A stretch of DNA of 64,000 nt from an uncultured Flavobacteriaceae bacterium (GCA_947493535.1 CANLRK010000001.1:310001-374000); one strand, 5' to 3'; positions 1 to 64,000 are shown, counted from the stretch's first letter. Made by a program: numbers and translations. Notes: generated by a model from the sequence alone, not told the origin.

Positions 1-1007
1 CAAAATACACTACCGCAGCAGCATACCTAAATTACAGACAAGATATTAATAAACAAATGACTTTAAACAGTGGTGGGCGTTATACTTATACAAAGCTAAA
101 GGCTAGTTTTATTGATCAAACCTATATAAGTTTACCTGAAACAAAACTGAAGCTAAACAATGCTTCATTTACTGCAAATATAGGCTTAACCTACCACCCT
201 ACTAAACTTACTCAATTTAATGCTGTACTCTCTTCTGGTTTCCGGTCACCCAATATTGATGACATTGGTAAAATCCGCGAAAAAAGCGGATTACTTACCG
301 TACCTAACATCAACTTAAAACCTGAGTATGCTTATAATGGAGAGTTAGGAATCACTAAATTCTTTAAAAATAAAAAAAACCAAATTTCACTTAACACCTA
401 TTATACTTTATTAAACAATTATATTTACAGAACCAATTTTGTGGTTGCTAACGATGCATCTACCACAAATGAAAACACCGTTTTATATGATGGTGATGAA
501 GTAACCACTATCGCTAATAAAAACGGAAGCACCGCCTATATTCTTGGGGGTACTATTGATGCTTTCTTTACCCCAGCAAACAATTTTATTGTTAAAGGAA
601 ACCTTACCTATACCCAAGGAAAGACCAACGATACTAATACGTACTTACCTTCTATAGCTCCTCTATTTGGTAATATTAGCGTAGGATATCATAAAAACAA
701 GGTAGAAGGTGGGTTACTTTGGAATTACTCGGCTAAAAAAAATGCTGAAGAATACAGTAGTGGAGGTGAAGATAATTTAAATCAAAGTCCCTTAATTGAT
801 CCTAACCCAAGTATTGATGGTGATGAATATTACGCCGGAACACCTACATGGAATACTTTTAATAGTTATTTCGGTTACCAGGTTACTGAAGTTTTAAAGG
901 TACAATTAGGTCTAGATAATATTTTTGATATTCATTATAAAGAATTTGCTTCTGGAATCAGTGCTCCTGGAAGAAATTTTAGAGCTAGTATGTATCTTAA
1001 TTTTTAA
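1..1007 (+). CDS. TonB-dependent outer-membrane receptor, C-terminal part (5' end outside window)
   Basis: The frame is open from base 3 to the stop at 1005-1007, so the gene begins upstream and the ATG at 57 is internal. About 335 residues remain. They show the alternating hydrophobic and aromatic strands of a TonB-dependent beta-barrel, the family motif GFRSPNIDD, strand-turn segments such as KPEYAYNGELG, and a last strand ending in LNF, the terminal aromatic expected for barrel assembly. The family imports iron chelates, haem, cobalamin or similar ligands across the outer membrane using TonB energy. The plug domain, which would help define the substrate, is missing, so no ligand is proposed. 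Confidence 0.85.
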   Translation, partial: KYTTAAAYLNYRQDINKQMTLNSGGRYTYTKLKASFIDQTYISLPETKLKLNNASFTANIGLTYHPTKLTQFNAVLSSGFRSPNIDDIGKIREKSGLLTVPNINLKPEYAYNGELGITKFFKNKKNQISLNTYYTLLNNYIYRTNFVVANDASTTNENTVLYDGDEVTTIANKNGSTAYILGGTIDAFFTPANNFIVKGNLTYTQGKTNDTNTYLPSIAPLFGNISVGYHKNKVEGGLLWNYSAKKNAEEYSSGGEDNLNQSPLIDPNPSIDGDEYYAGTPTWNTFNSYFGYQVTEVLKVQLGLDNIFDIHYKEFASGISAPGRNFRASMYLNF

Positions 1008-1010
1008 ACG

Positions 1011-1039
1011 CAACTACCTTTTAGTTGTATCTTTACAAC
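1011..1039 (+). promoter_or_regulatory. Candidate umuC promoter with overlapping palindromes (possible SOS-type operator)
   Basis: Two overlapping inverted repeats sit directly before the umuC ATG: CAACTA-N5-TAGTTG (1011-1027) and GTTGTA-N4-TACAAC (1024-1039). The second covers a -7-like box, TATCTTTA (1028-1035). A repressor bound here would block the promoter. LexA control is an inference from the gene's function; I do not know the LexA box of this organism. The first repeat could also act as a weak 3' hairpin for the upstream receptor gene, but no proper U-run follows. Confidence 0.45.
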
Positions 1040-2290
1040 ATGTATGCTCTTGTCGATTGTAATAATTTTTATGCTTCCTGTGAACGTGTATTTCAGCCAC
1101 AATACAGAAACACACCTGTAGTTGTTTTATCCAACAACGACGGCTGTGTCATTTCGCGTAGTGATGAAGCTAAAAGTATAAATATTCCCATGGGAGCACC
1201 TGCTTTTAAATATAGGCAGCAATTCAAGCAACATAATATAAAAGTTTTTTCTTCAAATTACCCGCTTTATGGTGATATGAGTAGTAGGGTAATGGGCATC
1301 TTACGGCAATTTTCTCCTGAAGTAGAAGTATATAGTATTGATGAAGCTTTTCTTTACTTAAACACCGTAGAAAACCTTAAAGACATTGGGCATAAAATGC
1401 GGAATCGTATTTTACAATGGACAGGGCTTCCTACGTGTGTAGGTATTGCACCAACAAAAGCCTTAGCTAAAGTAGCTAATAAAATAGCACGTCAATTTTT
1501 AAGCGAAACCGGCGGTGTTGTTGTTATAGATTCTGAAAGTAAAAGAATTAAAGCGCTTAAATGGACTGCTATTAATAAAGTTTGGGGGGTTGGACACCGA
1601 TTATCAAAACGCTTAAAACAACAAAATATCCATACCGCTTATGATTTTTCGTTACTAAGCGACGCTTGGGTAAAAAAACAATATTCTGTAACGGAACTCT
1701 ACTTAAAAAAAGATCTTGAAGGAATTGCAACGCTAAACCTAGAATGTACTAGCAATAAAAAATCTATTGCTACCACACGAAGCTTTGAAAATTCTTACAC
1801 AGACCTCAACACTATTAAAGAACGTATTGCAACATTTGCTAACAGCTGTGCAGAAAAACTCCGCAAGCAACAGTCTAGTTGTAATATGCTTATCATTTTG
1901 TTGCAAGGAAATCGGTTTGAAAAAAAAGAAGTCCCTTATAAAAACAGTATTACAATAGTGTTACCCTTCCCTACCAATTCATCACTTACCATAGCTAAAC
2001 ACGCTAGCAAAGCTGTTGAACAATTGTATAAAAAAGGACTAAAATACAAACGGGCCGGTGTAATTGCTACAGGACTTGTACCTACACAAAATCATCAATT
2101 AACTATTTTTTCATCCGAAAACCCAAAACATCATTCTTTAATGACAGCTATGGACAAACTAAATACAAAATACGGAGAAAATAAATTGAAAATTGCTAAT
2201 CAAGATTTACAACGCACTTGGAAAATGCGACAGGAGCACCTCTCTAAACAATATACTACCAAATTTAATGAAATTCTTATTGTAAAATAA
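1040..2290 (+). CDS. umuC: UmuC-type Y-family DNA polymerase (Pol V catalytic subunit)
   Basis: Translesion DNA polymerase of the UmuC branch, 416 residues from the ATG at 1040. The frame extends to a TTG at 1025, but that codon lies inside the promoter palindrome, and the family N-terminus is MYALVDCNNFYAS. Catalytic acidic residues are visible: Asp6 in LVDCN, and Asp101/Glu102 in SIDEAF. A helix-hairpin-helix segment (NKVWGVGHRLSKRL), a little-finger domain and a QLTIF clamp-binding-like motif follow. umuD starts 13 bases downstream. This umuC-then-umuD order is the reverse of the E. coli umuDC operon. Activity would require cleaved UmuD and RecA, by analogy with Pol V. Confidence 0.93.
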   Translation: MYALVDCNNFYASCERVFQPQYRNTPVVVLSNNDGCVISRSDEAKSINIPMGAPAFKYRQQFKQHNIKVFSSNYPLYGDMSSRVMGILRQFSPEVEVYSIDEAFLYLNTVENLKDIGHKMRNRILQWTGLPTCVGIAPTKALAKVANKIARQFLSETGGVVVIDSESKRIKALKWTAINKVWGVGHRLSKRLKQQNIHTAYDFSLLSDAWVKKQYSVTELYLKKDLEGIATLNLECTSNKKSIATTRSFENSYTDLNTIKERIATFANSCAEKLRKQQSSCNMLIILLQGNRFEKKEVPYKNSITIVLPFPTNSSLTIAKHASKAVEQLYKKGLKYKRAGVIATGLVPTQNHQLTIFSSENPKHHSLMTAMDKLNTKYGENKLKIANQDLQRTWKMRQEHLSKQYTTKFNEILIVK

Positions 2291-2291
2291 G

Positions 2292-2299
2292 TATATTTA
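2292..2299 (+). promoter_or_regulatory. Candidate -7 box before umuD (TATATTTA)
   Basis: TATATTTA resembles the Bacteroidota -7 consensus TAnnTTTG except for the last base. It ends exactly 4 bases before the umuD ATG, the same spacing seen for umuC and the CYTH gene. It starts right after the umuC stop codon, so umuD may have its own leaderless transcript as well as read-through from umuC. Confidence 0.35.
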
Positions 2300-2303
2300 T
2301 ATC

Positions 2304-2735
2304 ATGAAAACCGAAGCGCTTACATTTTTTACCCCTGACACTTTTAAAAGTGATGGGGCGTTTTTTTTCGACACAGGAATTTCTTGCGGATTTCCTTCAC
2401 CTGCTGATGATTTTAAACAAGAACGCATCTCATTAGATCGAGAATTAATTAAAAATAAAGAAGCTACCTTTTTTGCTCGCGTAAGCGGACAATCTATGAT
2501 AGATGCTGGTCTAGATGACAATGACTTATTAGTTATTGATCGTAGTATTGCTCCTGCTCATAATAAAATTGCTGTTTGTTTTTTAGATGGTGAGTTTACT
2601 GTTAAGCGTTTACGTGTAGAGAGCAATGGGGTATGGTTACAACCGGAAAATAAAAACTATAAACCCATACAAGTTACCGCCGAAAACAACTTTGTTATTT
2701 GGGGAATAGTTACCAATGTTATCAAAAAAGTATAG
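2304..2735 (+). CDS. umuD: UmuD-like S24 autoprotease, Pol V accessory subunit
   Basis: LexA/UmuD-family protein of 143 residues. The self-cleavage site Cys28-Gly29 in SCGFPSPADD and the Ser64/Lys101 dyad (GQSMIDAG and TVKRL) all lie four residues after their E. coli UmuD equivalents (Cys24-Gly25, Ser60, Lys97). The protein should therefore be cleavable to UmuD' and form Pol V with the UmuC encoded just upstream. It lacks a DNA-binding domain, so it is not LexA. Its end lies 4 bases from the end of the convergent CYTH gene, with no visible terminator. Confidence 0.92.
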   Translation: MKTEALTFFTPDTFKSDGAFFFDTGISCGFPSPADDFKQERISLDRELIKNKEATFFARVSGQSMIDAGLDDNDLLVIDRSIAPAHNKIAVCFLDGEFTVKRLRVESNGVWLQPENKNYKPIQVTAENNFVIWGIVTNVIKKV

Positions 2736-2739
2736 TTAC

Positions 2740-3210
2740 TTACCATTCACAAAATGGTGTGGTGCTTAATTGTGCATTGTAGTATTTTACTTCACCTGTA
2801 ACTTCTTTCCCTAACCATTGGGGTTTTTGGAAAGATTCGTTTTCTGTTTGTAATTCTATTTCAGCAACAACTAGTCCTTTATTATGTCCGAAAAATTCAT
2901 CTACTTCATAGGTATGTTTCCCCACTTTTATTTCATAACGACATTTATCAATAACGCCCTTTTTACACAATTTTAAAAGCGCCTCAGCTTCGGCTAAGTC
3001 AATTTCTTTTTCCCATTCAAAACGTGAAGTTCCTGTATTATTCGACATACCTTTTATGGTTAAAAAGCCTTTTGTTCCTTTTACCCTAACACGAACAGTT
3101 CGTTCAGGATCAGTGCTTAAAAACCCTTGAACAATGCGCGTGTGTTTTTTAGAAGCTTTTTTATAAGCCTCAGAAAGCACTAAAAATTTACGTTCAATTT
3201 CTATCATCAT
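2740..3210 (-). CDS. CYTH-domain protein (triphosphate tunnel metalloenzyme)
   Basis: A 156-residue stand-alone CYTH domain. The N-terminal signature ExExK is present as IEIERKF (Glu4, Glu6, Lys8), followed by basic and acidic tunnel residues (RVRVKGTKGFLTIKG, FEWEKEIDL, CRYEIKVGKHTYEVDEF). The family hydrolyses or cyclises triphosphates: inorganic triphosphatase, thiamine triphosphatase, or class IV adenylate cyclase. The substrate cannot be fixed from sequence. Two adjacent ATGs (3210 and 3207) are possible starts. The promoter box ends only 4 bases before the first, so the transcript is probably leaderless. Divergent from dinB. Confidence 0.85.
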   Translation of the reverse strand: MMIEIERKFLVLSEAYKKASKKHTRIVQGFLSTDPERTVRVRVKGTKGFLTIKGMSNNTGTSRFEWEKEIDLAEAEALLKLCKKGVIDKCRYEIKVGKHTYEVDEFFGHNKGLVVAEIELQTENESFQKPQWLGKEVTGEVKYYNAQLSTTPFCEW

Positions 3211-3214
3211 AACT

Positions 3215-3222
3215 CAAAGATA
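3215..3222 (-). promoter_or_regulatory. -7 promoter box of the CYTH gene (TATCTTTG)
   Basis: On the minus strand this reads TATCTTTG, a full match to TAnnTTTG, four bases before the first ATG of the CYTH gene. An ATTG at 3244-3241, 18 bases further upstream, is a plausible -33 element (consensus TTTG). It lies 3 bases from the dinB box on the other strand. Confidence 0.6.
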
Positions 3223-3225
3223 TAG

Positions 3226-3233
3226 TATTTTTG
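3226..3233 (+). promoter_or_regulatory. -7 promoter box of dinB (TATTTTTG)
   Basis: A full match to TAnnTTTG on the plus strand, 19 bases before the dinB ATG at 3253. No TTTG is visible at the -33 position. It is back to back with the CYTH promoter, so the two genes share a 42-base intergenic control region. Confidence 0.55.
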
Positions 3234-3252
3234 AAACAATCAATCACACTTA

Positions 3253-4356
3253 ATGCCATTCAATTTCCCACTTAGAAAAATTATTCATGTTGATATGGAT
3301 GCCTTTTATGCTTCCGTAGAGCAACTTGATAATCCTGAGTTGAAAGGGCTTCCCATTGCTGTTGGAGGCGGTGGAAAAAGAGGAGTCGTAAGCGCTGCAA
3401 GTTATGAAGCACGCCGTTATGGTGTGAGAAGCGCTATAAGTGGAACTTTAGCGCGAAAGCGTTGCCCAGAGCTTATTTTTGTAAAACCACGATTTGATAG
3501 ATATAAAGAAATTTCTAAAACAATTAGAACTATTTTTTACGATTATACCGATTTAGTAGAGCCTTTATCACTAGACGAAGCTTACTTAGATGTTACACAA
3601 AACAAAAAAGGAATTTCAAGTGCATCTTTACTTGCAGAACAAATAAGAACACGTATTTTAAACGAAACTGGCTTAACCGCCTCCGCTGGTATTTCAATTA
3701 ACAAATTTATTGCAAAAGTGGCTAGTGATTACAACAAGCCCAATGGACAAAAAACCGTAGAACCAGAAGAAGTTTTAGTGTTTTTAGAAAACCTTGATAT
3801 TAAAAAATTTTATGGCGTAGGTAAAGTTACCGCTGAAAAAATGTATCAACTTGGTATTTTTGAAGGACGCGATTTAAAACAGAAATCTATAGAATACCTT
3901 AACAAACACTTTGGGAAGTCTGGAACTTATTATTACAATGTAGTTAGAGGCATACACTTAAATGAGGTAAAACCTAATAGAATCCAAAAATCTGTTGCTG
4001 CGGAACGCACTTTTTTTGACAATATTACATCTGAAGTGTTTATGTTGGAAAAATTGGAACATATTGCCGAAGAATTAGAAAAACGTTTAAAAAAAGGTAA
4101 AGTTTCTGGAAAAACAGTGACTTTAAAATTAAAATACAGTGATTTTACCACACAAACTAGAAGCAAAACACTACACTATTTTATAGCTGACAAGCATCTT
4201 ATTTTAGACACCGCAAAAGAACTTTTATTTCAGGAAAAACCTAAAAACTCAGTTCGTTTATTAGGTATATCATTAAGCAACCTAAATAACATTGCCAAAA
4301 AAAAGAACAGAAGCATGCAAAAAAGCATGTCTGTTCAATTAAAATTTGATTTTTAA
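3253..4356 (+). CDS. dinB: DNA polymerase IV (DinB)
   Basis: Y-family translesion polymerase of 367 residues, full length for DinB. The metal-binding motifs are HVDMDAFYASVEQ (Asp14, Asp16) and LSLDEAYLD (Asp108, Glu109). The HhH region KFYGVGKVTAEKM and little-finger domain follow, and the C-terminus is VQLKFDF, a terminal beta-clamp-binding peptide of the QLxLF type. Unlike umuC it needs no partner. It is the second Y-family polymerase within 2.3 kb. It ends 1 base before the end of convergent pyk, without a visible terminator between them. Confidence 0.95.
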   Translation: MPFNFPLRKIIHVDMDAFYASVEQLDNPELKGLPIAVGGGGKRGVVSAASYEARRYGVRSAISGTLARKRCPELIFVKPRFDRYKEISKTIRTIFYDYTDLVEPLSLDEAYLDVTQNKKGISSASLLAEQIRTRILNETGLTASAGISINKFIAKVASDYNKPNGQKTVEPEEVLVFLENLDIKKFYGVGKVTAEKMYQLGIFEGRDLKQKSIEYLNKHFGKSGTYYYNVVRGIHLNEVKPNRIQKSVAAERTFFDNITSEVFMLEKLEHIAEELEKRLKKGKVSGKTVTLKLKYSDFTTQTRSKTLHYFIADKHLILDTAKELLFQEKPKNSVRLLGISLSNLNNIAKKKNRSMQKSMSVQLKFDF

Positions 4357-4357
4357 A

Positions 4358-5791
4358 TCATTCTTCTATTACTGAAACACGTAAGGTGTTTACCATCCCT
4401 TTTTTAACAATAGGCATTGCCGCCAGATTTATTAAATAATCACCTTTCTCAACAAACCCTCTATCGTATGCAATTTTATTTACATCGTCAACAGTTTCAT
4501 CTGTACTCACAAATTTATCATAATAAATAGCCTGTACTCCCCAAAGTAAACTTAAACGAGAGAGGATCGTTTTATTAGATGAAAATGCTAAAATATGTGC
4601 GTTAGGACGCCAAGCCGAAATTTGAAAAGCCGTATACCCAGAGTTTGTTAAAGTGCATATTGCTTTTGCATCAATTTCATCGGCCATATGTGCAGCATGA
4701 TAACAAACCGATTTTGTAATGTAACGTGTTGTTTTTATATGTGGAGGACGTTCAGGAACTGTAATTAATGGTGAGTTTTCTACACTATTAATTATTCTTG
4801 ACATGGTTTCAATCACTTCTACTGGATATTTTCCTACTGATGTTTCTCCAGAAAGCATTACAGCATCTGCCCCATCCATAACTGAATTTGCTACATCATT
4901 TACTTCAGCACGTGTTGGTGTTAAACTACTAATCATGGTTTCCATCATTTGCGTAGCAATAATTACAGGTATTCTTGCTTTTTTAGCACGCAATACCAAT
5001 TGTTTTTGAATTAGTGGTACTTCTTCTGCAGGTATTTCTACACCTAAATCTCCCCTAGCTACCATTAATCCATCACAAAACTTAACGATTTCATCAATAT
5101 TTGTAACCGCTTCTGGCTTTTCTATTTTCGCAATAATTGGAATTTTATAATCCGAATGCTCAGCAATTAAATCTTGTAACAGCTTTAAATCATCTGCATT
5201 ACGCACAAAAGATAATGCCATCCAATCTACCTTTTGTTCAACAGCAAAAATAGCATCTTGTACGTCTTTTTCTGTTAAGGCTGGTAATGAAATATTAGTA
5301 TTTGGTAAGTTTACTCCTTTTTTTGAGCGTAACGGTCCACCTTGCAAAACAACAGCTTCTACTTCATCCTTCTCATTAGTGCTACGTACTTGAAAAATTA
5401 ACTTTCCATCATCTAACAAAATACGCTCTCCTGGTTTTACGTCTTCTGGAAATTTTTCATAGTTCATGTACACACGGTCATTATCCCCATTAAATGGTTC
5501 TCCTGTACAAAACTTTATTACATCACCTTTACTAACTATTACTTCTTGCTGCATCACTCCAACCCTAAGTTTAGGTCCTTGTAAGTCAGCTAATATTGCT
5601 GTGTTGTATTTGTATTCTTCACTTAAATCTCTAATAATTTTAATGCGCTCTTTTACATTATCATAATCAGCATGAGAAAAATTTATCCTAAAAACATTTA
5701 CACCTGCCTTAATCATGCTATGAATTACTTCTTTGCTAGAACTGGCAGGACCTAATGTTGCTACTATTTTTGTTTTTTTCATTTGTGGCAT
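4358..5791 (-). CDS. pyk: Pyruvate kinase
   Basis: Glycolytic enzyme converting phosphoenolpyruvate and ADP to pyruvate and ATP. At 477 residues it has the usual bacterial length. Recognisable blocks are TKIVATLGPASSS at the N-terminus, ADLQGPKLRVG, the active-site stretch IIAKIEKPEAV, the MVARGDLGVEIP motif and ATQMMETM. The C-terminal allosteric domain runs to the end. The first ATG overlaps the upstream gene's stop by one base (TAATG), implying translational coupling; an ATG nine bases later (5782) is an alternative start. Confidence 0.97.
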   Translation of the reverse strand: MPQMKKTKIVATLGPASSSKEVIHSMIKAGVNVFRINFSHADYDNVKERIKIIRDLSEEYKYNTAILADLQGPKLRVGVMQQEVIVSKGDVIKFCTGEPFNGDNDRVYMNYEKFPEDVKPGERILLDDGKLIFQVRSTNEKDEVEAVVLQGGPLRSKKGVNLPNTNISLPALTEKDVQDAIFAVEQKVDWMALSFVRNADDLKLLQDLIAEHSDYKIPIIAKIEKPEAVTNIDEIVKFCDGLMVARGDLGVEIPAEEVPLIQKQLVLRAKKARIPVIIATQMMETMISSLTPTRAEVNDVANSVMDGADAVMLSGETSVGKYPVEVIETMSRIINSVENSPLITVPERPPHIKTTRYITKSVCYHAAHMADEIDAKAICTLTNSGYTAFQISAWRPNAHILAFSSNKTILSRLSLLWGVQAIYYDKFVSTDETVDDVNKIAYDRGFVEKGDYLINLAAMPIVKKGMVNTLRVSVIEE

Positions 5792-6243
5792 TAATAAAAA
5801 ATTAAATTATGTTTTGATTTTAAATAAGAAGCATCTATTGCAAATGTTGTAATTATTTGCGGAATAACTTTCATTTTAGCTATCAACTTCTGAACTTCTA
5901 ATGTGTTTTGTGATACCTTAACAAGATAATCAACTTTTTTATATTCCGGCACTAAATAAACCACTTCGGTGCTTTCTAATTGAAAAAGTGACTCTTGGAC
6001 TGAGGAAGATTGAGTAATTTCACGCACCCCTTTATTAGCCACCAAATTCCATTGCGTTTGATTTTTCAAATCATTAAACTCGTAAAGATCAAACTCTGGC
6101 AAAAAGTCAATCCTTTTTAAACGGAGGTTGAGTTCTCTGTTTAAAAAATAAGCAAGATGATAACACTCTAAAGTAGTATGAATACCTAACAAATCATAAG
6201 CTTCATCTTCACACTCATTTATATCCAATTTATAAACAGCCAT
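5791..6243 (-). CDS. IPExxxVDY-family protein, co-transcribed with pyk
   Basis: A 150-residue protein whose signature VPEYKKVDY lies near residues 102-110. This is the motif that names the IPExxxVDY family of Bacteroidota, typically found directly upstream of pyk as here. No signal peptide or membrane segment is visible, so it is probably cytoplasmic; function unknown. The frame extends to a GTG at 6291, but the ATG at 6243 (MAVYKLDINE) is preferred because the promoter box at 6264-6271 lies between them. Confidence 0.85.
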   Translation of the reverse strand: MAVYKLDINECEDEAYDLLGIHTTLECYHLAYFLNRELNLRLKRIDFLPEFDLYEFNDLKNQTQWNLVANKGVREITQSSSVQESLFQLESTEVVYLVPEYKKVDYLVKVSQNTLEVQKLIAKMKVIPQIITTFAIDASYLKSKHNLIFY

Positions 6244-6263
6244 TATATACTTGCAGGTTTTTA

Positions 6264-6271
6264 CAAAAGTA
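6264..6271 (-). promoter_or_regulatory. -7 promoter box of the IPExxxVDY-pyk operon (TACTTTTG)
   Basis: Reads TACTTTTG on the minus strand, a full match to TAnnTTTG, 20 bases before the ATG at 6243. No clear -33 TTTG. It fixes the start of the downstream gene and should drive pyk too. Confidence 0.55.
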
Positions 6272-6407
6272 AATATAAAATTTACTACCACACCAACTGT
6301 TATATATCTGTTAATTATTTCTTTTTTTATTGATTAATTATCTTGTAAAAAGTCTTTTTTAAAGATTTATAGTATCTTGTAATCAACCAATTTAAATTGT
6401 AAATAAG

Positions 6408-7538
6408 ATGAGTATTTTTGATGAAATAAAAAAGAAACTAAGCCATGAGTTTATTGACATTATCGAATGGCTTGATTCTAGTAACGATACTATAGTACAC
6501 CGTTTTGAACGCTACCAAAATGAAATTAAAAACGGCGCACAACTAATTGTACGCGAAGGGCAAATTGCTGTTTTTATCAATGAAGGGCAATTGGCCGATG
6601 TTTTTAAACCCGGAACCTATACCTTAAACACGCAAAACTTACCTATTCTTACTACCTTAAAAGGTTGGAAATATGGCTTTAACAGCCCATTTAAAGCAGA
6701 AGTATACTTTGTAAACTCCCGTTTATTTACCGATGAAAAATGGGGAACCAAAAATCCGGTTACCTTAAATGATGATCGTTTTGGCTTTGTTGAAGTTAGA
6801 GCTTTTGGAACCTACGCTTTTAAAATTGAAAATGCAGGAAAATTTATAACCGATATTGTAGGAACCGATAATAATTTTACCAATTTTGAAATTAATGAGC
6901 ATCTAAAAAGTTTAATTTCTACACGTTTCACAGATACTATTGGAGAGGCAAATTTACCTATTGAATTATATGCTGCCAATACTAACGAACTATCGGAAAC
7001 ATGTTTAGAGGTCATGCAACCTGAATTTGACTCGGTAGGGATTCACTTAGAAAAGTTTTTTATTGAAAATGTTTCTATGCCTGAAGAGCTTAAAAAAGAA
7101 ATTTTTGAATACAGCAGGCTAAATAAATTAGACCTTGACAAGCTTACCAAATTTAAAGCAGCCAAAGCCATGGAGGTTGCTGCCGCTAATGAATCTGGTG
7201 CTGCTGGAGCAGGCATTGGAATGGGTATGGGCTTTGCTATGGCACAACAAATGGGTAATATGATGAATCCGCAAGCACAAAATACTGCTCCTACTCAAAA
7301 TACAGGTAGCACTACGCCTCCTCCATTACCGCAACAAAAACAGTACTTTTATGCAGATAATGGTAATCAAATGGGGCCCGTATCTTTTGAGAGTTTAAGA
7401 CAATTATTTGCTGCTAGAACAATTAATGCTGATACTTTAGTATGGAAGCAAGGTATGGCTGGTTGGGCTGCACTTAACACTGTAACTGAATTACAAAGTA
7501 TGTTAGGATCTGCACCTCCACCACTTCCAAACGCATAA
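6408..7538 (+). CDS. SPFH-domain protein with C-terminal GYF_2 domain
   Basis: 376 residues. The first ~245 residues are an SPFH/band-7-like domain of the YdjI / virion-core type (LIVREGQIAVFINEGQLADVFKPGTYTL, then EKFFIENVSMPEELKK). A Gly/Ala/Met-rich linker with prolines follows (about residues 260-305). The C-terminus is a GYF_2 domain: YFYADNGNQMGPVS then LVWKQGMAGWAAL. No membrane segment is evident, so recruitment by a partner is likely. The next gene, 27 bases downstream, encodes a zinc-ribbon protein with a C-terminal membrane anchor, resembling the B. subtilis YdjG-YdjI pairing. Likely role: membrane-stress or membrane-organisation scaffold (inference). Confidence 0.82.
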   Translation: MSIFDEIKKKLSHEFIDIIEWLDSSNDTIVHRFERYQNEIKNGAQLIVREGQIAVFINEGQLADVFKPGTYTLNTQNLPILTTLKGWKYGFNSPFKAEVYFVNSRLFTDEKWGTKNPVTLNDDRFGFVEVRAFGTYAFKIENAGKFITDIVGTDNNFTNFEINEHLKSLISTRFTDTIGEANLPIELYAANTNELSETCLEVMQPEFDSVGIHLEKFFIENVSMPEELKKEIFEYSRLNKLDLDKLTKFKAAKAMEVAAANESGAAGAGIGMGMGFAMAQQMGNMMNPQAQNTAPTQNTGSTTPPPLPQQKQYFYADNGNQMGPVSFESLRQLFAARTINADTLVWKQGMAGWAALNTVTELQSMLGSAPPPLPNA

Positions 7539-7565
7539 CACCAACCTTATTGGCTATACTAATAC

Positions 7566-8669
7566 ATGAGCTCAGAAAGCCCAAAAAAATCAGAACATAA
7601 AAAATCTTGTATTAATTGTGGTGCAGAACTAAAATACAAACCTGGTTCTTCCGTAATAAAATGTGGCTATTGTAGTTACGAAGAAACTATTGTACCTACA
7701 TTAACAAGTTTTGAAGAGTTAGAATTGAAACCCTATTTAGAAAAAATGGGTGCACAGTTTCATACTCAAAAAATAAGCATGCTTCACTGTAAAACTTGTG
7801 GAGCAAATCAGCACGTAGAAGAAAATTACAAGTCATTACATTGTGTATACTGTAGTCAGCCACTGATTGTAGCTGATAGTTATGATGAAGAGTGGATTTT
7901 ACCTGGCGCTGTACTTCCGTTTCAATTAAACCATCAACAATCACATGCTATTTTTAAAAAATGGGTTAATGGCTTATGGTTTGTTCCTAATAAATTAAAA
8001 CGTGCCGCACTAGACCCAGAAAAGACCAAAGGACTTTATGTACCTTATTGGACTTTTGATGCACAGCTCTATGGAGAATACTCTGGAAAACGCGGTGATT
8101 ATTATTACGAAACTGAAAGTTATTACACTACCGAAAATGGTAAAAACGTACGTAAATCTAGACAAGTACAAAGAACCCGTTGGAGTAATGCTTCAGGTAC
8201 TATAAGTGGATTTATTGACGACACATTAATTAGTGCTTCCACTCAAAAAAGAAATGTTCTTCCTGATAAAATAACTACCTGGAACCTTGAGGGGTTAAAA
8301 CCTTTTAACTCAAGTTATTTATCAGGCTTTATTACTGAAAAATATACCTTACCCTTAAAGGAAGGTCATTTACAGTCTAACCAAAAAGCAGAGCAAATTG
8401 CGGTTCGTTGGGCGAAACAAGATATTGGTGGAGACACGCAAAAAATTGACCATTTAAATACACAATTAAGCAACGAAACCTTTAAACATATTTTACTTCC
8501 TGTATATATATCGTCTTATGTTTTTAATGGAAAAAAATATCATTTTTACATTAACGGTCAAAATGGTGTAATTGATGGAAATAGACCATATTCCTTTTGG
8601 AAAATTTTCTTTTTTATCGTTTTCATACTACTTATTATTGCTGCTTTTATGTTTTTATCTCAACAATAG
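7566..8669 (+). CDS. Zinc-ribbon membrane protein (YdjG/TFIIB-finger-like)
   Basis: 367 residues with two Cys4 zinc ribbons near the N-terminus: CINCG...CGYC (about 15-35) and CKTCG...CVYC (about 76-97). A long middle region carries conserved blocks (GLYVPYWTFDAQLYGEYSGKRG, ILLPVYISSYVFNGKKYHFYINGQ), and a single C-terminal membrane helix (FFFIVFILLIIAAFMFL) ends in a short tail. Such proteins are often loosely annotated as primosomal or helicase-like because of the ribbons; nothing here supports helicase activity. Context points to a membrane partner of the SPFH protein encoded just upstream. Confidence 0.75.
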   Translation: MSSESPKKSEHKKSCINCGAELKYKPGSSVIKCGYCSYEETIVPTLTSFEELELKPYLEKMGAQFHTQKISMLHCKTCGANQHVEENYKSLHCVYCSQPLIVADSYDEEWILPGAVLPFQLNHQQSHAIFKKWVNGLWFVPNKLKRAALDPEKTKGLYVPYWTFDAQLYGEYSGKRGDYYYETESYYTTENGKNVRKSRQVQRTRWSNASGTISGFIDDTLISASTQKRNVLPDKITTWNLEGLKPFNSSYLSGFITEKYTLPLKEGHLQSNQKAEQIAVRWAKQDIGGDTQKIDHLNTQLSNETFKHILLPVYISSYVFNGKKYHFYINGQNGVIDGNRPYSFWKIFFFIVFILLIIAAFMFLSQQ

Positions 8670-8681
8670 CTACACTTAATA

Positions 8682-9320
8682 ATGAGTAACCAAAAAAACA
8701 TACAATCAATGTTTAATAAATATGCTGAACGTTATGAACAACAGTATATGAATGTTGCTATGTATCATGAATCTTTTGACGTGCTTTGCAATGAAGTTAT
8801 TGAAAACAATGCTACTGTTTTAGATGTTGGTTGTGGCCCTGGAAACGCTACAAAGTATTTACTAAACAAACGTTCTGACTTTACTGTTACAGGTATTGAT
8901 TTAGCACCTAAAATGATAACTCTCGCCAAAAAAAATAATCCAACGGCTACTTTTAAAGTATTTGATGGCATACAAATAAAAGCGTTAAACACAACATTTA
9001 ACGCTATTTTAGCTGCTTTTTTTCTTCCGTATTTGAACAAGAGTCAAACACTAAATTTTATTAAAAATTCTGCCGATATAATCAAGACAAAAGGAATGTT
9101 ATACCTGAGTACTATGGAAGGGAAAAATTCTGACTCATCATTACAAAGCTCTAGCCACAATAAAGCCGATACTATCTTTATTAACTATCATGAGGCAGCT
9201 TACATTAAAAAAAGTTTACAGCAAAATGGTTTTAAACTTATTTATGAAGATAGAAAAAAATACACCCATAAAAATGGGACTCCAACTACCGATTTGATTC
9301 TTATTGCCAAAAAGATTTAA
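8682..9320 (+). CDS. Class I SAM-dependent methyltransferase
   Basis: 212 residues with a Rossmann-type methyltransferase core: motif I VLDVGCGPGNATKYLL (about 45-60), the acidic end of strand 2 in TGIDLAPKMI, and a motif IV region NAILAAFFLPYLN. It lacks target-recognition features, so the substrate is unknown. It starts 12 bases after the zinc-ribbon gene and is probably the third gene of that operon. It faces the ABC-F gene across 43 bases that hold only a weak imperfect repeat and no good terminator. Confidence 0.85.
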   Translation: MSNQKNIQSMFNKYAERYEQQYMNVAMYHESFDVLCNEVIENNATVLDVGCGPGNATKYLLNKRSDFTVTGIDLAPKMITLAKKNNPTATFKVFDGIQIKALNTTFNAILAAFFLPYLNKSQTLNFIKNSADIIKTKGMLYLSTMEGKNSDSSLQSSSHNKADTIFINYHEAAYIKKSLQQNGFKLIYEDRKKYTHKNGTPTTDLILIAKKI

Positions 9321-9363
9321 GCTAATTATTGGTTAGTTGTTTTCCATAATTAACAAATGCTGG

Positions 9364-11001
9364 CTATCCTTTCAAATCTATTTCCTTTAAGTTTTCAATG
9401 CGATTTCTTACCAAGAAATCGTCAATAGTTTCAAAGTGTTCAATAACTCGCTGGTTTTTAAACTCAAATACTTTTTGTGATAAGCCTTGTAAAAAATCAC
9501 GATCATGCGATACTAATATCAATGTCCCGTCAAACGTTAATAAGGCTTCTTTTAACACTTCTTTCGACTTTAAATCAAGATGATTGGTCGGCTCATCTAA
9601 TATTAACACATTAACAGGCTCTAGTAGTAGCTTTACCATTGCCAAACGTGTTCGCTCACCTCCAGATAGGTTGCCTACTTTCTTATCAATATCATCTCCA
9701 CTAAACATAAAACGACCCAAAATATTTTTAATTTGAGTACGCACATCACCTTCGGCAACTTCATCAACAGTTTGAAAAACAGTTAGATTCCCATCTAATA
9801 AGGCTGCTTGATTTTGCGCAAAATAGCCTACTTTAGCATTATGCCCTAACTCACATTTCCCTTCAAAATCTATTTCGCCCATTATGGCTTTAATCATAGT
9901 TGATTTTCCTTCGCCATTTCTACCTACAAACGACACTTTTTCACCTCGTTTTATAGCTAAATTAGCTCCTGAAAACACCACATGATTGTCATATGATTTT
10001 GATAAGTTTTCGGCAATTACCGGATAATCTCCTGAACGCATTGCTGGCGGAAATCGCAATTTTAATGCTGAGTTATCTACTTCATCTACTTCTATAATTT
10101 CTAACTTTTCCAACATACGTTCACGTGAGGCTACTTGGTTGGTTTTTGAAAAAGTACCTTTAAAACGCTCAATAAAAGCTTTGTTATCTGCAATAAATTT
10201 TTGCTGTTCTTCATAAGCTTTTAGTTGATGTGCCATACGCTCTTTTCGCAACTGTAAATAATGTGAATAGTTAGCTTTGTAATCGTAAATTTTACCCATA
10301 GTAACTTCTATGGTACGATTCGTAATATTATCAATAAATGCCTTATCATGCGAAATTACTACTACAGCTTTAGCTTTGTTAAGTAAAAAATCTTCCAACC
10401 AAATTACCGACTCTATATCTACGTGATTGGTAGGCTCATCTAGTAAAATTAAATCCGGCTTTTGTAACAATATTTTAGCCAACTCTATACGCATACGCCA
10501 ACCCCCACTAAACTCACTTGTTGGCCTATTGAAATCATCTTGTTTAAAACCTAATCCTTTTAACGCTTTTTCTACCTCTGCTTCATAATTAATTTCTTCT
10601 AAAGCATAAAATACTTCACCAAGCTCAGAAACCTTTTCTATAATTTTCATATAAGCTTCGCTCTCGTAATCCGTACGCGTTTCTAACTGTTTGTTTAAAG
10701 ATTCCATTTCATCACGCATATCAAAAACATGCTGAAATGCTTTAGAGGTTTCTTCTTTTACGGTACAGTTATCGTCGGTTAACAAATGTTGTGGTAAATA
10801 AGCTATTACAGCTTCTTTAGGGTGACGTACACTACCCCTAGTAGCTTGCTGCACTCCAGCAATAATTTTCATCATGGTAGATTTTCCTGCTCCATTTTTA
10901 CCCATTAAGGCAATTTTATCATTTTCGTTTATTACAAAAGACACCTCACTAAACAAGGTATGTCCGCTAAACTCTACTGCTAAATTATCTACTGAAATCA
11001 T
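9364..11001 (-). CDS. ABC-F family ATPase
   Basis: 545 residues with two ATP-binding cassettes and no membrane domain, the ABC-F layout. Walker A motifs are GKNGAGKST and GRNGEGKST, ABC signatures FSGGWRMR and LSGGERTR, and Walker B segments LILLDEPTNH and VLILDEPTNH. A charged linker with a coiled-coil look (residues ~240-310) joins the halves. ABC-F proteins act on ribosomes as translation factors or antibiotic-protection factors. The intact YbiT/EttA-like plan suggests a housekeeping factor, but sub-type assignment would need alignment. Promoter with -33 and -7 boxes at 11021-11051. Confidence 0.9.
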   Translation of the reverse strand: MISVDNLAVEFSGHTLFSEVSFVINENDKIALMGKNGAGKSTMMKIIAGVQQATRGSVRHPKEAVIAYLPQHLLTDDNCTVKEETSKAFQHVFDMRDEMESLNKQLETRTDYESEAYMKIIEKVSELGEVFYALEEINYEAEVEKALKGLGFKQDDFNRPTSEFSGGWRMRIELAKILLQKPDLILLDEPTNHVDIESVIWLEDFLLNKAKAVVVISHDKAFIDNITNRTIEVTMGKIYDYKANYSHYLQLRKERMAHQLKAYEEQQKFIADNKAFIERFKGTFSKTNQVASRERMLEKLEIIEVDEVDNSALKLRFPPAMRSGDYPVIAENLSKSYDNHVVFSGANLAIKRGEKVSFVGRNGEGKSTMIKAIMGEIDFEGKCELGHNAKVGYFAQNQAALLDGNLTVFQTVDEVAEGDVRTQIKNILGRFMFSGDDIDKKVGNLSGGERTRLAMVKLLLEPVNVLILDEPTNHLDLKSKEVLKEALLTFDGTLILVSHDRDFLQGLSQKVFEFKNQRVIEHFETIDDFLVRNRIENLKEIDLKG

Positions 11002-11020
11002 TGCTATATTTTTAAGTTCG

Positions 11021-11051
11021 CAAAGCTAATCAAAAGCCCTACATCAACAAA
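11021..11051 (-). promoter_or_regulatory. Promoter of the ABC-F gene (TTTG-N19-TAGCTTTG)
   Basis: Minus-strand -7 box TAGCTTTG (11021-11028), with a -33 TTTG (11048-11051) 19 bases upstream. Both match the Bacteroidota consensus. The box ends 19 bases before the ATG. Confidence 0.7.
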
Positions 11052-11094
11052 TAAACAACTACAATATCCAACATAATTTTCTTTTTTATTATTG

Positions 11095-11102
11095 TACTTT
11101 TG
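11095..11102 (+). promoter_or_regulatory. -7 promoter box of the PhnA-domain gene (TACTTTTG)
   Basis: Full TAnnTTTG match on the plus strand, 23 bases before the ATG at 11126. The -33 region holds only a T-rich stretch. Confidence 0.55.
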
Positions 11103-11125
11103 CTGCATCATTTAAATCAAGCCTT

Positions 11126-11731
11126 ATGAGTGTTATAGAAAAAAAATTACATGCGCGTAGTAATTCTTCTTGTGAATTATGTACTTCTGCAGACAACCTA
11201 AAAAGTTATGCCTTACCTCCTGTTGCTGAAAAGGGAGCAACGCTAGAAAAAAGTATTTTGGTTTGTGAAACTTGTTTTACACAAATTGAAGATTCAGAAA
11301 CTATGGATGCAAATCATTGGCGCTGTTTGAATGATAGTATGTGGAGCGAAGTGCCAGCAGTGCAAGTAATGGCTTGGCGCATGCTACACCGATTAAAAAA
11401 GTTTGGCTGGAGCCAAGATTTGTTAGACATGATGTATTTAGATGAAGAAACTGAAGCCTGGGCAAATGCTATGGGAGATGGTGACGAGGAAGATGAAAAT
11501 AAAATTATACACAAAGACTGTAACGGGAATATTTTAAATGACGGCGACTCTGTAGTACTCATAAAAGATTTAGTAGTAAAAGGAGCTAATTTTACGGCAA
11601 AGCGCGGTGCACCTGTACACCGTATTTCATTAGTTTGGGATAATGCCGAACAAATTGAAGGAAGAGTAGATGGACAGCATATTGTTATTTTAACCCAATA
11701 CGTAAAGAAAACTAAAGAAGGGGGGCAGTAA
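11126..11731 (+). CDS. PhnA-domain protein
   Basis: 201 residues. The N-terminal half carries two Cys pairs typical of the PhnA zinc-ribbon region (CELC and CETC). The C-terminal half is the PhnA/YjdM domain, recognisable by DCNGNILNDGDSVVLIKDLVVKG and the closing IEGRVDGQHIVILTQYVKK. Despite the name, proteins of this family are not themselves phosphonoacetate hydrolases and their role is unclear. It is transcribed alone, with a weak hairpin right after its stop and a strong bidirectional terminator further on. Confidence 0.85.
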   Translation: MSVIEKKLHARSNSSCELCTSADNLKSYALPPVAEKGATLEKSILVCETCFTQIEDSETMDANHWRCLNDSMWSEVPAVQVMAWRMLHRLKKFGWSQDLLDMMYLDEETEAWANAMGDGDEEDENKIIHKDCNGNILNDGDSVVLIKDLVVKGANFTAKRGAPVHRISLVWDNAEQIEGRVDGQHIVILTQYVKKTKEGGQ

Positions 11732-11733
11732 TC

Positions 11734-11753
11734 GCTCTAAAATGGAGCTTTTT
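11734..11753 (+). terminator. Weak hairpin plus T-run after the PhnA gene
   Basis: GCTC (11734-11737) pairs with GAGC (11745-11748), plus one wobble, and five Ts follow at once. The stem is short, so this is a minor candidate; the 19-bp stem at 11820-11861 is the convincing terminator. Confidence 0.3.
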
Positions 11754-11819
11754 ACAACATTTACCACCAAAAGTAATTACTTTTACACCCTTCAATAAAT
11801 AATGATTACATTAACTATC

Positions 11820-11861
11820 AAACAAAAACAGGTTCAATATTAATTGAACCTGTTTTTGTTT
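11820..11861. terminator. Bidirectional intrinsic terminator (19-bp perfect stem)
   Basis: Arms 11820-11838 and 11843-11861 are exactly complementary around a 4-base loop, with A-rich and T-rich flanks. The core is CAGGTTCAAT and its complement. It lies between the convergent PhnA and aldehyde dehydrogenase genes and can stop transcription from both sides. Confidence 0.9.
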
Positions 11862-11883
11862 TTTACCTCAAAATTGTATACTA

Positions 11884-13437
11884 CTACAAATCGAACTTAA
11901 TTCCTTGTGCTAAAGGTAATTCATCAGAGTAGTTTACCGTATTGGTTTGTCTTCTCATGTAAACTTTCCATGCATCAGATCCAGACTCACGTCCACCACC
12001 AGTTTCTTTTTCACCACCAAAAGCTCCTCCGATTTCAGCACCAGAAGTACCAATGTTTACGTTAGCAATACCACAATCAGATCCTGCGAATGATAAGAAT
12101 TTTTCAGCTTCTTTCATTTCTGCTGTCATGATTGAAGAAGATAACCCTTGCGCCACTCCGTTTTGGATTTCAATCGCGTTTTCAACATCTCCTGAATACT
12201 TCATTAAATATAGAATAGGAGCAAACGTTTCATGTTGAACGATTTCGAAATGATTTTCAGCTTCAATAATTGCTGGTTTTACATAACAACCGCTTTCGTA
12301 ACCTTCTCCTTCTAAAACTCCACCTTCAACTAATACATTACCTCCTTCGGCTTTTGCTTTTTCGATAGCTGCTAAGTATGTGTTTACAGCATCTTTGTCA
12401 ATTAATGGTCCGACGTGATTATTTTCGTCTAATGGATTTCCAATTCTAATTTGTCCATAAGCTCCAACAATAGCATCCCTTACTTTATCATACACAGATT
12501 CGTGAATGATTAAACGACGTGTTGAAGTACAACGTTGACCACAAGTACCTACGGCACCAAATACAGCTCCTGGAACCACTACTTTTAAATCGGCAGTAGG
12601 AGTAATTATAATTGCGTTATTTCCTCCTAATTCCAATAACGATTTACCAAAACGCTCTGCTACTGTTGCACCAACTATGCGTCCCATTCTTGTTGACCCA
12701 GTTGCAGATACTAATGGTATACGTGTATCAGTTGTAATATACTCTCCAACTTTATAATCACCATTTACGATGCATGAAATACCTTCTGGTAAGTTGTTTT
12801 CTTTTAAAATTCCTGCAATAATATTTTGACAAGCTACAGCACATAATGGTGCTTTTTCTGAACCTTTCCACACACATACATTACCACATATCCATGCTAA
12901 AGCAGTATTCCAAGCCCATACAGCTACTGGGAAATTAAAGGCAGAAATAATACCTACTACCCCTAACGGGTGCCATTGCTCACGCATTACGTGTCCTGGT
13001 CTTTCAGAAGGAATTACCTGTCCGTTTAACTGACGTGATAATCCTACAGCAAAATCACAGATATCAATCATTTCCTGAACTTCACCTAAACCTTCTTGGT
13101 AAGATTTACCCATTTCATAAGAAACTAATTTCCCTAACGGTTCTTTTAAATCTCTTAATTTATTTCCAAACTGACGTACAATTTCTCCACGTTGTGGTGC
13201 AGGCATTGCTCTAAAAGTTTTAAAAGCTGATGTAGCAGCTTCCATTACTTTTTCATAGTCTTCTTTTGTTGTTGTTTTTACTTTCCCAATTAACTGTCCA
13301 TCAACCGGTGAATAGCTTTCTATAATTTCTCCATTAGCGAAGTTTACCGAACCTGTTGAAGTTCCATCATTAATTTCTTTCAAGCCTAATTGGGCTAAAG
13401 CACTTTCTATTCCAAAATCTGTTGCTACTACTGACAT
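11884..13437 (-). CDS. amaB: Aldehyde dehydrogenase, ALDH7 type (probable alpha-aminoadipic semialdehyde dehydrogenase)
   Basis: 517-residue NAD-dependent aldehyde dehydrogenase. The catalytic Cys is in GQRCTSTRR, the general-base Glu in LELGGNN, and the Rossmann/NAD stretch contains SATGSTRMGR. The N-terminal block (PVDGQLIGKVKTTTKEDYE), GVVGIISAFNFPVAVWAWN and the closing GGGRESGSDAWKVYMRR are characteristic of the ALDH7A/AmaB clade, which oxidises alpha-aminoadipic semialdehyde in lysine catabolism. No lysine-degradation neighbours are present, so the substrate is inferred from family only. Transcribed alone from a promoter at 13482-13489. Confidence 0.85.
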   Translation of the reverse strand: MSVVATDFGIESALAQLGLKEINDGTSTGSVNFANGEIIESYSPVDGQLIGKVKTTTKEDYEKVMEAATSAFKTFRAMPAPQRGEIVRQFGNKLRDLKEPLGKLVSYEMGKSYQEGLGEVQEMIDICDFAVGLSRQLNGQVIPSERPGHVMREQWHPLGVVGIISAFNFPVAVWAWNTALAWICGNVCVWKGSEKAPLCAVACQNIIAGILKENNLPEGISCIVNGDYKVGEYITTDTRIPLVSATGSTRMGRIVGATVAERFGKSLLELGGNNAIIITPTADLKVVVPGAVFGAVGTCGQRCTSTRRLIIHESVYDKVRDAIVGAYGQIRIGNPLDENNHVGPLIDKDAVNTYLAAIEKAKAEGGNVLVEGGVLEGEGYESGCYVKPAIIEAENHFEIVQHETFAPILYLMKYSGDVENAIEIQNGVAQGLSSSIMTAEMKEAEKFLSFAGSDCGIANVNIGTSGAEIGGAFGGEKETGGGRESGSDAWKVYMRRQTNTVNYSDELPLAQGIKFDL

Positions 13438-13481
13438 ATTTTTGTAACTTTTATTTGCGTTTAATTTTCTTGTTTAAGGTG

Positions 13482-13489
13482 CAAAAATA
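13482..13489 (-). promoter_or_regulatory. -7 promoter box of the aldehyde dehydrogenase gene (TATTTTTG)
   Basis: Minus-strand TATTTTTG, a full TAnnTTTG match, 44 bases before the ATG at 13437. I see no -33 TTTG. The rest of the 211-base gap (13490-13648) shows no gene or strong structure. Confidence 0.5.
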
Positions 13490-13648
13490 CGATTTTATTC
13501 CGAGAATAAATAACCATTAGTTTTATAGCTAAACTCGTACTTTAAAACGTGAATTTAAATGTCCTTAAACAATACTCTTGTTAACAACATTCTTTGGCTT
13601 ATGAAGTGATTCTTAGTAGCTATGGATGTGGTTGGCGGAATTATTATT

Positions 13649-14140
13649 TTACTGTTTTGGCGCCATTGGATATTTAGGCGATTCCTTTTTCACTAAACCT
13701 ATTAATTTTATATATTTTACTGCAGTTCCTTTAGTATAACTAATTACAGCTTCATTAGTAGCTAAATTAAATGAAAATACTTCAGTCGTTTCTGTTTCTT
13801 GAGAAACCGTATCTTCGTTATATTTAAAGTGATTGGCATCACCCTTAAAGTAACCTATAAAATTATCTCCCTTTTGCTCTAAAGCTACTACCTTATTTTG
13901 AAAATAAATGCTATCTAACGCTTTATCTCCTACTACAGATTTATGAATAACTACATCAACACCTGAGCCTCCACCTTGTACGCCTGCAACCCATTTTTGA
14001 TAATAAGCTCTTGGGTTCTCTGTTGCATTAATTGTTATTGTTTCCGAAATTTTCATAGCTTTTGTGCTGGAACATTGAGAAAAACATACCGTAAAAAACA
14101 CTAATAAAAAATATAGTGATAATTGTTTTAGAATACTCAT
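13649..14140 (-). CDS. Small lipoprotein of unknown function
   Basis: 163 residues from the ATG at 14140; the TTG two codons upstream is not preferred. A hydrophobic signal (SLYFLLVFFTVCFSQC) ends in a lipobox-like FSQC with Cys23 as the likely lipidated residue, so the protein should sit in the periplasm or outer membrane. The mature part is mostly beta-like, with a Gly-rich stretch (AGVQGGGSGVD). I do not recognise a family. It lies between the ATP synthase terminator and the aldehyde dehydrogenase gene, probably as a single transcript. Confidence 0.75.
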   Translation of the reverse strand: MSILKQLSLYFLLVFFTVCFSQCSSTKAMKISETITINATENPRAYYQKWVAGVQGGGSGVDVVIHKSVVGDKALDSIYFQNKVVALEQKGDNFIGYFKGDANHFKYNEDTVSQETETTEVFSFNLATNEAVISYTKGTAVKYIKLIGLVKKESPKYPMAPKQ

Positions 14141-14201
14141 ATACAATGTATTTGTTTTAAATATACAACTTCAAATGCTATACCAAAATAAATGAAAAAA
14201 A

Positions 14202-14225
14202 AAGCCTCACTAAAAAGTGAGGCTT
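14202..14225 (-). terminator. Intrinsic terminator of the ATP synthase operon
   Basis: Arms 14202-14211 and 14216-14225 form a perfect 10-bp stem (core GCCTCACT) with a 4-base loop. On the minus strand it is followed by a run of nine Ts. It starts 22 bases after the atpG stop codon and closes the atpB-atpG operon. Confidence 0.9.
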
Positions 14226-14247
14226 AATAAATTTTAATACTAACACA

Positions 14248-15108
14248 TTAATTATTTAATGCTTCCGCACCACCAACAATTTCAAGTATTTCATTTGTAA
14301 TTGCAGCTTGACGTGCTTTGTTATATGTTAACTTTAATGCATCTCTTAATTCAGTTGCATTATCTGTTGCTTTATGCATTGCAGTCATACGCGCTCCGTG
14401 CTCTGCAGCAAAAGAATCACGTATTGCTTTGTACAATTGCGTTTTTAATGATTTTGGTATTAATGCTTCTACTATTTCTACTTTTGAAGGTTCAAAAACA
14501 TAGTCTAAGTTTACCTCAGCTTCAGATGTTTCTGCAACAATTGGTAAAAATTGCTCCGTCATAATAATTTGAGTAGCCGCATTTTTAAACTTGTTGTATA
14601 CTAATTCTATTTTATCATAAGAACCGTCAACAAACTTATCCATTAACAGTTGTGCAATTTCAGCTACATTATCAAAAGTTAATTCATCAAAAACTTCACT
14701 TTTATTCGCTATTACCACATCTTTTTTCTCAAAAGCATCATTTGCTTTTTTTCCAATAGCTAAAACATCTACTTTTTTACCTGTATAAGTAGTATCAATC
14801 AAACTATTGGTTTGCTTTATAATGTTTGAGTTAAAAGCACCACAAAGTCCTCTATTAGAAGTTATAACAACTAATAACACATTATTTACTTCTTTTTCTG
14901 CTGCGTAAACACTTCCGCTGTCAGCATCTAAAGTAGCACTTAAACTCTGTAATAATTCTGTTAACTTGTCTGCGTATGGGCGCATTGCTGTAATAGCGTC
15001 TTGTGCTTTCTTTAACTTAGCAGCCGATACCATTTTCATGGCACTGGTAATCTGCATTGTTGAAGAAATAGACGATATTCTATTACGTATTTCTTTTAAA
15101 TTTGCCAT
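14248..15108 (-). CDS. atpG: ATP synthase gamma subunit
   Basis: 286 residues, normal for the F1 central-stalk subunit. The N-terminal coiled-coil helix is clear (ANLKEIRNRISSISSTMQITSAMKMVSAAKLKKAQ), as are the signature VITSNRGLCGAFN and the C-terminal helix with MHKATDNATELRDALKLTYNKARQA. It rotates inside the alpha3beta3 head to couple the c-ring to catalysis. It is the last gene of the operon: in many bacteria atpD and atpC follow, but here a terminator does. A hairpin-forming gap of 67 bases separates it from atpA. Confidence 0.97.
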   Translation of the reverse strand: MANLKEIRNRISSISSTMQITSAMKMVSAAKLKKAQDAITAMRPYADKLTELLQSLSATLDADSGSVYAAEKEVNNVLLVVITSNRGLCGAFNSNIIKQTNSLIDTTYTGKKVDVLAIGKKANDAFEKKDVVIANKSEVFDELTFDNVAEIAQLLMDKFVDGSYDKIELVYNKFKNAATQIIMTEQFLPIVAETSEAEVNLDYVFEPSKVEIVEALIPKSLKTQLYKAIRDSFAAEHGARMTAMHKATDNATELRDALKLTYNKARQAAITNEILEIVGGAEALNN

Positions 15109-15130
15109 TCTATGTTAGAATTACGTATTG

Positions 15131-15167
15131 AGTATGAGTAGTAAGAAATGTACCTACCACTCATACT
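15131..15167 (-). other. Stem-loop in the atpA-atpG intergenic region
   Basis: AGTATGAGT (15131-15139) and ACTCATACT (15159-15167) form a perfect 9-bp stem, with three further pairs across one mismatch. No U-run follows on the minus strand, so it is not an intrinsic terminator. It may be an mRNA-stability or processing element within the operon transcript. Confidence 0.5.
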
Positions 15168-15175
15168 AAATTTTA

Positions 15176-16756
15176 TTAAGCTTTATATTTAGCTGATAAT
15201 TCTTTAGCTACCGTTGTTAAGGTATCTGTAGCTTCATCAGTTAATTTACCTCCTTTTAAGGTATCTAAAATATTTCTGTGTTTTGTGTTTAAGAATTCAA
15301 TATAATCTCTTTCAAATTCTTTAACTTTTTCAACAGGCACATCATTTAATAAGTTTTTAGAACCAGCATAGATAATTGCAACTTGGTCTTCAACTGTATA
15401 TGGATCGTTTTGTGCTTGCTTTAAAATTTCAACATTACGCTTACCTTTGTTAATTACGTTTAATGTAGCTGCATCAAGATCAGAACCAAATTTAGCAAAT
15501 GCTTCTAATTCACGGAATTGTGCTTGATCTAACTTTAAGGTACCCGATACTTTCTTCATTGATTTAATTTGAGCCGAACCTCCTACACGAGATACCGAAA
15601 TACCTACGTTAATTGCTGGACGAACACCCGAGTTAAATAAATCACCATCTAAGAAAATTTGCCCATCAGTAATAGAAATTACGTTTGTTGGGATATATGC
15701 TGATACGTCACCTGCTTGTGTTTCGATAATTGGTAAAGCTGTTAAAGAACCTCCTCCTTTTACTTTACCTTTTAATGAAGCTGGTAAATCGTTCATTTCT
15801 GCAGCAATAGCATCATCATTAATAACTTTTGCAGCACGCTCTAATAATCTTGAGTGTAAGAAAAATACATCTCCTGGATATGCCTCACGTCCTGGTGGTC
15901 TTCTTAATAATAAAGATACCTCACGGTAAGCTACTGCTTGCTTTGATAAATCATCATAAATAATTAATGCTGGTCTACCTGTGTCACGGAAGTACTCTCC
16001 AATAGAAGCTCCTGTAAATGGCGCATATACTTGCATAGCAGCAGGATCAGACGCGTTGGCAGCAATAATAGTTGTATATGCTAAAGCTCCTCTTTCTTCT
16101 AAAGTTTTAGCAATGTTTGCTACTGTAGAAGCTTTCTGACCTATAGCAACATAGATACAATAAACTGGCTCTCCAGCATCATAAAATTCTTTTTGGTTTA
16201 ATATGGTGTCAATACAAACTGTTGTTTTACCTGTTTGACGGTCACCAATTACCAACTCACGTTGTCCTCTACCTACTGGTATCATAGCATCAATTGCTTT
16301 GATTCCTGTTTGCATAGGCTCAGTTACTGGCTCTCTAAAAACAACCCCAGGAGCTTTACGCTCTAAAGGCATTTCAAAAGTTTCTCCTTGAATAGGTCCT
16401 TTACCATCAATTGGCTGACCTAAAGTATTTAATACACGTCCTACTACTCCTTCTCCAACATTGATAGAGGCAATACGCTGTGTTCTTTTTACCACTGAAC
16501 CTTCTACTACACCTGTTGATGGCCCTAAAAGTACCACCCCAACATTGTCTTCTTCTAAGTTCAATACAATTCCTTCTAATCCTCCTTCGAATTCTACTAA
16601 TTCTCCATATTGTACATTAGATAATCCAAATACACGTGCAATACCATCTCCTACTTGTAGAACAGATCCTACTTCGTCTAAAGAAGCAGCAGCTTCAAAT
16701 CCGGATAATTGCTTTTTGATAATTGCTGATACTTCAGCAGGTTTAACTTCAGCCAT
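15176..16756 (-). CDS. atpA: ATP synthase alpha subunit
   Basis: 526 residues. The nucleotide-binding P-loop is GDRQTGKT (about residue 170), followed by YVAIGQKAS and the region around [13 protein letters not shown] expected in alpha subunits, including the conserved Arg at SRVGG that reaches into the neighbouring beta catalytic site. The N-terminal beta-barrel ([13 protein letters not shown]) and C-terminal helical domain are complete. It forms the non-catalytic half of the F1 head. It starts 28 bases after atpH. Confidence 0.98.
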
Positions 16757-16784
16757 TTTTATTGATAATTAAAGTAATTCGTAA

Positions 16785-17321
16785 TTAATTTTGAGAAAAA
16801 GTTCTCTTTAAGTTGTTTAAATTGTTCGCAATACTTGCGTTATATTGTATATCTCCTACACGTAATACAAAGCCTCCTAAAATGCTTTCATCTATTGTGT
16901 TTTCAATAATTGCTTCTTTTCCTGTTAACTCTTTAACTTTTGCTAATACTTTAGCACTCATAGCATCTGTTAAGGCTACAGCTGTAGTAACATGAGCTTT
17001 TTGTAACCCTTGTGACTCATCATAAAGTGTAGTATATGCATTTGCTACAGCACCTAATAAAGCTATTCTTTTATTTTCTGCTAACACATCTACTAAACCA
17101 GTTGTTACAGTATTAGTGTTTGTAAAAACCTCTTTTAATACTGCCGTTTTTTGTGCTGCTTTTACCACAGGACTATTCAATAAAGATCTTAACTCTTTAT
17201 TGTCTGCAATAGCATTGCTAATTAACTTCATATCATTATTTACTACTTCTGTAGTATTTTGATCTTTAGCTAAATCTAATATTGCCTTTGCGTAACGTAT
17301 TGCTGCTCTAGTTCCTTTCAT
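16785..17321 (-). CDS. atpH: ATP synthase delta subunit
   Basis: 178 residues, the OSCP/delta family that caps F1 and binds the peripheral stalk. The N-terminal helix bundle starts RAAIRYAKAILDLAKDQ, and the C-terminal signature is IIENTIDESILGGFVLRVGDIQYNAS. It sits between atpF and atpA in the usual order, with short 12- and 28-base gaps. Confidence 0.96.
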   Translation of the reverse strand: MKGTRAAIRYAKAILDLAKDQNTTEVVNNDMKLISNAIADNKELRSLLNSPVVKAAQKTAVLKEVFTNTNTVTTGLVDVLAENKRIALLGAVANAYTTLYDESQGLQKAHVTTAVALTDAMSAKVLAKVKELTGKEAIIENTIDESILGGFVLRVGDIQYNASIANNLNNLKRTFSQN

Positions 17322-17333
17322 TGTAACTTTGTA

Positions 17334-17834
17334 TTAGTTTAAAGTAACATCAGCTAATGACTTTTCTACTAACTCCAATTGCTTGTCTTTATTAGAAAGT
17401 TCTTGTTTTACTACTTTTTCAGCTATTTCTAATGCTAAACCAGATACCGTATTTTTTAATTCAGCCATTGCAGCTTGCTTTTCACTAAGAATTGTTGCTT
17501 TAGCTTGTACTACCATTTTATCGGCTACCGCTTGAGCTTCTTCTTTAGCATTGGCAACTATTTGCTCTTTCATTTCACGAGCTTCTTTAAGCATAGTTTC
17601 TCTTTCTGCTCTAGCTTCTTTTAATAATTTTTCGTTATCAGCATTCAAGTTTTGCATTTCTTTCTTTGCATTTTCTGCAGCATCTAATGCATTTTGTATA
17701 CCTTCTTCTCTACTTTGTAAAGCATCTAAAATTGGTTTCCAAGCAAATTTACGCATTAATACAATTAATATTAATAGGATGATTGCTTGCATGAAAAACA
17801 ATCCTGGCGAAAAATCATGTAATAACTGATCCAT
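17334..17834 (-). CDS. atpF: ATP synthase b subunit
   Basis: 166 residues. One N-terminal membrane helix (GLFFMQAIILLILIVLMRKFAWKPI) is followed by a long charged coiled coil typical of the peripheral stalk (ENAKKEMQNLNADNEKLLKEA). The single b gene implies a b2 homodimer. It starts 107 bases after the atpE stop; that gap contains the strong hairpin at 17885-17922. Confidence 0.96.
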   Translation of the reverse strand: MDQLLHDFSPGLFFMQAIILLILIVLMRKFAWKPILDALQSREEGIQNALDAAENAKKEMQNLNADNEKLLKEARAERETMLKEAREMKEQIVANAKEEAQAVADKMVVQAKATILSEKQAAMAELKNTVSGLALEIAEKVVKQELSNKDKQLELVEKSLADVTLN

Positions 17835-17884
17835 TTGATATCTATTTAAATCTTGATACTATTTTATTCCTTTTGTTTAATTTA

Positions 17885-17922
17885 AAACATCTCCTGCAAC
17901 CAACCGTTACAGGAGTATGTTT
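17885..17922 (-). other. Strong stem-loop just after atpE
   Basis: On the minus strand AAACAT plus CTCCTGTAAC pair with their complements (one bulged base, one G-U wobble, 5-base loop), giving 16 pairs. It begins 19 bases after the atpE stop codon. A short run of Us and an A/T-rich stretch follow, so it could be a 3' stabiliser of atpE mRNA or a partial terminator. Either would raise c-subunit output relative to the genes that follow. Confidence 0.6.
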
Positions 17923-17941
17923 CTTTTTGTTTTTGTCTGGA

Positions 17942-18148
<207 letters not shown>

Positions 18149-18167
18149 TTAAACAAATTTATACTTC

Positions 18168-19295
18168 TTAATGATGGTCGTGTTCTTCAACGGCCATACC
18201 AATAAATAACGATGATAACATCGTAAAAATAAACGCTTGTAAAAACGCTACTAATATTTCAATAACCATGATAAAAATAGCTAACACTAGTGACATTCCT
18301 GTTGATGCTACTGGTCCGAATGCTGCTTTCATGGTTATCATTAATGCTATTAAACTCATTACAACAAAGTGCCCCGCTGTGATGTTTGCAAACAAACGCA
18401 CTAATAATGAAAATGGTTTAATAATTACAAATCCTACTAATTCTATCACTGCTAAAACCGGACGTAATATTACAGGTACTCCTGGCATCCATAAAGTATG
18501 TTGCCAAAAGTCTTTACTACCGCTAAACATATAAATAATCATAGTAAAAATTGCTAAACATACTGTTACTGCAATTTGTCCCGTTACGTTAAATCCTAAT
18601 GGTGTTAACCCTAACAGGTTTAATATCCAAATAAAGAAGAATACCGTTAACAAAAAGCCCATAAACTTTCTGTATTTCTTTTCACCAATATTTGGGCGTG
18701 CAATTTCATCTCTTACATAAATCACTAAAGGCTCTAACACCCTTGAAAATCCTGTTGGTATACTTTTTCCTTTCTTATACCCTCTTGCTAAAGCACTAAA
18801 CCCTAAAAACATTAATAAGCCTGCAAGTAACATTCCTACAACAGATTTTGTTATAGAAAAATCTAACACTTTTGAAGCGTTAGTTGCATGGTGAGTATCG
18901 TCAAAAGCAACAGCTGTTTCTCCTGGATTTAACTCGTATATCTTACTGTGAATTTTAGTTAATTTCACACCGTCTTTCTCTACAATTACATGACCATTAT
19001 CATCATGATGAAATTCTGACGACATAAAAGCTCTTAACCCCTCGCTAGTCCATACTATTACTGGCAACGGTATGCTATAGTGTGTGTTAGATTTATTATG
19101 TGTGTAAAAATGAAAATCGTGAGAATCTTTTAAGTGATGTCCGATGTAAGCTTTAATTTCTTCTGGAGTATCAACCGGGTTACCACCTGCCTCATGAGAG
19201 TCATGATGACCTTCTTCTTGTGCAAATGTTACTACTGAAAAGAACGCTACTACTAACGTTAATAAAAATTTGATAGATTTTTGTGCCATCATCAT
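18168..19295 (-). CDS. atpB: ATP synthase a subunit
   Basis: 375 residues, longer than E. coli AtpB (271) because of an N-terminal signal-like helix (SIKFLLTLVVAFFSVVTFAQ) and a His-rich periplasmic segment, an extension seen in Bacteroidota. Membrane helices follow, including the essential Arg in LLVRLFANITAGH, which faces the c-ring carboxylate. The C-terminus is HDHH. Three consecutive ATGs (19295, 19292, 19289) could serve as start. It opens the operon behind a consensus promoter at 19341-19370. Confidence 0.95.
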   Translation of the reverse strand: MMMAQKSIKFLLTLVVAFFSVVTFAQEEGHHDSHEAGGNPVDTPEEIKAYIGHHLKDSHDFHFYTHNKSNTHYSIPLPVIVWTSEGLRAFMSSEFHHDDNGHVIVEKDGVKLTKIHSKIYELNPGETAVAFDDTHHATNASKVLDFSITKSVVGMLLAGLLMFLGFSALARGYKKGKSIPTGFSRVLEPLVIYVRDEIARPNIGEKKYRKFMGFLLTVFFFIWILNLLGLTPLGFNVTGQIAVTVCLAIFTMIIYMFSGSKDFWQHTLWMPGVPVILRPVLAVIELVGFVIIKPFSLLVRLFANITAGHFVVMSLIALMITMKAAFGPVASTGMSLVLAIFIMVIEILVAFLQAFIFTMLSSLFIGMAVEEHDHH

Positions 19296-19340
19296 ACCTT
19301 ATATTTCTAATATAAAATTTATGCTCTCTAAATTTCGGTG

Positions 19341-19370
19341 CAAAGGTACACAATAAATCAAAACTACAAA
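19341..19370 (-). promoter_or_regulatory. Promoter of the atpB-E-F-H-A-G operon (TTTG-N18-TACCTTTG)
   Basis: Minus strand: -33 TTTG (19367-19370), 18-base spacer, -7 TACCTTTG (19341-19348), both perfect to the Bacteroidota consensus. It lies 45 bases before the first atpB ATG, so the enzyme's structural genes can be transcribed independently of the upstream AtpI-like pair. Confidence 0.8.
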
Positions 19371-19425
19371 CGCTTTTTTTATTTTGTTTCTATATAAGAG
19401 CTATAGGCAATATGCCCAATGTAAT

Positions 19426-19812
19426 TTAAAAAGTTTTTGCATTGAGTAATTTAGCAATACTCACAGCCTCAATAATGATGAATAAAAAGAATGGAATAAT
19501 TAAGGATATACGAGCAAACATTGGCAATGCTTCTTGAGCAAATACAGTGCCCTGAAACAACATAACAAAAAGCCCTATTTTTAAAAATACCGATGCCAAA
19601 AAGGCATAGCCTGCTTGACTTGGTAATTTTTCTGCTACAAATTCTACTGCTATATAAATGCATGCAGATGCGATTGCGTTAAACAGATAAACTTTTATTA
19701 ATGAAAATGGTAAATACATTTCATTATTTAATAGAAAGTAATCATGGCAAAAAAACGTAAGGATAAAAACCACTACTACCAGCAGTATGTATTTAACTAT
19801 TCTTTTAATCAT
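19426..19812 (-). CDS. Four-helix membrane protein upstream of atpB (AtpI/UncI-like)
   Basis: 128 residues, nearly all membrane: four hydrophobic helices (around residues 5-25, 37-55, 68-92 and 99-120). Size, topology and position between the AtpZ-like gene and atpB match the AtpI/UncI accessory protein, and FLKIGLFVMLF resembles the conserved helix of that family, but similarity is not strong enough for certainty. AtpI is thought to help c-ring assembly or Mg2+ supply. It overlaps the upstream gene by 8 bases. Confidence 0.65.
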   Translation of the reverse strand: MIKRIVKYILLVVVVFILTFFCHDYFLLNNEMYLPFSLIKVYLFNAIASACIYIAVEFVAEKLPSQAGYAFLASVFLKIGLFVMLFQGTVFAQEALPMFARISLIIPFFLFIIIEAVSIAKLLNAKTF

Positions 19813-20023
19813 TTTTATTGGTAATTTTTATCACTTGGCTTATTACAGCAAACATAGCTGCAAAAACAGCCGCCAAGGTGCATATTTTTGTATACAACTC
19901 ATGTTCATTAGGAAATTTTACATCTAACCAGTTACCTAGTAAACTTCCTAAATAAATAGTCCCTCCCATTTGAAAGGCTATTCCTGTAAAACGAACGTAT
20001 TTATTAAGCGGTTTTTTCTTCAA
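19805..20023 (-). CDS. AtpZ/AtpI-family protein (TTG start)
   Basis: 72 residues, two membrane helices separated by a short polar loop: YVRFTGIAFQMGGTIYLGSLLGNWLD and LAAVFAAMFAVISQVI. This is the AtpZ/AtpI family that precedes F-type ATP synthase operons and is implicated in assembly or Mg2+/Ca2+ transport. The only plausible start is the TTG at 20023, which overlaps the end of the bactofilin gene by 20 bases; the next Met lies inside the first helix. Low translation from TTG would suit an accessory factor. Confidence 0.82.
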   Translation of the reverse strand: MKKKPLNKYVRFTGIAFQMGGTIYLGSLLGNWLDVKFPNEHELYTKICTLAAVFAAMFAVISQVIKITNKND

Positions 20024-20405
20024 AAGTATTCGCTTTTAACTTTTTTACGCCTGACCCCATTGTACAGGTTGCATTGAAAGATGCTCCAGGGTCAACTGAT
20101 AATTTGTTAATAAACACTTCACCTTCTATAGTTGCTGTACTACGCAAACTTAGCATTTCCTTTACTACAATTTTTCCATTAAAATTACCTTCAATATCAG
20201 CATTAGCGCATGTAAGAGTGCCTTTTATTTTTCCTGTTGCTCCTATTACCACTTTTCCTTTTACGGTAACATCTCCATCTATCTCACCATCTATTCTCAA
20301 ACCTCCTTCAGAAACAAGCGTACCAGTAATTTTAGTACCTTGAACTATTCTGTTTTGCTGTGTAGTTGAAGTTGCCGACTTTGTTTTTTTGTTTTCTGAA
20401 AACAT
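20004..20405 (-). CDS. Bactofilin (polymer-forming cytoskeletal protein)
   Basis: 133 residues. A short basic, disordered N-terminus leads into the DUF583 right-handed beta-helix, visible as hexapeptide-like repeats: GTKITGTLVSEGGLRIDGEI, then DVTVKGKVVIG and GKIKGTLTCANADIEGNFNG. Bactofilins self-assemble into filaments that scaffold envelope enzymes or position appendages. It starts one base after the sprE stop, so it is certainly co-transcribed with that gliding/T9SS gene, and overlaps the AtpZ-like gene downstream. Confidence 0.92.
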   Translation of the reverse strand: MFSENKKTKSATSTTQQNRIVQGTKITGTLVSEGGLRIDGEIDGDVTVKGKVVIGATGKIKGTLTCANADIEGNFNGKIVVKEMLSLRSTATIEGEVFINKLSVDPGASFNATCTMGSGVKKLKANTFEEKTA

Positions 20406-20406
20406 A

Positions 20407-22956
20407 TTATTTTGTTATTTGGGGGTTTTGGAATTCAGTTAACTGTTTGTGTAATTGTATTACTTTGTAATTATCAGAAGATGGAATTATATAATTACTT
20501 CCTGGACTATATTTCCTTTTATTTTCTTCTAAAAATGAATGGAAATTCTCAGCTACCTCAGCCGTTATAAAACCATGTATTACTACAAAGGTTGTAGTGC
20601 TGTTATAATAGTCGGCAGAAACTTTTAAATATCCTTTATTCGTATCCGTTAATGCTTTTTGAAGTTTTTCTTTTGTTTTAGAAACAAGATTATTATCCGT
20701 ATTAAACAGGTATACCAATTTGTAACTTTTTCCTGTTGCATTATCTACTAATTTTTCAGCTTCAAGCACTGGTACTGAGGTTTGCAACAAGGTTTGTGCA
20801 CCCTTTCCTTCTTCTGTATTTGGATAGTTTAGCGCTACATAATTTAATCCTTTTTTATAAGCGCTTACCCCATTTATTTTTCCTAAAACTACCGCCTTTA
20901 GCAATTCGTATTTTGGTAACATTTCATCACCATCAAACTGGGTAATATATTGTTCAAGCTCTTTAGCCACCATGTCATATTGTTGGGCTTCATACTTTTT
21001 ATAAAGACCGTCGTAAATAGCTTTAGGACTTCCTTCTGCAAATGTTAATGCTGCTGCTGGGTTTTTTAATATTTCTGCATAACGCGACTCTGGATGATTG
21101 CCAATTATATCTTGTTTAATTGCTTCTTTTTTATTACTGCCCATTAAGTCGTATATTTTATACAACTGATATTTCGCTGGCAACGCCAAACGCTCATTAG
21201 GCTGAAAAGACAATAATTTTTCTAATCGATTACTTGCTAATGGATATTCTTTAAATTTTTGCTTATAAATTAACCCTAACTGGTAGTAAGCAAAGTTTCG
21301 TTTATCAATAACACTATCTATTTGTTTTGGTGTTTTTGGTAATTTAGACAAATAGAATGCTGTTGTATATTCATCGGCTAACTCATTTGTTTTTTCAGCA
21401 GACTCATTTGCTATTTCCTCTTCATCAGTTTTTAATACTTTTCCTTTATTACTTCTTCTCCAGTTGTCTTCTAAAACACGGTCTCCCCATGTTTTTCTAA
21501 ATGCTTCTTTTCCATAAGCAACTGTTGTTGGATTAAAGAAGTAAAATGTTGGCTGCGAGGCTTTACTACCTTTTCCTTTTGGAAGTGTACTTAAATTAGT
21601 GTTTGAAACTTTAGCTTGGTTTTTTGCTATTTCAGCAGCTTTTGCCAAAGAATCTTTTTTCTTTAACTGTTTAATATACTTTTCAAAATAAGTTACTCTT
21701 TCATCTTCAGTGTAATTTAAAACCCGTAAAATGCTATCGTTACGCTTTGCTAGTTCTTCATAAGCAATTACATCTTTTAAATTTTCTTTCTTCTTTTTAT
21801 AAAAACGATACTCTTTGCTTTGCTTTTTTAGTTTGGTCATGGTGCTATCATAATATGCACCTGCAGCTTTATAATTTGTAGCATCAAATTCGTAAGCAGC
21901 TAGGACACGATAATTTAACGATTGTAAATACTCATCGTAAGTTGCTTTTCTTATTGATTTATTATAGTAAATTATTGCTAAAGAGTCAGAAGTATTATTT
22001 TTATGATACTCTGCAATTAGATTATAAATTTTATCCAAATACTCTCTATTTTCCCTATTCTCAGCTAGCGAAATCAAATGCTCATAATACGTTAGCTTAT
22101 TTCCCTTTTCAAAATCAAAATTTCTGGCTTTGGCTACTTGTGCATTTACATAATAAGCCCACAAGGTTTTTCTCTTTAATTTTATAATTTCATCAAAAGC
22201 AATATTAGCACTGTCTTTATAACCTAACTGATTATATAGCTGCCCTTTTATATATCCTAATCTACCGCGAACTTCTTTATTTTTAGTATGCGCTACTGCT
22301 ATTTTTATAGGAGCCAACGCACTATCTATATGCTTATTATTAATATATGCTTGCGCTAGCATAGCATTTGCATCTGAAACATCCTGATCATTTAACTTTT
22401 CTTGCTTAAGTAGCTTTTTTAAGTTGGCAATTGCAAGCTCTGTGTTTTCTAAACGAATATTTACTTTTTCACGCCATATACGTGCATGATTAATTTTATC
22501 ACTAGTAGGGTGTTTGTATAAAATGTAATTAAAGGCCTCTAAGGCAGGCACAAAGCGTTGATCAAAATAACGAGCTTTCCCTAGTAATAAATACGCCTCA
22601 TCGGTTTGTTGATTTTTTTCTTTCCCACCAATATTCATTCCGTGTTTCTGAATGGCCTTAACAGCCTTTTCTTCTGCACGTTCAAAATCTGGGTTTTTAG
22701 CAGTCCCTGGTAAAAGCACTTCTTCATTAACGCGCATGCGCTCTACAGGTAAAATTTGCCAATAGTCATCTTGAAATGTTGTAATTAACCCCTCTTTACC
22801 AGACTCATATGCTAAGTTACCATTGTACAACACATTGTATTTGGTTGCCATACCATGGAATGACCTATTTAAAAACTTATCTTTTTTTCGTGAACAACTT
22901 AATGCTAAACTTGTTAGTATAAGTACGGTAACTATATGAACTGCTTTTTTGCTCAA
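20407..22956 (-). CDS. sprE: SprE/PorW lipoprotein (gliding motility and type IX secretion)
   Basis: 849 residues. Signal peptide ending ILTSLALSC with lipidated Cys21, then TPR-type helical repeats through the first ~400 residues (DEAYLLLGKARYFDQRFVPALEAF) and a Lys/Glu-rich middle. The opening of the mature protein (FLNRSFHGMATKYNVLYNGNLAYESG) is a hallmark of SprE of flavobacteria, the PorW homologue needed for type IX secretion. The only in-frame start after the preceding stop is TTG at 22956, with AAAGGAG about 18 bases upstream. A weak -7-like TATTTTTA lies at 23020-23027. Confidence 0.9.
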   Translation of the reverse strand: MSKKAVHIVTVLILTSLALSCSRKKDKFLNRSFHGMATKYNVLYNGNLAYESGKEGLITTFQDDYWQILPVERMRVNEEVLLPGTAKNPDFERAEEKAVKAIQKHGMNIGGKEKNQQTDEAYLLLGKARYFDQRFVPALEAFNYILYKHPTSDKINHARIWREKVNIRLENTELAIANLKKLLKQEKLNDQDVSDANAMLAQAYINNKHIDSALAPIKIAVAHTKNKEVRGRLGYIKGQLYNQLGYKDSANIAFDEIIKLKRKTLWAYYVNAQVAKARNFDFEKGNKLTYYEHLISLAENRENREYLDKIYNLIAEYHKNNTSDSLAIIYYNKSIRKATYDEYLQSLNYRVLAAYEFDATNYKAAGAYYDSTMTKLKKQSKEYRFYKKKKENLKDVIAYEELAKRNDSILRVLNYTEDERVTYFEKYIKQLKKKDSLAKAAEIAKNQAKVSNTNLSTLPKGKGSKASQPTFYFFNPTTVAYGKEAFRKTWGDRVLEDNWRRSNKGKVLKTDEEEIANESAEKTNELADEYTTAFYLSKLPKTPKQIDSVIDKRNFAYYQLGLIYKQKFKEYPLASNRLEKLLSFQPNERLALPAKYQLYKIYDLMGSNKKEAIKQDIIGNHPESRYAEILKNPAAALTFAEGSPKAIYDGLYKKYEAQQYDMVAKELEQYITQFDGDEMLPKYELLKAVVLGKINGVSAYKKGLNYVALNYPNTEEGKGAQTLLQTSVPVLEAEKLVDNATGKSYKLVYLFNTDNNLVSKTKEKLQKALTDTNKGYLKVSADYYNSTTTFVVIHGFITAEVAENFHSFLEENKRKYSPGSNYIIPSSDNYKVIQLHKQLTEFQNPQITK

Positions 22957-23106
22957 AATTCTCTCTTTGTTTTCTCCTTTAAATAACTAAAATTCATTCA
23001 TTTTAGTATCTGTAGATTGTAAAAATACGCTTTTGTTTGAAAAAGTTAAACGAAATCAAAAAAACTTAAAGGTTTACAACTAAAAACAACTTACCTCAAT
23101 TTATTT

Positions 23107-23817
23107 TTATGTTAGCTTATATTCTGGATGTACTTTGCTAATGTGTTCTTTAGCATTTGGAGGAATTATAAAAACCGCTATGTATGCGCCTAAATTAAAC
23201 ACAACAACAGTTATAGCTATTATTACCAATCCAGTATGAGTATTTAAAGTATAATTAAAAAAATTAGAGCTTGCTATTTGTGGAAACCATGATATAAGCT
23301 GAAAACCAGCAAAAGAATGTCCATAAGTATTTATAATTTCTTCATACATCCATAGCTTTTCTCCTGCTTTTTTGCTCTTATTAAATTTTACTCTGTAACG
23401 TATAGACTTAACAAGCAACATTAGTATTGACACTAAAAACAAAGCTATTACCACATATTTTTTATATGGCACCACACTTAACATAATTATAGTTAGCAGC
23501 ACCAATAACGTGGTTAAAAATATTTTAGGAATGGTAAAGTAGCTTTTTAAAATAGATAGTATTAACTTACTGTAATGCTTACTTAATTTTCGTTGCCGCT
23601 CAGTAACCAAATCGGTAAATCCAAAAACTCCAAACTTTTTAAACTCTATTTGTAAGGCATCATAAAAAGTTACATTCGGTGTTTCTACCCATTGCTTTTC
23701 TATGCCATTCGCTAAATGATCTACTAATTCTGTTTGCAAATCATAATAATACACGTAATGCTGTTTTGTAAACAGATATAGTTTATCAATTTCAGCGGCT
23801 GTTATTTTTTTACTCAT
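23107..23817 (-). CDS. Membrane protein with N-terminal HAAS/DUF1700-like domain (PadR partner 2)
   Basis: 236 residues. The N-terminal ~85 residues are soluble and helical with the motif DLQTELVDHLANGIE, which parallels MELNDHIASAIE of the next protein upstream. About four membrane helices follow from residue ~95. Small HAAS/DUF1700-type domains of this sort are encoded beside PadR regulators; they are thought to sit at the membrane and connect to PadR-controlled envelope responses. Third gene of the padR operon, 7 bases after its paralogue. Confidence 0.72.
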   Translation of the reverse strand: MSKKITAAEIDKLYLFTKQHYVYYYDLQTELVDHLANGIEKQWVETPNVTFYDALQIEFKKFGVFGFTDLVTERQRKLSKHYSKLILSILKSYFTIPKIFLTTLLVLLTIIMLSVVPYKKYVVIALFLVSILMLLVKSIRYRVKFNKSKKAGEKLWMYEEIINTYGHSFAGFQLISWFPQIASSNFFNYTLNTHTGLVIIAITVVVFNLGAYIAVFIIPPNAKEHISKVHPEYKLT

Positions 23818-23824
23818 AAACTAC

Positions 23825-24607
23825 TTAGGATGCTTTCTCAAAAATACACTTGTACTTCTTTAAAATAGTTTTTTTATAGTTTAATAATGTTTTAAACAAC
23901 ACAAACCAAAGTATGAATTGGAATAAAAAATAAAACGTAACCATTTCACTCGTAACAAATTGCCGTGACCATTCTACAAAAGAAATAAACAAAACCATTG
24001 CTAACATTCCAACCATAACTTGAGCTACTACAACAAACTCTTCTTTAATTGCTTTTTTAATCGTGAACCGTACTTGCCCAAGTAAAAACAACGATGGAAG
24101 AATTATTAATAAACCAAAGATGTTCTGGGAATAAACCACACAGTAAAACAATAACCCAATCAACCCTATTAATAATTTACCAGTACTTATTTTTCTTAAT
24201 TTCTTAAAGCTTATAAAATAAAAACACAACACAATAACAAACATTGCTAAGCTTAGTACCGAAAAAAACTCTTGGAAAGCAATAAGGTTTAACTTATTAT
24301 TTATGAACAAGATTAAAACCAATAAAAATAACACCTCTTTAGTTAGAAAATTTTTCAAAAAATCCGTCACTATACTATGTCTTAACTTTCGCTCTTGCAA
24401 ATCACATGCTTGTAGTAAGCTTTTTTTATTACGAACCATATAATCCTTAAACACTTCATAAAATGTTTGTGAAGTATCTTTTTGTATTTCACGTTCAATT
24501 GCTGATGCAATATGATCATTCAATTCCATACGAACATCTAAGTACTCAACTCCTGAATTAAGTAAATAATTATCTATAAATTTTAGTTCTGTTCTTGTAA
24601 GTTTCAT
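23825..24607 (-). CDS. Membrane protein with N-terminal HAAS/DUF1700-like domain (PadR partner 1)
   Basis: 260 residues. A helical N-terminal domain (KLTRTELKFIDNYLLNSGVE, then VRMELNDHIASAIE) precedes five or six membrane helices from residue ~90 onward. It shares the [LV]xxELxDHxAxxIE signature with the following gene, so the pair arose by duplication. It starts 3 bases after padR and is almost certainly under PadR control. No enzymatic motif is visible. Confidence 0.72.
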   Translation of the reverse strand: MKLTRTELKFIDNYLLNSGVEYLDVRMELNDHIASAIEREIQKDTSQTFYEVFKDYMVRNKKSLLQACDLQERKLRHSIVTDFLKNFLTKEVLFLLVLILFINNKLNLIAFQEFFSVLSLAMFVIVLCFYFISFKKLRKISTGKLLIGLIGLLFYCVVYSQNIFGLLIILPSLFLLGQVRFTIKKAIKEEFVVVAQVMVGMLAMVLFISFVEWSRQFVTSEMVTFYFLFQFILWFVLFKTLLNYKKTILKKYKCIFEKAS

Positions 24608-24610
24608 AAT

Positions 24611-24949
24611 TTATTCCAACCCAAATTTTGGATTAAACAATACTTGCATGTTTCTAATATAAGCTTCTAATTCCGCTAATTTGCTTACTGTTTCTTCCTT
24701 TCCTTTTTCAGTAAGCTTATAATATTTACGTAGCCTATTATCTACTTTTAAAACCTCAACCTCTAAAACTCCTTCTGCTTCCAATTTATGTAATGCTGGG
24801 TATAAAGCTCCCTCGGTAATATTTAGCTCACCTTGTGTTAATGCTTTTACCTTTTGAGTCATTTCATAACCATACATTTTTTCTTGTTCAGATAATAATT
24901 TTAATATAATAGTTACTAAACTCCCTTTATATAATTTTGAATTACTCAT
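24611..24949 (-). CDS. PadR-family transcriptional regulator
   Basis: 112 residues from the ATG at 24949 (the TTG at 24955 is rejected; the promoter box is 20 bases upstream of the ATG). The PadR winged helix is clear: KGSLVTIILKLLSEQEKMYGYEMTQKVK, then LTQGELNITEGALYPALHKLEAEGVLEVE, followed by RKYYKLTEKGKE and a short C-terminal dimerisation helix. PadR proteins repress by binding palindromes; a 10-1-10 palindrome overlaps this gene's own promoter. It heads a three-gene operon with two membrane proteins. Confidence 0.93.
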   Translation of the reverse strand: MSNSKLYKGSLVTIILKLLSEQEKMYGYEMTQKVKALTQGELNITEGALYPALHKLEAEGVLEVEVLKVDNRLRKYYKLTEKGKEETVSKLAELEAYIRNMQVLFNPKFGLE

Positions 24950-24969
24950 AATCAACTTAAATTACCACA

Positions 24970-24977
24970 CAAACATA
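24970..24977 (-). promoter_or_regulatory. -7 promoter box of the padR operon (TATGTTTG)
   Basis: Minus-strand TATGTTTG, a full TAnnTTTG match, 20 bases before the padR ATG. Its upstream end overlaps the palindrome at 24975-24995, and no -33 TTTG is present at the usual distance. Confidence 0.6.
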
Positions 24978-24995
24978 CATAAATAATTTATGTAT
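24975..24995. promoter_or_regulatory. Candidate PadR operator (10-1-10 perfect palindrome)
   Basis: ATACATAAAT (24975-24984) and ATTTATGTAT (24986-24995) are exact reverse complements around one base. It overlaps the last three bases of the -7 box and fills the spacer region, the classic position for an autorepressor. PadR operators carry inverted ATGT/ACAT-type half-sites, and both words occur here, though in the order ACAT then ATGT. Confidence 0.65.
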
Positions 24996-25053
24996 AATGG
25001 TTTCTTAGGTATTAATTTATACCAAATACTTTAGTTGAAGCAAAACGATTTCA

Positions 25054-25061
25054 TATTTTTG
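25054..25061 (+). promoter_or_regulatory. -7 promoter box of the PaaE-like reductase gene (TATTTTTG)
   Basis: Plus-strand TATTTTTG, 25 bases before the ATG at 25087. A TTG at 25035-25037, 16 bases upstream, could be a poor -33 element. Confidence 0.5.
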
Positions 25062-25086
25062 ACAAAATATTTTAAGATACATCATC

Positions 25087-26148
25087 ATGGGTAGATTTCA
25101 CTCACTTAGCATAAAGAATATCCGAAAGGAAACTACAGATACTGTTTCTATAAGTTTTAATATTCCTGAAGAACTTAAAGACGATTACACATTTGTACCA
25201 GGGCAATACCTTACTTTTCGTACAAATATTGACGGGAAAGAAGTACGCCGTTCGTATTCTATCTGTTCAGCTCCTAACTCTGGAGAATTACGCGTAGCAG
25301 TTAAACAAATAAATTACGGTGTGTTTTCAACCTACGCAAACACTATTTTAAAAGAAGGAGAACATTTAGATGTAGCCATACCTGAAGGTAAATTTATATT
25401 AAAAACAAGCAAAGAAAACAAAAAAAACTATGCTGCTTTTGCTGCCGGTAGTGGTATTACACCAATTATGGCTATGATTAAAGATGTGCTAAAAAACGAA
25501 CCTAAAAGTACATTTGTGCTATTATACGGTAACAAATCGTCAAAAAGCACCATATTTCATGATGAACTCAACGCATTGAAAAAAGAATTTTTCGGGCGTT
25601 TTTACCTCTACTATACCTACACAGAAACCAATGAATCTGAAGCATTATTTGGAAGAATTGACACTGAAAAAGTAAATTATATTCTTAAAAACAAGCATAA
25701 GTCATATACTTTTGATAACTTTTACCTTTGCGGCCCTGAAGAAATGATTAACTTAATTTCTGATGAATTAACTCATAATCATATTTCAAAAAGCCAAATA
25801 CATTACGAGCTATTTACTGCTGCTAAAACAAATACTACAGCGCCAGTAACAACCACAGCATTTACCGGAACAGCGCAATTAACCGTACTTGTTGACGACG
25901 AAGAAACCATTGTTACCGCTAAAGAAAATGAAACATTACTTGATGCAGCTTTAAAAGCTGGAGTAGACGCGCCTTACTCATGCCAAGGAGGTGTTTGTAG
26001 TTCATGCATGTGTATGGTTACAGAAGGAAAAGTTGAACTATTAAAAAACTCTATTTTAACCGATAGTGAAATTAAAGAAGGGCTAACCTTAGCTTGCCAA
26101 GCTATACCTAAAAGCAGTAGCATTTCCATTGATTTTGACAACATATAA
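25087..26148 (+). CDS. PaaE-like ferredoxin reductase (FAD, NAD(P)H, 2Fe-2S)
   Basis: 353 residues with three modules in order. The FAD domain has RSYS at 55-58; the NAD(P)H domain has AAGSGITPIMAMI (about 118-130) and LCGPEEMI; the C-terminal plant-type ferredoxin domain has cysteines in CQGGVCSSC (about 299-307) and a fourth in LACQ (about 337). This is the layout of PaaE/PaaK, the reductase of phenylacetyl-CoA epoxidase. No paa genes adjoin it, so it may serve another oxygenase or desaturase; no symbol is assigned. Confidence 0.88.
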   Translation: MGRFHSLSIKNIRKETTDTVSISFNIPEELKDDYTFVPGQYLTFRTNIDGKEVRRSYSICSAPNSGELRVAVKQINYGVFSTYANTILKEGEHLDVAIPEGKFILKTSKENKKNYAAFAAGSGITPIMAMIKDVLKNEPKSTFVLLYGNKSSKSTIFHDELNALKKEFFGRFYLYYTYTETNESEALFGRIDTEKVNYILKNKHKSYTFDNFYLCGPEEMINLISDELTHNHISKSQIHYELFTAAKTNTTAPVTTTAFTGTAQLTVLVDDEETIVTAKENETLLDAALKAGVDAPYSCQGGVCSSCMCMVTEGKVELLKNSILTDSEIKEGLTLACQAIPKSSSISIDFDNI

Positions 26149-26181
26149 TTGGGATAAAAAAACAGCCCTTTTATAAAAAAC

Positions 26182-26265
26182 CTACATTTTACAACATTGT
26201 TTTTTGTTTTTGCAACAAGAAAGTGTTGTTCGTCCGATTATGAATTGTCTTAATCGAAAATGTAG
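26182..26265. other. Candidate structured RNA element (three-way junction)
   Basis: An outer 9-bp stem, CTACATTTT (26182-26190) with AAAATGTAG (26257-26265), encloses two hairpins that abut it directly: ACAACA (26191-26196) with TGTTGT (26224-26229), extended inside by TTGTT/AACAA, and CGATTA (26235-26240) with TAATCG (26251-26256). Only five bases separate the two inner hairpins. It lies in the 200-base gap between the reductase and the S74 genes. Strand and function are unknown; it may be a leader element, a small RNA or a 3' structure. Confidence 0.5.
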
Positions 26266-26296
26266 CGTTTCATTATTTACCTTGTTTTTTCTGTGA

Positions 26297-26304
26297 TATA
26301 TTCG
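26297..26304 (+). promoter_or_regulatory. Weak candidate -7 box before the S74 operon (TATATTCG)
   Basis: TATATTCG differs from TAnnTTTG at one position and lies 44 bases before the ATG at 26349. It is the best candidate I see for the three-gene operon; the preceding 26149-26296 holds the three-way-junction structure. Confidence 0.3.
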
Positions 26305-26348
26305 TGGACATAGTTACAAAAACTAACCCGAAAATTCTTTATTGTATC

Positions 26349-27575
26349 ATGAAAAAACTACTAACGATAGTCACATTATTTATAATGTGTTCGTTATCCT
26401 ATAGCCAAGTAGGAATTGGAACCACAACACCAGATCCTAGTGCTATTTTAGACATCACAACCACTGAAAAAGGTCTGCTTATACCTCGTATGACCTTAAC
26501 CGAAAAAAACGCCATTCCTTCACCTGCAACAGGCTTACTTGTTTACCAAACTGATGGGACGACAGGTTTTTGGTATTATAATGGTGCTTCTTGGACAACA
26601 TTTACCTCTTCAGGATGGAGTTTAACCGGTGATGTTGGAACAAATCCTACTATTAACTTTTTAGGAACCACAGATAATCAAGATTTTGTTATAGCCACTA
26701 ACAATACGGAACGTATACGATTTCAAGCTGATGGTGATATTGGTATAGGAGAAAATAATCCGAGTTCTAAATTACACATTACAGGTGCGGCGCCTGCTTT
26801 TAGACTTGTAGATGATAACCAAGGAATAAACAAAGTACTAACTTCAGATGCAAATGGTTTTGCTTCATGGGGTAGTTCTGCAGCTTTAAGTACTGGCGAT
26901 GATGATTGGCGATTCTCTTCAGGAAACACTATTTCTGACCCAATTTACCACCCGGTAAGTGTTGTTATTGGTCGTACTGGTACTACAACACACGAAATTG
27001 ATATTGATAATGGGGCAAATACCGGAACCACAATGGGTATAGGTGATGTAGAATATTTAGAAGATGGTAATAATGAAACTCGTTTCAGTCATCAATTTGT
27101 TCCAGATTTTGATAACTCAATAGATTTAGGTTCATCTACCAACCGATGGAGAACTATTTATGCAATTAACGGAACTATTCAAACATCAGACGGTAGAGAC
27201 AAAACCAATATAACTCCACTTCCTTATGGAATAAAAGATTTAATGAAACTACAAACTGTTCAATATAATTGGAAAGAAGAAAAATATTTAAACCATATAA
27301 TTCCTGAAGATAAAAAAGAACTAAAGTTAGGGCTACTCGCACAACAAACCCAAAAAATCATTCCTGAAGTAGTGTACGATTATACTTGGAAACCTAAAAG
27401 CGAGAAAGAAAGGGACACCTATGTGAAGGTAGCAAATGAATATTTAGGAATTAACTATGAAGAGCTTTTAGCCGTTTTAGTAAAAAGTAAGCAAGACCAA
27501 CAAAAAGAACTTGTAGTACTAAAACAGCAAACAGAAACTTTACTAAAAAGAATTCAACAATTAAAAAATAAATAA
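26349..27575 (+). CDS. Secreted protein with C-terminal S74 intramolecular chaperone domain (paralogue 1)
   Basis: 408 residues from ATG 26349; the GTG 15 codons upstream would bury the signal peptide. Signal peptide LLTIVTLFIMCSLSYSQ, then a domain shared by all three paralogues (VGIGTTTPDPSAILDITTTE, GLLIPRMTLTEKNAI, GFWYYNGASW). The C-terminal peptidase S74 chaperone domain begins at TSDGRDKTNI (about residue 278), and a coiled-coil tail follows. In phage tail spikes this domain assembles a trimeric stalk and then cuts itself off before the Ser. No type IX C-terminal domain is visible. This copy lacks the inserted jelly-roll domain of the other two. Confidence 0.82.
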   Translation: MKKLLTIVTLFIMCSLSYSQVGIGTTTPDPSAILDITTTEKGLLIPRMTLTEKNAIPSPATGLLVYQTDGTTGFWYYNGASWTTFTSSGWSLTGDVGTNPTINFLGTTDNQDFVIATNNTERIRFQADGDIGIGENNPSSKLHITGAAPAFRLVDDNQGINKVLTSDANGFASWGSSAALSTGDDDWRFSSGNTISDPIYHPVSVVIGRTGTTTHEIDIDNGANTGTTMGIGDVEYLEDGNNETRFSHQFVPDFDNSIDLGSSTNRWRTIYAINGTIQTSDGRDKTNITPLPYGIKDLMKLQTVQYNWKEEKYLNHIIPEDKKELKLGLLAQQTQKIIPEVVYDYTWKPKSEKERDTYVKVANEYLGINYEELLAVLVKSKQDQQKELVVLKQQTETLLKRIQQLKNK

Positions 27576-27577
27576 TC

Positions 27578-29299
27578 ATGAAAAAAATATACATTTTACT
27601 TTTTGTTGGTTTTTCATCGTTATTTATGAATGCTCAAATAGGTATTGGAACCATTACTCCTAATGCAAGTGCTGCATTAGATGTAACAAGTACAGATAAA
27701 GGGATATTAGCTCCTAGAATGACACAAGCGCAAAAAAACGCTATTGCAACTCCTGCCACGGGTCTATTAATTTATCAAACTGATGGAGCAACCGGGTTTT
27801 GGTTTTATAATGGTTCAGCATGGCAACCCTTCTCTAGTGGTAGTGCCTGGGATTTAATAGGAAATATCGGCACTTCTCCAGCTACAAATATGCTCGGAAC
27901 TACTGATGCGCAAAGTTTAGTTTTTAAAGCCAATAACACCGAATCAGCTAGAATATTAGCTAATAGCAATGTTGGTTTTGGCACAAATACTCCAACAGCT
28001 GGACTTCATGTTACCTCAACTTCTGTATTTAGTTTTTTACAAGATTTTAGCAGTGTTGCCGTAGGAGATGTTTCATTAACAACTACAGACAACCCATATG
28101 CATTTGACTCTAATTCAGGTTGTACTACTGGAGATAGCTGGAGAATAAGCACTACAGACGGTTCAAGTGCTCCTTGTACAAATTGTGCCGGAAATAGAGC
28201 TGTAATTGATTATGGTAGTTCAAGTTGTGACCAAGATGCAACTTTAATAGTTAAAACAGGGGTAATTCCTTTAACTTCAGTAGCTATTACATTTGATTAT
28301 AGCTTTGATGGTTCTTCACCAGAATTATTCTCAGTTGTCTTGTACAACGAAACTACTAGTTCACCAGTTTCTACATTACTCAACCTATCTGCTTCTGATG
28401 AAGATACTAGCTTTACAGGTGCCGCTACTATCACTGCAGGAGATGCCTATAGCTTGCGTTTTAGATACGTAGGAGATTGGGGATGGGGAGTAACTTTAGA
28501 TAATATTAAAATTAGTGCAGGAAACCCAGCTTTAACCATTCAGGACGGAAACCAAGCAAACGGATATATATTATTGTCAGACGCTAATGGAAATGCTGTA
28601 TGGACTGACCCTGGCACTTTAAGTATTGCTGACGATGATTGGCGATTTGCGAGTGGCTCTACAACAAATGATCCTATATACAGAACTGGTAATGTTGGTG
28701 CAGGAAACACCAATACTCCATTTGATTTAATTGATGCTGAAGAACCAAGTTATGCAGGAGAAGGAACACAATTTGGGGTTGGAAATGATGAATATTTTGA
28801 AGATGTACAATCAGAACAATCTATTAGTCATCACGTAGTACCACGAGTTAATAATTCTATTAGCATAGGTTCTGCCTCATTACGTTGGAGCGAAGTGTTT
28901 GCCGTAAATGGTACTATAAACACTTCTGACTTAAGAGAAAAAGAAGCTATTAAAACTTTAAACTACGGAACCGAAAGTTTAATGCAACTTAATCCTGTTG
29001 CTTACCAATGGAAATATGAAAAATATGGAAAAACTCTTGTAGCTGATAAAGACAAGCGTAACAAAATAGGGTTTATTGCTCAAGAATTACAACAAGTACT
29101 TCCCGAAGTTGTACAATCTAAACACTGGAAAGAAATCAAAGGAAAATTGCAACAAGTTCCTATGGAACGCCTAGGAGTAAATTACGCAGAAATACTTCCT
29201 GTTGTAATACAAACAACACAAGAGCAGCAAGATATCATCACTGCAATAAAAGCACAACAAGAAGAAATAAAAAAATTATTAATCGACTTAGAAAAGTAA
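27578..29299 (+). CDS. Secreted protein with S74 intramolecular chaperone domain (paralogue 2)
   Basis: 573 residues. Signal peptide MKKIYILLFVGFSSLFMNAQ, then the shared N-terminal domain (IGIGTITPNASAALDVTS, GFWFYNGSAW). An inserted beta-rich domain follows (about residues 150-320, with Cys-containing segments SNSGCTTG and CTNCAGN) that ends in a jelly-roll-like YVGDWGWGVTLDNIKI. The S74 domain starts at TSDLREKEAI (about residue 448), and a C-terminal coiled coil ends the protein. It begins 2 bases after paralogue 1, so the two are translated from one mRNA. The insert is probably the binding head. Confidence 0.82.
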   Translation: MKKIYILLFVGFSSLFMNAQIGIGTITPNASAALDVTSTDKGILAPRMTQAQKNAIATPATGLLIYQTDGATGFWFYNGSAWQPFSSGSAWDLIGNIGTSPATNMLGTTDAQSLVFKANNTESARILANSNVGFGTNTPTAGLHVTSTSVFSFLQDFSSVAVGDVSLTTTDNPYAFDSNSGCTTGDSWRISTTDGSSAPCTNCAGNRAVIDYGSSSCDQDATLIVKTGVIPLTSVAITFDYSFDGSSPELFSVVLYNETTSSPVSTLLNLSASDEDTSFTGAATITAGDAYSLRFRYVGDWGWGVTLDNIKISAGNPALTIQDGNQANGYILLSDANGNAVWTDPGTLSIADDDWRFASGSTTNDPIYRTGNVGAGNTNTPFDLIDAEEPSYAGEGTQFGVGNDEYFEDVQSEQSISHHVVPRVNNSISIGSASLRWSEVFAVNGTINTSDLREKEAIKTLNYGTESLMQLNPVAYQWKYEKYGKTLVADKDKRNKIGFIAQELQQVLPEVVQSKHWKEIKGKLQQVPMERLGVNYAEILPVVIQTTQEQQDIITAIKAQQEEIKKLLIDLEK

Positions 29300-29304
29300 T
29301 AAGT

Positions 29305-30969
29305 ATGAAAAAGATATTTACCGCAATACTACTAGTTCTTCCTGTTATTACTTTTTCACAAGTAGGTATAGGAACAACAACTCCAAACGCTAGTGCATCT
29401 TTAGAGATAAACGATACAACCAAAGGTTTTTTAGTTCCAAGAATGACTGAACTACAAAAAATAGCTATCGTGAGTCCTGCAACCGGCCTACTAATCTATC
29501 AAACCAACAACTCTCCTGGATACTATTATTACAACGGAACCGCATGGGTTTCTTTCGCTAGTTCTGGTTGGTCTACAACGGGTAACACAGGAACTACTCC
29601 TATTGTAAATAAAATAGGAACTGCTGATAATCAAGATTTTATTTTCGCTACTAATAACACAGAAGCTATACGGGTTTCAAATACTGGTAATGTAGGAATA
29701 GGAACTAACACTCCCTCAACCAAATTACATGTAGCAAGTTCTAATCCTGCTTACGAACTATTTAATGATGGTTTTGAAGACAATAACATTCCTCCTTTTA
29801 CTACAGGTGGTACTAATACATGGCAAACTCAGAACGCAACCGTAAATAGTGGTTCAAGAGCAGCTAAAAATAGAGCCATTACGCATAGTGAAAATGCTTG
29901 GGTTGAATACGCAGCAACTATACCTGCTCAAGGAGCTGTTATTTCTTTTGCCTATAGCACCTCAACAGAAAGTTGTTGCGATAAACTTCGTTTTTATATT
30001 GACGGAGTAGAACAAGATAATTGGGGAGGAACTATTAATTGGACTACAGCTACATTTCCAACCACAGGAGGAGCACACACTTATAGATGGGAATATACTA
30101 AGGATGGATCTGTAGATAGTGGTAGTGATGAAGTGTATTTAGACGATGTTGTCATTACAGTAAATTCACTTCCTGCTTTACAAATTCAAGATGGTTTTGA
30201 AGCAGACGGGAAAATATTAGTGTCTGATGCCACTGGGCAAGCCACTTGGCAAACACCTACGCCATACCCGGGTTCTGACGCAGATTGGACTTGGGATAGC
30301 GGAAGTACTGTTAATGACCCTATATACCATGTAGGTAATGTTTTTATTGGTACTGGAGCTACTACAACCACCTATAATTTACAAGTATGGAACGGAGCTG
30401 CTTCAGGTACAGTTGCTGGTATAGGTTCTATTGAATATTTAGAAGATGGTGTTAATGAAATTCAAGTAAGTGACACCTTTACTCCATTAACCAATAACGC
30501 ACAAGATATAGGAAGTACTACTCGAAGATGGACTGCCGTTTACGCTGCCAACGGTACTATTAATACCTCAGATGAGCGACTCAAAGAAAATATTAAGCCC
30601 TTACAATATGGTTTAAACGAAATTCTTCAACTGCAACCCGTTTCTTTTAAATGGAAAGAAGAGAAAAAAGATAACCATATTATTCCCTTTGAAAAAAGAG
30701 AAATAAAATTAGGATTAATAGCTCAAGAAGTTCAAAAAATAATTCCTGATGTTATTCTTGACAAACAATGGTATGTAGATGGTGAAAATCCTGAGAAAGG
30801 CCTTCAACAGCTAGATGCGGACCGCTTAGGTATAAGCTATAGCGAACTTATTCCTGTTACCATTAAGGCAATTCAGGAACAACAACATGAAATTAATGAA
30901 ATTAAGGCTACAAACGCTAGTCTTGAAAAACTAATCAAACAACTGGAAAACAAAAAAGGAGCTAATTAA
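29305..30969 (+). CDS. Secreted protein with S74 intramolecular chaperone domain (paralogue 3)
   Basis: 554 residues. Signal peptide MKKIFTAILLVLPVITFSQ, then the shared domain (VGIGTTTPNASASLEINDTT, GYYYYNGTAWVSF). A different beta-rich insert (about 150-295; CCDKLRFYIDGVEQDNWGG and DEVYLDDVVI) resembles MAM/jelly-roll modules. The S74 domain is closest to consensus here: TSDERLKENIKPL (about residue 420). A coiled-coil tail ends in KKGAN; the last codons form the left arm of the terminator. It follows paralogue 2 by 5 bases. Confidence 0.82.
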   Translation: MKKIFTAILLVLPVITFSQVGIGTTTPNASASLEINDTTKGFLVPRMTELQKIAIVSPATGLLIYQTNNSPGYYYYNGTAWVSFASSGWSTTGNTGTTPIVNKIGTADNQDFIFATNNTEAIRVSNTGNVGIGTNTPSTKLHVASSNPAYELFNDGFEDNNIPPFTTGGTNTWQTQNATVNSGSRAAKNRAITHSENAWVEYAATIPAQGAVISFAYSTSTESCCDKLRFYIDGVEQDNWGGTINWTTATFPTTGGAHTYRWEYTKDGSVDSGSDEVYLDDVVITVNSLPALQIQDGFEADGKILVSDATGQATWQTPTPYPGSDADWTWDSGSTVNDPIYHVGNVFIGTGATTTTYNLQVWNGAASGTVAGIGSIEYLEDGVNEIQVSDTFTPLTNNAQDIGSTTRRWTAVYAANGTINTSDERLKENIKPLQYGLNEILQLQPVSFKWKEEKKDNHIIPFEKREIKLGLIAQEVQKIIPDVILDKQWYVDGENPEKGLQQLDADRLGISYSELIPVTIKAIQEQQHEINEIKATNASLEKLIKQLENKKGAN

Positions 30970-30980
30970 GCTCCTTTTTT
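30952..30980. terminator. Bidirectional terminator overlapping two stop codons
   Basis: A perfect 12-bp stem (30952-30963 with 30969-30980, core AAGGAGCT) around five bases, flanked by A6 and T6. It contains the stop of the S74 paralogue 3 (TAA 30967-30969) and the opposing stop of the GT9 gene (30962-30964), so both reading frames end within the hairpin. Confidence 0.88.
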
Positions 30981-31999
30981 ATTGTTTCTATTATTATTTC
31001 CGGTGCAATAGAATGCATTACATGCTCATACCCTTTTACCTTTTTGTTCCCGTAAATAGATGTTGGTAATAGCGGAAATTTTTCTCTATTAGGTAAAATA
31101 TCATAAAAGTCTGGCTGTCCGTAAGGCTTAAACCCTGCATAGGGATGTGTTGCCCCCCATATAGTAATTACTTTAACTCCAAACATAGCTGCTAAATGCC
31201 CATTACCTGAGTCCATCGAAAGCATCAAATCTAAATTAGACATCAACACTAACTCTTCTTCTAATGAAAATTTTCCCGCAACACTTATAACATCAGTACA
31301 TTTATTGGCTATTTCATCTAAACATTCTTTTTCGTGTTTACCTCCACCAAACAAGATTATTTTGTACGTTTTTGAAAGTTCTTGTATTACTTTTTGCATG
31401 TGTGTTAAAGGATACATTTTTCCTTCATGAGCAGCAAAAGGGGCTATTCCTATTCGTTTTTTTTCAGTTTCTCCTATATAAGAAGCTATTTTAGTTGACA
31501 ATGGTTTTTGGATAGGCACTATATTTTCTATAGAAATATCTAATGGATAGCCTAAAGCCTTAAATACATCTGCATAGCGCTCATGCGTTGTTTTTAAAGG
31601 CTTGAATACTTTATTATAGGCTCTTATTAATGCTTTTTTTTCAGACCGGCCTTTATCAATTTGTTTAAATGGCACTCCTTTTAAACGTAATAACTGTACT
31701 AATATATTAGACCGTAATACGTTGTGTAAATCTGCAACAGCATCAATATTTAGCCTATGAAGTTCTTTGGAAAGTTTTTGTATGCCAAAAAAACCTTTAT
31801 GTTTTCCTTTCAAATCTGGCGAAAACACCTTTACATTAGGAATATCCTTAAAAAAAGGAGTAAAAAAAGAGCGAGTAAGTACCGTTAATTGAACTTCTGG
31901 ATAGGTAGCTGTAAAACGTCTTAATATTGGTATACACATAGCAACATCTCCCATTGCTGAGAGACGTATAACGAGTATGTGTTTTTTTGGTGTTGACAT
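30962..31999 (-). CDS. Glycosyltransferase family 9 (heptosyltransferase-like)
   Basis: 345 residues from ATG 31999 (MSTPKKHILVIRLSAMGDVA); the GTG at 32011 is not preferred. The GT9 pattern is clear: N-terminal RLSAMGDVAMCIPILRRF, the mid-domain KRIGIAPFAAHEGKMYPL, and the nucleotide-sugar site SMDSGNGHLAAMFGVKVITIWG. The family transfers heptose or other sugars to LPS core or related glycans at the inner membrane. It is transcribed with the DUF4254 gene 27 bases upstream, a usual pairing in Bacteroidota. It overlaps the convergent S74 gene by 8 bases. Confidence 0.88.
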   Translation of the reverse strand: MSTPKKHILVIRLSAMGDVAMCIPILRRFTATYPEVQLTVLTRSFFTPFFKDIPNVKVFSPDLKGKHKGFFGIQKLSKELHRLNIDAVADLHNVLRSNILVQLLRLKGVPFKQIDKGRSEKKALIRAYNKVFKPLKTTHERYADVFKALGYPLDISIENIVPIQKPLSTKIASYIGETEKKRIGIAPFAAHEGKMYPLTHMQKVIQELSKTYKIILFGGGKHEKECLDEIANKCTDVISVAGKFSLEEELVLMSNLDLMLSMDSGNGHLAAMFGVKVITIWGATHPYAGFKPYGQPDFYDILPNREKFPLLPTSIYGNKKVKGYEHVMHSIAPEIIIETIKKELN

Positions 32000-32026
32000 A
32001 CGAAAAGGCACACCGCTAACGATGAA

Positions 32027-32635
32027 TTATTTTTGAGTACGTAACACTGGGTTTAACTCATCATCATTATACATTTTCATTTGTTTGTATACTTTCATGT
32101 ACTTATCCCCTGCTTGAATATCATGTAACAAGGTATCTATTGCTGTTGACAAATCAACTCGTTGCTCTAATAATACGTCAAGTTTTTTCTTACAAGCTTC
32201 ACGATGTGTTGCTGATGCATCATTTCTGGTAGCTTCCTCATTCATATGATACACTTTTAATGCTAATATTGACAATCTGTCTACCCCCCAAGCTGGACTT
32301 TCTGTATTAATAGTTGCGCCATCCTTAACAGTAACATCTTTATATTTGTTTAAAAAATAGCTATCTATATATTCTACCATATCGGTACGGTCTTGGTTAG
32401 AAGCATCAATTTTACGCTTCAAATCTAATGCAGCAACAGGGTCAATATTAGGATCGCGAATAATATCTTCATAATGCCATTGTACAGTATCTATCCAACA
32501 CTTTCTGTATAATAAATGCTCTAGTAATTGTGTTGATTCATCATACTTATTTTCAAATGCTTGGTACGGATCATCAACTATATGGTATGTATCAATAACT
32601 TCTTGGAAAATTTTATTTGCTTTTTCTGTAAACAT
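32027..32635 (-). CDS. DUF4254-family protein
   Basis: 202 residues from ATG 32635 (MFTEKANKIFQEVID); another ATG three codons upstream is possible. All-helical, soluble, no signal peptide. The block LLYRKCWIDTVQWHYEDIIRDPNID and the later NTESPAWGVDRLSILALKVYHM are typical of DUF4254, a Bacteroidota family found next to GT9 transferases. Function unknown; the pairing suggests a role in lipid-linked glycan assembly. Promoter box at 32655-32662. Confidence 0.82.
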   Translation of the reverse strand: MFTEKANKIFQEVIDTYHIVDDPYQAFENKYDESTQLLEHLLYRKCWIDTVQWHYEDIIRDPNIDPVAALDLKRKIDASNQDRTDMVEYIDSYFLNKYKDVTVKDGATINTESPAWGVDRLSILALKVYHMNEEATRNDASATHREACKKKLDVLLEQRVDLSTAIDTLLHDIQAGDKYMKVYKQMKMYNDDELNPVLRTQK

Positions 32636-32654
32636 AATTATCATTTTAATGACT

Positions 32655-32662
32655 CAAAGGTA
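32655..32662 (-). promoter_or_regulatory. -7 promoter box of the DUF4254-GT9 operon (TACCTTTG)
   Basis: Minus-strand TACCTTTG, identical to the ATP synthase -7 box, 19 bases before the preferred ATG at 32635. No -33 TTTG seen. Confidence 0.55.
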
Positions 32663-32702
32663 CAATAATATTTGTACTCCTTTACTATGTGTTAACAGGG
32701 TT

Positions 32703-33623
32703 TTATGAAGATAAAAAACATAGTGTTATAGAAGCCAAAAATATAACGTATAACAAACTTGTTTGCAGCCATTTTTTACTTATTTGTTCATAAACAACCG
32801 TAAATAACGCTGCTAAAGGAAAGTATACATATACAAGCATTTCATTATTTTTATGAGGTGCTAACAGTAATATAATTACGGCAATTAAAAGTGCGAATAA
32901 TAAAACTACATAGGATAATTTATTTTTTTGCAACTTCTGCTTAACACTAGGAGAAAGAAATGTTACTGCGATTATAAGTAATGCCGAAAAAAAGCTTATC
33001 GTGGCAATATTTATGGGAGAATTAAACTCATGAAAACCTCTTTCTACAATTATTTTTTCAAAACTAAACCATTGTCTTGATGTAATCAATTGTAACGCAT
33101 AAGCTATTATGAAAACAACAAAAACACTTATTATTGGCACTAACCAATTTTTGTAATAATCAGAAGAATATAATGTAATTCCTAAATACAATACTATGAA
33201 AAATAGAATAGCCCAATAATGAAATAAGGAAGCCACACAAATCCACAATGCAGCATCAAAAATTTTCTTAGTAGTATTAGTTTGTGTTTTTAAGCTAATA
33301 ATTTTCCGCAACGCTAATAACACAAAAACATTAGACACTAATAAATAATAGTTTTCTTGTTGACTCCAAAAACAAAAAAAGAAAATAGAATAAAACAATA
33401 CTACATAGCTGTTTTGCTCTGAAATAGCATTTTTTTTAACAATAAAATCAACTAATAACGTACTAAATACAGCAAGTAAAACCACCCCAATATTTAACAA
33501 AAAATGATTCCAACTAAAATTTTGAGGTATTTTAAAATTCGCAATTGTAAACCCCAAAACAACTAATAGTGTAGTTATTACTAAGTTAATTGGTTTAGAT
33601 TTGTTAAAAATTGCTGTAATCAT
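32703..33623 (-). CDS. Polytopic membrane protein (DUF6427-like)
   Basis: 306 residues with about ten hydrophobic helices and short loops. The N-terminus (MITAIFNKSKPINLVITTLLVVLGF) matches my memory of DUF6427 proteins of Flavobacteriaceae, which lie near purD. The glycosyltransferase-C-like topology and the internal SRQWFSFEKIIVERGFHEF loop are notable, but no catalytic motif can be claimed. Divergent from the small DUF6341-like gene; the two are separated by 73 bases. Confidence 0.6.
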   Translation of the reverse strand: MITAIFNKSKPINLVITTLLVVLGFTIANFKIPQNFSWNHFLLNIGVVLLAVFSTLLVDFIVKKNAISEQNSYVVLFYSIFFFCFWSQQENYYLLVSNVFVLLALRKIISLKTQTNTTKKIFDAALWICVASLFHYWAILFFIVLYLGITLYSSDYYKNWLVPIISVFVVFIIAYALQLITSRQWFSFEKIIVERGFHEFNSPINIATISFFSALLIIAVTFLSPSVKQKLQKNKLSYVVLLFALLIAVIILLLAPHKNNEMLVYVYFPLAALFTVVYEQISKKWLQTSLLYVIFLASITLCFLSS

Positions 33624-33657
33624 GTAGGTTTATTCTTTTTTCAGAAAAAAAATACTG

Positions 33658-33665
33658 TATATTTG
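33658..33665 (+). promoter_or_regulatory. -7 promoter box of the small membrane protein gene (TATATTTG)
   Basis: Plus-strand TATATTTG, full consensus, 31 bases before ATG 33697. Confidence 0.55.
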
Positions 33666-33696
33666 TTGGCATAAAAATAACTTAAAAATTGTTACA

Positions 33697-33927
33697 ATGA
33701 GAGATTTAGTATACGCAATACAAGATTTTTTTATGGCATTGTTATCGCCAATGGGAAGTTTAGCAAAATTAGAGCTTAGCAATTGGTGGACAGCAAATAC
33801 GGTGAATTGGATATTTATGTTAATCGGTTTTGTAGCAATGGTATATTGGCTAGGGCAATTAAAAATATTTAACGCAGAAGGAAAAGAACGTAGAGATATT
33901 GTTTCTCACTCGTTTTTCAAACAATAG
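33697..33927 (+). CDS. Small membrane protein (DUF6341-like)
   Basis: 76 residues: an amphipathic N-terminus (RDLVYAIQDFFMALLSPMGSLAKLELSNWW), one membrane helix (TVNWIFMLIGFVAMVYWLGQL) and a polar tail RRDIVSHSFFKQ. This matches the DUF6341 proteins found beside purD in Flavobacteriaceae, as far as I can tell from memory. Function unknown. It ends in the strong terminator shared with purD. Confidence 0.68.
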   Translation: MRDLVYAIQDFFMALLSPMGSLAKLELSNWWTANTVNWIFMLIGFVAMVYWLGQLKIFNAEGKERRDIVSHSFFKQ

Positions 33928-33945
33928 ACAGCAAAATCTTCGCTG

Positions 33946-33990
33946 AATTAAAAAAGCCCTTTGATAAAATATCAAAGGGCTTTTTTAATT
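33946..33990. terminator. Bidirectional terminator (21-bp perfect stem)
   Basis: Arms 33946-33966 and 33970-33990 are exactly complementary with a 3-base loop; the core GCCCTTTGATA is flanked by A6 and T6. It separates the small membrane protein gene from convergent purD and works in both directions. Confidence 0.93.
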
Positions 33991-34007
33991 GTATCCGTTT
34001 TATCAAA

Positions 34008-35279
34008 TTATAAATCGAAACCTAAATCTGTACGGTAGTACATTTTGTCAAAGCTAAATTTCTCGACATTTTTATACGATTGCACTAAAGCTTCTTTAAA
34101 GGTATCACCATAAGAAGTTACTGCTAAAACTCGACCTCCGTTGGTAACTATTTTCCCTTCATTAGTAGTAGTGCCTGCATGAAATACTATAGCATCTGTA
34201 ATGGTTTCTAGACCAGTAATTTCTTTTCCTTTTTCATAAGCTTCAGGGTAACCTCCAGAGACAGTCATTACTGTGGTTGCTGCTCTATGGTCAATTTCAA
34301 TAGCTACTTCATTTAATGTTTGAGTTCCTACTGCTTTGAACAACTCTACTAAATCTGATTGTATTCTTGGCAATACCACTTCAGTTTCAGGATCGCCCAT
34401 ACGTACGTTATATTCAATTACATAAGGCTCGTTATTTACACGAATTAAACCAATAAAGATGAAACCTTTGTAAGGTATGTTATCTTTTTGAAGTCCGCTA
34501 ACCGTTGGCTTTACAATACGTTCTTCAATTTTTTGCATTAACTCATCATCTAAAAATGGTACAGGAGAAATAGCGCCCATACCTCCTGTGTTTAATCCGG
34601 TATCACCTTCTCCTATTCGTTTATAATCTTTTGCTGTTGGTAATATTTTGTAATTTTTACCATCGGTAAGTACAAAACAACTAAGCTCAATACCATCTAA
34701 AAACTCTTCTATAACTACTTTTGCGCTAGCATTACCAAACTTAGCGTCTACTAACATTTCACGTAAAGCTACTTTAGCTTCTTCTAAATCATTAATAATT
34801 AGCACTCCCTTACCTGCAGCCAAACCATCAGCTTTTAGCACATACGGTGCTTGTAAAGTTTGTAAAAACGCACAGCCCTCTTCTACTGTTTCTGCTGTAA
34901 AGCTTTGGTAAGCAGCTGTAGGTATATTATGGCGTTGCATGAATTCTTTAGAAAACTCCTTACTACCTTCCAAAGTAGCACCCAATTTTTCAGGACCAAT
35001 AACCGTTATGTGTTTTAAGGATTCTTCTGCTAAAAAATAATCGTGAATACCGTTTACCAAAGGATCTTCTGGTCCAACAACAAGCATTTCTATATTCTCA
35101 GCTAAAACAAAGTCTTTTATTTTGGAAAAATCATTAACACCTATAGCTACATTAGTAGCTATAGCACTTGTACCTGCATTACCAGGAGCTACAAATAAAT
35201 TATCGCATTGTGAGCTCTTTTTTAGTTTCCACGCAAAAGCATGCTCTCTACCTCCTGAGCCTAATATTAAAATATTCAT
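34008..35279 (-). CDS. purD: Phosphoribosylamine-glycine ligase (GAR synthetase)
   Basis: 423 residues. ATP-grasp enzyme of purine synthesis that joins glycine to phosphoribosylamine. N-terminal [19 protein letters not shown], then VAPGNAGT, the ATP-grasp segment [18 protein letters not shown], and [29 protein letters not shown] carrying the metal-binding Glu/Asn. Monocistronic between its own promoter (35321-35328) and a strong terminator. Confidence 0.97.
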
Positions 35280-35320
35280 TGTGTTTTGTTTAGTTATGTT
35301 GTTGTAAAAAATTAATTTAG

Positions 35321-35328
35321 CAAAGCTA
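35321..35328 (-). promoter_or_regulatory. -7 promoter box of purD (TAGCTTTG)
   Basis: Minus-strand TAGCTTTG, identical to the ABC-F gene's box, 41 bases before the purD ATG. No PurR-type palindrome or riboswitch is apparent in the 60-base gap. Confidence 0.55.
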
Positions 35329-35339
35329 ATATTTATTAC

Positions 35340-36641
35340 ATGAACATCATTGATTTTTCATTAAAACTAAACGGATTTCCTATTAAGGAGGCTCAAAATA
35401 GTTTGCGGAAAATTCAGAACATTAAAGCTACCGAGTATAACAACTACATAAACAAGGCTAAAGAAGATATTGTAAGGTTTCATTTAAATAATAATGGTTT
35501 CTACAAATCACTTTGTCCAAATGGTTTTTCCTCTTGGAAGTGTTTACCTGTTTTAACAAAAAGCGACCTACAAGTGCCTTTAGAAAAGCGGCTAAGTAGT
35601 GGTTATTCTACTAAATCAGTTTATGTAAATAAAACTTCTGGCTCCACAGGAAACCCTTTTTATTTTGCCAAAGATAAATTTTGTCATGCACTTACTTGGG
35701 CTATAATTCAAAATAGGTTTAATTGGCATAATTTATATGGTAAAAAACAAGCGCGTTTTTACGGTATACCAAATGAGTTTATACCGAAACTAAAAGAACG
35801 CACTAAAGATTTTTTTTCTAACCGGTATCGATTTGATGTTTTTGATTTATCTCCATCTGCCTTTGAAAAATGGGTGGTTGAATTTGAAAAAAAACCTTTT
35901 ATCTATCTTAACGGATATACAACTGTTATCCTAGCTTTTGCCAACTATCTAATTGACAAAAGCATCGTTTTAAAAGAAGTTTGTCCTAGATTAAAAGCTT
36001 GTGTAGTTACCTCAGAAATGTGTTTTGATGAAGATAAAAATGTAATGAAAAAAGCTTTTGGTGTACCTGTTATAAATGAATACGGTGCTTCAGAATTAGA
36101 TTTAATTGCTTTTCAAAATACCAAAAACCAATGGATTATAAATACCGAGTCGCTGTTTGTTGAAATACTTGATTCAAACAACAAAGTTCTTCCTTATGGA
36201 GAAGAAGGAAAAATTGTTATCACTTCATTATACAACAAAGCGCATCCTTTTATACGTTATGAGATAGGCGATATTGGTACTATACAAGCTATTGACCCTA
36301 AAACGATACTATTACAAAAATTAGTAGGAAGAAAAGAAGACTTAGTCCACTTACCAAGCGGTAAAACAGCTCCTGGGCTAACTTTTTATTATATTACCAA
36401 ATCTGTAATGAAAAACACCGGTTCTGTAAAAGATATTAAAGCTATTCAAACCGCTTTAAACACGTTTGAAATACACTATACAGCCAATAAAGCATTAACA
36501 GATTCTGAAACAAAAGCAATTCAAGAAGCCTTATATAAATACCTAGAACCTAACCTTAACATTTCATTTTATAAATTTGAACAGTTAGAACGCTCAAAAA
36601 GCGGAAAATTAAAACAATTTACATCACTTATTTCATCATGA
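35340..36641 (+). CDS. CapK/PaaK-like adenylate-forming enzyme of the polysaccharide locus
   Basis: 433 residues, AMP-binding family. The P-loop-like motif is [11 protein letters not shown], the later [12 protein letters not shown] supplies the aromatic/acidic adenylate motif, and the C-terminal domain follows [15 protein letters not shown]. Relatives annotated as phenylacetate-CoA ligase or CapK are common in capsule and O-antigen loci, where their acyl substrate is mostly unknown. It opens a three-gene plus-strand operon; its stop overlaps the wecB start (ATGA). No TAnnTTTG box is visible upstream. Confidence 0.82.
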
Positions 36642-37729
36642 AAATAACAATTATAGCCGGGGCACGTCCTAATTTTATGAAAATAGCACCTATTATTCAT
36701 GAAATACAAAAACAGCAACAACTAGGTAAACCTATAACGTTTCGATTGGTACATACCGGACAGCACTACGATAAAAACTTAAGTGATACTTTTTTTGAAG
36801 AACTGAACATACCCTTTCCTAATATTAATTTAGAAGTAAAAAGCGGTACCCAAGCCGAACAAACTGGTGCTATAATGACTGCCTTTGAAAAAGAGCTTGA
36901 AACCAACCCAACAGACTTGGTACTTGTTGTAGGCGATGTTACTTCTACCATGGCGTGTACTATAGTTGCTAAAAAAGCACATATTAAAGTTGCACATGTA
37001 GAGGCCGGGATTCGTTCTGGTGATATGAAAATGCCTGAAGAAATTAATAGAATAGTTACCGATAGTATTACAGATTATTTTTTTACAACTTCTGTTTTAG
37101 CTGGAAAAAACTTAATACAATCTGGCATAGAAAGTAATCGTATTTTCTTTGTTGGAAATGTTATGATTGATACTTTATTAGGCAATATTAACCGTATTCA
37201 ACAACCTGATTTTTGGACTAATTTACAACTTAAAGAAAAGGAATATTATGTGCTTACACTACATAGACCTTCAAATGTAGATGCCGAAAAACAACTAAAA
37301 AAACTTATTCATACAATAGTAGAAAATTGTAACGGAAAACCTATTATTTTTCCTGTACATCCTAGAACTAAAAAATTATTAGAAGGGCTTAATTTAAATT
37401 TTGATAACCTGCATTATGTCAGCCCACAAGGTTATTTATCTTTCATTTATTTAGTTAAATATGCTACTGCAGTGCTTACAGATTCTGGTGGCATAACCGA
37501 AGAAGCTACCGTATTAAACGTACCTTGTATTACTTTTAGAGACACTACTGAAAGGCCAGAAACATGCACTTTAGGAACAAACGTTTTAGTAGGAAATGAT
37601 TTGATAAAAATAAACGAGGCATTTACTAAGCTCCACGGTAATACTTGGAAACAAACACAAATTCCTGAACTATGGGATGGTAAAGCTTCTAAACGTATTA
37701 TAGATAAAATTTTAAGCCTATATGCTTAA
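36638..37729 (+). CDS. wecB: UDP-N-acetylglucosamine 2-epimerase (non-hydrolysing)
   Basis: 363 residues. It interconverts UDP-GlcNAc and UDP-ManNAc. Family blocks: IAGARPNFMKIAPI, HTGQHYDKNLSDTFFEEL, HVEAGIRSGDMKMPEEINR, LHRPSNVD and LTDSGGITEEATVLNVPC. The intact GT-B fold and absence of a kinase domain distinguish it from the hydrolysing NeuC-type by overall pattern, though alignment should confirm. It overlaps both neighbours (4 and 8 bases). Confidence 0.9.
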   Translation: MKITIIAGARPNFMKIAPIIHEIQKQQQLGKPITFRLVHTGQHYDKNLSDTFFEELNIPFPNINLEVKSGTQAEQTGAIMTAFEKELETNPTDLVLVVGDVTSTMACTIVAKKAHIKVAHVEAGIRSGDMKMPEEINRIVTDSITDYFFTTSVLAGKNLIQSGIESNRIFFVGNVMIDTLLGNINRIQQPDFWTNLQLKEKEYYVLTLHRPSNVDAEKQLKKLIHTIVENCNGKPIIFPVHPRTKKLLEGLNLNFDNLHYVSPQGYLSFIYLVKYATAVLTDSGGITEEATVLNVPCITFRDTTERPETCTLGTNVLVGNDLIKINEAFTKLHGNTWKQTQIPELWDGKASKRIIDKILSLYA

Positions 37730-38891
37730 AGAGATTCTAATTATAAGCAACTACTACCCTCCTGAAAGCGGTGCAGCTCCTAATAGGATACATACCTTGG
37801 CCAATATGCTGTCAAAGAATAATTACAAGGTTAATGTTGTATGTCCGTTACCAAACTATCCTTTTGGGAAGATTTTTAATGGGTTTTCTGATAAATTTCA
37901 ATCAAAAGCTATTGAAGCTAATATAACTGTTTACCGGTTATGGTTGTTTGCTAGCAATTCAAAAAACAAGTTCATTCGATTATTTTCGATGCTCTCCTTT
38001 GCCTTTCATTTATTTATTTTTTTACTTTTTAAAAAAACGCCTAAAAAAGTTATCATACAATGTTCTCCTTTATTTGTAGGATTCTTTGGCGTACTGATAA
38101 GTAAACTTAAAAGAAAAACAATCATTTTAAACGTATCTGATTTATGGCCTTTAGCTGGGCTAGAAATGGGAATCTTAAAAAAGGGGCAGTACTACCGTAT
38201 TTTAGAAAAAATTGAACATTTCAACTATAAAAATGCTACCTTGTTACTTGGGCAATCTGAAGAAATATTAACTCATTTTTCAACTATTGTTCCTCATAAA
38301 AAAGTATTCTTATATAGAAATTTTCCAAACTTTAAAGTACACTTAACAGAAAAACCTTCTAACAATAAAAAGTTAAGTATTGTATACGCTGGTTTATTAG
38401 GTGTTGCACAAGGCGTACTAGCTATTTGTAAACAGTTAAATTTACCCGATAATGTAGAATTTCACATCTACGGAAATGGTCCTGAAGCCAGTGCTATTAG
38501 CAAATTAATAAAGCATAAATCTAATATGTTTTATCACGGATCTGTTGACCGAAATGAATTACACGAAAAACTTCAGCAATATGATATAACCTTAGTGCCA
38601 TTAATTAACCGTATTTACGGCTCTGTTCCTTCTAAAATTTTTGAATATGCTCGATTAGGACTGCCTATACTTTATTTTTCTGAAGGAGAGGGGAATAATT
38701 TAGTAAACACCTATAAATTAGGTGTTACCGTAAATTCATTGGATTACAAGAAATTAAATCAAGTTATTGAGAATGTGAGTGTTGAAAAAATATGCTTACC
38801 TCAAAAAGAAACCATTCGTAAAATTGCTGAAAAAAACTTCAATTTAGAACGGCAGTTTGAACAATTTTTAGAACTTATCGATGAGCTTTAG
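37722..38891 (+). CDS. Glycosyltransferase family 4
   Basis: 389 residues, GT-B fold. N-terminal ILIISNYYPPESGAAPNRIHTLANML with the Gly-Ala substrate loop, and VCPLPNYPFGKIF, which resembles WbuB-type transferases of O-antigen loci. The C-terminal nucleotide-sugar site is in the VPSKIFEYARLGLPILYF segment, with the conserved Glu. Donor and acceptor unknown; the wecB neighbour suggests a ManNAc- or FucNAc-type sugar. It overlaps the end of the convergent phosphoglycosyl transferase by 4 bases. Confidence 0.85.
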   Translation: MLKEILIISNYYPPESGAAPNRIHTLANMLSKNNYKVNVVCPLPNYPFGKIFNGFSDKFQSKAIEANITVYRLWLFASNSKNKFIRLFSMLSFAFHLFIFLLFKKTPKKVIIQCSPLFVGFFGVLISKLKRKTIILNVSDLWPLAGLEMGILKKGQYYRILEKIEHFNYKNATLLLGQSEEILTHFSTIVPHKKVFLYRNFPNFKVHLTEKPSNNKKLSIVYAGLLGVAQGVLAICKQLNLPDNVEFHIYGNGPEASAISKLIKHKSNMFYHGSVDRNELHEKLQQYDITLVPLINRIYGSVPSKIFEYARLGLPILYFSEGEGNNLVNTYKLGVTVNSLDYKKLNQVIENVSVEKICLPQKETIRKIAEKNFNLERQFEQFLELIDEL

Positions 38892-38906
38892 TAAGCCTTC
38901 TCATCG
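38879..38906. other. Hairpin at the meeting point of the two polysaccharide arms
   Basis: CGATGAG (38879-38885) pairs with CTCATCG (38900-38906), with GCTT/AAGC pairing inside. It spans the overlapping stop codons of the plus and minus arms. There is no U-run, so any termination would be inefficient. Confidence 0.4.
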
Positions 38907-40246
38907 CCGGTTAATAGGTTTATTAAAGTTGAAAAGATAATTTTTACATCTAGTAAAACCGACCAGTTTTTAATGTAGAACAAGTCCAGCTTTACGCGGC
39001 CAATGATGTCCGTATCCTTCTCAACAGCTCCGCGATAACCACGTACTTGTGCTAAACCAGTAATCCCTGGTAAAATTCTATGTCGCGCCATTAAAGCAAC
39101 ATTATCTACCTGATTAGAATACGCTTTGTTATAGGCTAGCATATGTGGCCTTGGCCCCACTACTGACATTTCTCCTTTTAAAACATTAAAAAACTGTGGT
39201 AATTCATCAATACTGGTTTTACGTAAAAACCTACCTATTTTAGTTACCCTATTATCATCTATGGTTACTTGACTATGATTATTTTTATCTTGCTTTAACG
39301 AACGAAACTTATAGCACTTAAACGTTTTATAATCTAATCCATTTCTTTCTTGTATATAAAAAAGAGGGCCTTTTGACTCTAACTTTAACAATATAAATAA
39401 CAAAGGTGTTAACCATGATAATATAAATACAATAACAACTATTGAAAACAACACATCAAAACCTCTTTTAATAAAACGATTAATACTTTTATTAAGTTCT
39501 AATTCATTTAAGGTTAATATCGGAAAATAGTCGTAATAATCTACTTCAAACCCTGAAGATAAAATTTGATTAGAATCGGGTATAAATTTTAAAGTTTTAA
39601 AATGTGTGTTAGCATAAGTTACCAACCTGTTAATATCTGTTTGGGAAAACTCACTTATAGAACAATATATATCATCAATATCTCTTCCTTCAATGAAATT
39701 AAAAAAATCATTAAATGAGCCTAGCTTATCTGTTAACGGCTTGTTAGTAAAATACCCCAAATAATTATAACCGTATATTGGCTTTTTTAAAAAGAAGGTT
39801 TCTAAAGCTTTAGTAGCTTCATTATTTCCTATTATTACTGTTTTACGTCTATTACCTCCTTTTAAACGGTAACTTTTCAAAATCCAGTACATAAAAAACT
39901 TTACCAGCAACATGCAACTAAACAAAACTGATAAAAAATAAACTACCTCATGTATCTCCAATATCGTTTTACTAAAACCGAAGTATGAAACGTAGATTAA
40001 AGAATATAACACATATTGCCTTACAGCAAGTGTTATTACTTTTACCGTGCTTGTAAACCGGTATACGTTGTAATATTTGGTGAAAAATGTACTTACAATC
40101 CATCCAACAACTAAAAAAGGCCCAAAATAAGGCGATGTTGCCCTACCAGGATGAAAATAAAACACAAATAAAATTATCAAGGAGATATCAACTATATACA
40201 ATATAGGCCTAATAAAACCGGAATACCTACCTCTTTTAAACAACAT
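38888..40246 (-). CDS. Polyprenyl glycosylphosphotransferase, WcaJ/WbaP type (copy 1)
   Basis: 452 residues. It starts lipid-linked glycan synthesis by moving a sugar phosphate to undecaprenyl phosphate. About four N-terminal membrane helices are followed by a Rossmann-like CoA-binding domain (KTVIIGNNEATKALETFF), a re-entrant helix near residue 270 and the catalytic domain (CYKFRSLKQD, DELPQFFNVLKGEMSVVGPRPH, LPGITGLAQVRGYRG). Paralogue of the protein encoded at 44359-45711. It is the last gene of the minus arm, after ugd and UDP-xylose synthase. Confidence 0.92.
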   Translation of the reverse strand: MLFKRGRYSGFIRPILYIVDISLIILFVFYFHPGRATSPYFGPFLVVGWIVSTFFTKYYNVYRFTSTVKVITLAVRQYVLYSLIYVSYFGFSKTILEIHEVVYFLSVLFSCMLLVKFFMYWILKSYRLKGGNRRKTVIIGNNEATKALETFFLKKPIYGYNYLGYFTNKPLTDKLGSFNDFFNFIEGRDIDDIYCSISEFSQTDINRLVTYANTHFKTLKFIPDSNQILSSGFEVDYYDYFPILTLNELELNKSINRFIKRGFDVLFSIVVIVFILSWLTPLLFILLKLESKGPLFYIQERNGLDYKTFKCYKFRSLKQDKNNHSQVTIDDNRVTKIGRFLRKTSIDELPQFFNVLKGEMSVVGPRPHMLAYNKAYSNQVDNVALMARHRILPGITGLAQVRGYRGAVEKDTDIIGRVKLDLFYIKNWSVLLDVKIIFSTLINLLTGDEKAY

Positions 40247-40281
40247 TAAATGTTATATGTTTCTTTAACTATTGCTAAGCT

Positions 40282-41271
40282 TTATTTTACAATATGCTTT
40301 TTAAAATCTTTATGCTCTTTTTTAAATAATTCTTCTTGAGATAGACTTTTAAAATACTCCAAAGTTAATTTCATTCCTTCTGAACGTGACACTTTAGGCT
40401 CCCAACCTAATATCTTTTTAGCTAATGTAATATCCGGCTGACGTTGAAGTGGGTCGTTTTGAGGTAACTCCTTATACGTTACTTTTTGGTCGGAATTTGT
40501 TAGCGAAATAATTTCTTCAGCAAAATCTTTAATAGTAATTTCATGCGGATTACCAATATTTACTGGTAAACTATAATCACTTAATAACAGCTTATAAATA
40601 CCATCTACCTGATCTGAAACATAACAAAAAGATCTGGTTTGTGAACCATCTCCAAAAATAGTTAAATCTTCACCACGCAATGCTTGCCCTATAAATGCTG
40701 GTATCACTCTACCGTCATTTAATCGCATACGTGGACCATACGTATTAAAAATACGTACTATTCTGGTTTCCAAACCATGAAACCTGTGGTATGCCATTGT
40801 AATAGATTCCTGAAAACGCTTCGCTTCATCATATACACCTCTTGGCCCAATGGTATTTACATTACCAAAATAATCTTCAGTTTGTGGATGTATTAACGGA
40901 TCTCCGTAAATTTCAGAAGTTGATGCAATTAAAATTCTTGCATTCTTTTCTTTTGCTAAACCTAATAAATTATGAGTTCCTAATGAACCCACCTTTAAAG
41001 TTTGTATGGGTATTTTTAAATAGTCTATTGGGCTTGCTGGTGATGCAAAATGTAGAATATAGTCTAACTTACCTGCCACATGTACAAACTTAGTTACATC
41101 ATGATGATAAAATTCAAAGTTTGGCAAATGAAATAGGTGTTCAATATTTTTTAAATCACCCGTTATTAGGTTATCCATTGCAATTACATGATATTCTTCT
41201 TTTATGAATTTATCGCATAAATGAGAACCCAAAAAACCCGCAGCTCCAGTAATTAATATTCTTTTTTGCAT
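40282..41271 (-). CDS. UDP-glucuronate decarboxylase (UDP-xylose synthase)
   Basis: 329 residues, short-chain dehydrogenase/reductase. NAD site [14 protein letters not shown], catalytic [22 protein letters not shown] and YDEAK (Tyr/Lys), and [18 protein letters not shown], all close to UXS enzymes. It converts UDP-glucuronate to UDP-xylose via a 4-keto intermediate. The gene directly upstream (6 bases) encodes UDP-glucose dehydrogenase, which makes its substrate, so the two form a complete UDP-Glc to UDP-Xyl route. Confidence 0.92.
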
Positions 41272-41277
41272 CTATTT

Positions 41278-42588
41278 TTACTTTACTTCTTTTCTCCCAA
41301 TTGATATGTATTGAATTCCTTCTTTTTTCATATCATTAATATCATATAAGTTTCTTCCGTCAAAGATTATAGCGTTATTCAACAACCCTTTTATTTTGCT
41401 GAAATCTGGCGTTCTAAAAATACTCCACTCAGTACTTATTATTAACGCATCAGCATTGGCTAACACATCATACATCGATGTACCAAAACTTATTTTACCA
41501 CCAAACTTTTGTTTTACATTTGACATTGCTTCTGGATCAAAAGCCTGAATATTTGCACCTTTGCTCAGCAATTCTTCAATAATATATAACGCAGGAGCTT
41601 CTCTGATATCATCTGTTTCAGGTTTAAACGCTAAGCCCCAAACAGCAATGTTTTTTCCTTGTAAATCATTATTAAAATATGCAGAAACTTTTGGTATTAA
41701 TCGTGTTTTTTGCACATCGTTAACCTCAATAACAGCTTCTAATATCTCAAAATCATACCCGTTATCTTTACCAGATTTCTGTAATGCTTTTACATCTTTC
41801 GGAAAACAAGAACCTCCATAACCAATACCTGGAAATAAGAAGCGTTTTCCTATTCTAGAATCAGTTCCCATACCAATTCGAACTTTATCAACATCTGCAC
41901 CTACTTTTTCACAAAAGTTAGCGATCTCGTTCATGAAAGTAATTTTTGTTGCCAAAAAAGAATTTGCTGCATATTTGGTAAGTTCTGCCGATTTCTCATC
42001 CATTACAATTATTGGATTACCCGACCTAACAAAAGGATTGTACAGTTTTTTCATCAGTTCTATTGCTTTTTCTGAGCTTGAACCAATTACAATGCGTTCA
42101 GGTTTTAAAAAATCATCTACGGCAAAACCTTCTCTTAAAAATTCTGGGTTTGATACTACGTCAAAATCAACCTTAGCGTTTTTTGCTATTGTTGCAGTAA
42201 CTTTCTCGGCCGTTCCTACAGGAACGGTGCTTTTATCAACTATAACTTTGTAACTCGCAATTAATTTACCTATCTCTTCAGCAACACCTAATACATAAGA
42301 TAAATCAGCAGATCCATCTTCATCCTCTGGTGTTGGTAAAGCCAAGAAAACAATATCGCCAAATTCTAATCCTTCTTGTAATGAGGTAGTAAATTTTAAC
42401 CTATCTGCTTTTATATTACGTTGGAATAAAACATCTAAATGTGGCTCATAAATAGGCACATTACCTTGTTGCATTGTTGCTACTTTCTGCGCATCTATAT
42501 CTACACACAAAACATTATTTCCGGTTTCAGCCAAGCATGTACCCGTAACAAGACCAACATAGCCTGTTCCTACAACGGTTATCTTCAT
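41278..42588 (-). CDS. ugd: UDP-glucose 6-dehydrogenase
   Basis: 436 residues. It oxidises UDP-glucose to UDP-glucuronate with two NAD+. N-terminal ITVVGTGYVGLVTGTCLAE, the catalytic Cys in GYGGSCFPKDVKAL (about residue 260), and the C-terminal UDP-binding domain with WGLAFKPETDDIREAP. It has its own promoter box at 42616-42623 and feeds the UDP-xylose synthase encoded next. Glucuronate could also be used directly or amidated. Confidence 0.95.
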   Translation of the reverse strand: MKITVVGTGYVGLVTGTCLAETGNNVLCVDIDAQKVATMQQGNVPIYEPHLDVLFQRNIKADRLKFTTSLQEGLEFGDIVFLALPTPEDEDGSADLSYVLGVAEEIGKLIASYKVIVDKSTVPVGTAEKVTATIAKNAKVDFDVVSNPEFLREGFAVDDFLKPERIVIGSSSEKAIELMKKLYNPFVRSGNPIIVMDEKSAELTKYAANSFLATKITFMNEIANFCEKVGADVDKVRIGMGTDSRIGKRFLFPGIGYGGSCFPKDVKALQKSGKDNGYDFEILEAVIEVNDVQKTRLIPKVSAYFNNDLQGKNIAVWGLAFKPETDDIREAPALYIIEELLSKGANIQAFDPEAMSNVKQKFGGKISFGTSMYDVLANADALIISTEWSIFRTPDFSKIKGLLNNAIIFDGRNLYDINDMKKEGIQYISIGRKEVK

Positions 42589-42615
42589 ATTTATTTACTT
42601 AATTTATGAGGGTTT

Positions 42616-42623
42616 CAAATATA
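42616..42623 (-). promoter_or_regulatory. -7 promoter box of the ugd operon (TATATTTG)
   Basis: Minus-strand TATATTTG, full consensus, 27 bases before the ugd ATG, in the 42-base gap after the aminotransferase gene. It provides an internal start for ugd, the UDP-xylose synthase gene and phosphoglycosyl transferase copy 1. Confidence 0.5.
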
Positions 42624-42630
42624 ATCAAGT

Positions 42631-43770
42631 TTATTTTAATCCACTTGCTATTGTACTCATTATTCTTTGTTTTTCATCAATAGTTAAGTTAGAACCCGAA
42701 GGTAAACACAATCCATTTTCAAAAAGTGTTTGACTTATTTTAGTTCCATAAAACTTATATTTTGAAAAAACTGGCTGCAAATGCATTGGTTTCCATAACA
42801 AACGAGCATCTATTTTGTTCAATTTTAAATGGCAGTACATTTCATAGGCTGTTTTTTTAGCACTTTTTTTATCAATTATAATACAGGAAAGCCAGTAATT
42901 CGATTTAAATTTTTGATTTGGCTCATTAAGTACCTGAATGCCTTTGTATTTCAAAAATTCTTTTTTATAAAACTGATTTGTTTTTATTCTTTCCTCAATC
43001 CTTTTATCCAAAACTTCCATTTGCCCCCTACCAATTCCAGCACTAATATTATTCATTCTATAATTATACCCTACCTCTGAGTGTTGGTAATAATCCGCAA
43101 CATCTTTTGCCTGAGTTGCTAAAAAAACAGCTTTTCTTTTTTCGATGTAACTCTTACACAATAAAGCTCCTCCTGACGATGTTGTTATAATTTTGTTCCC
43201 ATTAAAAGATAATATTCCATAATCACCAAAAGTACCGCACATTTGACCATCATAGCTTGACCCTAATGCCTCTGCTGCATCCTCAATGAGTTTTATGTCA
43301 TACTTTTTGGCAATTTTTACAATCTCTGAAATTTTTGCTGGCATGCCATATAGATGTACAACAATAATACATTTTGGTTTTTTCCCTGATTTTATCCTGT
43401 CTTGAATTGCTTGTTCTAATAAAACTGGACACATATTCCATGTATCATTTTCACTATCGATAAATATTGGTGTTGCCCCAAGATATAGGACTGGGTTAAC
43501 AGACGCAACAAAAGTGAAGCTTTGACAAATAACCTCATCTCCTGCTTTAACTCCTGCTAAAATAAGCGCAAGATGAATCGATGAAGTTCCTGAAATTAAA
43601 GCGGTAGCCTTAATATTTTTCCCTAAAAAAAACTCTAAATCATTTTCAAATTCAGTTATGTTTTCACCCTCCGTTGCTATCCAATTTTTTGTAAATGCTT
43701 GTTGAATATACTTTTGTTCTTCTCCGCTTAAATGAGGGGGAGATAACCATATTTTATTGTTTTTAGACAT
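42631..43770 (-). CDS. DegT/DnrJ/EryC1-type sugar aminotransferase (PglE-like)
   Basis: 379 residues, PLP enzyme. N-terminal KIWLSPPHLSGEEQKYIQQAF, the substrate loop GTSSIHLALILAGVKAGDEV, the aspartate block IKLIEDAAEALGS, and the Schiff-base Lys in SFNGNKIITTSSGG. The NGNK form and the pairing with a PglC-like transferase (8-base overlap) suggest a UDP-4-keto-6-deoxy-GlcNAc 4-aminotransferase, as in bacillosamine synthesis. The needed 4,6-dehydratase is not adjacent; it may be elsewhere in the genome. Confidence 0.85.
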   Translation of the reverse strand: MSKNNKIWLSPPHLSGEEQKYIQQAFTKNWIATEGENITEFENDLEFFLGKNIKATALISGTSSIHLALILAGVKAGDEVICQSFTFVASVNPVLYLGATPIFIDSENDTWNMCPVLLEQAIQDRIKSGKKPKCIIVVHLYGMPAKISEIVKIAKKYDIKLIEDAAEALGSSYDGQMCGTFGDYGILSFNGNKIITTSSGGALLCKSYIEKRKAVFLATQAKDVADYYQHSEVGYNYRMNNISAGIGRGQMEVLDKRIEERIKTNQFYKKEFLKYKGIQVLNEPNQKFKSNYWLSCIIIDKKSAKKTAYEMYCHLKLNKIDARLLWKPMHLQPVFSKYKFYGTKISQTLFENGLCLPSGSNLTIDEKQRIMSTIASGLK

Positions 43771-44362
43771 TAAATATTGTTTTTAAAAGGATTTTAATGT
43801 CTGTTTGAAAGCTATAATTTTTAATATAACTTTTATTCATTGCTACTTTTTTAGGCCAGATTACATTTCTGTTATATTCTTCAGGGTTTTCTTTTTCAGC
43901 TAACAAATCTTCTTCATTTCTAAAAAAAATAGATGCAGGTCCTGTTAACCCAGGCTTTACTAATAAAATAACTCTATCATCTCCAACGAGTTTATCTGCA
44001 AACCCGACAACATCAGGTCTTGGGCCTACAAAACTCATACTACCAAATAGCACATTGATTAACTGAGGTAATTCATCAAGCTTATATCTTCTTAAAAACC
44101 TTCCAAAACCTGTTAATCTCAAATCGTTACTTGAGGTTATTGTAGTGGTAATATATCTATTTGTTTTCATTGTTCTAATTTTTAAAATTAGAAAACTCTT
44201 TCCTAAATAACCTATCCGTTTTTGCGAAAATAATCCTATTTGCTTTGTGTCAATTGTTGCTAATAAAACTAAAATACATATCAGCCACCATAAAAATACA
44301 ATTCCTAACAAGGCAAAAGTAAAATCAAATAGTCTTTTTGTTATTTTTTGTGTTACATTCAA
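43763..44362 (-). CDS. Small phosphoglycosyl transferase (PglC-like)
   Basis: 199 residues, the monotopic catalytic core alone: one re-entrant N-terminal helix (LFDFTFALLGIVFLWWLICILVLL), KIRTMKTN, then DELPQLINVLFGSMSFVGPRPDV and VKPGLTGPASI. It would transfer a phospho-amino sugar to a polyprenyl carrier. The start is TTG at 44362, overlapping the upstream TGA stop (TTGA); no in-frame ATG precedes the core. Adjacent to a PglE-like aminotransferase, so diNAc-bacillosamine or a 4-amino sugar is the probable substrate (inference). Confidence 0.87.
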   Translation of the reverse strand: MNVTQKITKRLFDFTFALLGIVFLWWLICILVLLATIDTKQIGLFSQKRIGYLGKSFLILKIRTMKTNRYITTTITSSNDLRLTGFGRFLRRYKLDELPQLINVLFGSMSFVGPRPDVVGFADKLVGDDRVILLVKPGLTGPASIFFRNEEDLLAEKENPEEYNRNVIWPKKVAMNKSYIKNYSFQTDIKILLKTIFNV

Positions 44363-45711
44363 TATGCTTTGTCTTCTCCTTTAAAAATATTAAAAACGGT
44401 TAAGAATACTATTTTAATGTCTAATAAAACTGACCAGTTTTCTAAATAAAAAATATCATATTTCACTCTATTTACAATATCTCTTTGCTTTTCTATTTCT
44501 CCTCTATACCCTTTTACTTGTGCCATTCCTGTAATTCCAGGTTTTACAAAATGCCTGACCATGAATCTATCTACTGAATCTGCATACATTTTAGTATGAC
44601 TAACCATGTGAGGTCTTGGACCAACTACTGACATATCCCCTAATAAAACATTAAAAAATTGAGGTAATTCATCAATACTTGTCTTTCTTATAAATTTTCC
44701 TATTCTTGTTACACGTGTATCTCCTTTTGTCATTTGAACTAGATCTGCTTTATCATTTTCTTTCATTGACCTGAACTTATAGCACATAAAGTGTTTGTTG
44801 TTAATTCCTGATCTTTTTTGCTTAAAAAATATATTTCCTTTTGATTCTCTTTTTATTAAAAACCCAATTATGGGTGTTAACCATGACATTACTAATATTA
44901 TAACTGACAATGAAAAAATTACATCTAATATTCTTTTTAAGAATTTATTTACAGGATCTTCTAGGGGGTTCTTTCTTAATGAAAGAACTGGTAAATAATC
45001 ATAATATTCAAACAATAGTTTTTTTGTAAATATTTTTTTTACATCTGGTATAAACTTTACAAGTTTTAAATTTTTATCTGAAAAATTTATAATTTCTGAA
45101 ATTTCTGAATCTGATAATTCTGAAATTGAACAGTATACTTCATCTATATTGTTTTCTTTAATATAGGTAAAACACGATTTTAAAGAAAAGTCACTAGATT
45201 TAGTATTAAATTTCTTTTTAAAATTATAACCAAACTCCTTCTTTGTATTAAATATGTCTTTTAACTGCTTAACATTTTCGTTCTTTCCAATTATTATTAC
45301 ATTTCTATAATTCCCTCCAATATATTTTCTGTACTTAAGTAATAAATAGTACATTAATATTTTAAATAATGTAATTAATAAGAACACCTTGATAAAAAAC
45401 TTAAACAACTCAGGTCTAGAAATATAGTATTGTTTAAAATATCCCAAATAGGCATATACAACAATTATAAATGAAAAAAACTGTCTTAAAATACCACTGG
45501 ATATTTGCACCAAATTAGCAATACGTTTTGTTTGATAGAATTTGTTAGTTAGCGATATTAACACCCAAGTTATAAGTAGATATAACAAGAATTGGTATTG
45601 ATTTTTCAAATATAGAGTTGAATTCAATAAAACCAATGTTATTACTGAAAAGTCAAATAAATACATAATAGGTTTTATAAAACCTGAATATCTTCCTTGT
45701 TTAAAAATCAT
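44359..45711 (-). CDS. Polyprenyl glycosylphosphotransferase, WcaJ/WbaP type (copy 2)
   Basis: 450 residues with the same plan as the 38888-40246 protein: N-terminal membrane helices, a central domain (RNVIIIGKNENVKQL), and a catalytic domain with CYKFRSMKEND, DELPQFFNVLLGDMSVVGPRPH and KPGITGMAQVKGYRG. Both copies begin M[IL]FK[QR]GRYSGFI and end G[ED][DE]KAY, so they are clear duplicates. This copy is visibly more A/T-rich than copy 1. It starts 3 bases after the GT4 stop. Confidence 0.92.
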   Translation of the reverse strand: MIFKQGRYSGFIKPIMYLFDFSVITLVLLNSTLYLKNQYQFLLYLLITWVLISLTNKFYQTKRIANLVQISSGILRQFFSFIIVVYAYLGYFKQYYISRPELFKFFIKVFLLITLFKILMYYLLLKYRKYIGGNYRNVIIIGKNENVKQLKDIFNTKKEFGYNFKKKFNTKSSDFSLKSCFTYIKENNIDEVYCSISELSDSEISEIINFSDKNLKLVKFIPDVKKIFTKKLLFEYYDYLPVLSLRKNPLEDPVNKFLKRILDVIFSLSVIILVMSWLTPIIGFLIKRESKGNIFFKQKRSGINNKHFMCYKFRSMKENDKADLVQMTKGDTRVTRIGKFIRKTSIDELPQFFNVLLGDMSVVGPRPHMVSHTKMYADSVDRFMVRHFVKPGITGMAQVKGYRGEIEKQRDIVNRVKYDIFYLENWSVLLDIKIVFLTVFNIFKGEDKAY

Positions 45712-45714
45712 TAT

Positions 45715-46833
45715 TTAAATATCACTTTTCTTAAAGTCTTCGTACCTTCTTTCAACAAACTCTTTAAATTCAAATTCAAATCTTCTTTTAGAAAACTGCA
45801 GTGAGTTTTCTCTAATAAATTCATAATTGAATGTTTTCTTCTCGAATTCTGAAACGGCATCTTTAATTTCTTTTACTGTTTGCTTTTTAAACAACAATCC
45901 TGTTTTATTATGAATTACCGTTTCTTGTAAGCCTCCTCTACCATATCCTATTATTGGTGTTCCACATGCCTGTGCTTCTACAGGAATAATACCAAAATCT
46001 TCTTCTGCTGCAAAGACAAACGCCTTTGCTTTTCTCATATAATTATTTAGTGTTTCAGCATTTAAAAACCCTACCATCTGGATATTAGATTTAGCAATTT
46101 TTTTAATTTTTTGAAAATCTGGGCCATCACCTGCAACTATCAGCTTTTTATCCGGCATTTGGTTAAATGCTCTTACCACAAGCTCAACCTTTTTATAAGG
46201 CACCATCCTTGAAGCTGTAAAATAATAATCTTCTTTATCTTTTTCTAATGAAAACTTTTCAACATCTACAGGTGGATAGATTACGTGTGATTCTTTATTA
46301 TACACTTTTTTAATTCTTCTAGCAATATATTTAGAATTGGCAACAAAATAATCAACCCTATTAACTGTGTTCACATCCCAAACCCTCATTTTGTGTAAAA
46401 CATATTTAGCATAAGCCCCTTTTACCCCTTTATTCAAACCTGATTCATTAAGGTATTGGTGGTACAAATCCCATGCATATCGCATTGGGGAGTGGCAATA
46501 ACAAATATGTAATTGATTTTGATTTGTTAAAACTCCTTTTGCTATTGATGAAGATGAACTAACAATTAAATCATATTCACTCAGATTAAATTGCTCTATT
46601 GCATAAGGAAAAAATTGTAAAAATTTTCTGTGATTACGTTTTGCTGTAGGCAAATTTTGGATAAAACTTGTTGTGACAGATTTTCCTTTTAAAACAAACT
46701 CTCTATCATTCTCATTTAAAAAATCAACCAAGGCATAATGTTCAAAATCATCCCAGATAGTATTCAAAGAATGTAACACTTTTTCGGCTCCTCCATTTAT
46801 ATAATACCAATCATGCACCAAAGCTTTTCTCAT
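45715..46833 (-). CDS. Glycosyltransferase family 4 (WbaZ-like)
   Basis: 372 residues. N-terminal KALVHDWYYINGGAEKVLHSL, a pattern of mannosyl- and related transferases in O-antigen loci. The middle has HICYCHSPMRYAWDLYHQYL; the C-terminal donor site is AAEEDFGIIPVEAQACGTPIIGYGRGG with the E-x7-E arrangement. Linkage unknown. A promoter box 20 bases upstream gives it an independent start within the minus arm. Confidence 0.87.
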   Translation of the reverse strand: MRKALVHDWYYINGGAEKVLHSLNTIWDDFEHYALVDFLNENDREFVLKGKSVTTSFIQNLPTAKRNHRKFLQFFPYAIEQFNLSEYDLIVSSSSSIAKGVLTNQNQLHICYCHSPMRYAWDLYHQYLNESGLNKGVKGAYAKYVLHKMRVWDVNTVNRVDYFVANSKYIARRIKKVYNKESHVIYPPVDVEKFSLEKDKEDYYFTASRMVPYKKVELVVRAFNQMPDKKLIVAGDGPDFQKIKKIAKSNIQMVGFLNAETLNNYMRKAKAFVFAAEEDFGIIPVEAQACGTPIIGYGRGGLQETVIHNKTGLLFKKQTVKEIKDAVSEFEKKTFNYEFIRENSLQFSKRRFEFEFKEFVERRYEDFKKSDI

Positions 46834-46853
46834 GTGTTCAAATACTTTTAAGA

Positions 46854-46861
46854 CAAATATA
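46854..46861 (-). promoter_or_regulatory. -7 promoter box of the GT4-phosphoglycosyl transferase segment (TATATTTG)
   Basis: Minus-strand TATATTTG, full consensus, 20 bases before ATG 46833, in the 65-base gap behind the polymerase gene. Confidence 0.5.
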
Positions 46862-46898
46862 ACCTTTATGAATAAACTATACGCATTTATAGATACTC

Positions 46899-48167
46899 TT
46901 AAGTTAATCTATAAGTGCTGAAAAACAACATTAACATATAAACCATTAAGTATAAACCAGCACCAGAAGTTAAATTAAAAACTGGCATTGCTATATTAAT
47001 AGTTAACAACATTAACCAAAACATTTTAGCAACTATATTTTTTTTTGATGATACGTAAATATATTTCTGAAACATTCCAAACAGAAGAAATATTAAAATT
47101 GAACTCCACCCAAAATCTATGAACAAAGAGCCAAAAAAAGTGACATATACATATTCTCTAGGGTGGTACTTATTAAGACTATCTATATCTATACTTGTCA
47201 GTCCTATTCTATTTAACAACTTAAATATGGGGTTAAAACTATATATTCCTCTCGCCCTAGGAAGATCTTTATTTATAACATAATCTAATTCATATACCCC
47301 ATGTACAATATATTGACCTGTATGAATAAGTAGTAATTGAGTTTTAGATAAATAACTATCCGGAGTTTGCTTTAACTCTTTAATTTTTTTCGTGTTAATT
47401 TTTACGAAATCATTGTATCGAGAATTTACTACTTTTATTATTCCATTTTTACTCCCCGTATTTTCACTTACTCTTTTATTAAGTATTAAAAAAGAAAAAA
47501 TTCCTAAAGCTATAATCACAATTACTCCTAAAAAAAAATTTTTTCTTGTGAAAATTAATTTCATTTTATACACATACAAGATGGCTAAAAAAAGTATCGT
47601 TGCTAAATAGAAAATAGGTTTTCTTGTCCCAAAGAAAAATATCTCAACACTGTTAAATAGAATTAATAAAATTGCTAACACCCAGCTTAACTTATCCTTA
47701 CTTTTAACTATAACTAAATACAATAAAGGTGTAAAATACAATACTCTAAGCGTGCTAAAAATTGTTATAAAAAAAGGAGCTTGGGAAGCGTTCAGTATAC
47801 TGAGGTTTTTATTTTTATAATACGATAAATCAAACGACATACCTCTAAAAACAAATAAATCTAAATACCTAAAAAAACACGCTAGGAAAAGAATTACTAC
47901 TCCAACAATGTAATGCTTATTTGAAATCCTAATATATACATTGAAAAATTTACTCTTAAAATCTACAACAAAGAAACCAAGAAGTAAAGCAATGATGCAC
48001 AAAAAAATATATCCCTTTGTTTTTAATGAAACTGGAGCAGTATTTATAGGTAAAATTATATATGAAAACCCCCATATGAAAAACCCAAAGAACATGCTTC
48101 CTAAAAAAGAATTTTCTTTAGAAAAGCATTTCATCATCCCATCTTTTATTTTATAATATAAATGCAT
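46899..48167 (-). CDS. Wzy-type oligosaccharide repeat-unit polymerase (copy B)
   Basis: 422 residues with about eleven membrane helices and a large loop in the second half. That loop contains HGVYELDYV and RGIYSFNPIFKLLNRIGL, closely matching a loop in the protein encoded at 52716-54050. Both would polymerise lipid-linked repeats at the periplasmic face. Wzy proteins are hard to recognise by sequence; the call rests on topology and on its place next to the flippase. The first ATG overlaps the flippase gene by 17 bases; an ATG at 48137 is an alternative start. Confidence 0.72.
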   Translation of the reverse strand: MHLYYKIKDGMMKCFSKENSFLGSMFFGFFIWGFSYIILPINTAPVSLKTKGYIFLCIIALLLGFFVVDFKSKFFNVYIRISNKHYIVGVVILFLACFFRYLDLFVFRGMSFDLSYYKNKNLSILNASQAPFFITIFSTLRVLYFTPLLYLVIVKSKDKLSWVLAILLILFNSVEIFFFGTRKPIFYLATILFLAILYVYKMKLIFTRKNFFLGVIVIIALGIFSFLILNKRVSENTGSKNGIIKVVNSRYNDFVKINTKKIKELKQTPDSYLSKTQLLLIHTGQYIVHGVYELDYVINKDLPRARGIYSFNPIFKLLNRIGLTSIDIDSLNKYHPREYVYVTFFGSLFIDFGWSSILIFLLFGMFQKYIYVSSKKNIVAKMFWLMLLTINIAMPVFNLTSGAGLYLMVYMLMLFFSTYRLT

Positions 48168-49419
48168 AAATCAAAACACAAATAAGACCAATAAATAATA
48201 ATGTTAATAATGATTTTTTAAAATATATTTTCTTCTTCATCAAAGTATAAATCTGAATTATTGCTGCACACAAAACAACCATTAAATGTATTAATGTAAA
48301 AACATCTAACGATAATATATTTTTAAAAACAAAAAGACTACAAATAAATAAAATTAGTAACACTAAAAAGTGTGGGTTGTTCTTAGAAGCTAGTTTTTCT
48401 CTATCAATAATATTGGATAATAATGCTGTGGCTATCCAAAAGATCATTTGAGTTGATAATAAAAAATAAACTCCTTTATATGCTTGAATGGTTGATGTGA
48501 AAAATTGAGAAAAATACGGTAATATATAAGGGATACACGTAAATATGACTATAGATATTACATACAATACTAAAAAACACAGTGAAAAATATTTATCTAG
48601 TGTTTTAGGATCTATCAGATACATTTGCTTAAAAAAAGCAATATTTATAACCTGATAAATCATTACAACTACTGCTGAAAGTCTAAAGTAATAAGCGTAA
48701 ATACCTACTATTTCAAAATCTTTTAAAAAGAATTCTATTAAAATCCTTCCTGAAACAGTTATAAAATAAATTAACAATCCGCTAATTAAAACATGAATAC
48801 TATAAGATAATACCTTACCATAATTATAAAGTATTTTATGCTTATTAAGTGTTATTGCCCTACTTATTGCATAAATAGAATACACTAAAGCATAACCTAA
48901 AATTATACTACTAAAAACTTCTATATCTGGTTTTGCGATACCGAAATATGACAGTATATAAAAACTTAATAAAATGATATATACTCCTGAATCTATAAAA
49001 ACTGCATAGCTTATTTTTTCATTTGTCTTTAACTGTGTTGAAATATAAACTTGATTACTTATAATATATGCAACATTTAATGCTATATAATAATGTAAAG
49101 AAAAATCAAACAGTAAATATGCTATTTGAACACAACTAAAAAACAATAATAACCAGATATAATGCAATGCAAAAGCATTATTTAATTTTAACTGACTATC
49201 TTTTAATTTGAAATACGGATATGCAGCAGGAACTCCAGCGTTAATTAAGGTATTTAATACCATTCCTAATCCTGCTAATGCATATTCTAAAATTCCGAAA
49301 TCTTCCTTTGACAACAACTCTGCAACCAAAAGAGGAGCTATAAACACAACTCCTTTTGACATTACAAAAGACAGAAAAAACCAAATTTTTCCTTTAATAA
49401 ATTGGAAGATAGCTTTCAT
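48151..49419 (-). CDS. Wzx-type oligosaccharide flippase
   Basis: 422 residues, about twelve membrane helices, polysaccharide-transport (RfbX/MATE-like) family. The N-terminus GKIWFFLSFVMSKGVVFIAPLLVAELLSKEDFGILEYA is the family hallmark. It should flip the undecaprenyl-linked repeat to the periplasm for the polymerases encoded on either side. Very A/T-rich. It starts 7 bases after the beta-helix lipoprotein gene. Confidence 0.87.
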   Translation of the reverse strand: MKAIFQFIKGKIWFFLSFVMSKGVVFIAPLLVAELLSKEDFGILEYALAGLGMVLNTLINAGVPAAYPYFKLKDSQLKLNNAFALHYIWLLLFFSCVQIAYLLFDFSLHYYIALNVAYIISNQVYISTQLKTNEKISYAVFIDSGVYIILLSFYILSYFGIAKPDIEVFSSIILGYALVYSIYAISRAITLNKHKILYNYGKVLSYSIHVLISGLLIYFITVSGRILIEFFLKDFEIVGIYAYYFRLSAVVVMIYQVINIAFFKQMYLIDPKTLDKYFSLCFLVLYVISIVIFTCIPYILPYFSQFFTSTIQAYKGVYFLLSTQMIFWIATALLSNIIDREKLASKNNPHFLVLLILFICSLFVFKNILSLDVFTLIHLMVVLCAAIIQIYTLMKKKIYFKKSLLTLLFIGLICVLIYAFIL

Positions 49420-49426
49420 TTAAAAA

Positions 49427-50473
49427 CTATTTTTTAACAGAAATAGTTGCTTCAACAGCTGTATTCGGGTCTCTTTTTATTTCAATGGAAGGGTTATCGT
49501 TTAAAATAACTATCTCATCTATTAATGTAGGTCTTTCTTTATCTCCTGCATCAAAAAAGACAGTGTATTTACCCTTACTATCTTTTTCATTGATTGTAAT
49601 TTTATCAAAAGCACAATCATAACATTTATTTATCCATAATGCAGTAAATTCTTTGTGCTCTCCTTTTGCATTATCAGCATCTTGCATACCGTCCATAAAT
49701 TTTGAAGTACCAACACCAAACTTATCTATAGTTAATTCTTTTATATAGTTATCCGTACCTGTTATATACACCCCATGCCTGTCTGTAGATTTAATATGGG
49801 CCTTATTTATGGTAATATCAGTGGGGTTATTATTCCAACCGTCAATAGCAATTGCTGCATGTGTATATTTATGTTTTTCATTTCCAGATCCTACATCCTG
49901 AACCTCTAAATAATTAATGGTAATATTTGAGCTTCCTGCATAAATATGGCAACCTTTACTTCTTATTCCATAAATATTCTTTTCCACATCTGACTTTATA
50001 ACTATATTATCTATATTTATACCACTTGATTTTCTTATAAACAAACCTGCATATGTAACAAGATCACCCTTTAAAACAATACCCTTAGACTCTATTGAAT
50101 CATGTTCAATTATTTGAATCATTCCTCCAAATTCAGCATCCTTAAAATTTAATTTTACATTTTTCCGTTCTTTTATGGTCAAATTCATTTTATAATACCC
50201 CGAAGGAAAACTTATTTCTAATCCTGATTCTTCAGCTAAATCTAAAACGGCAGTCATTCTATTAACTCCTAGAGTAGGATGTCCTTTAATTGCAGTTTCT
50301 GCGGTTACGCCATACCTTCTTGCGTCTCCTATTTCATAGGAATCATCTAACACATATTTTGAATCATCAAAGACCGTTTCTTTTTCGGCTTCTTTAGCTA
50401 TACTATCTGTTTTTTTATCCGTTTTACACGAAAAAAGCGCAACTATAAATGTTATTAAAATATACTTTTTCAT
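49427..50473 (-). CDS. Beta-helix lipoprotein, polysaccharide-locus type (copy 2)
   Basis: 348 residues. Signal peptide with lipidated Cys16 (VALFSCKTDK). The motif GDARRYGV (49-56) and FPSGYYKMNLTI resemble the start of pectate-lyase-type right-handed beta-helices; helix-rung repeats follow (NVKLNF, GINIDNIVI, NITINYLEV, DITINKAHI). Conserved with its paralogue at 51718: LFIRKSSGI, IYAGSSNI, GWNNNP, DRHGVYITG and an IN[KR]CxDC Cys pair. Likely an envelope glycan lyase, epimerase or binding protein, possibly acting on the nascent polymer. No catalytic residues can be assigned with certainty. Confidence 0.72.
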   Translation of the reverse strand: MKKYILITFIVALFSCKTDKKTDSIAKEAEKETVFDDSKYVLDDSYEIGDARRYGVTAETAIKGHPTLGVNRMTAVLDLAEESGLEISFPSGYYKMNLTIKERKNVKLNFKDAEFGGMIQIIEHDSIESKGIVLKGDLVTYAGLFIRKSSGINIDNIVIKSDVEKNIYGIRSKGCHIYAGSSNITINYLEVQDVGSGNEKHKYTHAAIAIDGWNNNPTDITINKAHIKSTDRHGVYITGTDNYIKELTIDKFGVGTSKFMDGMQDADNAKGEHKEFTALWINKCYDCAFDKITINEKDSKGKYTVFFDAGDKERPTLIDEIVILNDNPSIEIKRDPNTAVEATISVKK

Positions 50474-50504
50474 TTTTTATTTTATTAATTTATTTGTATT
50501 CTGT

Positions 50505-51728
50505 TTACTCTATTTCATTTTTTATTAAAAACGGAATTATAAAGGCTAAAATAACTACTCCGTGTTGCCTGACTAAATAAGACTCTACCAAACAGCCTAG
50601 TGAGAAGAATAATAAAACATAAAAACCCATTACTTTTTTAGGTTTCCGCCATAAATTAAGCAACAAAAGTATAAATAAAACACCACCTAAAACACCAGTT
50701 TTTAAAAACTCTGATAAATATTGATTATGAGTATTAAAACCTGTTCCTTTTAATCCTGCTTTAAAATTAACAGCTTTATACTGTTTGTTTAATACTTCTT
50801 GATAATCTCCTGTACCTACACCAAAAGGAAATGAACCTACTATTTCCTTTATAGCTAAGTAATCTATCAATATTCTATGTTCTACTGTATTTTTAGTATG
50901 TGTAAAACTATTTTTGGTAATTATAGTTTTCATATTAAAGTCTGTAGTTTTTAAAAAAACATTTACTCTATTTTTAACAATAGGTACTTGTACAACTGCA
51001 ATAGTTAATACACCAACAGCAACTAAAGAAATAATTGCATGTGTTTTATTAACTCTCCATAAATTATATATAAAACCAAAACTTAAAAAACTCAAAAAAA
51101 CAAGCGATGTTTTATTTCCTAACAATAAAAAAACACCTAATGTAAGTAGTAAAACAATGCTGTTTTTAAGTAATGACTGCTTATTTTTCAGCTTTTTTAA
51201 AGCTTCAATAATGGGTAGCAATAAAATAAAGATTAGATAAAACTGGCTAACCTTTATTTTTTCTTTTATTGTAAAATGAACAAAAGTGTTTAATGTTCTG
51301 CCATCTATAAAGCAATGCCGTATTAGGTAATATATAAACACCAATGGTATTGCATACTTTAAAAACAACAGTAATTTGTTGTATGTTTTTGTTTCTAGTT
51401 GCTCAGTATATAAAATTGCTGGCAAAAACAATAGCGGAAGCATAACTAAGGTTCGTTTTATTGCTAAATCATAATTTTCTGAATAAAATACTCCAATAAG
51501 TTGAGCTAAAAAAAATAGCACATACAACAGCACTGTTTCATTTTTTTTTATGGCTTCTAATTTTAGCTTAATTTTTTCTTTAGTATCTAAAAAAAAGAAA
51601 AGTATAAGTAAAAAAACAGAAATACTATTTAAAGCAAACGACACAATAAATGTTATAAATACAAGCGCTACCAAAGCTACAAATACCTGCTCTCTATTCT
51701 TGATGATATAGTGTAACTTAGTACTCAT
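50505..51728 (-). CDS. O-antigen ligase/polymerase family membrane protein
   Basis: 407 residues, about ten to twelve membrane helices. The Wzy_C (WaaL/PglL-type) loop carries GVGTGDYQEVLNKQYKAVN and GTGFNTHNQYLSEFLKTGVLGG, the HNxYLxxxxxxGxxG pattern of O-antigen ligases. It may ligate the finished polymer to lipid A-core or protein, or act as a third polymerase. It lies between the two beta-helix lipoprotein genes and overlaps one of them by 11 bases. Confidence 0.82.
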   Translation of the reverse strand: MSTKLHYIIKNREQVFVALVALVFITFIVSFALNSISVFLLILFFFLDTKEKIKLKLEAIKKNETVLLYVLFFLAQLIGVFYSENYDLAIKRTLVMLPLLFLPAILYTEQLETKTYNKLLLFLKYAIPLVFIYYLIRHCFIDGRTLNTFVHFTIKEKIKVSQFYLIFILLLPIIEALKKLKNKQSLLKNSIVLLLTLGVFLLLGNKTSLVFLSFLSFGFIYNLWRVNKTHAIISLVAVGVLTIAVVQVPIVKNRVNVFLKTTDFNMKTIITKNSFTHTKNTVEHRILIDYLAIKEIVGSFPFGVGTGDYQEVLNKQYKAVNFKAGLKGTGFNTHNQYLSEFLKTGVLGGVLFILLLLNLWRKPKKVMGFYVLLFFSLGCLVESYLVRQHGVVILAFIIPFLIKNEIE

Positions 51729-52719
51729 TTTTAACTAATATATTTGTTAACTCATCAGTTTTTATAGGTAGTTCTTTAGCCTTACTTTTAAAATGCACGT
51801 TATTTATAAATGTTGGAGTGTGGTACACCCCTTCATCTAGTCGCAAACTATATTTACCTGCAAATACATTACTACTAATAGCTAAAGTATCTATTACACA
51901 ATCATTACACCTGTTTATCCAGGCTCCTGTAAATTCTTTTTCTTCTCCTGGTTTTGCGTCTTCTAAACCAAACATATTTATTGAGTCCCCAAGTCCATAG
52001 TTATGTATTGCTCCCTTACCTATTTGATGCCCTCTTCCTGTAATATACAAAGCTGTTCTATCTGAGTTGTTAATTTCTAAGTTAGCAATATAAACGTATT
52101 CAGGGTTATCATTCCAACCATGAACTTGTAAAGCTGCTGCGCTATGCTTATAATGATCTTCTGATACACCTCCTGTGTCATCAATTCTTAAAAACTTGAA
52201 TGAGATCATCTTACTTCCTGCATAAATGCTAACCCCTCTATTCTTTTTTTTATATATGTTTTTTACTATATCTGTTTTAACTAATAATGTATCAAATTGG
52301 ATATTGCTAGATTTTCGTATAAATAACTTATCTAAAATTGTCAGTTGACCACTAAACTTAATTTTATTAGAACCATCAAAAATATTAATTGCTCCGCAAA
52401 TAGTTGCTTCTTTAAAAATTAAGTTTACATTTGACACACCATTAAACACCAAGTTACTTTTATATACTCCTTTAGGAAATGTTATTGGTAAGCCTTTGGC
52501 TGCCAAATCTAAAATATTTGACATCCTTTTTGTAGAAATTGGTTGGTTAGGAAAAACCCCATAACGACGTGAATCTCCTTTTGAAAAAGAATCATTTATT
52601 CTATATTCTAAATCATTTACATCAAAATTAACTATAGGGGTTAAAACTTTGTAATTATTTTTTTCCTTACAAGAAATAAGGATATTTATGCATACTATGT
52701 AAAATATGAACTTCTTCAC
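51718..52719 (-). CDS. Beta-helix lipoprotein, polysaccharide-locus type (copy 1)
   Basis: 333 residues, GTG start at 52719 overlapping the stop of the upstream polymerase (GTGA). Signal peptide with Cys17 (INILISCKEK). It shares the plan of the protein encoded at 49427: GDSRRYGV (48-55), FPKGVYKSNL, LFIRKSSNI, IYAGSKMI, HGWNDNP, DRTALYITG and INRCNDC. The middle rungs are strongly divergent, as expected if the two act on different glycans. No acidic surface-export signal follows the lipid Cys in either copy, so a periplasm-facing location is as likely as the surface. Confidence 0.72.
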   Translation of the reverse strand: MKKFIFYIVCINILISCKEKNNYKVLTPIVNFDVNDLEYRINDSFSKGDSRRYGVFPNQPISTKRMSNILDLAAKGLPITFPKGVYKSNLVFNGVSNVNLIFKEATICGAINIFDGSNKIKFSGQLTILDKLFIRKSSNIQFDTLLVKTDIVKNIYKKKNRGVSIYAGSKMISFKFLRIDDTGGVSEDHYKHSAAALQVHGWNDNPEYVYIANLEINNSDRTALYITGRGHQIGKGAIHNYGLGDSINMFGLEDAKPGEEKEFTGAWINRCNDCVIDTLAISSNVFAGKYSLRLDEGVYHTPTFINNVHFKSKAKELPIKTDELTNILVKNEY

Positions 52720-54050
52720 TTATTGCTTACGGAAAATGTGAGATTTTTAGGCCAAAATTTAAAAGTAAATAAACTTATAAAAAAAGCAAATAAATAATAT
52801 GATGACGACCCCAAAAGAAAATTAATAAAAAATGATGTTATAATAACTGTAGCCAGATACCCATAAAAAATAACGTATTGAGTGTTTCCTCTTTTAGCAT
52901 AAGTATACACTCTTTTTATAAACCTACCCCAAAAAAACATAACAAACATTCCAAGCATTCCAAAATCAATATAAAATGGACCCCAAAATGTTTGATAAAC
53001 AGCCTTTCGTTTTACAATATTGTTTAATTCTCCTAAGGATTTTAATGGGATCCCTAGAGCTCTAAAAAATTTAAAAAAAATATTAAATTCATACTGTCCA
53101 TAATAATATCCTGTGGTATTTTCTAAGTCATTTACTAAGCGTATATATTCAATAACTCCATGTACAAAATAGTGCTTAAGACTATATATCCCTATTATTT
53201 TGTTTTTTTCTTCATCATTTGCATTAAAATATACTTCCTTAAAATCTTCATCGAATTTTATCCACCTATAATCTTTTTGTTCCCAAACTTTAAACGTGTT
53301 ATTTCCATAACCAAATCTTGTAAGCCTTTTATTAACTACACTTACAGAATATGAAACGAATAAAATTGCTATAAGAAACAAGGGGATTATAATGCTTTTC
53401 TTTAATAAAATTTTAGGTAAATTTATTATTGAAATACTCGCCAATTTGACTTTTAATATTGGCATATTTGTATTTTTATAAAAACTTGCAAAAATCACAA
53501 ATAGTAATGTTGTGCCTAATAGTGCTATTATGGTTCTTCCCCCCATATAAAAAGTTTCAACCATAGGGTATAAACCTGTAACAGCTATAAGTAGCAAAAA
53601 AAATTTATTAAAAACTTTATAATTATAAATAGCTATTAATAAGCTCACAAATGAAAAAGGAAACAATATAGATGCAATAATTCCAATACTTCCTCCTGAA
53701 AGCTCTTTTCCCATATTTTCTAATCGTTCCTCAAAAATATCCTCCGCAACAAAAATTCCGCTTTTAAAAAATCCAACATACAGCTTAAGTAGCACCCCTA
53801 ATAAACCGACACAAAAAAAAATAAATACAATTTGTTTCAGTTTTTTATTAGATGGTGCTTCAATAATTTTTACTTTATTTGTTTTTAGTGAAAGTATTCC
53901 TATAATAAAAGATATTATAAACACAACTAATGTAAACACAGGAAATAATATACTCCCATTATATAAATACTTTACTGGCATTTGCACATAAATAAACAGC
54001 CAGATGACCGCAGATATTACTAACAATTTAATTGGATTTACAACTCCCAT
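52716..54050 (-). CDS. Wzy-type repeat-unit polymerase (copy A)
   Basis: 444 residues with about twelve membrane helices. The late loop VHGVIEYIRLVNDLENTTGYYYGQYEFNIFFKFFRALGI matches the corresponding loop of copy B (HGVYELDYV...YSFNPIFKLLNRIGL). An arginine-bearing mid-loop (VVNKRLTRFGYGNNTF) is typical of polymerases that handle acidic repeats. It directly abuts the acyltransferase gene upstream and overlaps the lipoprotein gene downstream by 4 bases. Confidence 0.72.
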   Translation of the reverse strand: MGVVNPIKLLVISAVIWLFIYVQMPVKYLYNGSILFPVFTLVVFIISFIIGILSLKTNKVKIIEAPSNKKLKQIVFIFFCVGLLGVLLKLYVGFFKSGIFVAEDIFEERLENMGKELSGGSIGIIASILFPFSFVSLLIAIYNYKVFNKFFLLLIAVTGLYPMVETFYMGGRTIIALLGTTLLFVIFASFYKNTNMPILKVKLASISIINLPKILLKKSIIIPLFLIAILFVSYSVSVVNKRLTRFGYGNNTFKVWEQKDYRWIKFDEDFKEVYFNANDEEKNKIIGIYSLKHYFVHGVIEYIRLVNDLENTTGYYYGQYEFNIFFKFFRALGIPLKSLGELNNIVKRKAVYQTFWGPFYIDFGMLGMFVMFFWGRFIKRVYTYAKRGNTQYVIFYGYLATVIITSFFINFLLGSSSYYLFAFFISLFTFKFWPKNLTFSVSNK

Positions 54051-54791
54051 TTATTCTTTTGTAAAAACTGATTCTACCAATTCAACTCCTTTTACTTCTT
54101 TTAACTTAGATTTTACTTTTTCTAAGTTATTTTCTACAAAACGTAATCCTTGACTAACATACATACCTGATTGTGTTAAATCTTTAGAAATTGCACTACC
54201 TCCGCCAATATGTATTGCGTCATAAACTTTAACTCCAGGATTGAAAATACATCTAGACCCTACATAAACATTATTACCTATGCATATCTCTCCGTCAATT
54301 CTAATTCTTTCTTTTCCAAAATCAGCATGATAATAGCCGTGTGTCCAAAATTGAGTATTCCTACCTGCAACAACAGTATTTTTGCCAAAGGTTATCGATT
54401 TTGTAAGATCTAAAAAATGTGCTGAATTAATAAATGTGTTATCAAATAACTCTAAGGCAGAATGTCCACTTACAATGGGGAATTTTGATCTAAAAATTTT
54501 ATTACTTTTTCCAATACCGCATCCCTTATGTAAAATAATATCAAATGGTCCATTTATAAAGTTAAACCTTCTAATAGTAGAGTTTTCACCTATTATTAAA
54601 TTATTAATATTTATAAATGTGAAATTTTCTATTCTTCCTCCTTTTTCTACTTTAATAGTATCTACTAGATAAACCCCAATTCCTATACTTGATTTAAACG
54701 AGACACTGTTTTTCTTATTTAGGTTTAAAAAAAATATTCTCAAAACTCGTAAAGGTAATAATCCAAAAAAAGCATTATATAACTTCATCAT
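54051..54791 (-). CDS. Left-handed beta-helix acyltransferase-like protein
   Basis: 246 residues with hexapeptide repeats in the C-terminal half ([57 protein letters not shown]). The motif [19 protein letters not shown], with paired His, resembles the active-site loop of sugar O-acetyltransferases. It probably O- or N-acylates a sugar of the repeat unit. It overlaps the next acyltransferase gene by 17 bases. Confidence 0.78.
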
Positions 54792-55371
54792 TCCTTTTTA
54801 TTATTTTAGCGGGATTACCTCCTACTAATGTTAATGGAGGGACATCTTTTGTAACTACACTTCCAGAAGCCACAACACTCCCATAACCAATTGTTACGCC
54901 TGGCAAAACTATTGAGTTTGCCCCAATCCAAACAGAATCTCCAATAACTACTGGTTTATTCGTTCCGTAAGTGTTGATTCTATTATCGGCATTTTCAAAA
55001 CTTAAATCATGTCCGCTACCATCAAAAATTTGTGTATTAGCTGCTATTAAACAATTCTTTCCTATTTCTATACTTTTATATGCGTGTATACATGTACCAT
55101 GTATACGTGTGTTACTTCCTATTTTTATCTTCCCACCTGGTTTGTCTAGCAAAAATTTGCAGGGTGAATGCATGTTTAAAAAATACTCCCTCTTTTCGGA
55201 GTTGATAACTACATTATCCCCAATAACTAGATTTGTATTCTTACACATTTCTATTGTAGGTATATTTCTAAATTTTACACCCTTTCCAACTTTTATTTTC
55301 TTATTTATTTTACAAAAAGCTAAATATATCAGACCTACTAATTTTCTATTAATTTTTCGTAACAATCTCAT
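54775..55371 (-). CDS. Hexapeptide-repeat acyltransferase (WbbJ/maltose-acetyltransferase type)
   Basis: 198 residues. C-terminal hexapeptide repeats end in the classical [34 protein letters not shown], then NPAKIIKR. The catalytic-loop region [15 protein letters not shown] contains the His expected of the family. It would acetylate a surface sugar, or the amino group of a UDP-amino sugar. It overlaps the asparagine-synthase-like gene by 23 bases. Confidence 0.85.
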
Positions 55372-57151
55372 TATTATATATTATTAAGCAACTTAAATAA
55401 TAAACTTTTAGCAAGTACTTATCGTCTGTCATTATCCAATCTTCTTTATCCGTCTTTAAAAATCTATTAACAAAAGAACTCAATTCATATTCTTTTATGA
55501 AAGAGTTTGATTTATTACTCATATCTTCTAGGAGTATTTTTTTAATAACATCATGAAGAGACTGTTTAAAAATAATATGACCTGTTCTAGAAACAGCTTT
55601 AGACCTTAAATACGTCTTTTTATCTATTTTATCTTTCAAAGACTCTCTCAAAACATATTTATGTATCGTTGTTGGCTTATCGCTAAATTGAGACTCTCCT
55701 TTGATATTTTTTATTGATAGGCTGAAAGGAATTGTAGCAGAAAATTTTGCTAGATCCATATCATAAAAAGGCATTGCCAATTTTCCCCCTTGATACTTCA
55801 CCATATCAATCATATAACGCATATCATTAACATATTGCTCAACCCATTTTTCAGAAACCAATATATTATACAACATTCTTTTATTTTTGGCAGAAGTTAT
55901 ATCAAGGTAATGTGTATTTACTAGCGAATTAAAATAATTTAATGGCAGTTTTAAAGCTTTTAAATAAGCCTTATCTAGTTTAAAATATACTATGTTTAAA
56001 TACGATCTTGTGTTAAAAATATAAGATGCCCTTCTAAGACCTAAAAAAAACTTGTTATGAATATTTCGCTTACTTAAAATAAAATCAAAAGCTTTACGGA
56101 TAGGTAACATTAATACATGTAAAACACAAAACAATGGCGCTAAACCTTTTTTACTCAAAGTAAATACTTCAAAAGCTAATTGATCTAACTTATTAAGCGC
56201 CGGAGTGTGTAACCTTGTATCTTGACCTGCAAAATATGTTTTATTTACATTATTATTTATTTGATTTCCGAAAATCCACATTCCTGAATATGGATTATTC
56301 ATCATCGTAATTTTTTTCACAAAAACATCTTCTGTAATTTCCTTTTGAAAATCTCTCTCAATAATTTTTAAATCAACATCTAAATGATTTGCTATACTTT
56401 TAGCATATATTGTTTCATCTTGAGTAGTTCCTTTTACTTTAAATGAATGATTCTCTATTTTTTGCTTTTCTGTTAAATCATCTAAAGCAATTAGCATTGC
56501 CACTGAATCTATTCCACCAGACAGAAAAATTGTATTTAAATCATTTACATAAGGTTTATGAGCTTTTACTATTTCTTGTCTTAGTCGTTTTATATTTTCA
56601 GTTTCTGAATAATGATTTTCATTGTCAGCTATATTTGGTTGATTAAATATATTCTTTATTATACTTAACTTATCATTTATAATTATTTCTCCACCAACTT
56701 TAATCTGTTTAATGTTATTATAAATTGTTTGACCATCTCTCAAAAAATCAAAATATAACAACTGGTAAACATGTGGTTTATTTAAACCATTAGCGAACTT
56801 TTTTCCTAAACTATGAACATTAGATGATAATACAAATTCATTTTTAGCTGAATAATAGTAGCCCGTACAAAGTCCTGCAAGATCTCTATACACAAAAACT
56901 TCTGAGGTTGTTTTATGTATTAATACCAATAACCCATCTTTCTTAAAGTATGAGCTTAGCTTTTCAACTGTTAGTTTATTTGACAGACACTCTTCAATAT
57001 ATCTTTCAGAATAATTTGTGTCTATAAAAAGGTAAAAATCATTTGTTTCCCTAAACAATTCTTTACCTTCTACTTTATAATTGACTATATAGTCATTTAA
57101 TTCTAAATAATTATACCCTTCAATTTTTTTATTAATTAAATGTATGTACAT
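55349..57151 (-). CDS. Asparagine-synthase-like amidotransferase lacking the glutaminase cysteine
   Basis: 600 residues. The C-terminal ATP-pyrophosphatase domain carries the PP-loop [11 protein letters not shown] (about 208-218). The N-terminal ~180 residues keep the shape of a class II glutaminase ([33 protein letters not shown]) but start Met-Tyr-Ile instead of Met-Cys, so the catalytic nucleophile is missing. Ammonia must come from elsewhere, or the reaction differs. In surface-glycan loci such enzymes amidate uronic acids or add acetamidino groups to nonulosonic acids (PseA, WbpG), although those proteins are shorter. It follows the pse block. Confidence 0.8.
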
Positions 57152-57156
57152 AAAAA

Positions 57157-58464
57157 CTAATTATTCCTATCTATAACTTTTAAAAAAGCGTCAACCATAT
57201 TATCAATATTTTCCTCACTCATACAATTAGGTGCCACAAAAGGGTCTGAAATAATACCTAAATAACTGGTTTTGTTTAACAAACTTAAAAATGTTATTTG
57301 GTCTTCTTGGGTTATGGTTGGAAAATTATTGTTTCTTGCTAACTCAATAAATTTATTTAAATCAGAAACATCTTTAACAAACAAACAATTTTTCGCTGTA
57401 TTATTTAGAGTTTCTATTAATGTTATCACTGGCTTGTTAGACAATATACACTCTATGGCTATAGTACCTGTAACCGTAATAAATAAATCTGTTTTATTAA
57501 AAACATCATCCATAGAAATATTATGTTTTAACATAATAATATTACTATGGTTAGTTATATAGCCAATTAAATCTGATGAAAGTTCGTATTTAGATTTAGG
57601 GTTTGGTTTAATATATAATAGATCTGTTTCTTCTAAGCAATTATGGAGCTGTTTAATAACATCTAACTGATTTCTACATTTTCTACCCCAAACATCAATA
57701 TTAGCTTCCGGTTGCATCTGAAGAGGATAAAGAATTGCAAATTTATCTTTATCAATATCTGTTTGAGCCAAGTCATCCCATTGTAAAATGTTTTTCTTTT
57801 TTTCTTGTTCTTTCTTATACTTGATACTTGGTGAAGGGGTGTTATATTGTTCGCCTAAAAAATAGGATTTTATAATTTTTAATTTATCCTTTAAAATTAC
57901 ACTTTTAGATGTTTTCCTGATTTTCATATAATCAGGCTTAGAATCTCTACTAGCAATTATATTAATTATTTCAACTGCCTCCTTTTTATTTAAACTCTCT
58001 CCGCTACCTTTAAATGGAGTTAACGTATCATATTTATAAAAGGAAAACCTTCCTGTAGGATATCTACAACTTGAGGGATTTAAATATAAAATATTTTGTG
58101 CTTTACAAACTTCTATAGCTATTAACTCATGGAATGCTGTAGACTCTCCAAAAACAATATCTGGTTGTATTTCATTAAGTATTTCTTCAATTTTTAAAGC
58201 ATAATAAGCAAAATATCGTGTATCTTTCTTTTTAAAAAAATTAACTTGTCTATCAGACTGCATTACTTTAGACAAATTAATATTTGAGGAAGCTTTAGTT
58301 AAATTTTTATGTTTAGGATAAGGAATACTACTTATTAACCCTTCTTTAGGAGTAAACTCTTTGTTTTGAACTATCCAAAAAATTTCATGTTCAACTTTCA
58401 GCTTTTTAACAATAGCTTCATAAAACCATGTTTTATATCTATTTTCAATAAAAAGTAGTTTCAT
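57157..58464 (-). CDS. Capsule-type GT-B glycosyltransferase (KpsS/CDP-glycerol-transferase-like)
   Basis: 435 residues. I see a GT-B-like layout: an N-terminal domain (KLLFIENRYKTWFYEAIVKKL, IVFGESTAFHELIAIEV) and a C-terminal domain with KPNPKSKYE and LFITVTGTIAIECILSNKPVITL. The latter pattern matches the capsule-synthesis transferases of the KpsC/KpsS kind, which move Kdo-like sugars. Being next to pseI, it is the best candidate in the window for the pseudaminyltransferase (inference). Family assignment is moderate; linkage unknown. Confidence 0.6.
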   Translation of the reverse strand: MKLLFIENRYKTWFYEAIVKKLKVEHEIFWIVQNKEFTPKEGLISSIPYPKHKNLTKASSNINLSKVMQSDRQVNFFKKKDTRYFAYYALKIEEILNEIQPDIVFGESTAFHELIAIEVCKAQNILYLNPSSCRYPTGRFSFYKYDTLTPFKGSGESLNKKEAVEIINIIASRDSKPDYMKIRKTSKSVILKDKLKIIKSYFLGEQYNTPSPSIKYKKEQEKKKNILQWDDLAQTDIDKDKFAILYPLQMQPEANIDVWGRKCRNQLDVIKQLHNCLEETDLLYIKPNPKSKYELSSDLIGYITNHSNIIMLKHNISMDDVFNKTDLFITVTGTIAIECILSNKPVITLIETLNNTAKNCLFVKDVSDLNKFIELARNNNFPTITQEDQITFLSLLNKTSYLGIISDPFVAPNCMSEENIDNMVDAFLKVIDRNN

Positions 58465-58482
58465 TTACAAATTTAACTTGTT

Positions 58483-59526
58483 CTATTCCGTAATTAACTC
58501 TAACGATAAAGGTGTGCCTTTTATTATGTTTACCTTAGATTTTTTTCCTAAAATCTTATTATAATACTTTGGATGTAAACCATAACCCGGTCTTATTGAG
58601 CGAATATTTTTCTCTGTAAAAACTTCTCCTTCTTTTACATTTTCAACCACAAAAAGAGATCTTGCAAACTTTCTATTTTTTTCTACTTTTTCTGATACTT
58701 CATAAGACACTTTGCCTAATAATTTTTCAGCGTCTCTTACGGCGTCTACCATTTCTTTAAACTCTTTCTCATCTAAAGAAAAATCAGCATCTGGTCCGCC
58801 AATGGTTTTATTTAAAATAAAATGTTTCTCTATTACTGTAGCTCCTAAAGTAGCTGCTACAACTGGTGCTAAATGTCCATAAGTATGATCTGAAAAACCT
58901 ACTTCTACATTAAATCTGTTTTTTAAATCGGGTATGGTATTTAAGTTTGCTAATTCTAGAGGCGCTGGATAACTAGAGGTACATTTTAGCAAAACTATAT
59001 TGTTATTTCCAGCTTTTCTACAAGTATCAACTGCTAATTGAATATCCTCTTCTGTCGCAATACCCGTAGACATTATAATTGGCTTTCCTTTTGATGCAGT
59101 ATACTCTATTAGAGGAATATCTTGTATTTCAAAAGAAGCAATTTTATAAGCAGGCACGTCAAGTTTTTCTAAAAAATCTACTGCTGTAAAATCAAATGGA
59201 GAAGAAAAACAGATTAAGCCTTCCTCTTTAGCAACTTCAAATAATTTCTCATGCCATTCCCAAGGTGTATATGCTTCACCATACAATTGATGCAATGTTT
59301 TACCATCCCATAATGTGCCTCCATCTATTTTAAAAAACTCATTATCGCAATCAATTGTCAATGTATCGGGTGTATAAGTTTGAAGTTTGATCGCATCTGC
59401 TCCACATCTTTTCGCCGCCCTAATTGTCTCAATAGCAACATTTAAATCTCCATTATGATTAGCTGACAATTCTGCTATTATAAAACACGGCGTTCCACCT
59501 CCAATTTTTCTTGAACCTATTAGCAT
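58483..59526 (-). CDS. pseI: Pseudaminic acid synthase
   Basis: 347 residues, NeuB family. It condenses 6-deoxy-AltdiNAc (or its formyl analogue) with phosphoenolpyruvate to give pseudaminic acid. TIM barrel with FIIAELSANHNGDLNVAIETI, GADAIKLQTYTPDTLT, SSPFD, YKIASFEI and GFSDHTYG; then the C-terminal antifreeze-like SAF domain from about residue 285 (SLFVVENVKEGEVFTEKNIRSIRPG). The SANHNG and YTPDTLT forms fit PseI better than sialic or legionaminic synthases. It overlaps the formyltransferase gene by 7 bases. Confidence 0.93.
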   Translation of the reverse strand: MLIGSRKIGGGTPCFIIAELSANHNGDLNVAIETIRAAKRCGADAIKLQTYTPDTLTIDCDNEFFKIDGGTLWDGKTLHQLYGEAYTPWEWHEKLFEVAKEEGLICFSSPFDFTAVDFLEKLDVPAYKIASFEIQDIPLIEYTASKGKPIIMSTGIATEEDIQLAVDTCRKAGNNNIVLLKCTSSYPAPLELANLNTIPDLKNRFNVEVGFSDHTYGHLAPVVAATLGATVIEKHFILNKTIGGPDADFSLDEKEFKEMVDAVRDAEKLLGKVSYEVSEKVEKNRKFARSLFVVENVKEGEVFTEKNIRSIRPGYGLHPKYYNKILGKKSKVNIIKGTPLSLELITE

Positions 59527-60392
59527 TCCTTTAGTTTTTTTCCAACTTCAAAGGTAAGCTTTTTTTCAGTTCTTATAGATTCCAAGGCTACAACTCCGTT
59601 TGAAGTTTTTATTAATATTTTAGGTTGGTTAGCGATAATTAATCCATTATCATCTTTGTAGTGAAAACCAGTATCTGTAAAACTAATTCTATCAATAATT
59701 ACTTTTTCTCCATCATAAAATGAAAAAGCTCCTGGATAAGGGTTAGCCTGAGCCCTAACCCAATTATAAATTCGTTCTTTACTCCAATCCCATTTTATTT
59801 TACCGTCATTAGGGGTTCTTTTTCCAAAGTAAGTAGCCTTTAAGTTGTCTTGAGGTATTAATGTAAGATCTTTTTTCTTAGTCGTTAAAAGCACTCTTTC
59901 AACTAACGGATAATATACCTCAGCATACTTATCCAATACAGTTGCCCCTGTATCATTTTCTTCAATAGGAATTTCTATTTGAGATATAATTGGTCCTGTA
60001 TCACACCCTTTTTCAATTAAATGTGCTGTTATTCCTGTTTTATCTTCATTATTAATAATAGCCCAAACATGAGGTGTTCTCCCCCTATATTTTGGTAAAA
60101 GAGAACCATGAATATTAAATGCATATTCTTTAGGGTGATTAATTATATCATCTTCTATCAAAAATAAATAATTGATAGATGCTAAAACATCTATATGAAA
60201 CGACTTAATAAAATCAAACCCTTTTCCATTTCTAGGGTTTCCTTTAAAAAAAGGAATCTCATTGTTTTTACAATAATCTATAATTGCAAACGAATTGCTA
60301 TCTGTCAATACGCAAACAACCTGATAACCAGCATTTATTTGTTTTAACACACTAAACCCTAAACCTCCACTTACCAAGACAGCAATTTTCAT
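59520..60392 (-). CDS. Sugar N-formyltransferase in the pse operon
   Basis: 290 residues. Formyltransferase fold with the catalytic triad Asn93, His95 and Asp131 in FNIHGSLLPKYRGR and KGCDTGPI. A C-terminal domain (residues ~200-290) is like that of methionyl-tRNA formyltransferase or sugar formyltransferases, using N10-formyl-tetrahydrofolate. It sits between pseG and pseI, where pseH (a GNAT N-acetyltransferase) is expected, and no GNAT gene is visible in the locus. It therefore probably formylates the 4-amino group that becomes N7 of pseudaminic acid. Its stop and start overlap both neighbours (7 and 1 bases). Confidence 0.85.
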   Translation of the reverse strand: MKIAVLVSGGLGFSVLKQINAGYQVVCVLTDSNSFAIIDYCKNNEIPFFKGNPRNGKGFDFIKSFHIDVLASINYLFLIEDDIINHPKEYAFNIHGSLLPKYRGRTPHVWAIINNEDKTGITAHLIEKGCDTGPIISQIEIPIEENDTGATVLDKYAEVYYPLVERVLLTTKKKDLTLIPQDNLKATYFGKRTPNDGKIKWDWSKERIYNWVRAQANPYPGAFSFYDGEKVIIDRISFTDTGFHYKDDNGLIIANQPKILIKTSNGVVALESIRTEKKLTFEVGKKLKEC

Positions 60393-61390
60393 TAATTTAT
60401 TAAGTTTAAAAACCTAGACTTTATGTTACTATCAAATAGTCTGGATTGATTTTCTATATATCTATTAAAGTTCCCTTCTCTAAGAATTTTCATCACACTC
60501 TTTTTGAATTTTTCTTTTGTATACCCCATAAAATTCCCTCCAGGATAAATTACTTTTTCCTCAACAAAACCCTTATAAATCAACTCCTGATTTTTAACAA
60601 AGTAACCTGATAAAATAGGCATCTTAACACAACATAGTTCATAACAAATAGTACTTGATGGTGCTATAGCTAAATGACACCTTTTCATTGTTTTAATTAA
60701 TTCTTTTTCACTTAAGTTTTTATATAAAAACACCTTTTGAGGAAACACTTTTTGAACTTCTAAAATTTCTTTGTGTTTATAGGCTCCTCCAAGAACAATG
60801 TGTATTTCTTTTATTTCTAATTCAAGTAATGCTTTAGTTGCTAATAAGGAAAAGTCATGAGCATCTGCACCACCAAAACAAACAAAAACATTTTCAATTT
60901 TATTTATTTCTCTTTCTAAAGAAGCTTGGTGTAAAAACCCAGGTCTTAAAACCGCATATTTAGTACCTAAAGCAAATTTTGTATTTTTATGAGCTGAAAA
61001 ATCTTGTTCTTTTACATACGGAGAATGATTTATAACTACATCTGCAAACATTCTTTCTGAAGCTAAATCATCTACATATAATAAATTAAAGCCTAAGGTT
61101 TTTATTTTTAATTGATAATCGCTAGTAAATTGATAACCATCCGCAATTAAAATATCATTTTCAGGAGTATAATTATTAACTAACCAATCTGGCTCATTAA
61201 TTATAGAAATATTATCTGGAATACAAGTAACATTATAAGTATGGGGTATTACCTCTTTAGTAGAAGTATCTCTTGTTATGAATTCAATATCAAACTGGTC
61301 TTTATACATTTCATATAAAGCAAACATTCTATATAAATGTCCTAAACCCGTATCTGAATTACCGTCTGCTCTACAAAGAATTTTTTTCAT
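60392..61390 (-). CDS. pseG: PseG-like UDP-sugar hydrolase
   Basis: 332 residues, GT-B-like hydrolase that removes UDP from the 2,4-diamido-altrose intermediate. N-terminal ILCRADGNSDTGLGHLYRMFAL places the catalytic His at 18 (His17 in Campylobacter PseG). Further blocks are VCFGGADAHDFSLLATKALLE and APSSTICYELCCVKMPILSGY. Slightly longer than typical PseG. It overlaps pseF by 20 bases and the formyltransferase gene by one base. It must accept the formylated substrate if the neighbouring enzyme acts first. Confidence 0.88.
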   Translation of the reverse strand: MKKILCRADGNSDTGLGHLYRMFALYEMYKDQFDIEFITRDTSTKEVIPHTYNVTCIPDNISIINEPDWLVNNYTPENDILIADGYQFTSDYQLKIKTLGFNLLYVDDLASERMFADVVINHSPYVKEQDFSAHKNTKFALGTKYAVLRPGFLHQASLEREINKIENVFVCFGGADAHDFSLLATKALLELEIKEIHIVLGGAYKHKEILEVQKVFPQKVFLYKNLSEKELIKTMKRCHLAIAPSSTICYELCCVKMPILSGYFVKNQELIYKGFVEEKVIYPGGNFMGYTKEKFKKSVMKILREGNFNRYIENQSRLFDSNIKSRFLNLIN

Positions 61391-62081
61391 TATCTAGCCT
61401 CATTTTATATTTAATTTCTGCTAGCTTCCAATCTATTTCATTATCAATATCTTGAGCTTCTAATTCGCTTATTTCTACAATTCCAGTATTATTGGTCCAA
61501 AGTTTCCTTTCTTTTATAATTGTTTCAACATTAAAAAAATAAAACTGTCCAACATCATGAAAAGCAGGTTCTAAGTCTTGTGATCTACTATTTAAATGTT
61601 CTGGTTGAAACATTTCCATCTTGTTAGAAGTACTATCTAACTTTACAGCTCTTTGAATTGGAAAACCAAACCTAACAGCAGGGAAAACACAATCAAACTT
61701 ACTATTTTCTAATAAATTAAAAGACTCCTTTAAAAGAGACGATGATATAAAAGGTGCTGTAGCATATAAGCAACAAATGTTAACTATTTCAACGTTCTTC
61801 AATTTATACCAGTTAATTACTTCCTCAATTACATCAAAAGTAGTAGCATAGTCTGATGAATTTTCTTTGGATCGTAGAAAAGGAACTTTTGCTCCATATT
61901 CTATAGCAATACTAGCAATCTCTTCATCATCTGTAGAAACTATTACCTCGTCAAATAAATTACTCTCTATAGCTGCAGTAATAGAATAAGCAATAATTGG
62001 TTTCCCTAAAAAAGGTTTAATATTTTTTCTAGGAATCCTTTTACTTCCTCCTCTTGCAGGTATAATTGCTAGATTAACCAT
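61371..62081 (-). CDS. pseF: CMP-pseudaminic acid synthetase (cytidylyltransferase)
   Basis: 236 residues. It activates pseudaminic acid with CTP. N-terminal nucleotide loop LAIIPARGGSKRIPRKNIKPFLGKP, DEVIVSTDDEEIASIA, and EAQDIDNEIDWKLAEI near the C-terminus, as in the NeuA/PseF family. The pse context selects PseF over NeuA. It overlaps pseC by 8 bases. Confidence 0.92.
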   Translation of the reverse strand: MVNLAIIPARGGSKRIPRKNIKPFLGKPIIAYSITAAIESNLFDEVIVSTDDEEIASIAIEYGAKVPFLRSKENSSDYATTFDVIEEVINWYKLKNVEIVNICCLYATAPFISSSLLKESFNLLENSKFDCVFPAVRFGFPIQRAVKLDSTSNKMEMFQPEHLNSRSQDLEPAFHDVGQFYFFNVETIIKERKLWTNNTGIVEISELEAQDIDNEIDWKLAEIKYKMRLDNEKNSL

Positions 62082-63216
62082 TATTTATAAACCCTAATAT
62101 TTTTTCTATAACCATATCCTGCTCTTTATTTGTTAATCTAGGATACATAGGTAAACTAATACATTTTGAATAATATTTCTCTGAGTTAGTTAAACCTGCA
62201 TTTCCATAGCCTATTTCTTGGTAATAAGGCAGTCTATGAACCGGTATATAATGTATTTGAGCAAATATTTTTTGGTCTCTTAAATAATCATATAACTCTT
62301 TTCTATTGTCTACTTCTATTACAAATAAATGATGTGCGTTATAATATCCTTTAGGTAGTTCTTGAAACTTTATTTTTCCTTTAAACGCAATTTTATATCT
62401 GCTTGCTATTTCATTACGTTTCTTAACACCTTCTTCATTCTTAGCTAGCTGAGTAATCCCTAAAGCCGACTGAATATCTGTTAACCTGTAATTAAAACCT
62501 AATTCTTGCATTTCATAAAACCAACCTCCGTGGTTTTCACTCATGTTTTCTTTAGTGATTCCATGAGTACGAAGCAGCATCAATTTTTTATAAAGTTCTT
62601 CAGAGTTTGTTGTTAACATTCCCCCTTCACCACACGCTATATGTTTTACTGGATGAAATGAAAACACCCCTATATCTGCATAAACTCCATTTCCACATTT
62701 CTGCTCAACTCCATTAGAATCTGTAAAAAAACCTCCTGGAGCGTGGCAAGCATCTTCAATAATCCATAAATCATGCTCTTTAGCTAAACCTCTAAATTTT
62801 TCTAAATCAACTGGAAGTCCCGCAAAATCAACAGGAATTATTCCTTTGAAAAACCCTTTAGGTTTGCTTTCTATAAGCTCTTTTGTCTTTTCAAAAGATA
62901 ATAAATAGGTGTCTGGATCTATATCTGCAAACCAAACTTCTCCTTTAGCAAACCGAACACAATTAGCACTAGCAGCAAAAGTAATTGGTGTAGTTACAAC
63001 TCGCTCTCCTTCTTTTAAGCCTAAAGCCAATACAGCAATATGTAATGCAGAAGTAGCGTTATTTACAGCAACTGCATATTTAGCCCCAACATAATCAGCA
63101 AATTTTTCTTCAAACTCTTTTACTTTAGGACCTTGAGTTAAAAAATCTGCTTGAAGTGTTTCTACAACTGCATCTATATCTGTTTGGTCAATATGTTGTC
63201 TTCCGTATGGAATCAT
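62074..63216 (-). CDS. pseC: UDP-4-amino-4,6-dideoxy-N-acetyl-altrosamine transaminase
   Basis: 380 residues, PLP aminotransferase of the DegT family. N-terminal IPYGRQHIDQTDIDAVVETL is a PseC hallmark. The aspartate block is LWIIEDACHAPGG; the PLP Lys is in FSFHPVKHIACGEGG (about residue 191). It aminates the 4-keto product of PseB. The start overlaps the pseB stop by one base (TAATG), so the two are translationally coupled. Confidence 0.94.
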   Translation of the reverse strand: MIPYGRQHIDQTDIDAVVETLQADFLTQGPKVKEFEEKFADYVGAKYAVAVNNATSALHIAVLALGLKEGERVVTTPITFAASANCVRFAKGEVWFADIDPDTYLLSFEKTKELIESKPKGFFKGIIPVDFAGLPVDLEKFRGLAKEHDLWIIEDACHAPGGFFTDSNGVEQKCGNGVYADIGVFSFHPVKHIACGEGGMLTTNSEELYKKLMLLRTHGITKENMSENHGGWFYEMQELGFNYRLTDIQSALGITQLAKNEEGVKKRNEIASRYKIAFKGKIKFQELPKGYYNAHHLFVIEVDNRKELYDYLRDQKIFAQIHYIPVHRLPYYQEIGYGNAGLTNSEKYYSKCISLPMYPRLTNKEQDMVIEKILGFINNG

Positions 63217-64000
63217 TACACTTCAAAATTAGGGTCTACAAATCTCTTTACATTCTCACGTAAAGACGCTATAGTTTCCCACTCAGTATTATCTCCAGAA
63301 TTGTAGCTAAACCCATCTTTAACTCGTTTAGCGCCAAAGTGCTTGACAAAGTCATCTAAATTGAAGGTAGGTTTTTGAGGTATAATAGCATAGTATTTTC
63401 CTAAGTCCCATGTATTTAATGAGTCTGAAACAGTAATCATTTCTTCATGTAATTTTTCTCCAGGTCTTATACCTACTATCTTCTGCTCGCACTCAGGAGC
63501 TATAGCTGTAGCTACATCTGTAATTTTATATGACGGTATCTTAGGGACAAATATTTCACCTCCCCAAGCGTTTTCTAAAGCATTCATTACCATTTCTACA
63601 CCATCATCTAGAGATATATTAAATCTCGTCATCCTATCATCCGTGATAGGTAATACCCCTTCTTTTCTTTTCTTTAAAAAGAATGGCATAACAGATCCGT
63701 TAGACCCCATTACGTTACCATAACGAACAACAGAAAAACGAATATCTCTTTTTCCTTTTATATTATTAGCTGCAACAAATAGCTTGTCCGATGCTAATTT
63801 TGTAGCACCATATAAATTAATCGGGGCTGCTGCTTTATCAGTGGATAACGCTACTACATCACTCACTCCGCATGCCAATGCTGCGTCAATAACATTTTCT
63901 GCACCTATAATATTTGTGTTAACACATTCCATAGGATTATATTCAGCTATGTGAACATGTTTCATCGCTGCTGCATGTATAACAACATCTATACCTTCGA
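63216..64000 (-). CDS. pseB: UDP-GlcNAc 4,6-dehydratase / 5-epimerase, C-terminal part (continues past window end)
   Basis: The frame stays open to the window edge: before the ATG at 63965 the codons read EGIDVVIHAAA, the conserved run that precedes MKHVHIAEYNPMEC in PseB. The catalytic Tyr/Lys are in NLYGATKLASDK, and STDKAAAP and SVVRYGNVMGSNGSVMPFF are family blocks. The first step of pseudaminic acid synthesis converts UDP-GlcNAc to the inverted 4-keto-6-deoxy sugar. The NAD-binding N-terminus lies outside the window. Confidence 0.93.
   Translation of the reverse strand, partial: EGIDVVIHAAAMKHVHIAEYNPMECVNTNIIGAENVIDAALACGVSDVVALSTDKAAAPINLYGATKLASDKLFVAANNIKGKRDIRFSVVRYGNVMGSNGSVMPFFLKKRKEGVLPITDDRMTRFNISLDDGVEMVMNALENAWGGEIFVPKIPSYKITDVATAIAPECEQKIVGIRPGEKLHEEMITVSDSLNTWDLGKYYAIIPQKPTFNLDDFVKHFGAKRVKDGFSYNSGDNTEWETIASLRENVKRFVDPNFEV

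Follow-up and report, generated by a model that had tools for sequence, protein, structure and literature searches.

The window, by which we mean the whole stretch of 64,000 nucleotides analysed here from an uncultured Flavobacteriaceae bacterium (GCA_947493535.1, CANLRK010000001.1:310001-374000), contains, as judged by its predicted genes, a cluster for a surface glycan that includes a pathway to pseudaminic acid (Pse) (Table 1). The PseF-, PseC- and PseB-like genes take their names from the context of PseI and PseG, and a formyltransferase-like gene lies among them; the Capsule_synth/BFO_1060-like glycosyltransferase is a putative Pse transferase, a role likewise taken from gene context. Two of the genes encode paralogous beta-helix lipoproteins, BH1 and BH2, and between them lies LIG, an O-antigen-ligase-like gene.

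Table 1. Genes of the glycan cluster in the window, with the matches on which their names rest
Feature	Coordinates	Strand	Evidence and remarks
Second Wzy-type polymerase	46899..48167	-	TIGR04370 5.5e-14, above cut-off
Wzx-type flippase	48151..49419	-	PF01943 8.4e-8
BH1, beta-helix lipoprotein, putative groove subtype A209/D211	49427..50473	-	ORF; lipobox FSC; AlphaFold2 pLDDT 90.8; fold matches
LIG, O-antigen-ligase-like	50505..51728	-	PF04932 1e-12; AlphaFold2 pLDDT 82.8; WaaL fold (7tpg, Z 26.8)
BH2, paralogous beta-helix lipoprotein, putative groove subtype Q/H	51718..52719	-	GTG start; 38% identity to BH1; alignment A2
Upstream Wzy-type polymerase	52716..54050	-	TIGR04370 1.3e-16, above cut-off; overlaps BH2 by 4 bp
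HexA, hexapeptide-type O-acyltransferase-like protein	54051..54791	-	Weak hexapeptide matches; kept near BH in related loci
Capsule_synth/BFO_1060-like glycosyltransferase	57157..58464	-	PF05159 just above cut-off; BFO_1060 domain 3e-7, below cut-off
PseI pseudaminic acid synthase	58483..59526	-	TIGR03586 equivalog 2.5e-159, above cut-off
PseG hydrolase	60392..61390	-	TIGR03590 equivalog 5e-50, above cut-off
PseF-, PseC-, PseB-like genes (CMP transferase, aminotransferase, dehydratase)	61371..63965	-	PF02348, PF01041, PF02719

A predicted beta-helix lipoprotein pair and a WaaL-like protein

In the direction of transcription, on the minus strand, the genes run Wzy-like, BH2, ligase-like, BH1, Wzx, and Wzy-like. 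This is the order and strand given in a preliminary description of the locus, with the last two genes (Wzx and the second Wzy) lying outside the interval 49427-54050 that it covered. BH2 shares 4 bp with the upstream Wzy gene and 11 bp with the ligase gene, and on account of these overlaps the three look translationally coupled; gaps of 31 bp and 7 bp separate the ligase gene from BH1 and BH1 from Wzx, respectively.

An alignment of BH1 with BH2 spans 342 columns at 38% identity (E 1e-68), and every motif quoted for them in the preliminary description was found in both, which bears out their description as paralogous lipoproteins. A lipobox opens each protein (FSC and ISC, respectively), and its cysteine, Cys16, is invariant in alignments A1 (10 sequences) and A2 (16 sequences), as expected of an N-terminal lipoprotein signal. 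A cysteine pair in the motif IN[KR]CxDC is likewise present in both window copies but is not family-wide, since the second cysteine occurs in 9 of 16 homologues (counted by eye); a disulfide or metal site at this CxxC was therefore ruled out. Searches with the window pair matched no Pfam family and no NCBIfam family, and the sole Pfam match among 16 members of the BH family was PF13229 (2/16, best E 0.018). The matches from single-protein and profile searches against PDB sequences were due to the signal peptide or to chance only, and a search of PHROGs gave nothing consistent. Surface lipoproteins of Bacteroidota carry a signal (LES) of the K-(D/E)2 or S-D-D type just past the cysteine (PMC5080379). 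With a loose pattern, an LES-like start was found in 4 of 20 BH members, the window copies not being among them, although the genus's own LES may differ. Surface export of the BH proteins is tentatively considered unlikely.

The AlphaFold2 model of BH1, built from 16 homologues, is a right-handed beta-helix with a mean pLDDT of 90.8 and is poor only in the signal peptide and the linker that follows the cysteine; what had been a guess from the sequence is thus backed by a model. The predicted strand pattern and N-terminal helix cap are those of the right-handed parallel beta-helix (pectin-lyase-like) superfamily, whose helix is single-stranded. Structural comparison with VIA-align returned 342 chains at Z ≥ 8, the rows listed being beta-helix proteins. 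Matches at Z 19-24 include alginate lyase 6kfn (Z 23.6, 252 residues, 2.9 Å), the phage tailspikes of Sf6, CBA120, and Acinetobacter AS12 (Z about 20-22), the AlgE4/AlgE6 epimerase modules (Z about 21), and RbmB (Z 19.3). Foldseek E-values to single enzymes were weak (best 4e-3), and the fold match therefore indicates the superfamily rather than a function. A search of viral folds turned up many weak tailspike matches but none that reached E 0.001, so no phage origin is claimed for the family.

The AlphaFold2 model of LIG (pLDDT 82.8) aligns with WaaL (7tpg) over 372 of 407 residues at Z 26.8 and 15% identity; the next fold group, the SEDS proteins FtsW and RodA, scores far below WaaL (Z 10 to 11). 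We therefore assign a beta-helix to BH and a WaaL-like fold to LIG with good confidence, as far as predicted models allow. LIG thus combines a PF04932 domain with the WaaL fold, features that are common to lipid ligases, polymerases, and protein O-oligosaccharyltransferases (O-OTases) and do not tell them apart.

Conserved pairing and correlated evolution of BH and ligase genes

The BH family comprises 20 members at 14 distinct loci, all in Flavobacteriaceae. Each of the 14 is a glycan locus that includes a ligase-like gene, and nearly all of the clusters are for nonulosonic (mostly pseudaminic) acid glycans. A BH gene directly adjoins a PF04932 ligase gene in 13 of these loci and is a single gene away in the other, so that the arrangement typical of an O-OTase with a dedicated acceptor, a transferase beside one exported protein, is seen within one gene in 14/14. 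At L017/L030, Wzx lies between BH and the ligase gene. The preliminary description named repeated linkage to Wzy and WaaL genes across Bacteroidota as what would support its reading; ligase and Wzy-like neighbors are indeed found at every locus, but the range is far narrower, as BH occurs in 8 of 298 Flavobacteriaceae genomes sampled, and the phylum and order samples, in which five candidates per genome were scored, held no full-length match outside the window's own genome. Matches in G122, G351, and G484 were dropped because they cover the N-terminal end only (34 to 63 residues). A scan of contigs with one peptide pattern recovered 9 BH loci, which is an undercount, and whole-genome profile searches of six carrier genomes revealed no extra or unlinked BH copy. 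In the open-access literature, no beta-helix protein was found described with Wzy or an O-antigen ligase; publication elsewhere may exist.

Close homologs of LIG (E < 1e-60; next best 1e-17) are present in 7 of the 298 genomes, and all 7 carry BH. The eighth BH genome, G169, has its BH gene in another kind of glycan locus, next to a ligase that is divergent (profile E 7.6e-15), and no homolog of the window's Wzx or putative Pse transferase was found in that genome. The latter two genes have homologs in the seven close-ligase genomes plus G007, whose locus contains a Pse synthase, the transferase, Wzx, one Wzy, Wza, and a Wzc/Wzz-domain gene and lacks both ligase and BH; PF04932 genes are present elsewhere in that genome. 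The joint absence of ligase and BH in G007 is a hint from a single case, and the 14 loci are themselves a small sample. None of eight sampled BH loci contains a Wza gene, which all eight genomes have elsewhere, on other contigs. The two BH copies had been proposed to serve one polymer each, but three loci (L018, L029, and L030) have two Wzy-like genes and one BH, and G007 has Wzx and Wzy without BH. Because single-copy loci often have two Wzy-like genes, the number of BH copies does not match that of polymers, and this part of the proposal is not supported.

Distance matrices for 12 loci resolved two blocks of genes. In the first, {upstream Wzy, BH2, ligase}, r is 0.56 to 0.80; in the second, {Wzx, second Wzy, GT1, PGT}, most values of r lie at 0.47 to 0.72 (the GT1-PGT value, 0.32, does not reach significance). 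No correlation from one block to the other was significant. BH2 accordingly does not track Wzx, the second Wzy, or the glycosyltransferases of the second block; its correlation with the putative Pse transferase is 0.49. Within six loci of one upstream-Wzy type, BH2 distances follow those of the ligase (r 0.84, exact p 0.006) but not those of that Wzy (r -0.01), and the BH2-Wzy signal therefore lies between types: the three upstream-Wzy types broadly match BH2 clades, L030 not being placed. BH1 also correlates with the ligase (r 0.66, p 0.009, n=6). Thus, the idea of a Wzy/ligase module holds as conserved linkage, but the closest evolutionary partner of BH is the WaaL-type ligase, not Wzy.

Conserved residues and the putative groove

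The polar residues that are invariant in the 16-member alignment include D50, R52, R53, and Y54 of the N-cap as well as Y94, Y178, N216, R232, Y236, T238, D265, W280, and N282. Eight of them (D50, R52, R53, Y54, Y94, R232, Y236, and W280) are invariant in a more divergent BH set too, and the linker and C terminus are not conserved (A2, 16 sequences). Conserved polar positions are enriched on the short-strand sheet and N-cap, with 12 among the top 20 compared to 26 of the 132 available (hypergeometric P 1.4e-5, an optimistic value because the residue classes were drawn after the alignment was viewed). The argument for a single strand face uses strand assignment and alternation rather than coordinates. 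The catalytic motif of AlgG/AlgE, DPH[DE], is found in 0/20 members; BH carries no recognized catalytic motif from any known family, and the putative groove lacks an invariant acidic pair. The invariant residues could be structural in role.

Positions 209 and 211 on one short strand are A-D in all BH1-type and Q-H in all BH2-type proteins (16/16); in four further members, the partner residue of the D or H is M, Q, I, or L. Each two-copy locus encodes one A-D and one Q-H protein, a rule that holds in L024 and L026 even though the tree puts their second copy outside the BH2 clade. This regular pairing of residue types suggests that BH1 and BH2 represent two specialized sites.

Interpretation and comparison with known systems

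The explanation that we tentatively favor, and to which we give somewhat less than an even chance, is that BH proteins are periplasmic, lipid-anchored polymer-handling partners dedicated to the WaaL-type ligase, most likely as lyase- or epimerase-like editors. BH1 and BH2 would face the periplasm, and a groove on one strand face would bind the undecaprenyl-linked Wzy polymer. There, the proteins would edit the polymer before or during its transfer by the ligase to the acceptor, most likely as lyases or epimerases of the Arg/Tyr type that trim or convert an acidic sugar; we infer the periplasmic location, polymer binding, any catalysis, and direct contact between BH and ligase alike. As two groove positions differ between BH1 (Ala-Asp) and BH2 (Gln-His), each would probably see a different sugar or linkage. 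A precedent for such a role is AlgG of the alginate assembly complex, an epimerase with a beta-helix fold that acts in the periplasm with an Arg instead of calcium (PMC4444821). The preliminary description had envisaged envelope-anchored glycan-editing or chain-length factors dedicated to Wzy products; the lipobox anchor and the ligase/Wzy linkage stand, but the proposed dedication has shifted to the WaaL-type ligase.

The main rival, which we consider unlikely, makes BH the glycan acceptor: a WaaL-like O-OTase would put the Pse polymer on BH1 and BH2, yielding lipid-anchored glycoproteins. O-OTases and WaaL have the O-antigen-ligase domain in common. The O-glycosylation motif of Bacteroidota, D[ST][AILVMT], occurs 57 times in the 20 BH proteins versus 19.6 expected, but many of the matches fall at the same turn of the coil, which suggests a structural origin, and for this reason the enrichment was set aside as evidence of glycosylation. 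Pilin-specific O-OTases (TfpO, TfpM, and PglS) are often encoded near their own substrate (PMC12645811), and the same adjacency is seen at BH loci. An acceptor role thus explains the adjacency and the co-evolution with the ligase. It does not account for the conserved Arg and aromatic positions: an acceptor has no need of a conserved groove, yet the invariant BH residues are Arg, Tyr, Trp, and Asp. Moreover, the likely attachment regions, the linker and the C terminus, are not conserved, and the upstream Wzy type tracks the BH2 type, in keeping with polymer recognition.

It is also rather unlikely that BH is a non-catalytic chain-length or hand-over factor, which would bind the growing polymer and set its length or present it to the ligase in place of Wzz/Wzc. 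The lack of Wza at the sampled BH loci, the Wza and Wzc/Wzz-domain genes in the locus of the BH-less relative G007, and the lack of a canonical catalytic motif in BH agree with such a role. However, G007 is one case, the strict conservation of Arg, Tyr, and Trp exceeds the usual needs of binding alone, and we know of no chain-length regulator with a beta-helix fold. The fold matches to RbmB and to tailspike depolymerases could instead indicate an RbmB- or AlgL-like depolymerase, at the surface or in the periplasm, that removes polymer gone astray or frees polymer from the cell, RbmB being a lyase that acts on the VPS polymer of its own species (PMC11637428). We regard this as improbable: a clearing enzyme need not follow the ligase clade so closely, nor be missing together with the ligase in G007, and surface export signals are mostly absent from BH. 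Finally, the correlated genes are neighbors, and the exchange of contiguous genes as cassettes could lie behind part of the co-evolution. That BH is a mere hitch-hiker without a functional tie to the ligase, its co-evolution reflecting shared recombination history, is nevertheless very improbable, because HexA, which is next to or between the correlated genes, correlates weakly (r 0.25), which counts against cassette exchange alone, and because the BH-ligase pair is also kept at L019, a glycan locus of another kind.

The attachment of glycans at the cell surface of Bacteroidota is poorly understood, and a family whose presence and absence go with those of one ligase clade offers a concrete way to approach it. 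Ligation may need polymer editing or a partner, and the BH proteins are candidate enzymes for pseudaminic acid glycans. Near distant homologs of the ligase, another exported protein directly adjoins the ligase gene in 6 of 22 loci (a raw count), which may hint at a wider pattern. These neighbors are SGNH/GDSL-type proteins (two Pfam-level matches and one weak match), two secreted WD40-like beta-propellers, and one lipoprotein of no named family. A broader and doubtful extension would be that a class of WaaL-fold ligases in Flavobacteriaceae needs a dedicated exported partner and that BH is its first recognized example. It is similarly doubtful that the partner comes in interchangeable folds, a beta-helix at BH loci and an SGNH hydrolase, beta-propeller, or other lipoprotein near the distant ligases.

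Among known systems, WaaL is like LIG in fold, but the identity is only 15%, and we know of no WaaL with a beta-helix partner. The AlgG/AlgE mannuronan C-5 epimerases share the right-handed beta-helix with BH. The likeness would extend to AlgG in particular, which is periplasmic, is encoded in a polysaccharide gene cluster, and relies on an Arg and a Tyr as a member of the assembly complex (PMC4444821). In contrast, BH lacks DPH[DE], for which reason it is not filed under the AlgG/AlgE family, is a lipoprotein, and belongs to a Wzx/Wzy/ligase pathway rather than one of alginate polymerase and secretion, at a locus predicted to make Pse. RbmB of Vibrio cholerae, for which we know of no ligase pairing, differs in being secreted and dispersing biofilm, and no sequence similarity to BH was found; the likeness lies in a beta-helix of similar size and in a polymer of the same species (PMC11637428). 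The phage tailspikes resemble BH in the beta-helix and in the tailspike-like start pointed out in the preliminary description, but no sequence relation was found, and BH proteins are cellular, small, lipid-anchored, and encoded in a biosynthesis operon. WcaM, from the colanic acid cluster, is at most a tentative analog. TfpO, TfpM, and PglS match the arrangement of a WaaL-domain transferase beside a dedicated exported protein (PMC12645811), but LIG has as its partner a conserved, predicted beta-helix whose groove is probably functional, rather than a pilin. The reading of a ligase with an exported partner bears a loose likeness to SEDS polymerases with their class B PBPs.

The D[ST][AILVMT] motif in the beta-helix lipoproteins

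Across the beta-helix lipoprotein family (window 49427-52719 and homologues), the motif D[ST][AILVMT] was observed 57 times against 19.6 expected, an approximately threefold excess, and its occurrences are often located at one coil turn.

Genes beside distant ligases and in glycan loci

Distant homologues of the PF04932 O-antigen-ligase-like gene are immediately adjoined by the genes listed first in the table, followed by one gene in a glycan locus of the type found in the window, one inside the window's own glycan locus and one from elsewhere in the window. The asparagine-synthase-like protein is possibly a sugar amidation enzyme.

Coordinates of neighboring and other genes
Location	Product	Context
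L047:2663-3577	WD40-like beta-propeller, signal peptide	Adjoins ligase
L052:2625-3587	WD40-like beta-propeller, signal peptide	Adjoins ligase
L041:2651-3631	SGNH/GDSL-type, membrane-anchored	Adjoins ligase
L042:2673-3596	SGNH/GDSL-type, membrane-anchored	Adjoins ligase
L055:609-1481	Membrane-anchored, weak SGNH/GDSL-type assignment	Adjoins ligase
L025:2832-4697	Lipoprotein, 621 aa, no Pfam match	Glycan locus of the window's type
Window 55349-57151	Asparagine-synthase-like, 600 aa	The window's glycan locus
Window 20407-22956	PorW/SprE, T9SS component (NCBIfam 2e-237)	Elsewhere in window

A related locus without the lipoproteins

The related Pse/Wzx/Wzy locus on contig 19 of genome G007 (L072) lacks both the ligase and the beta-helix lipoproteins, in place of which Wza and a Wzc/Wzz-domain gene are present.
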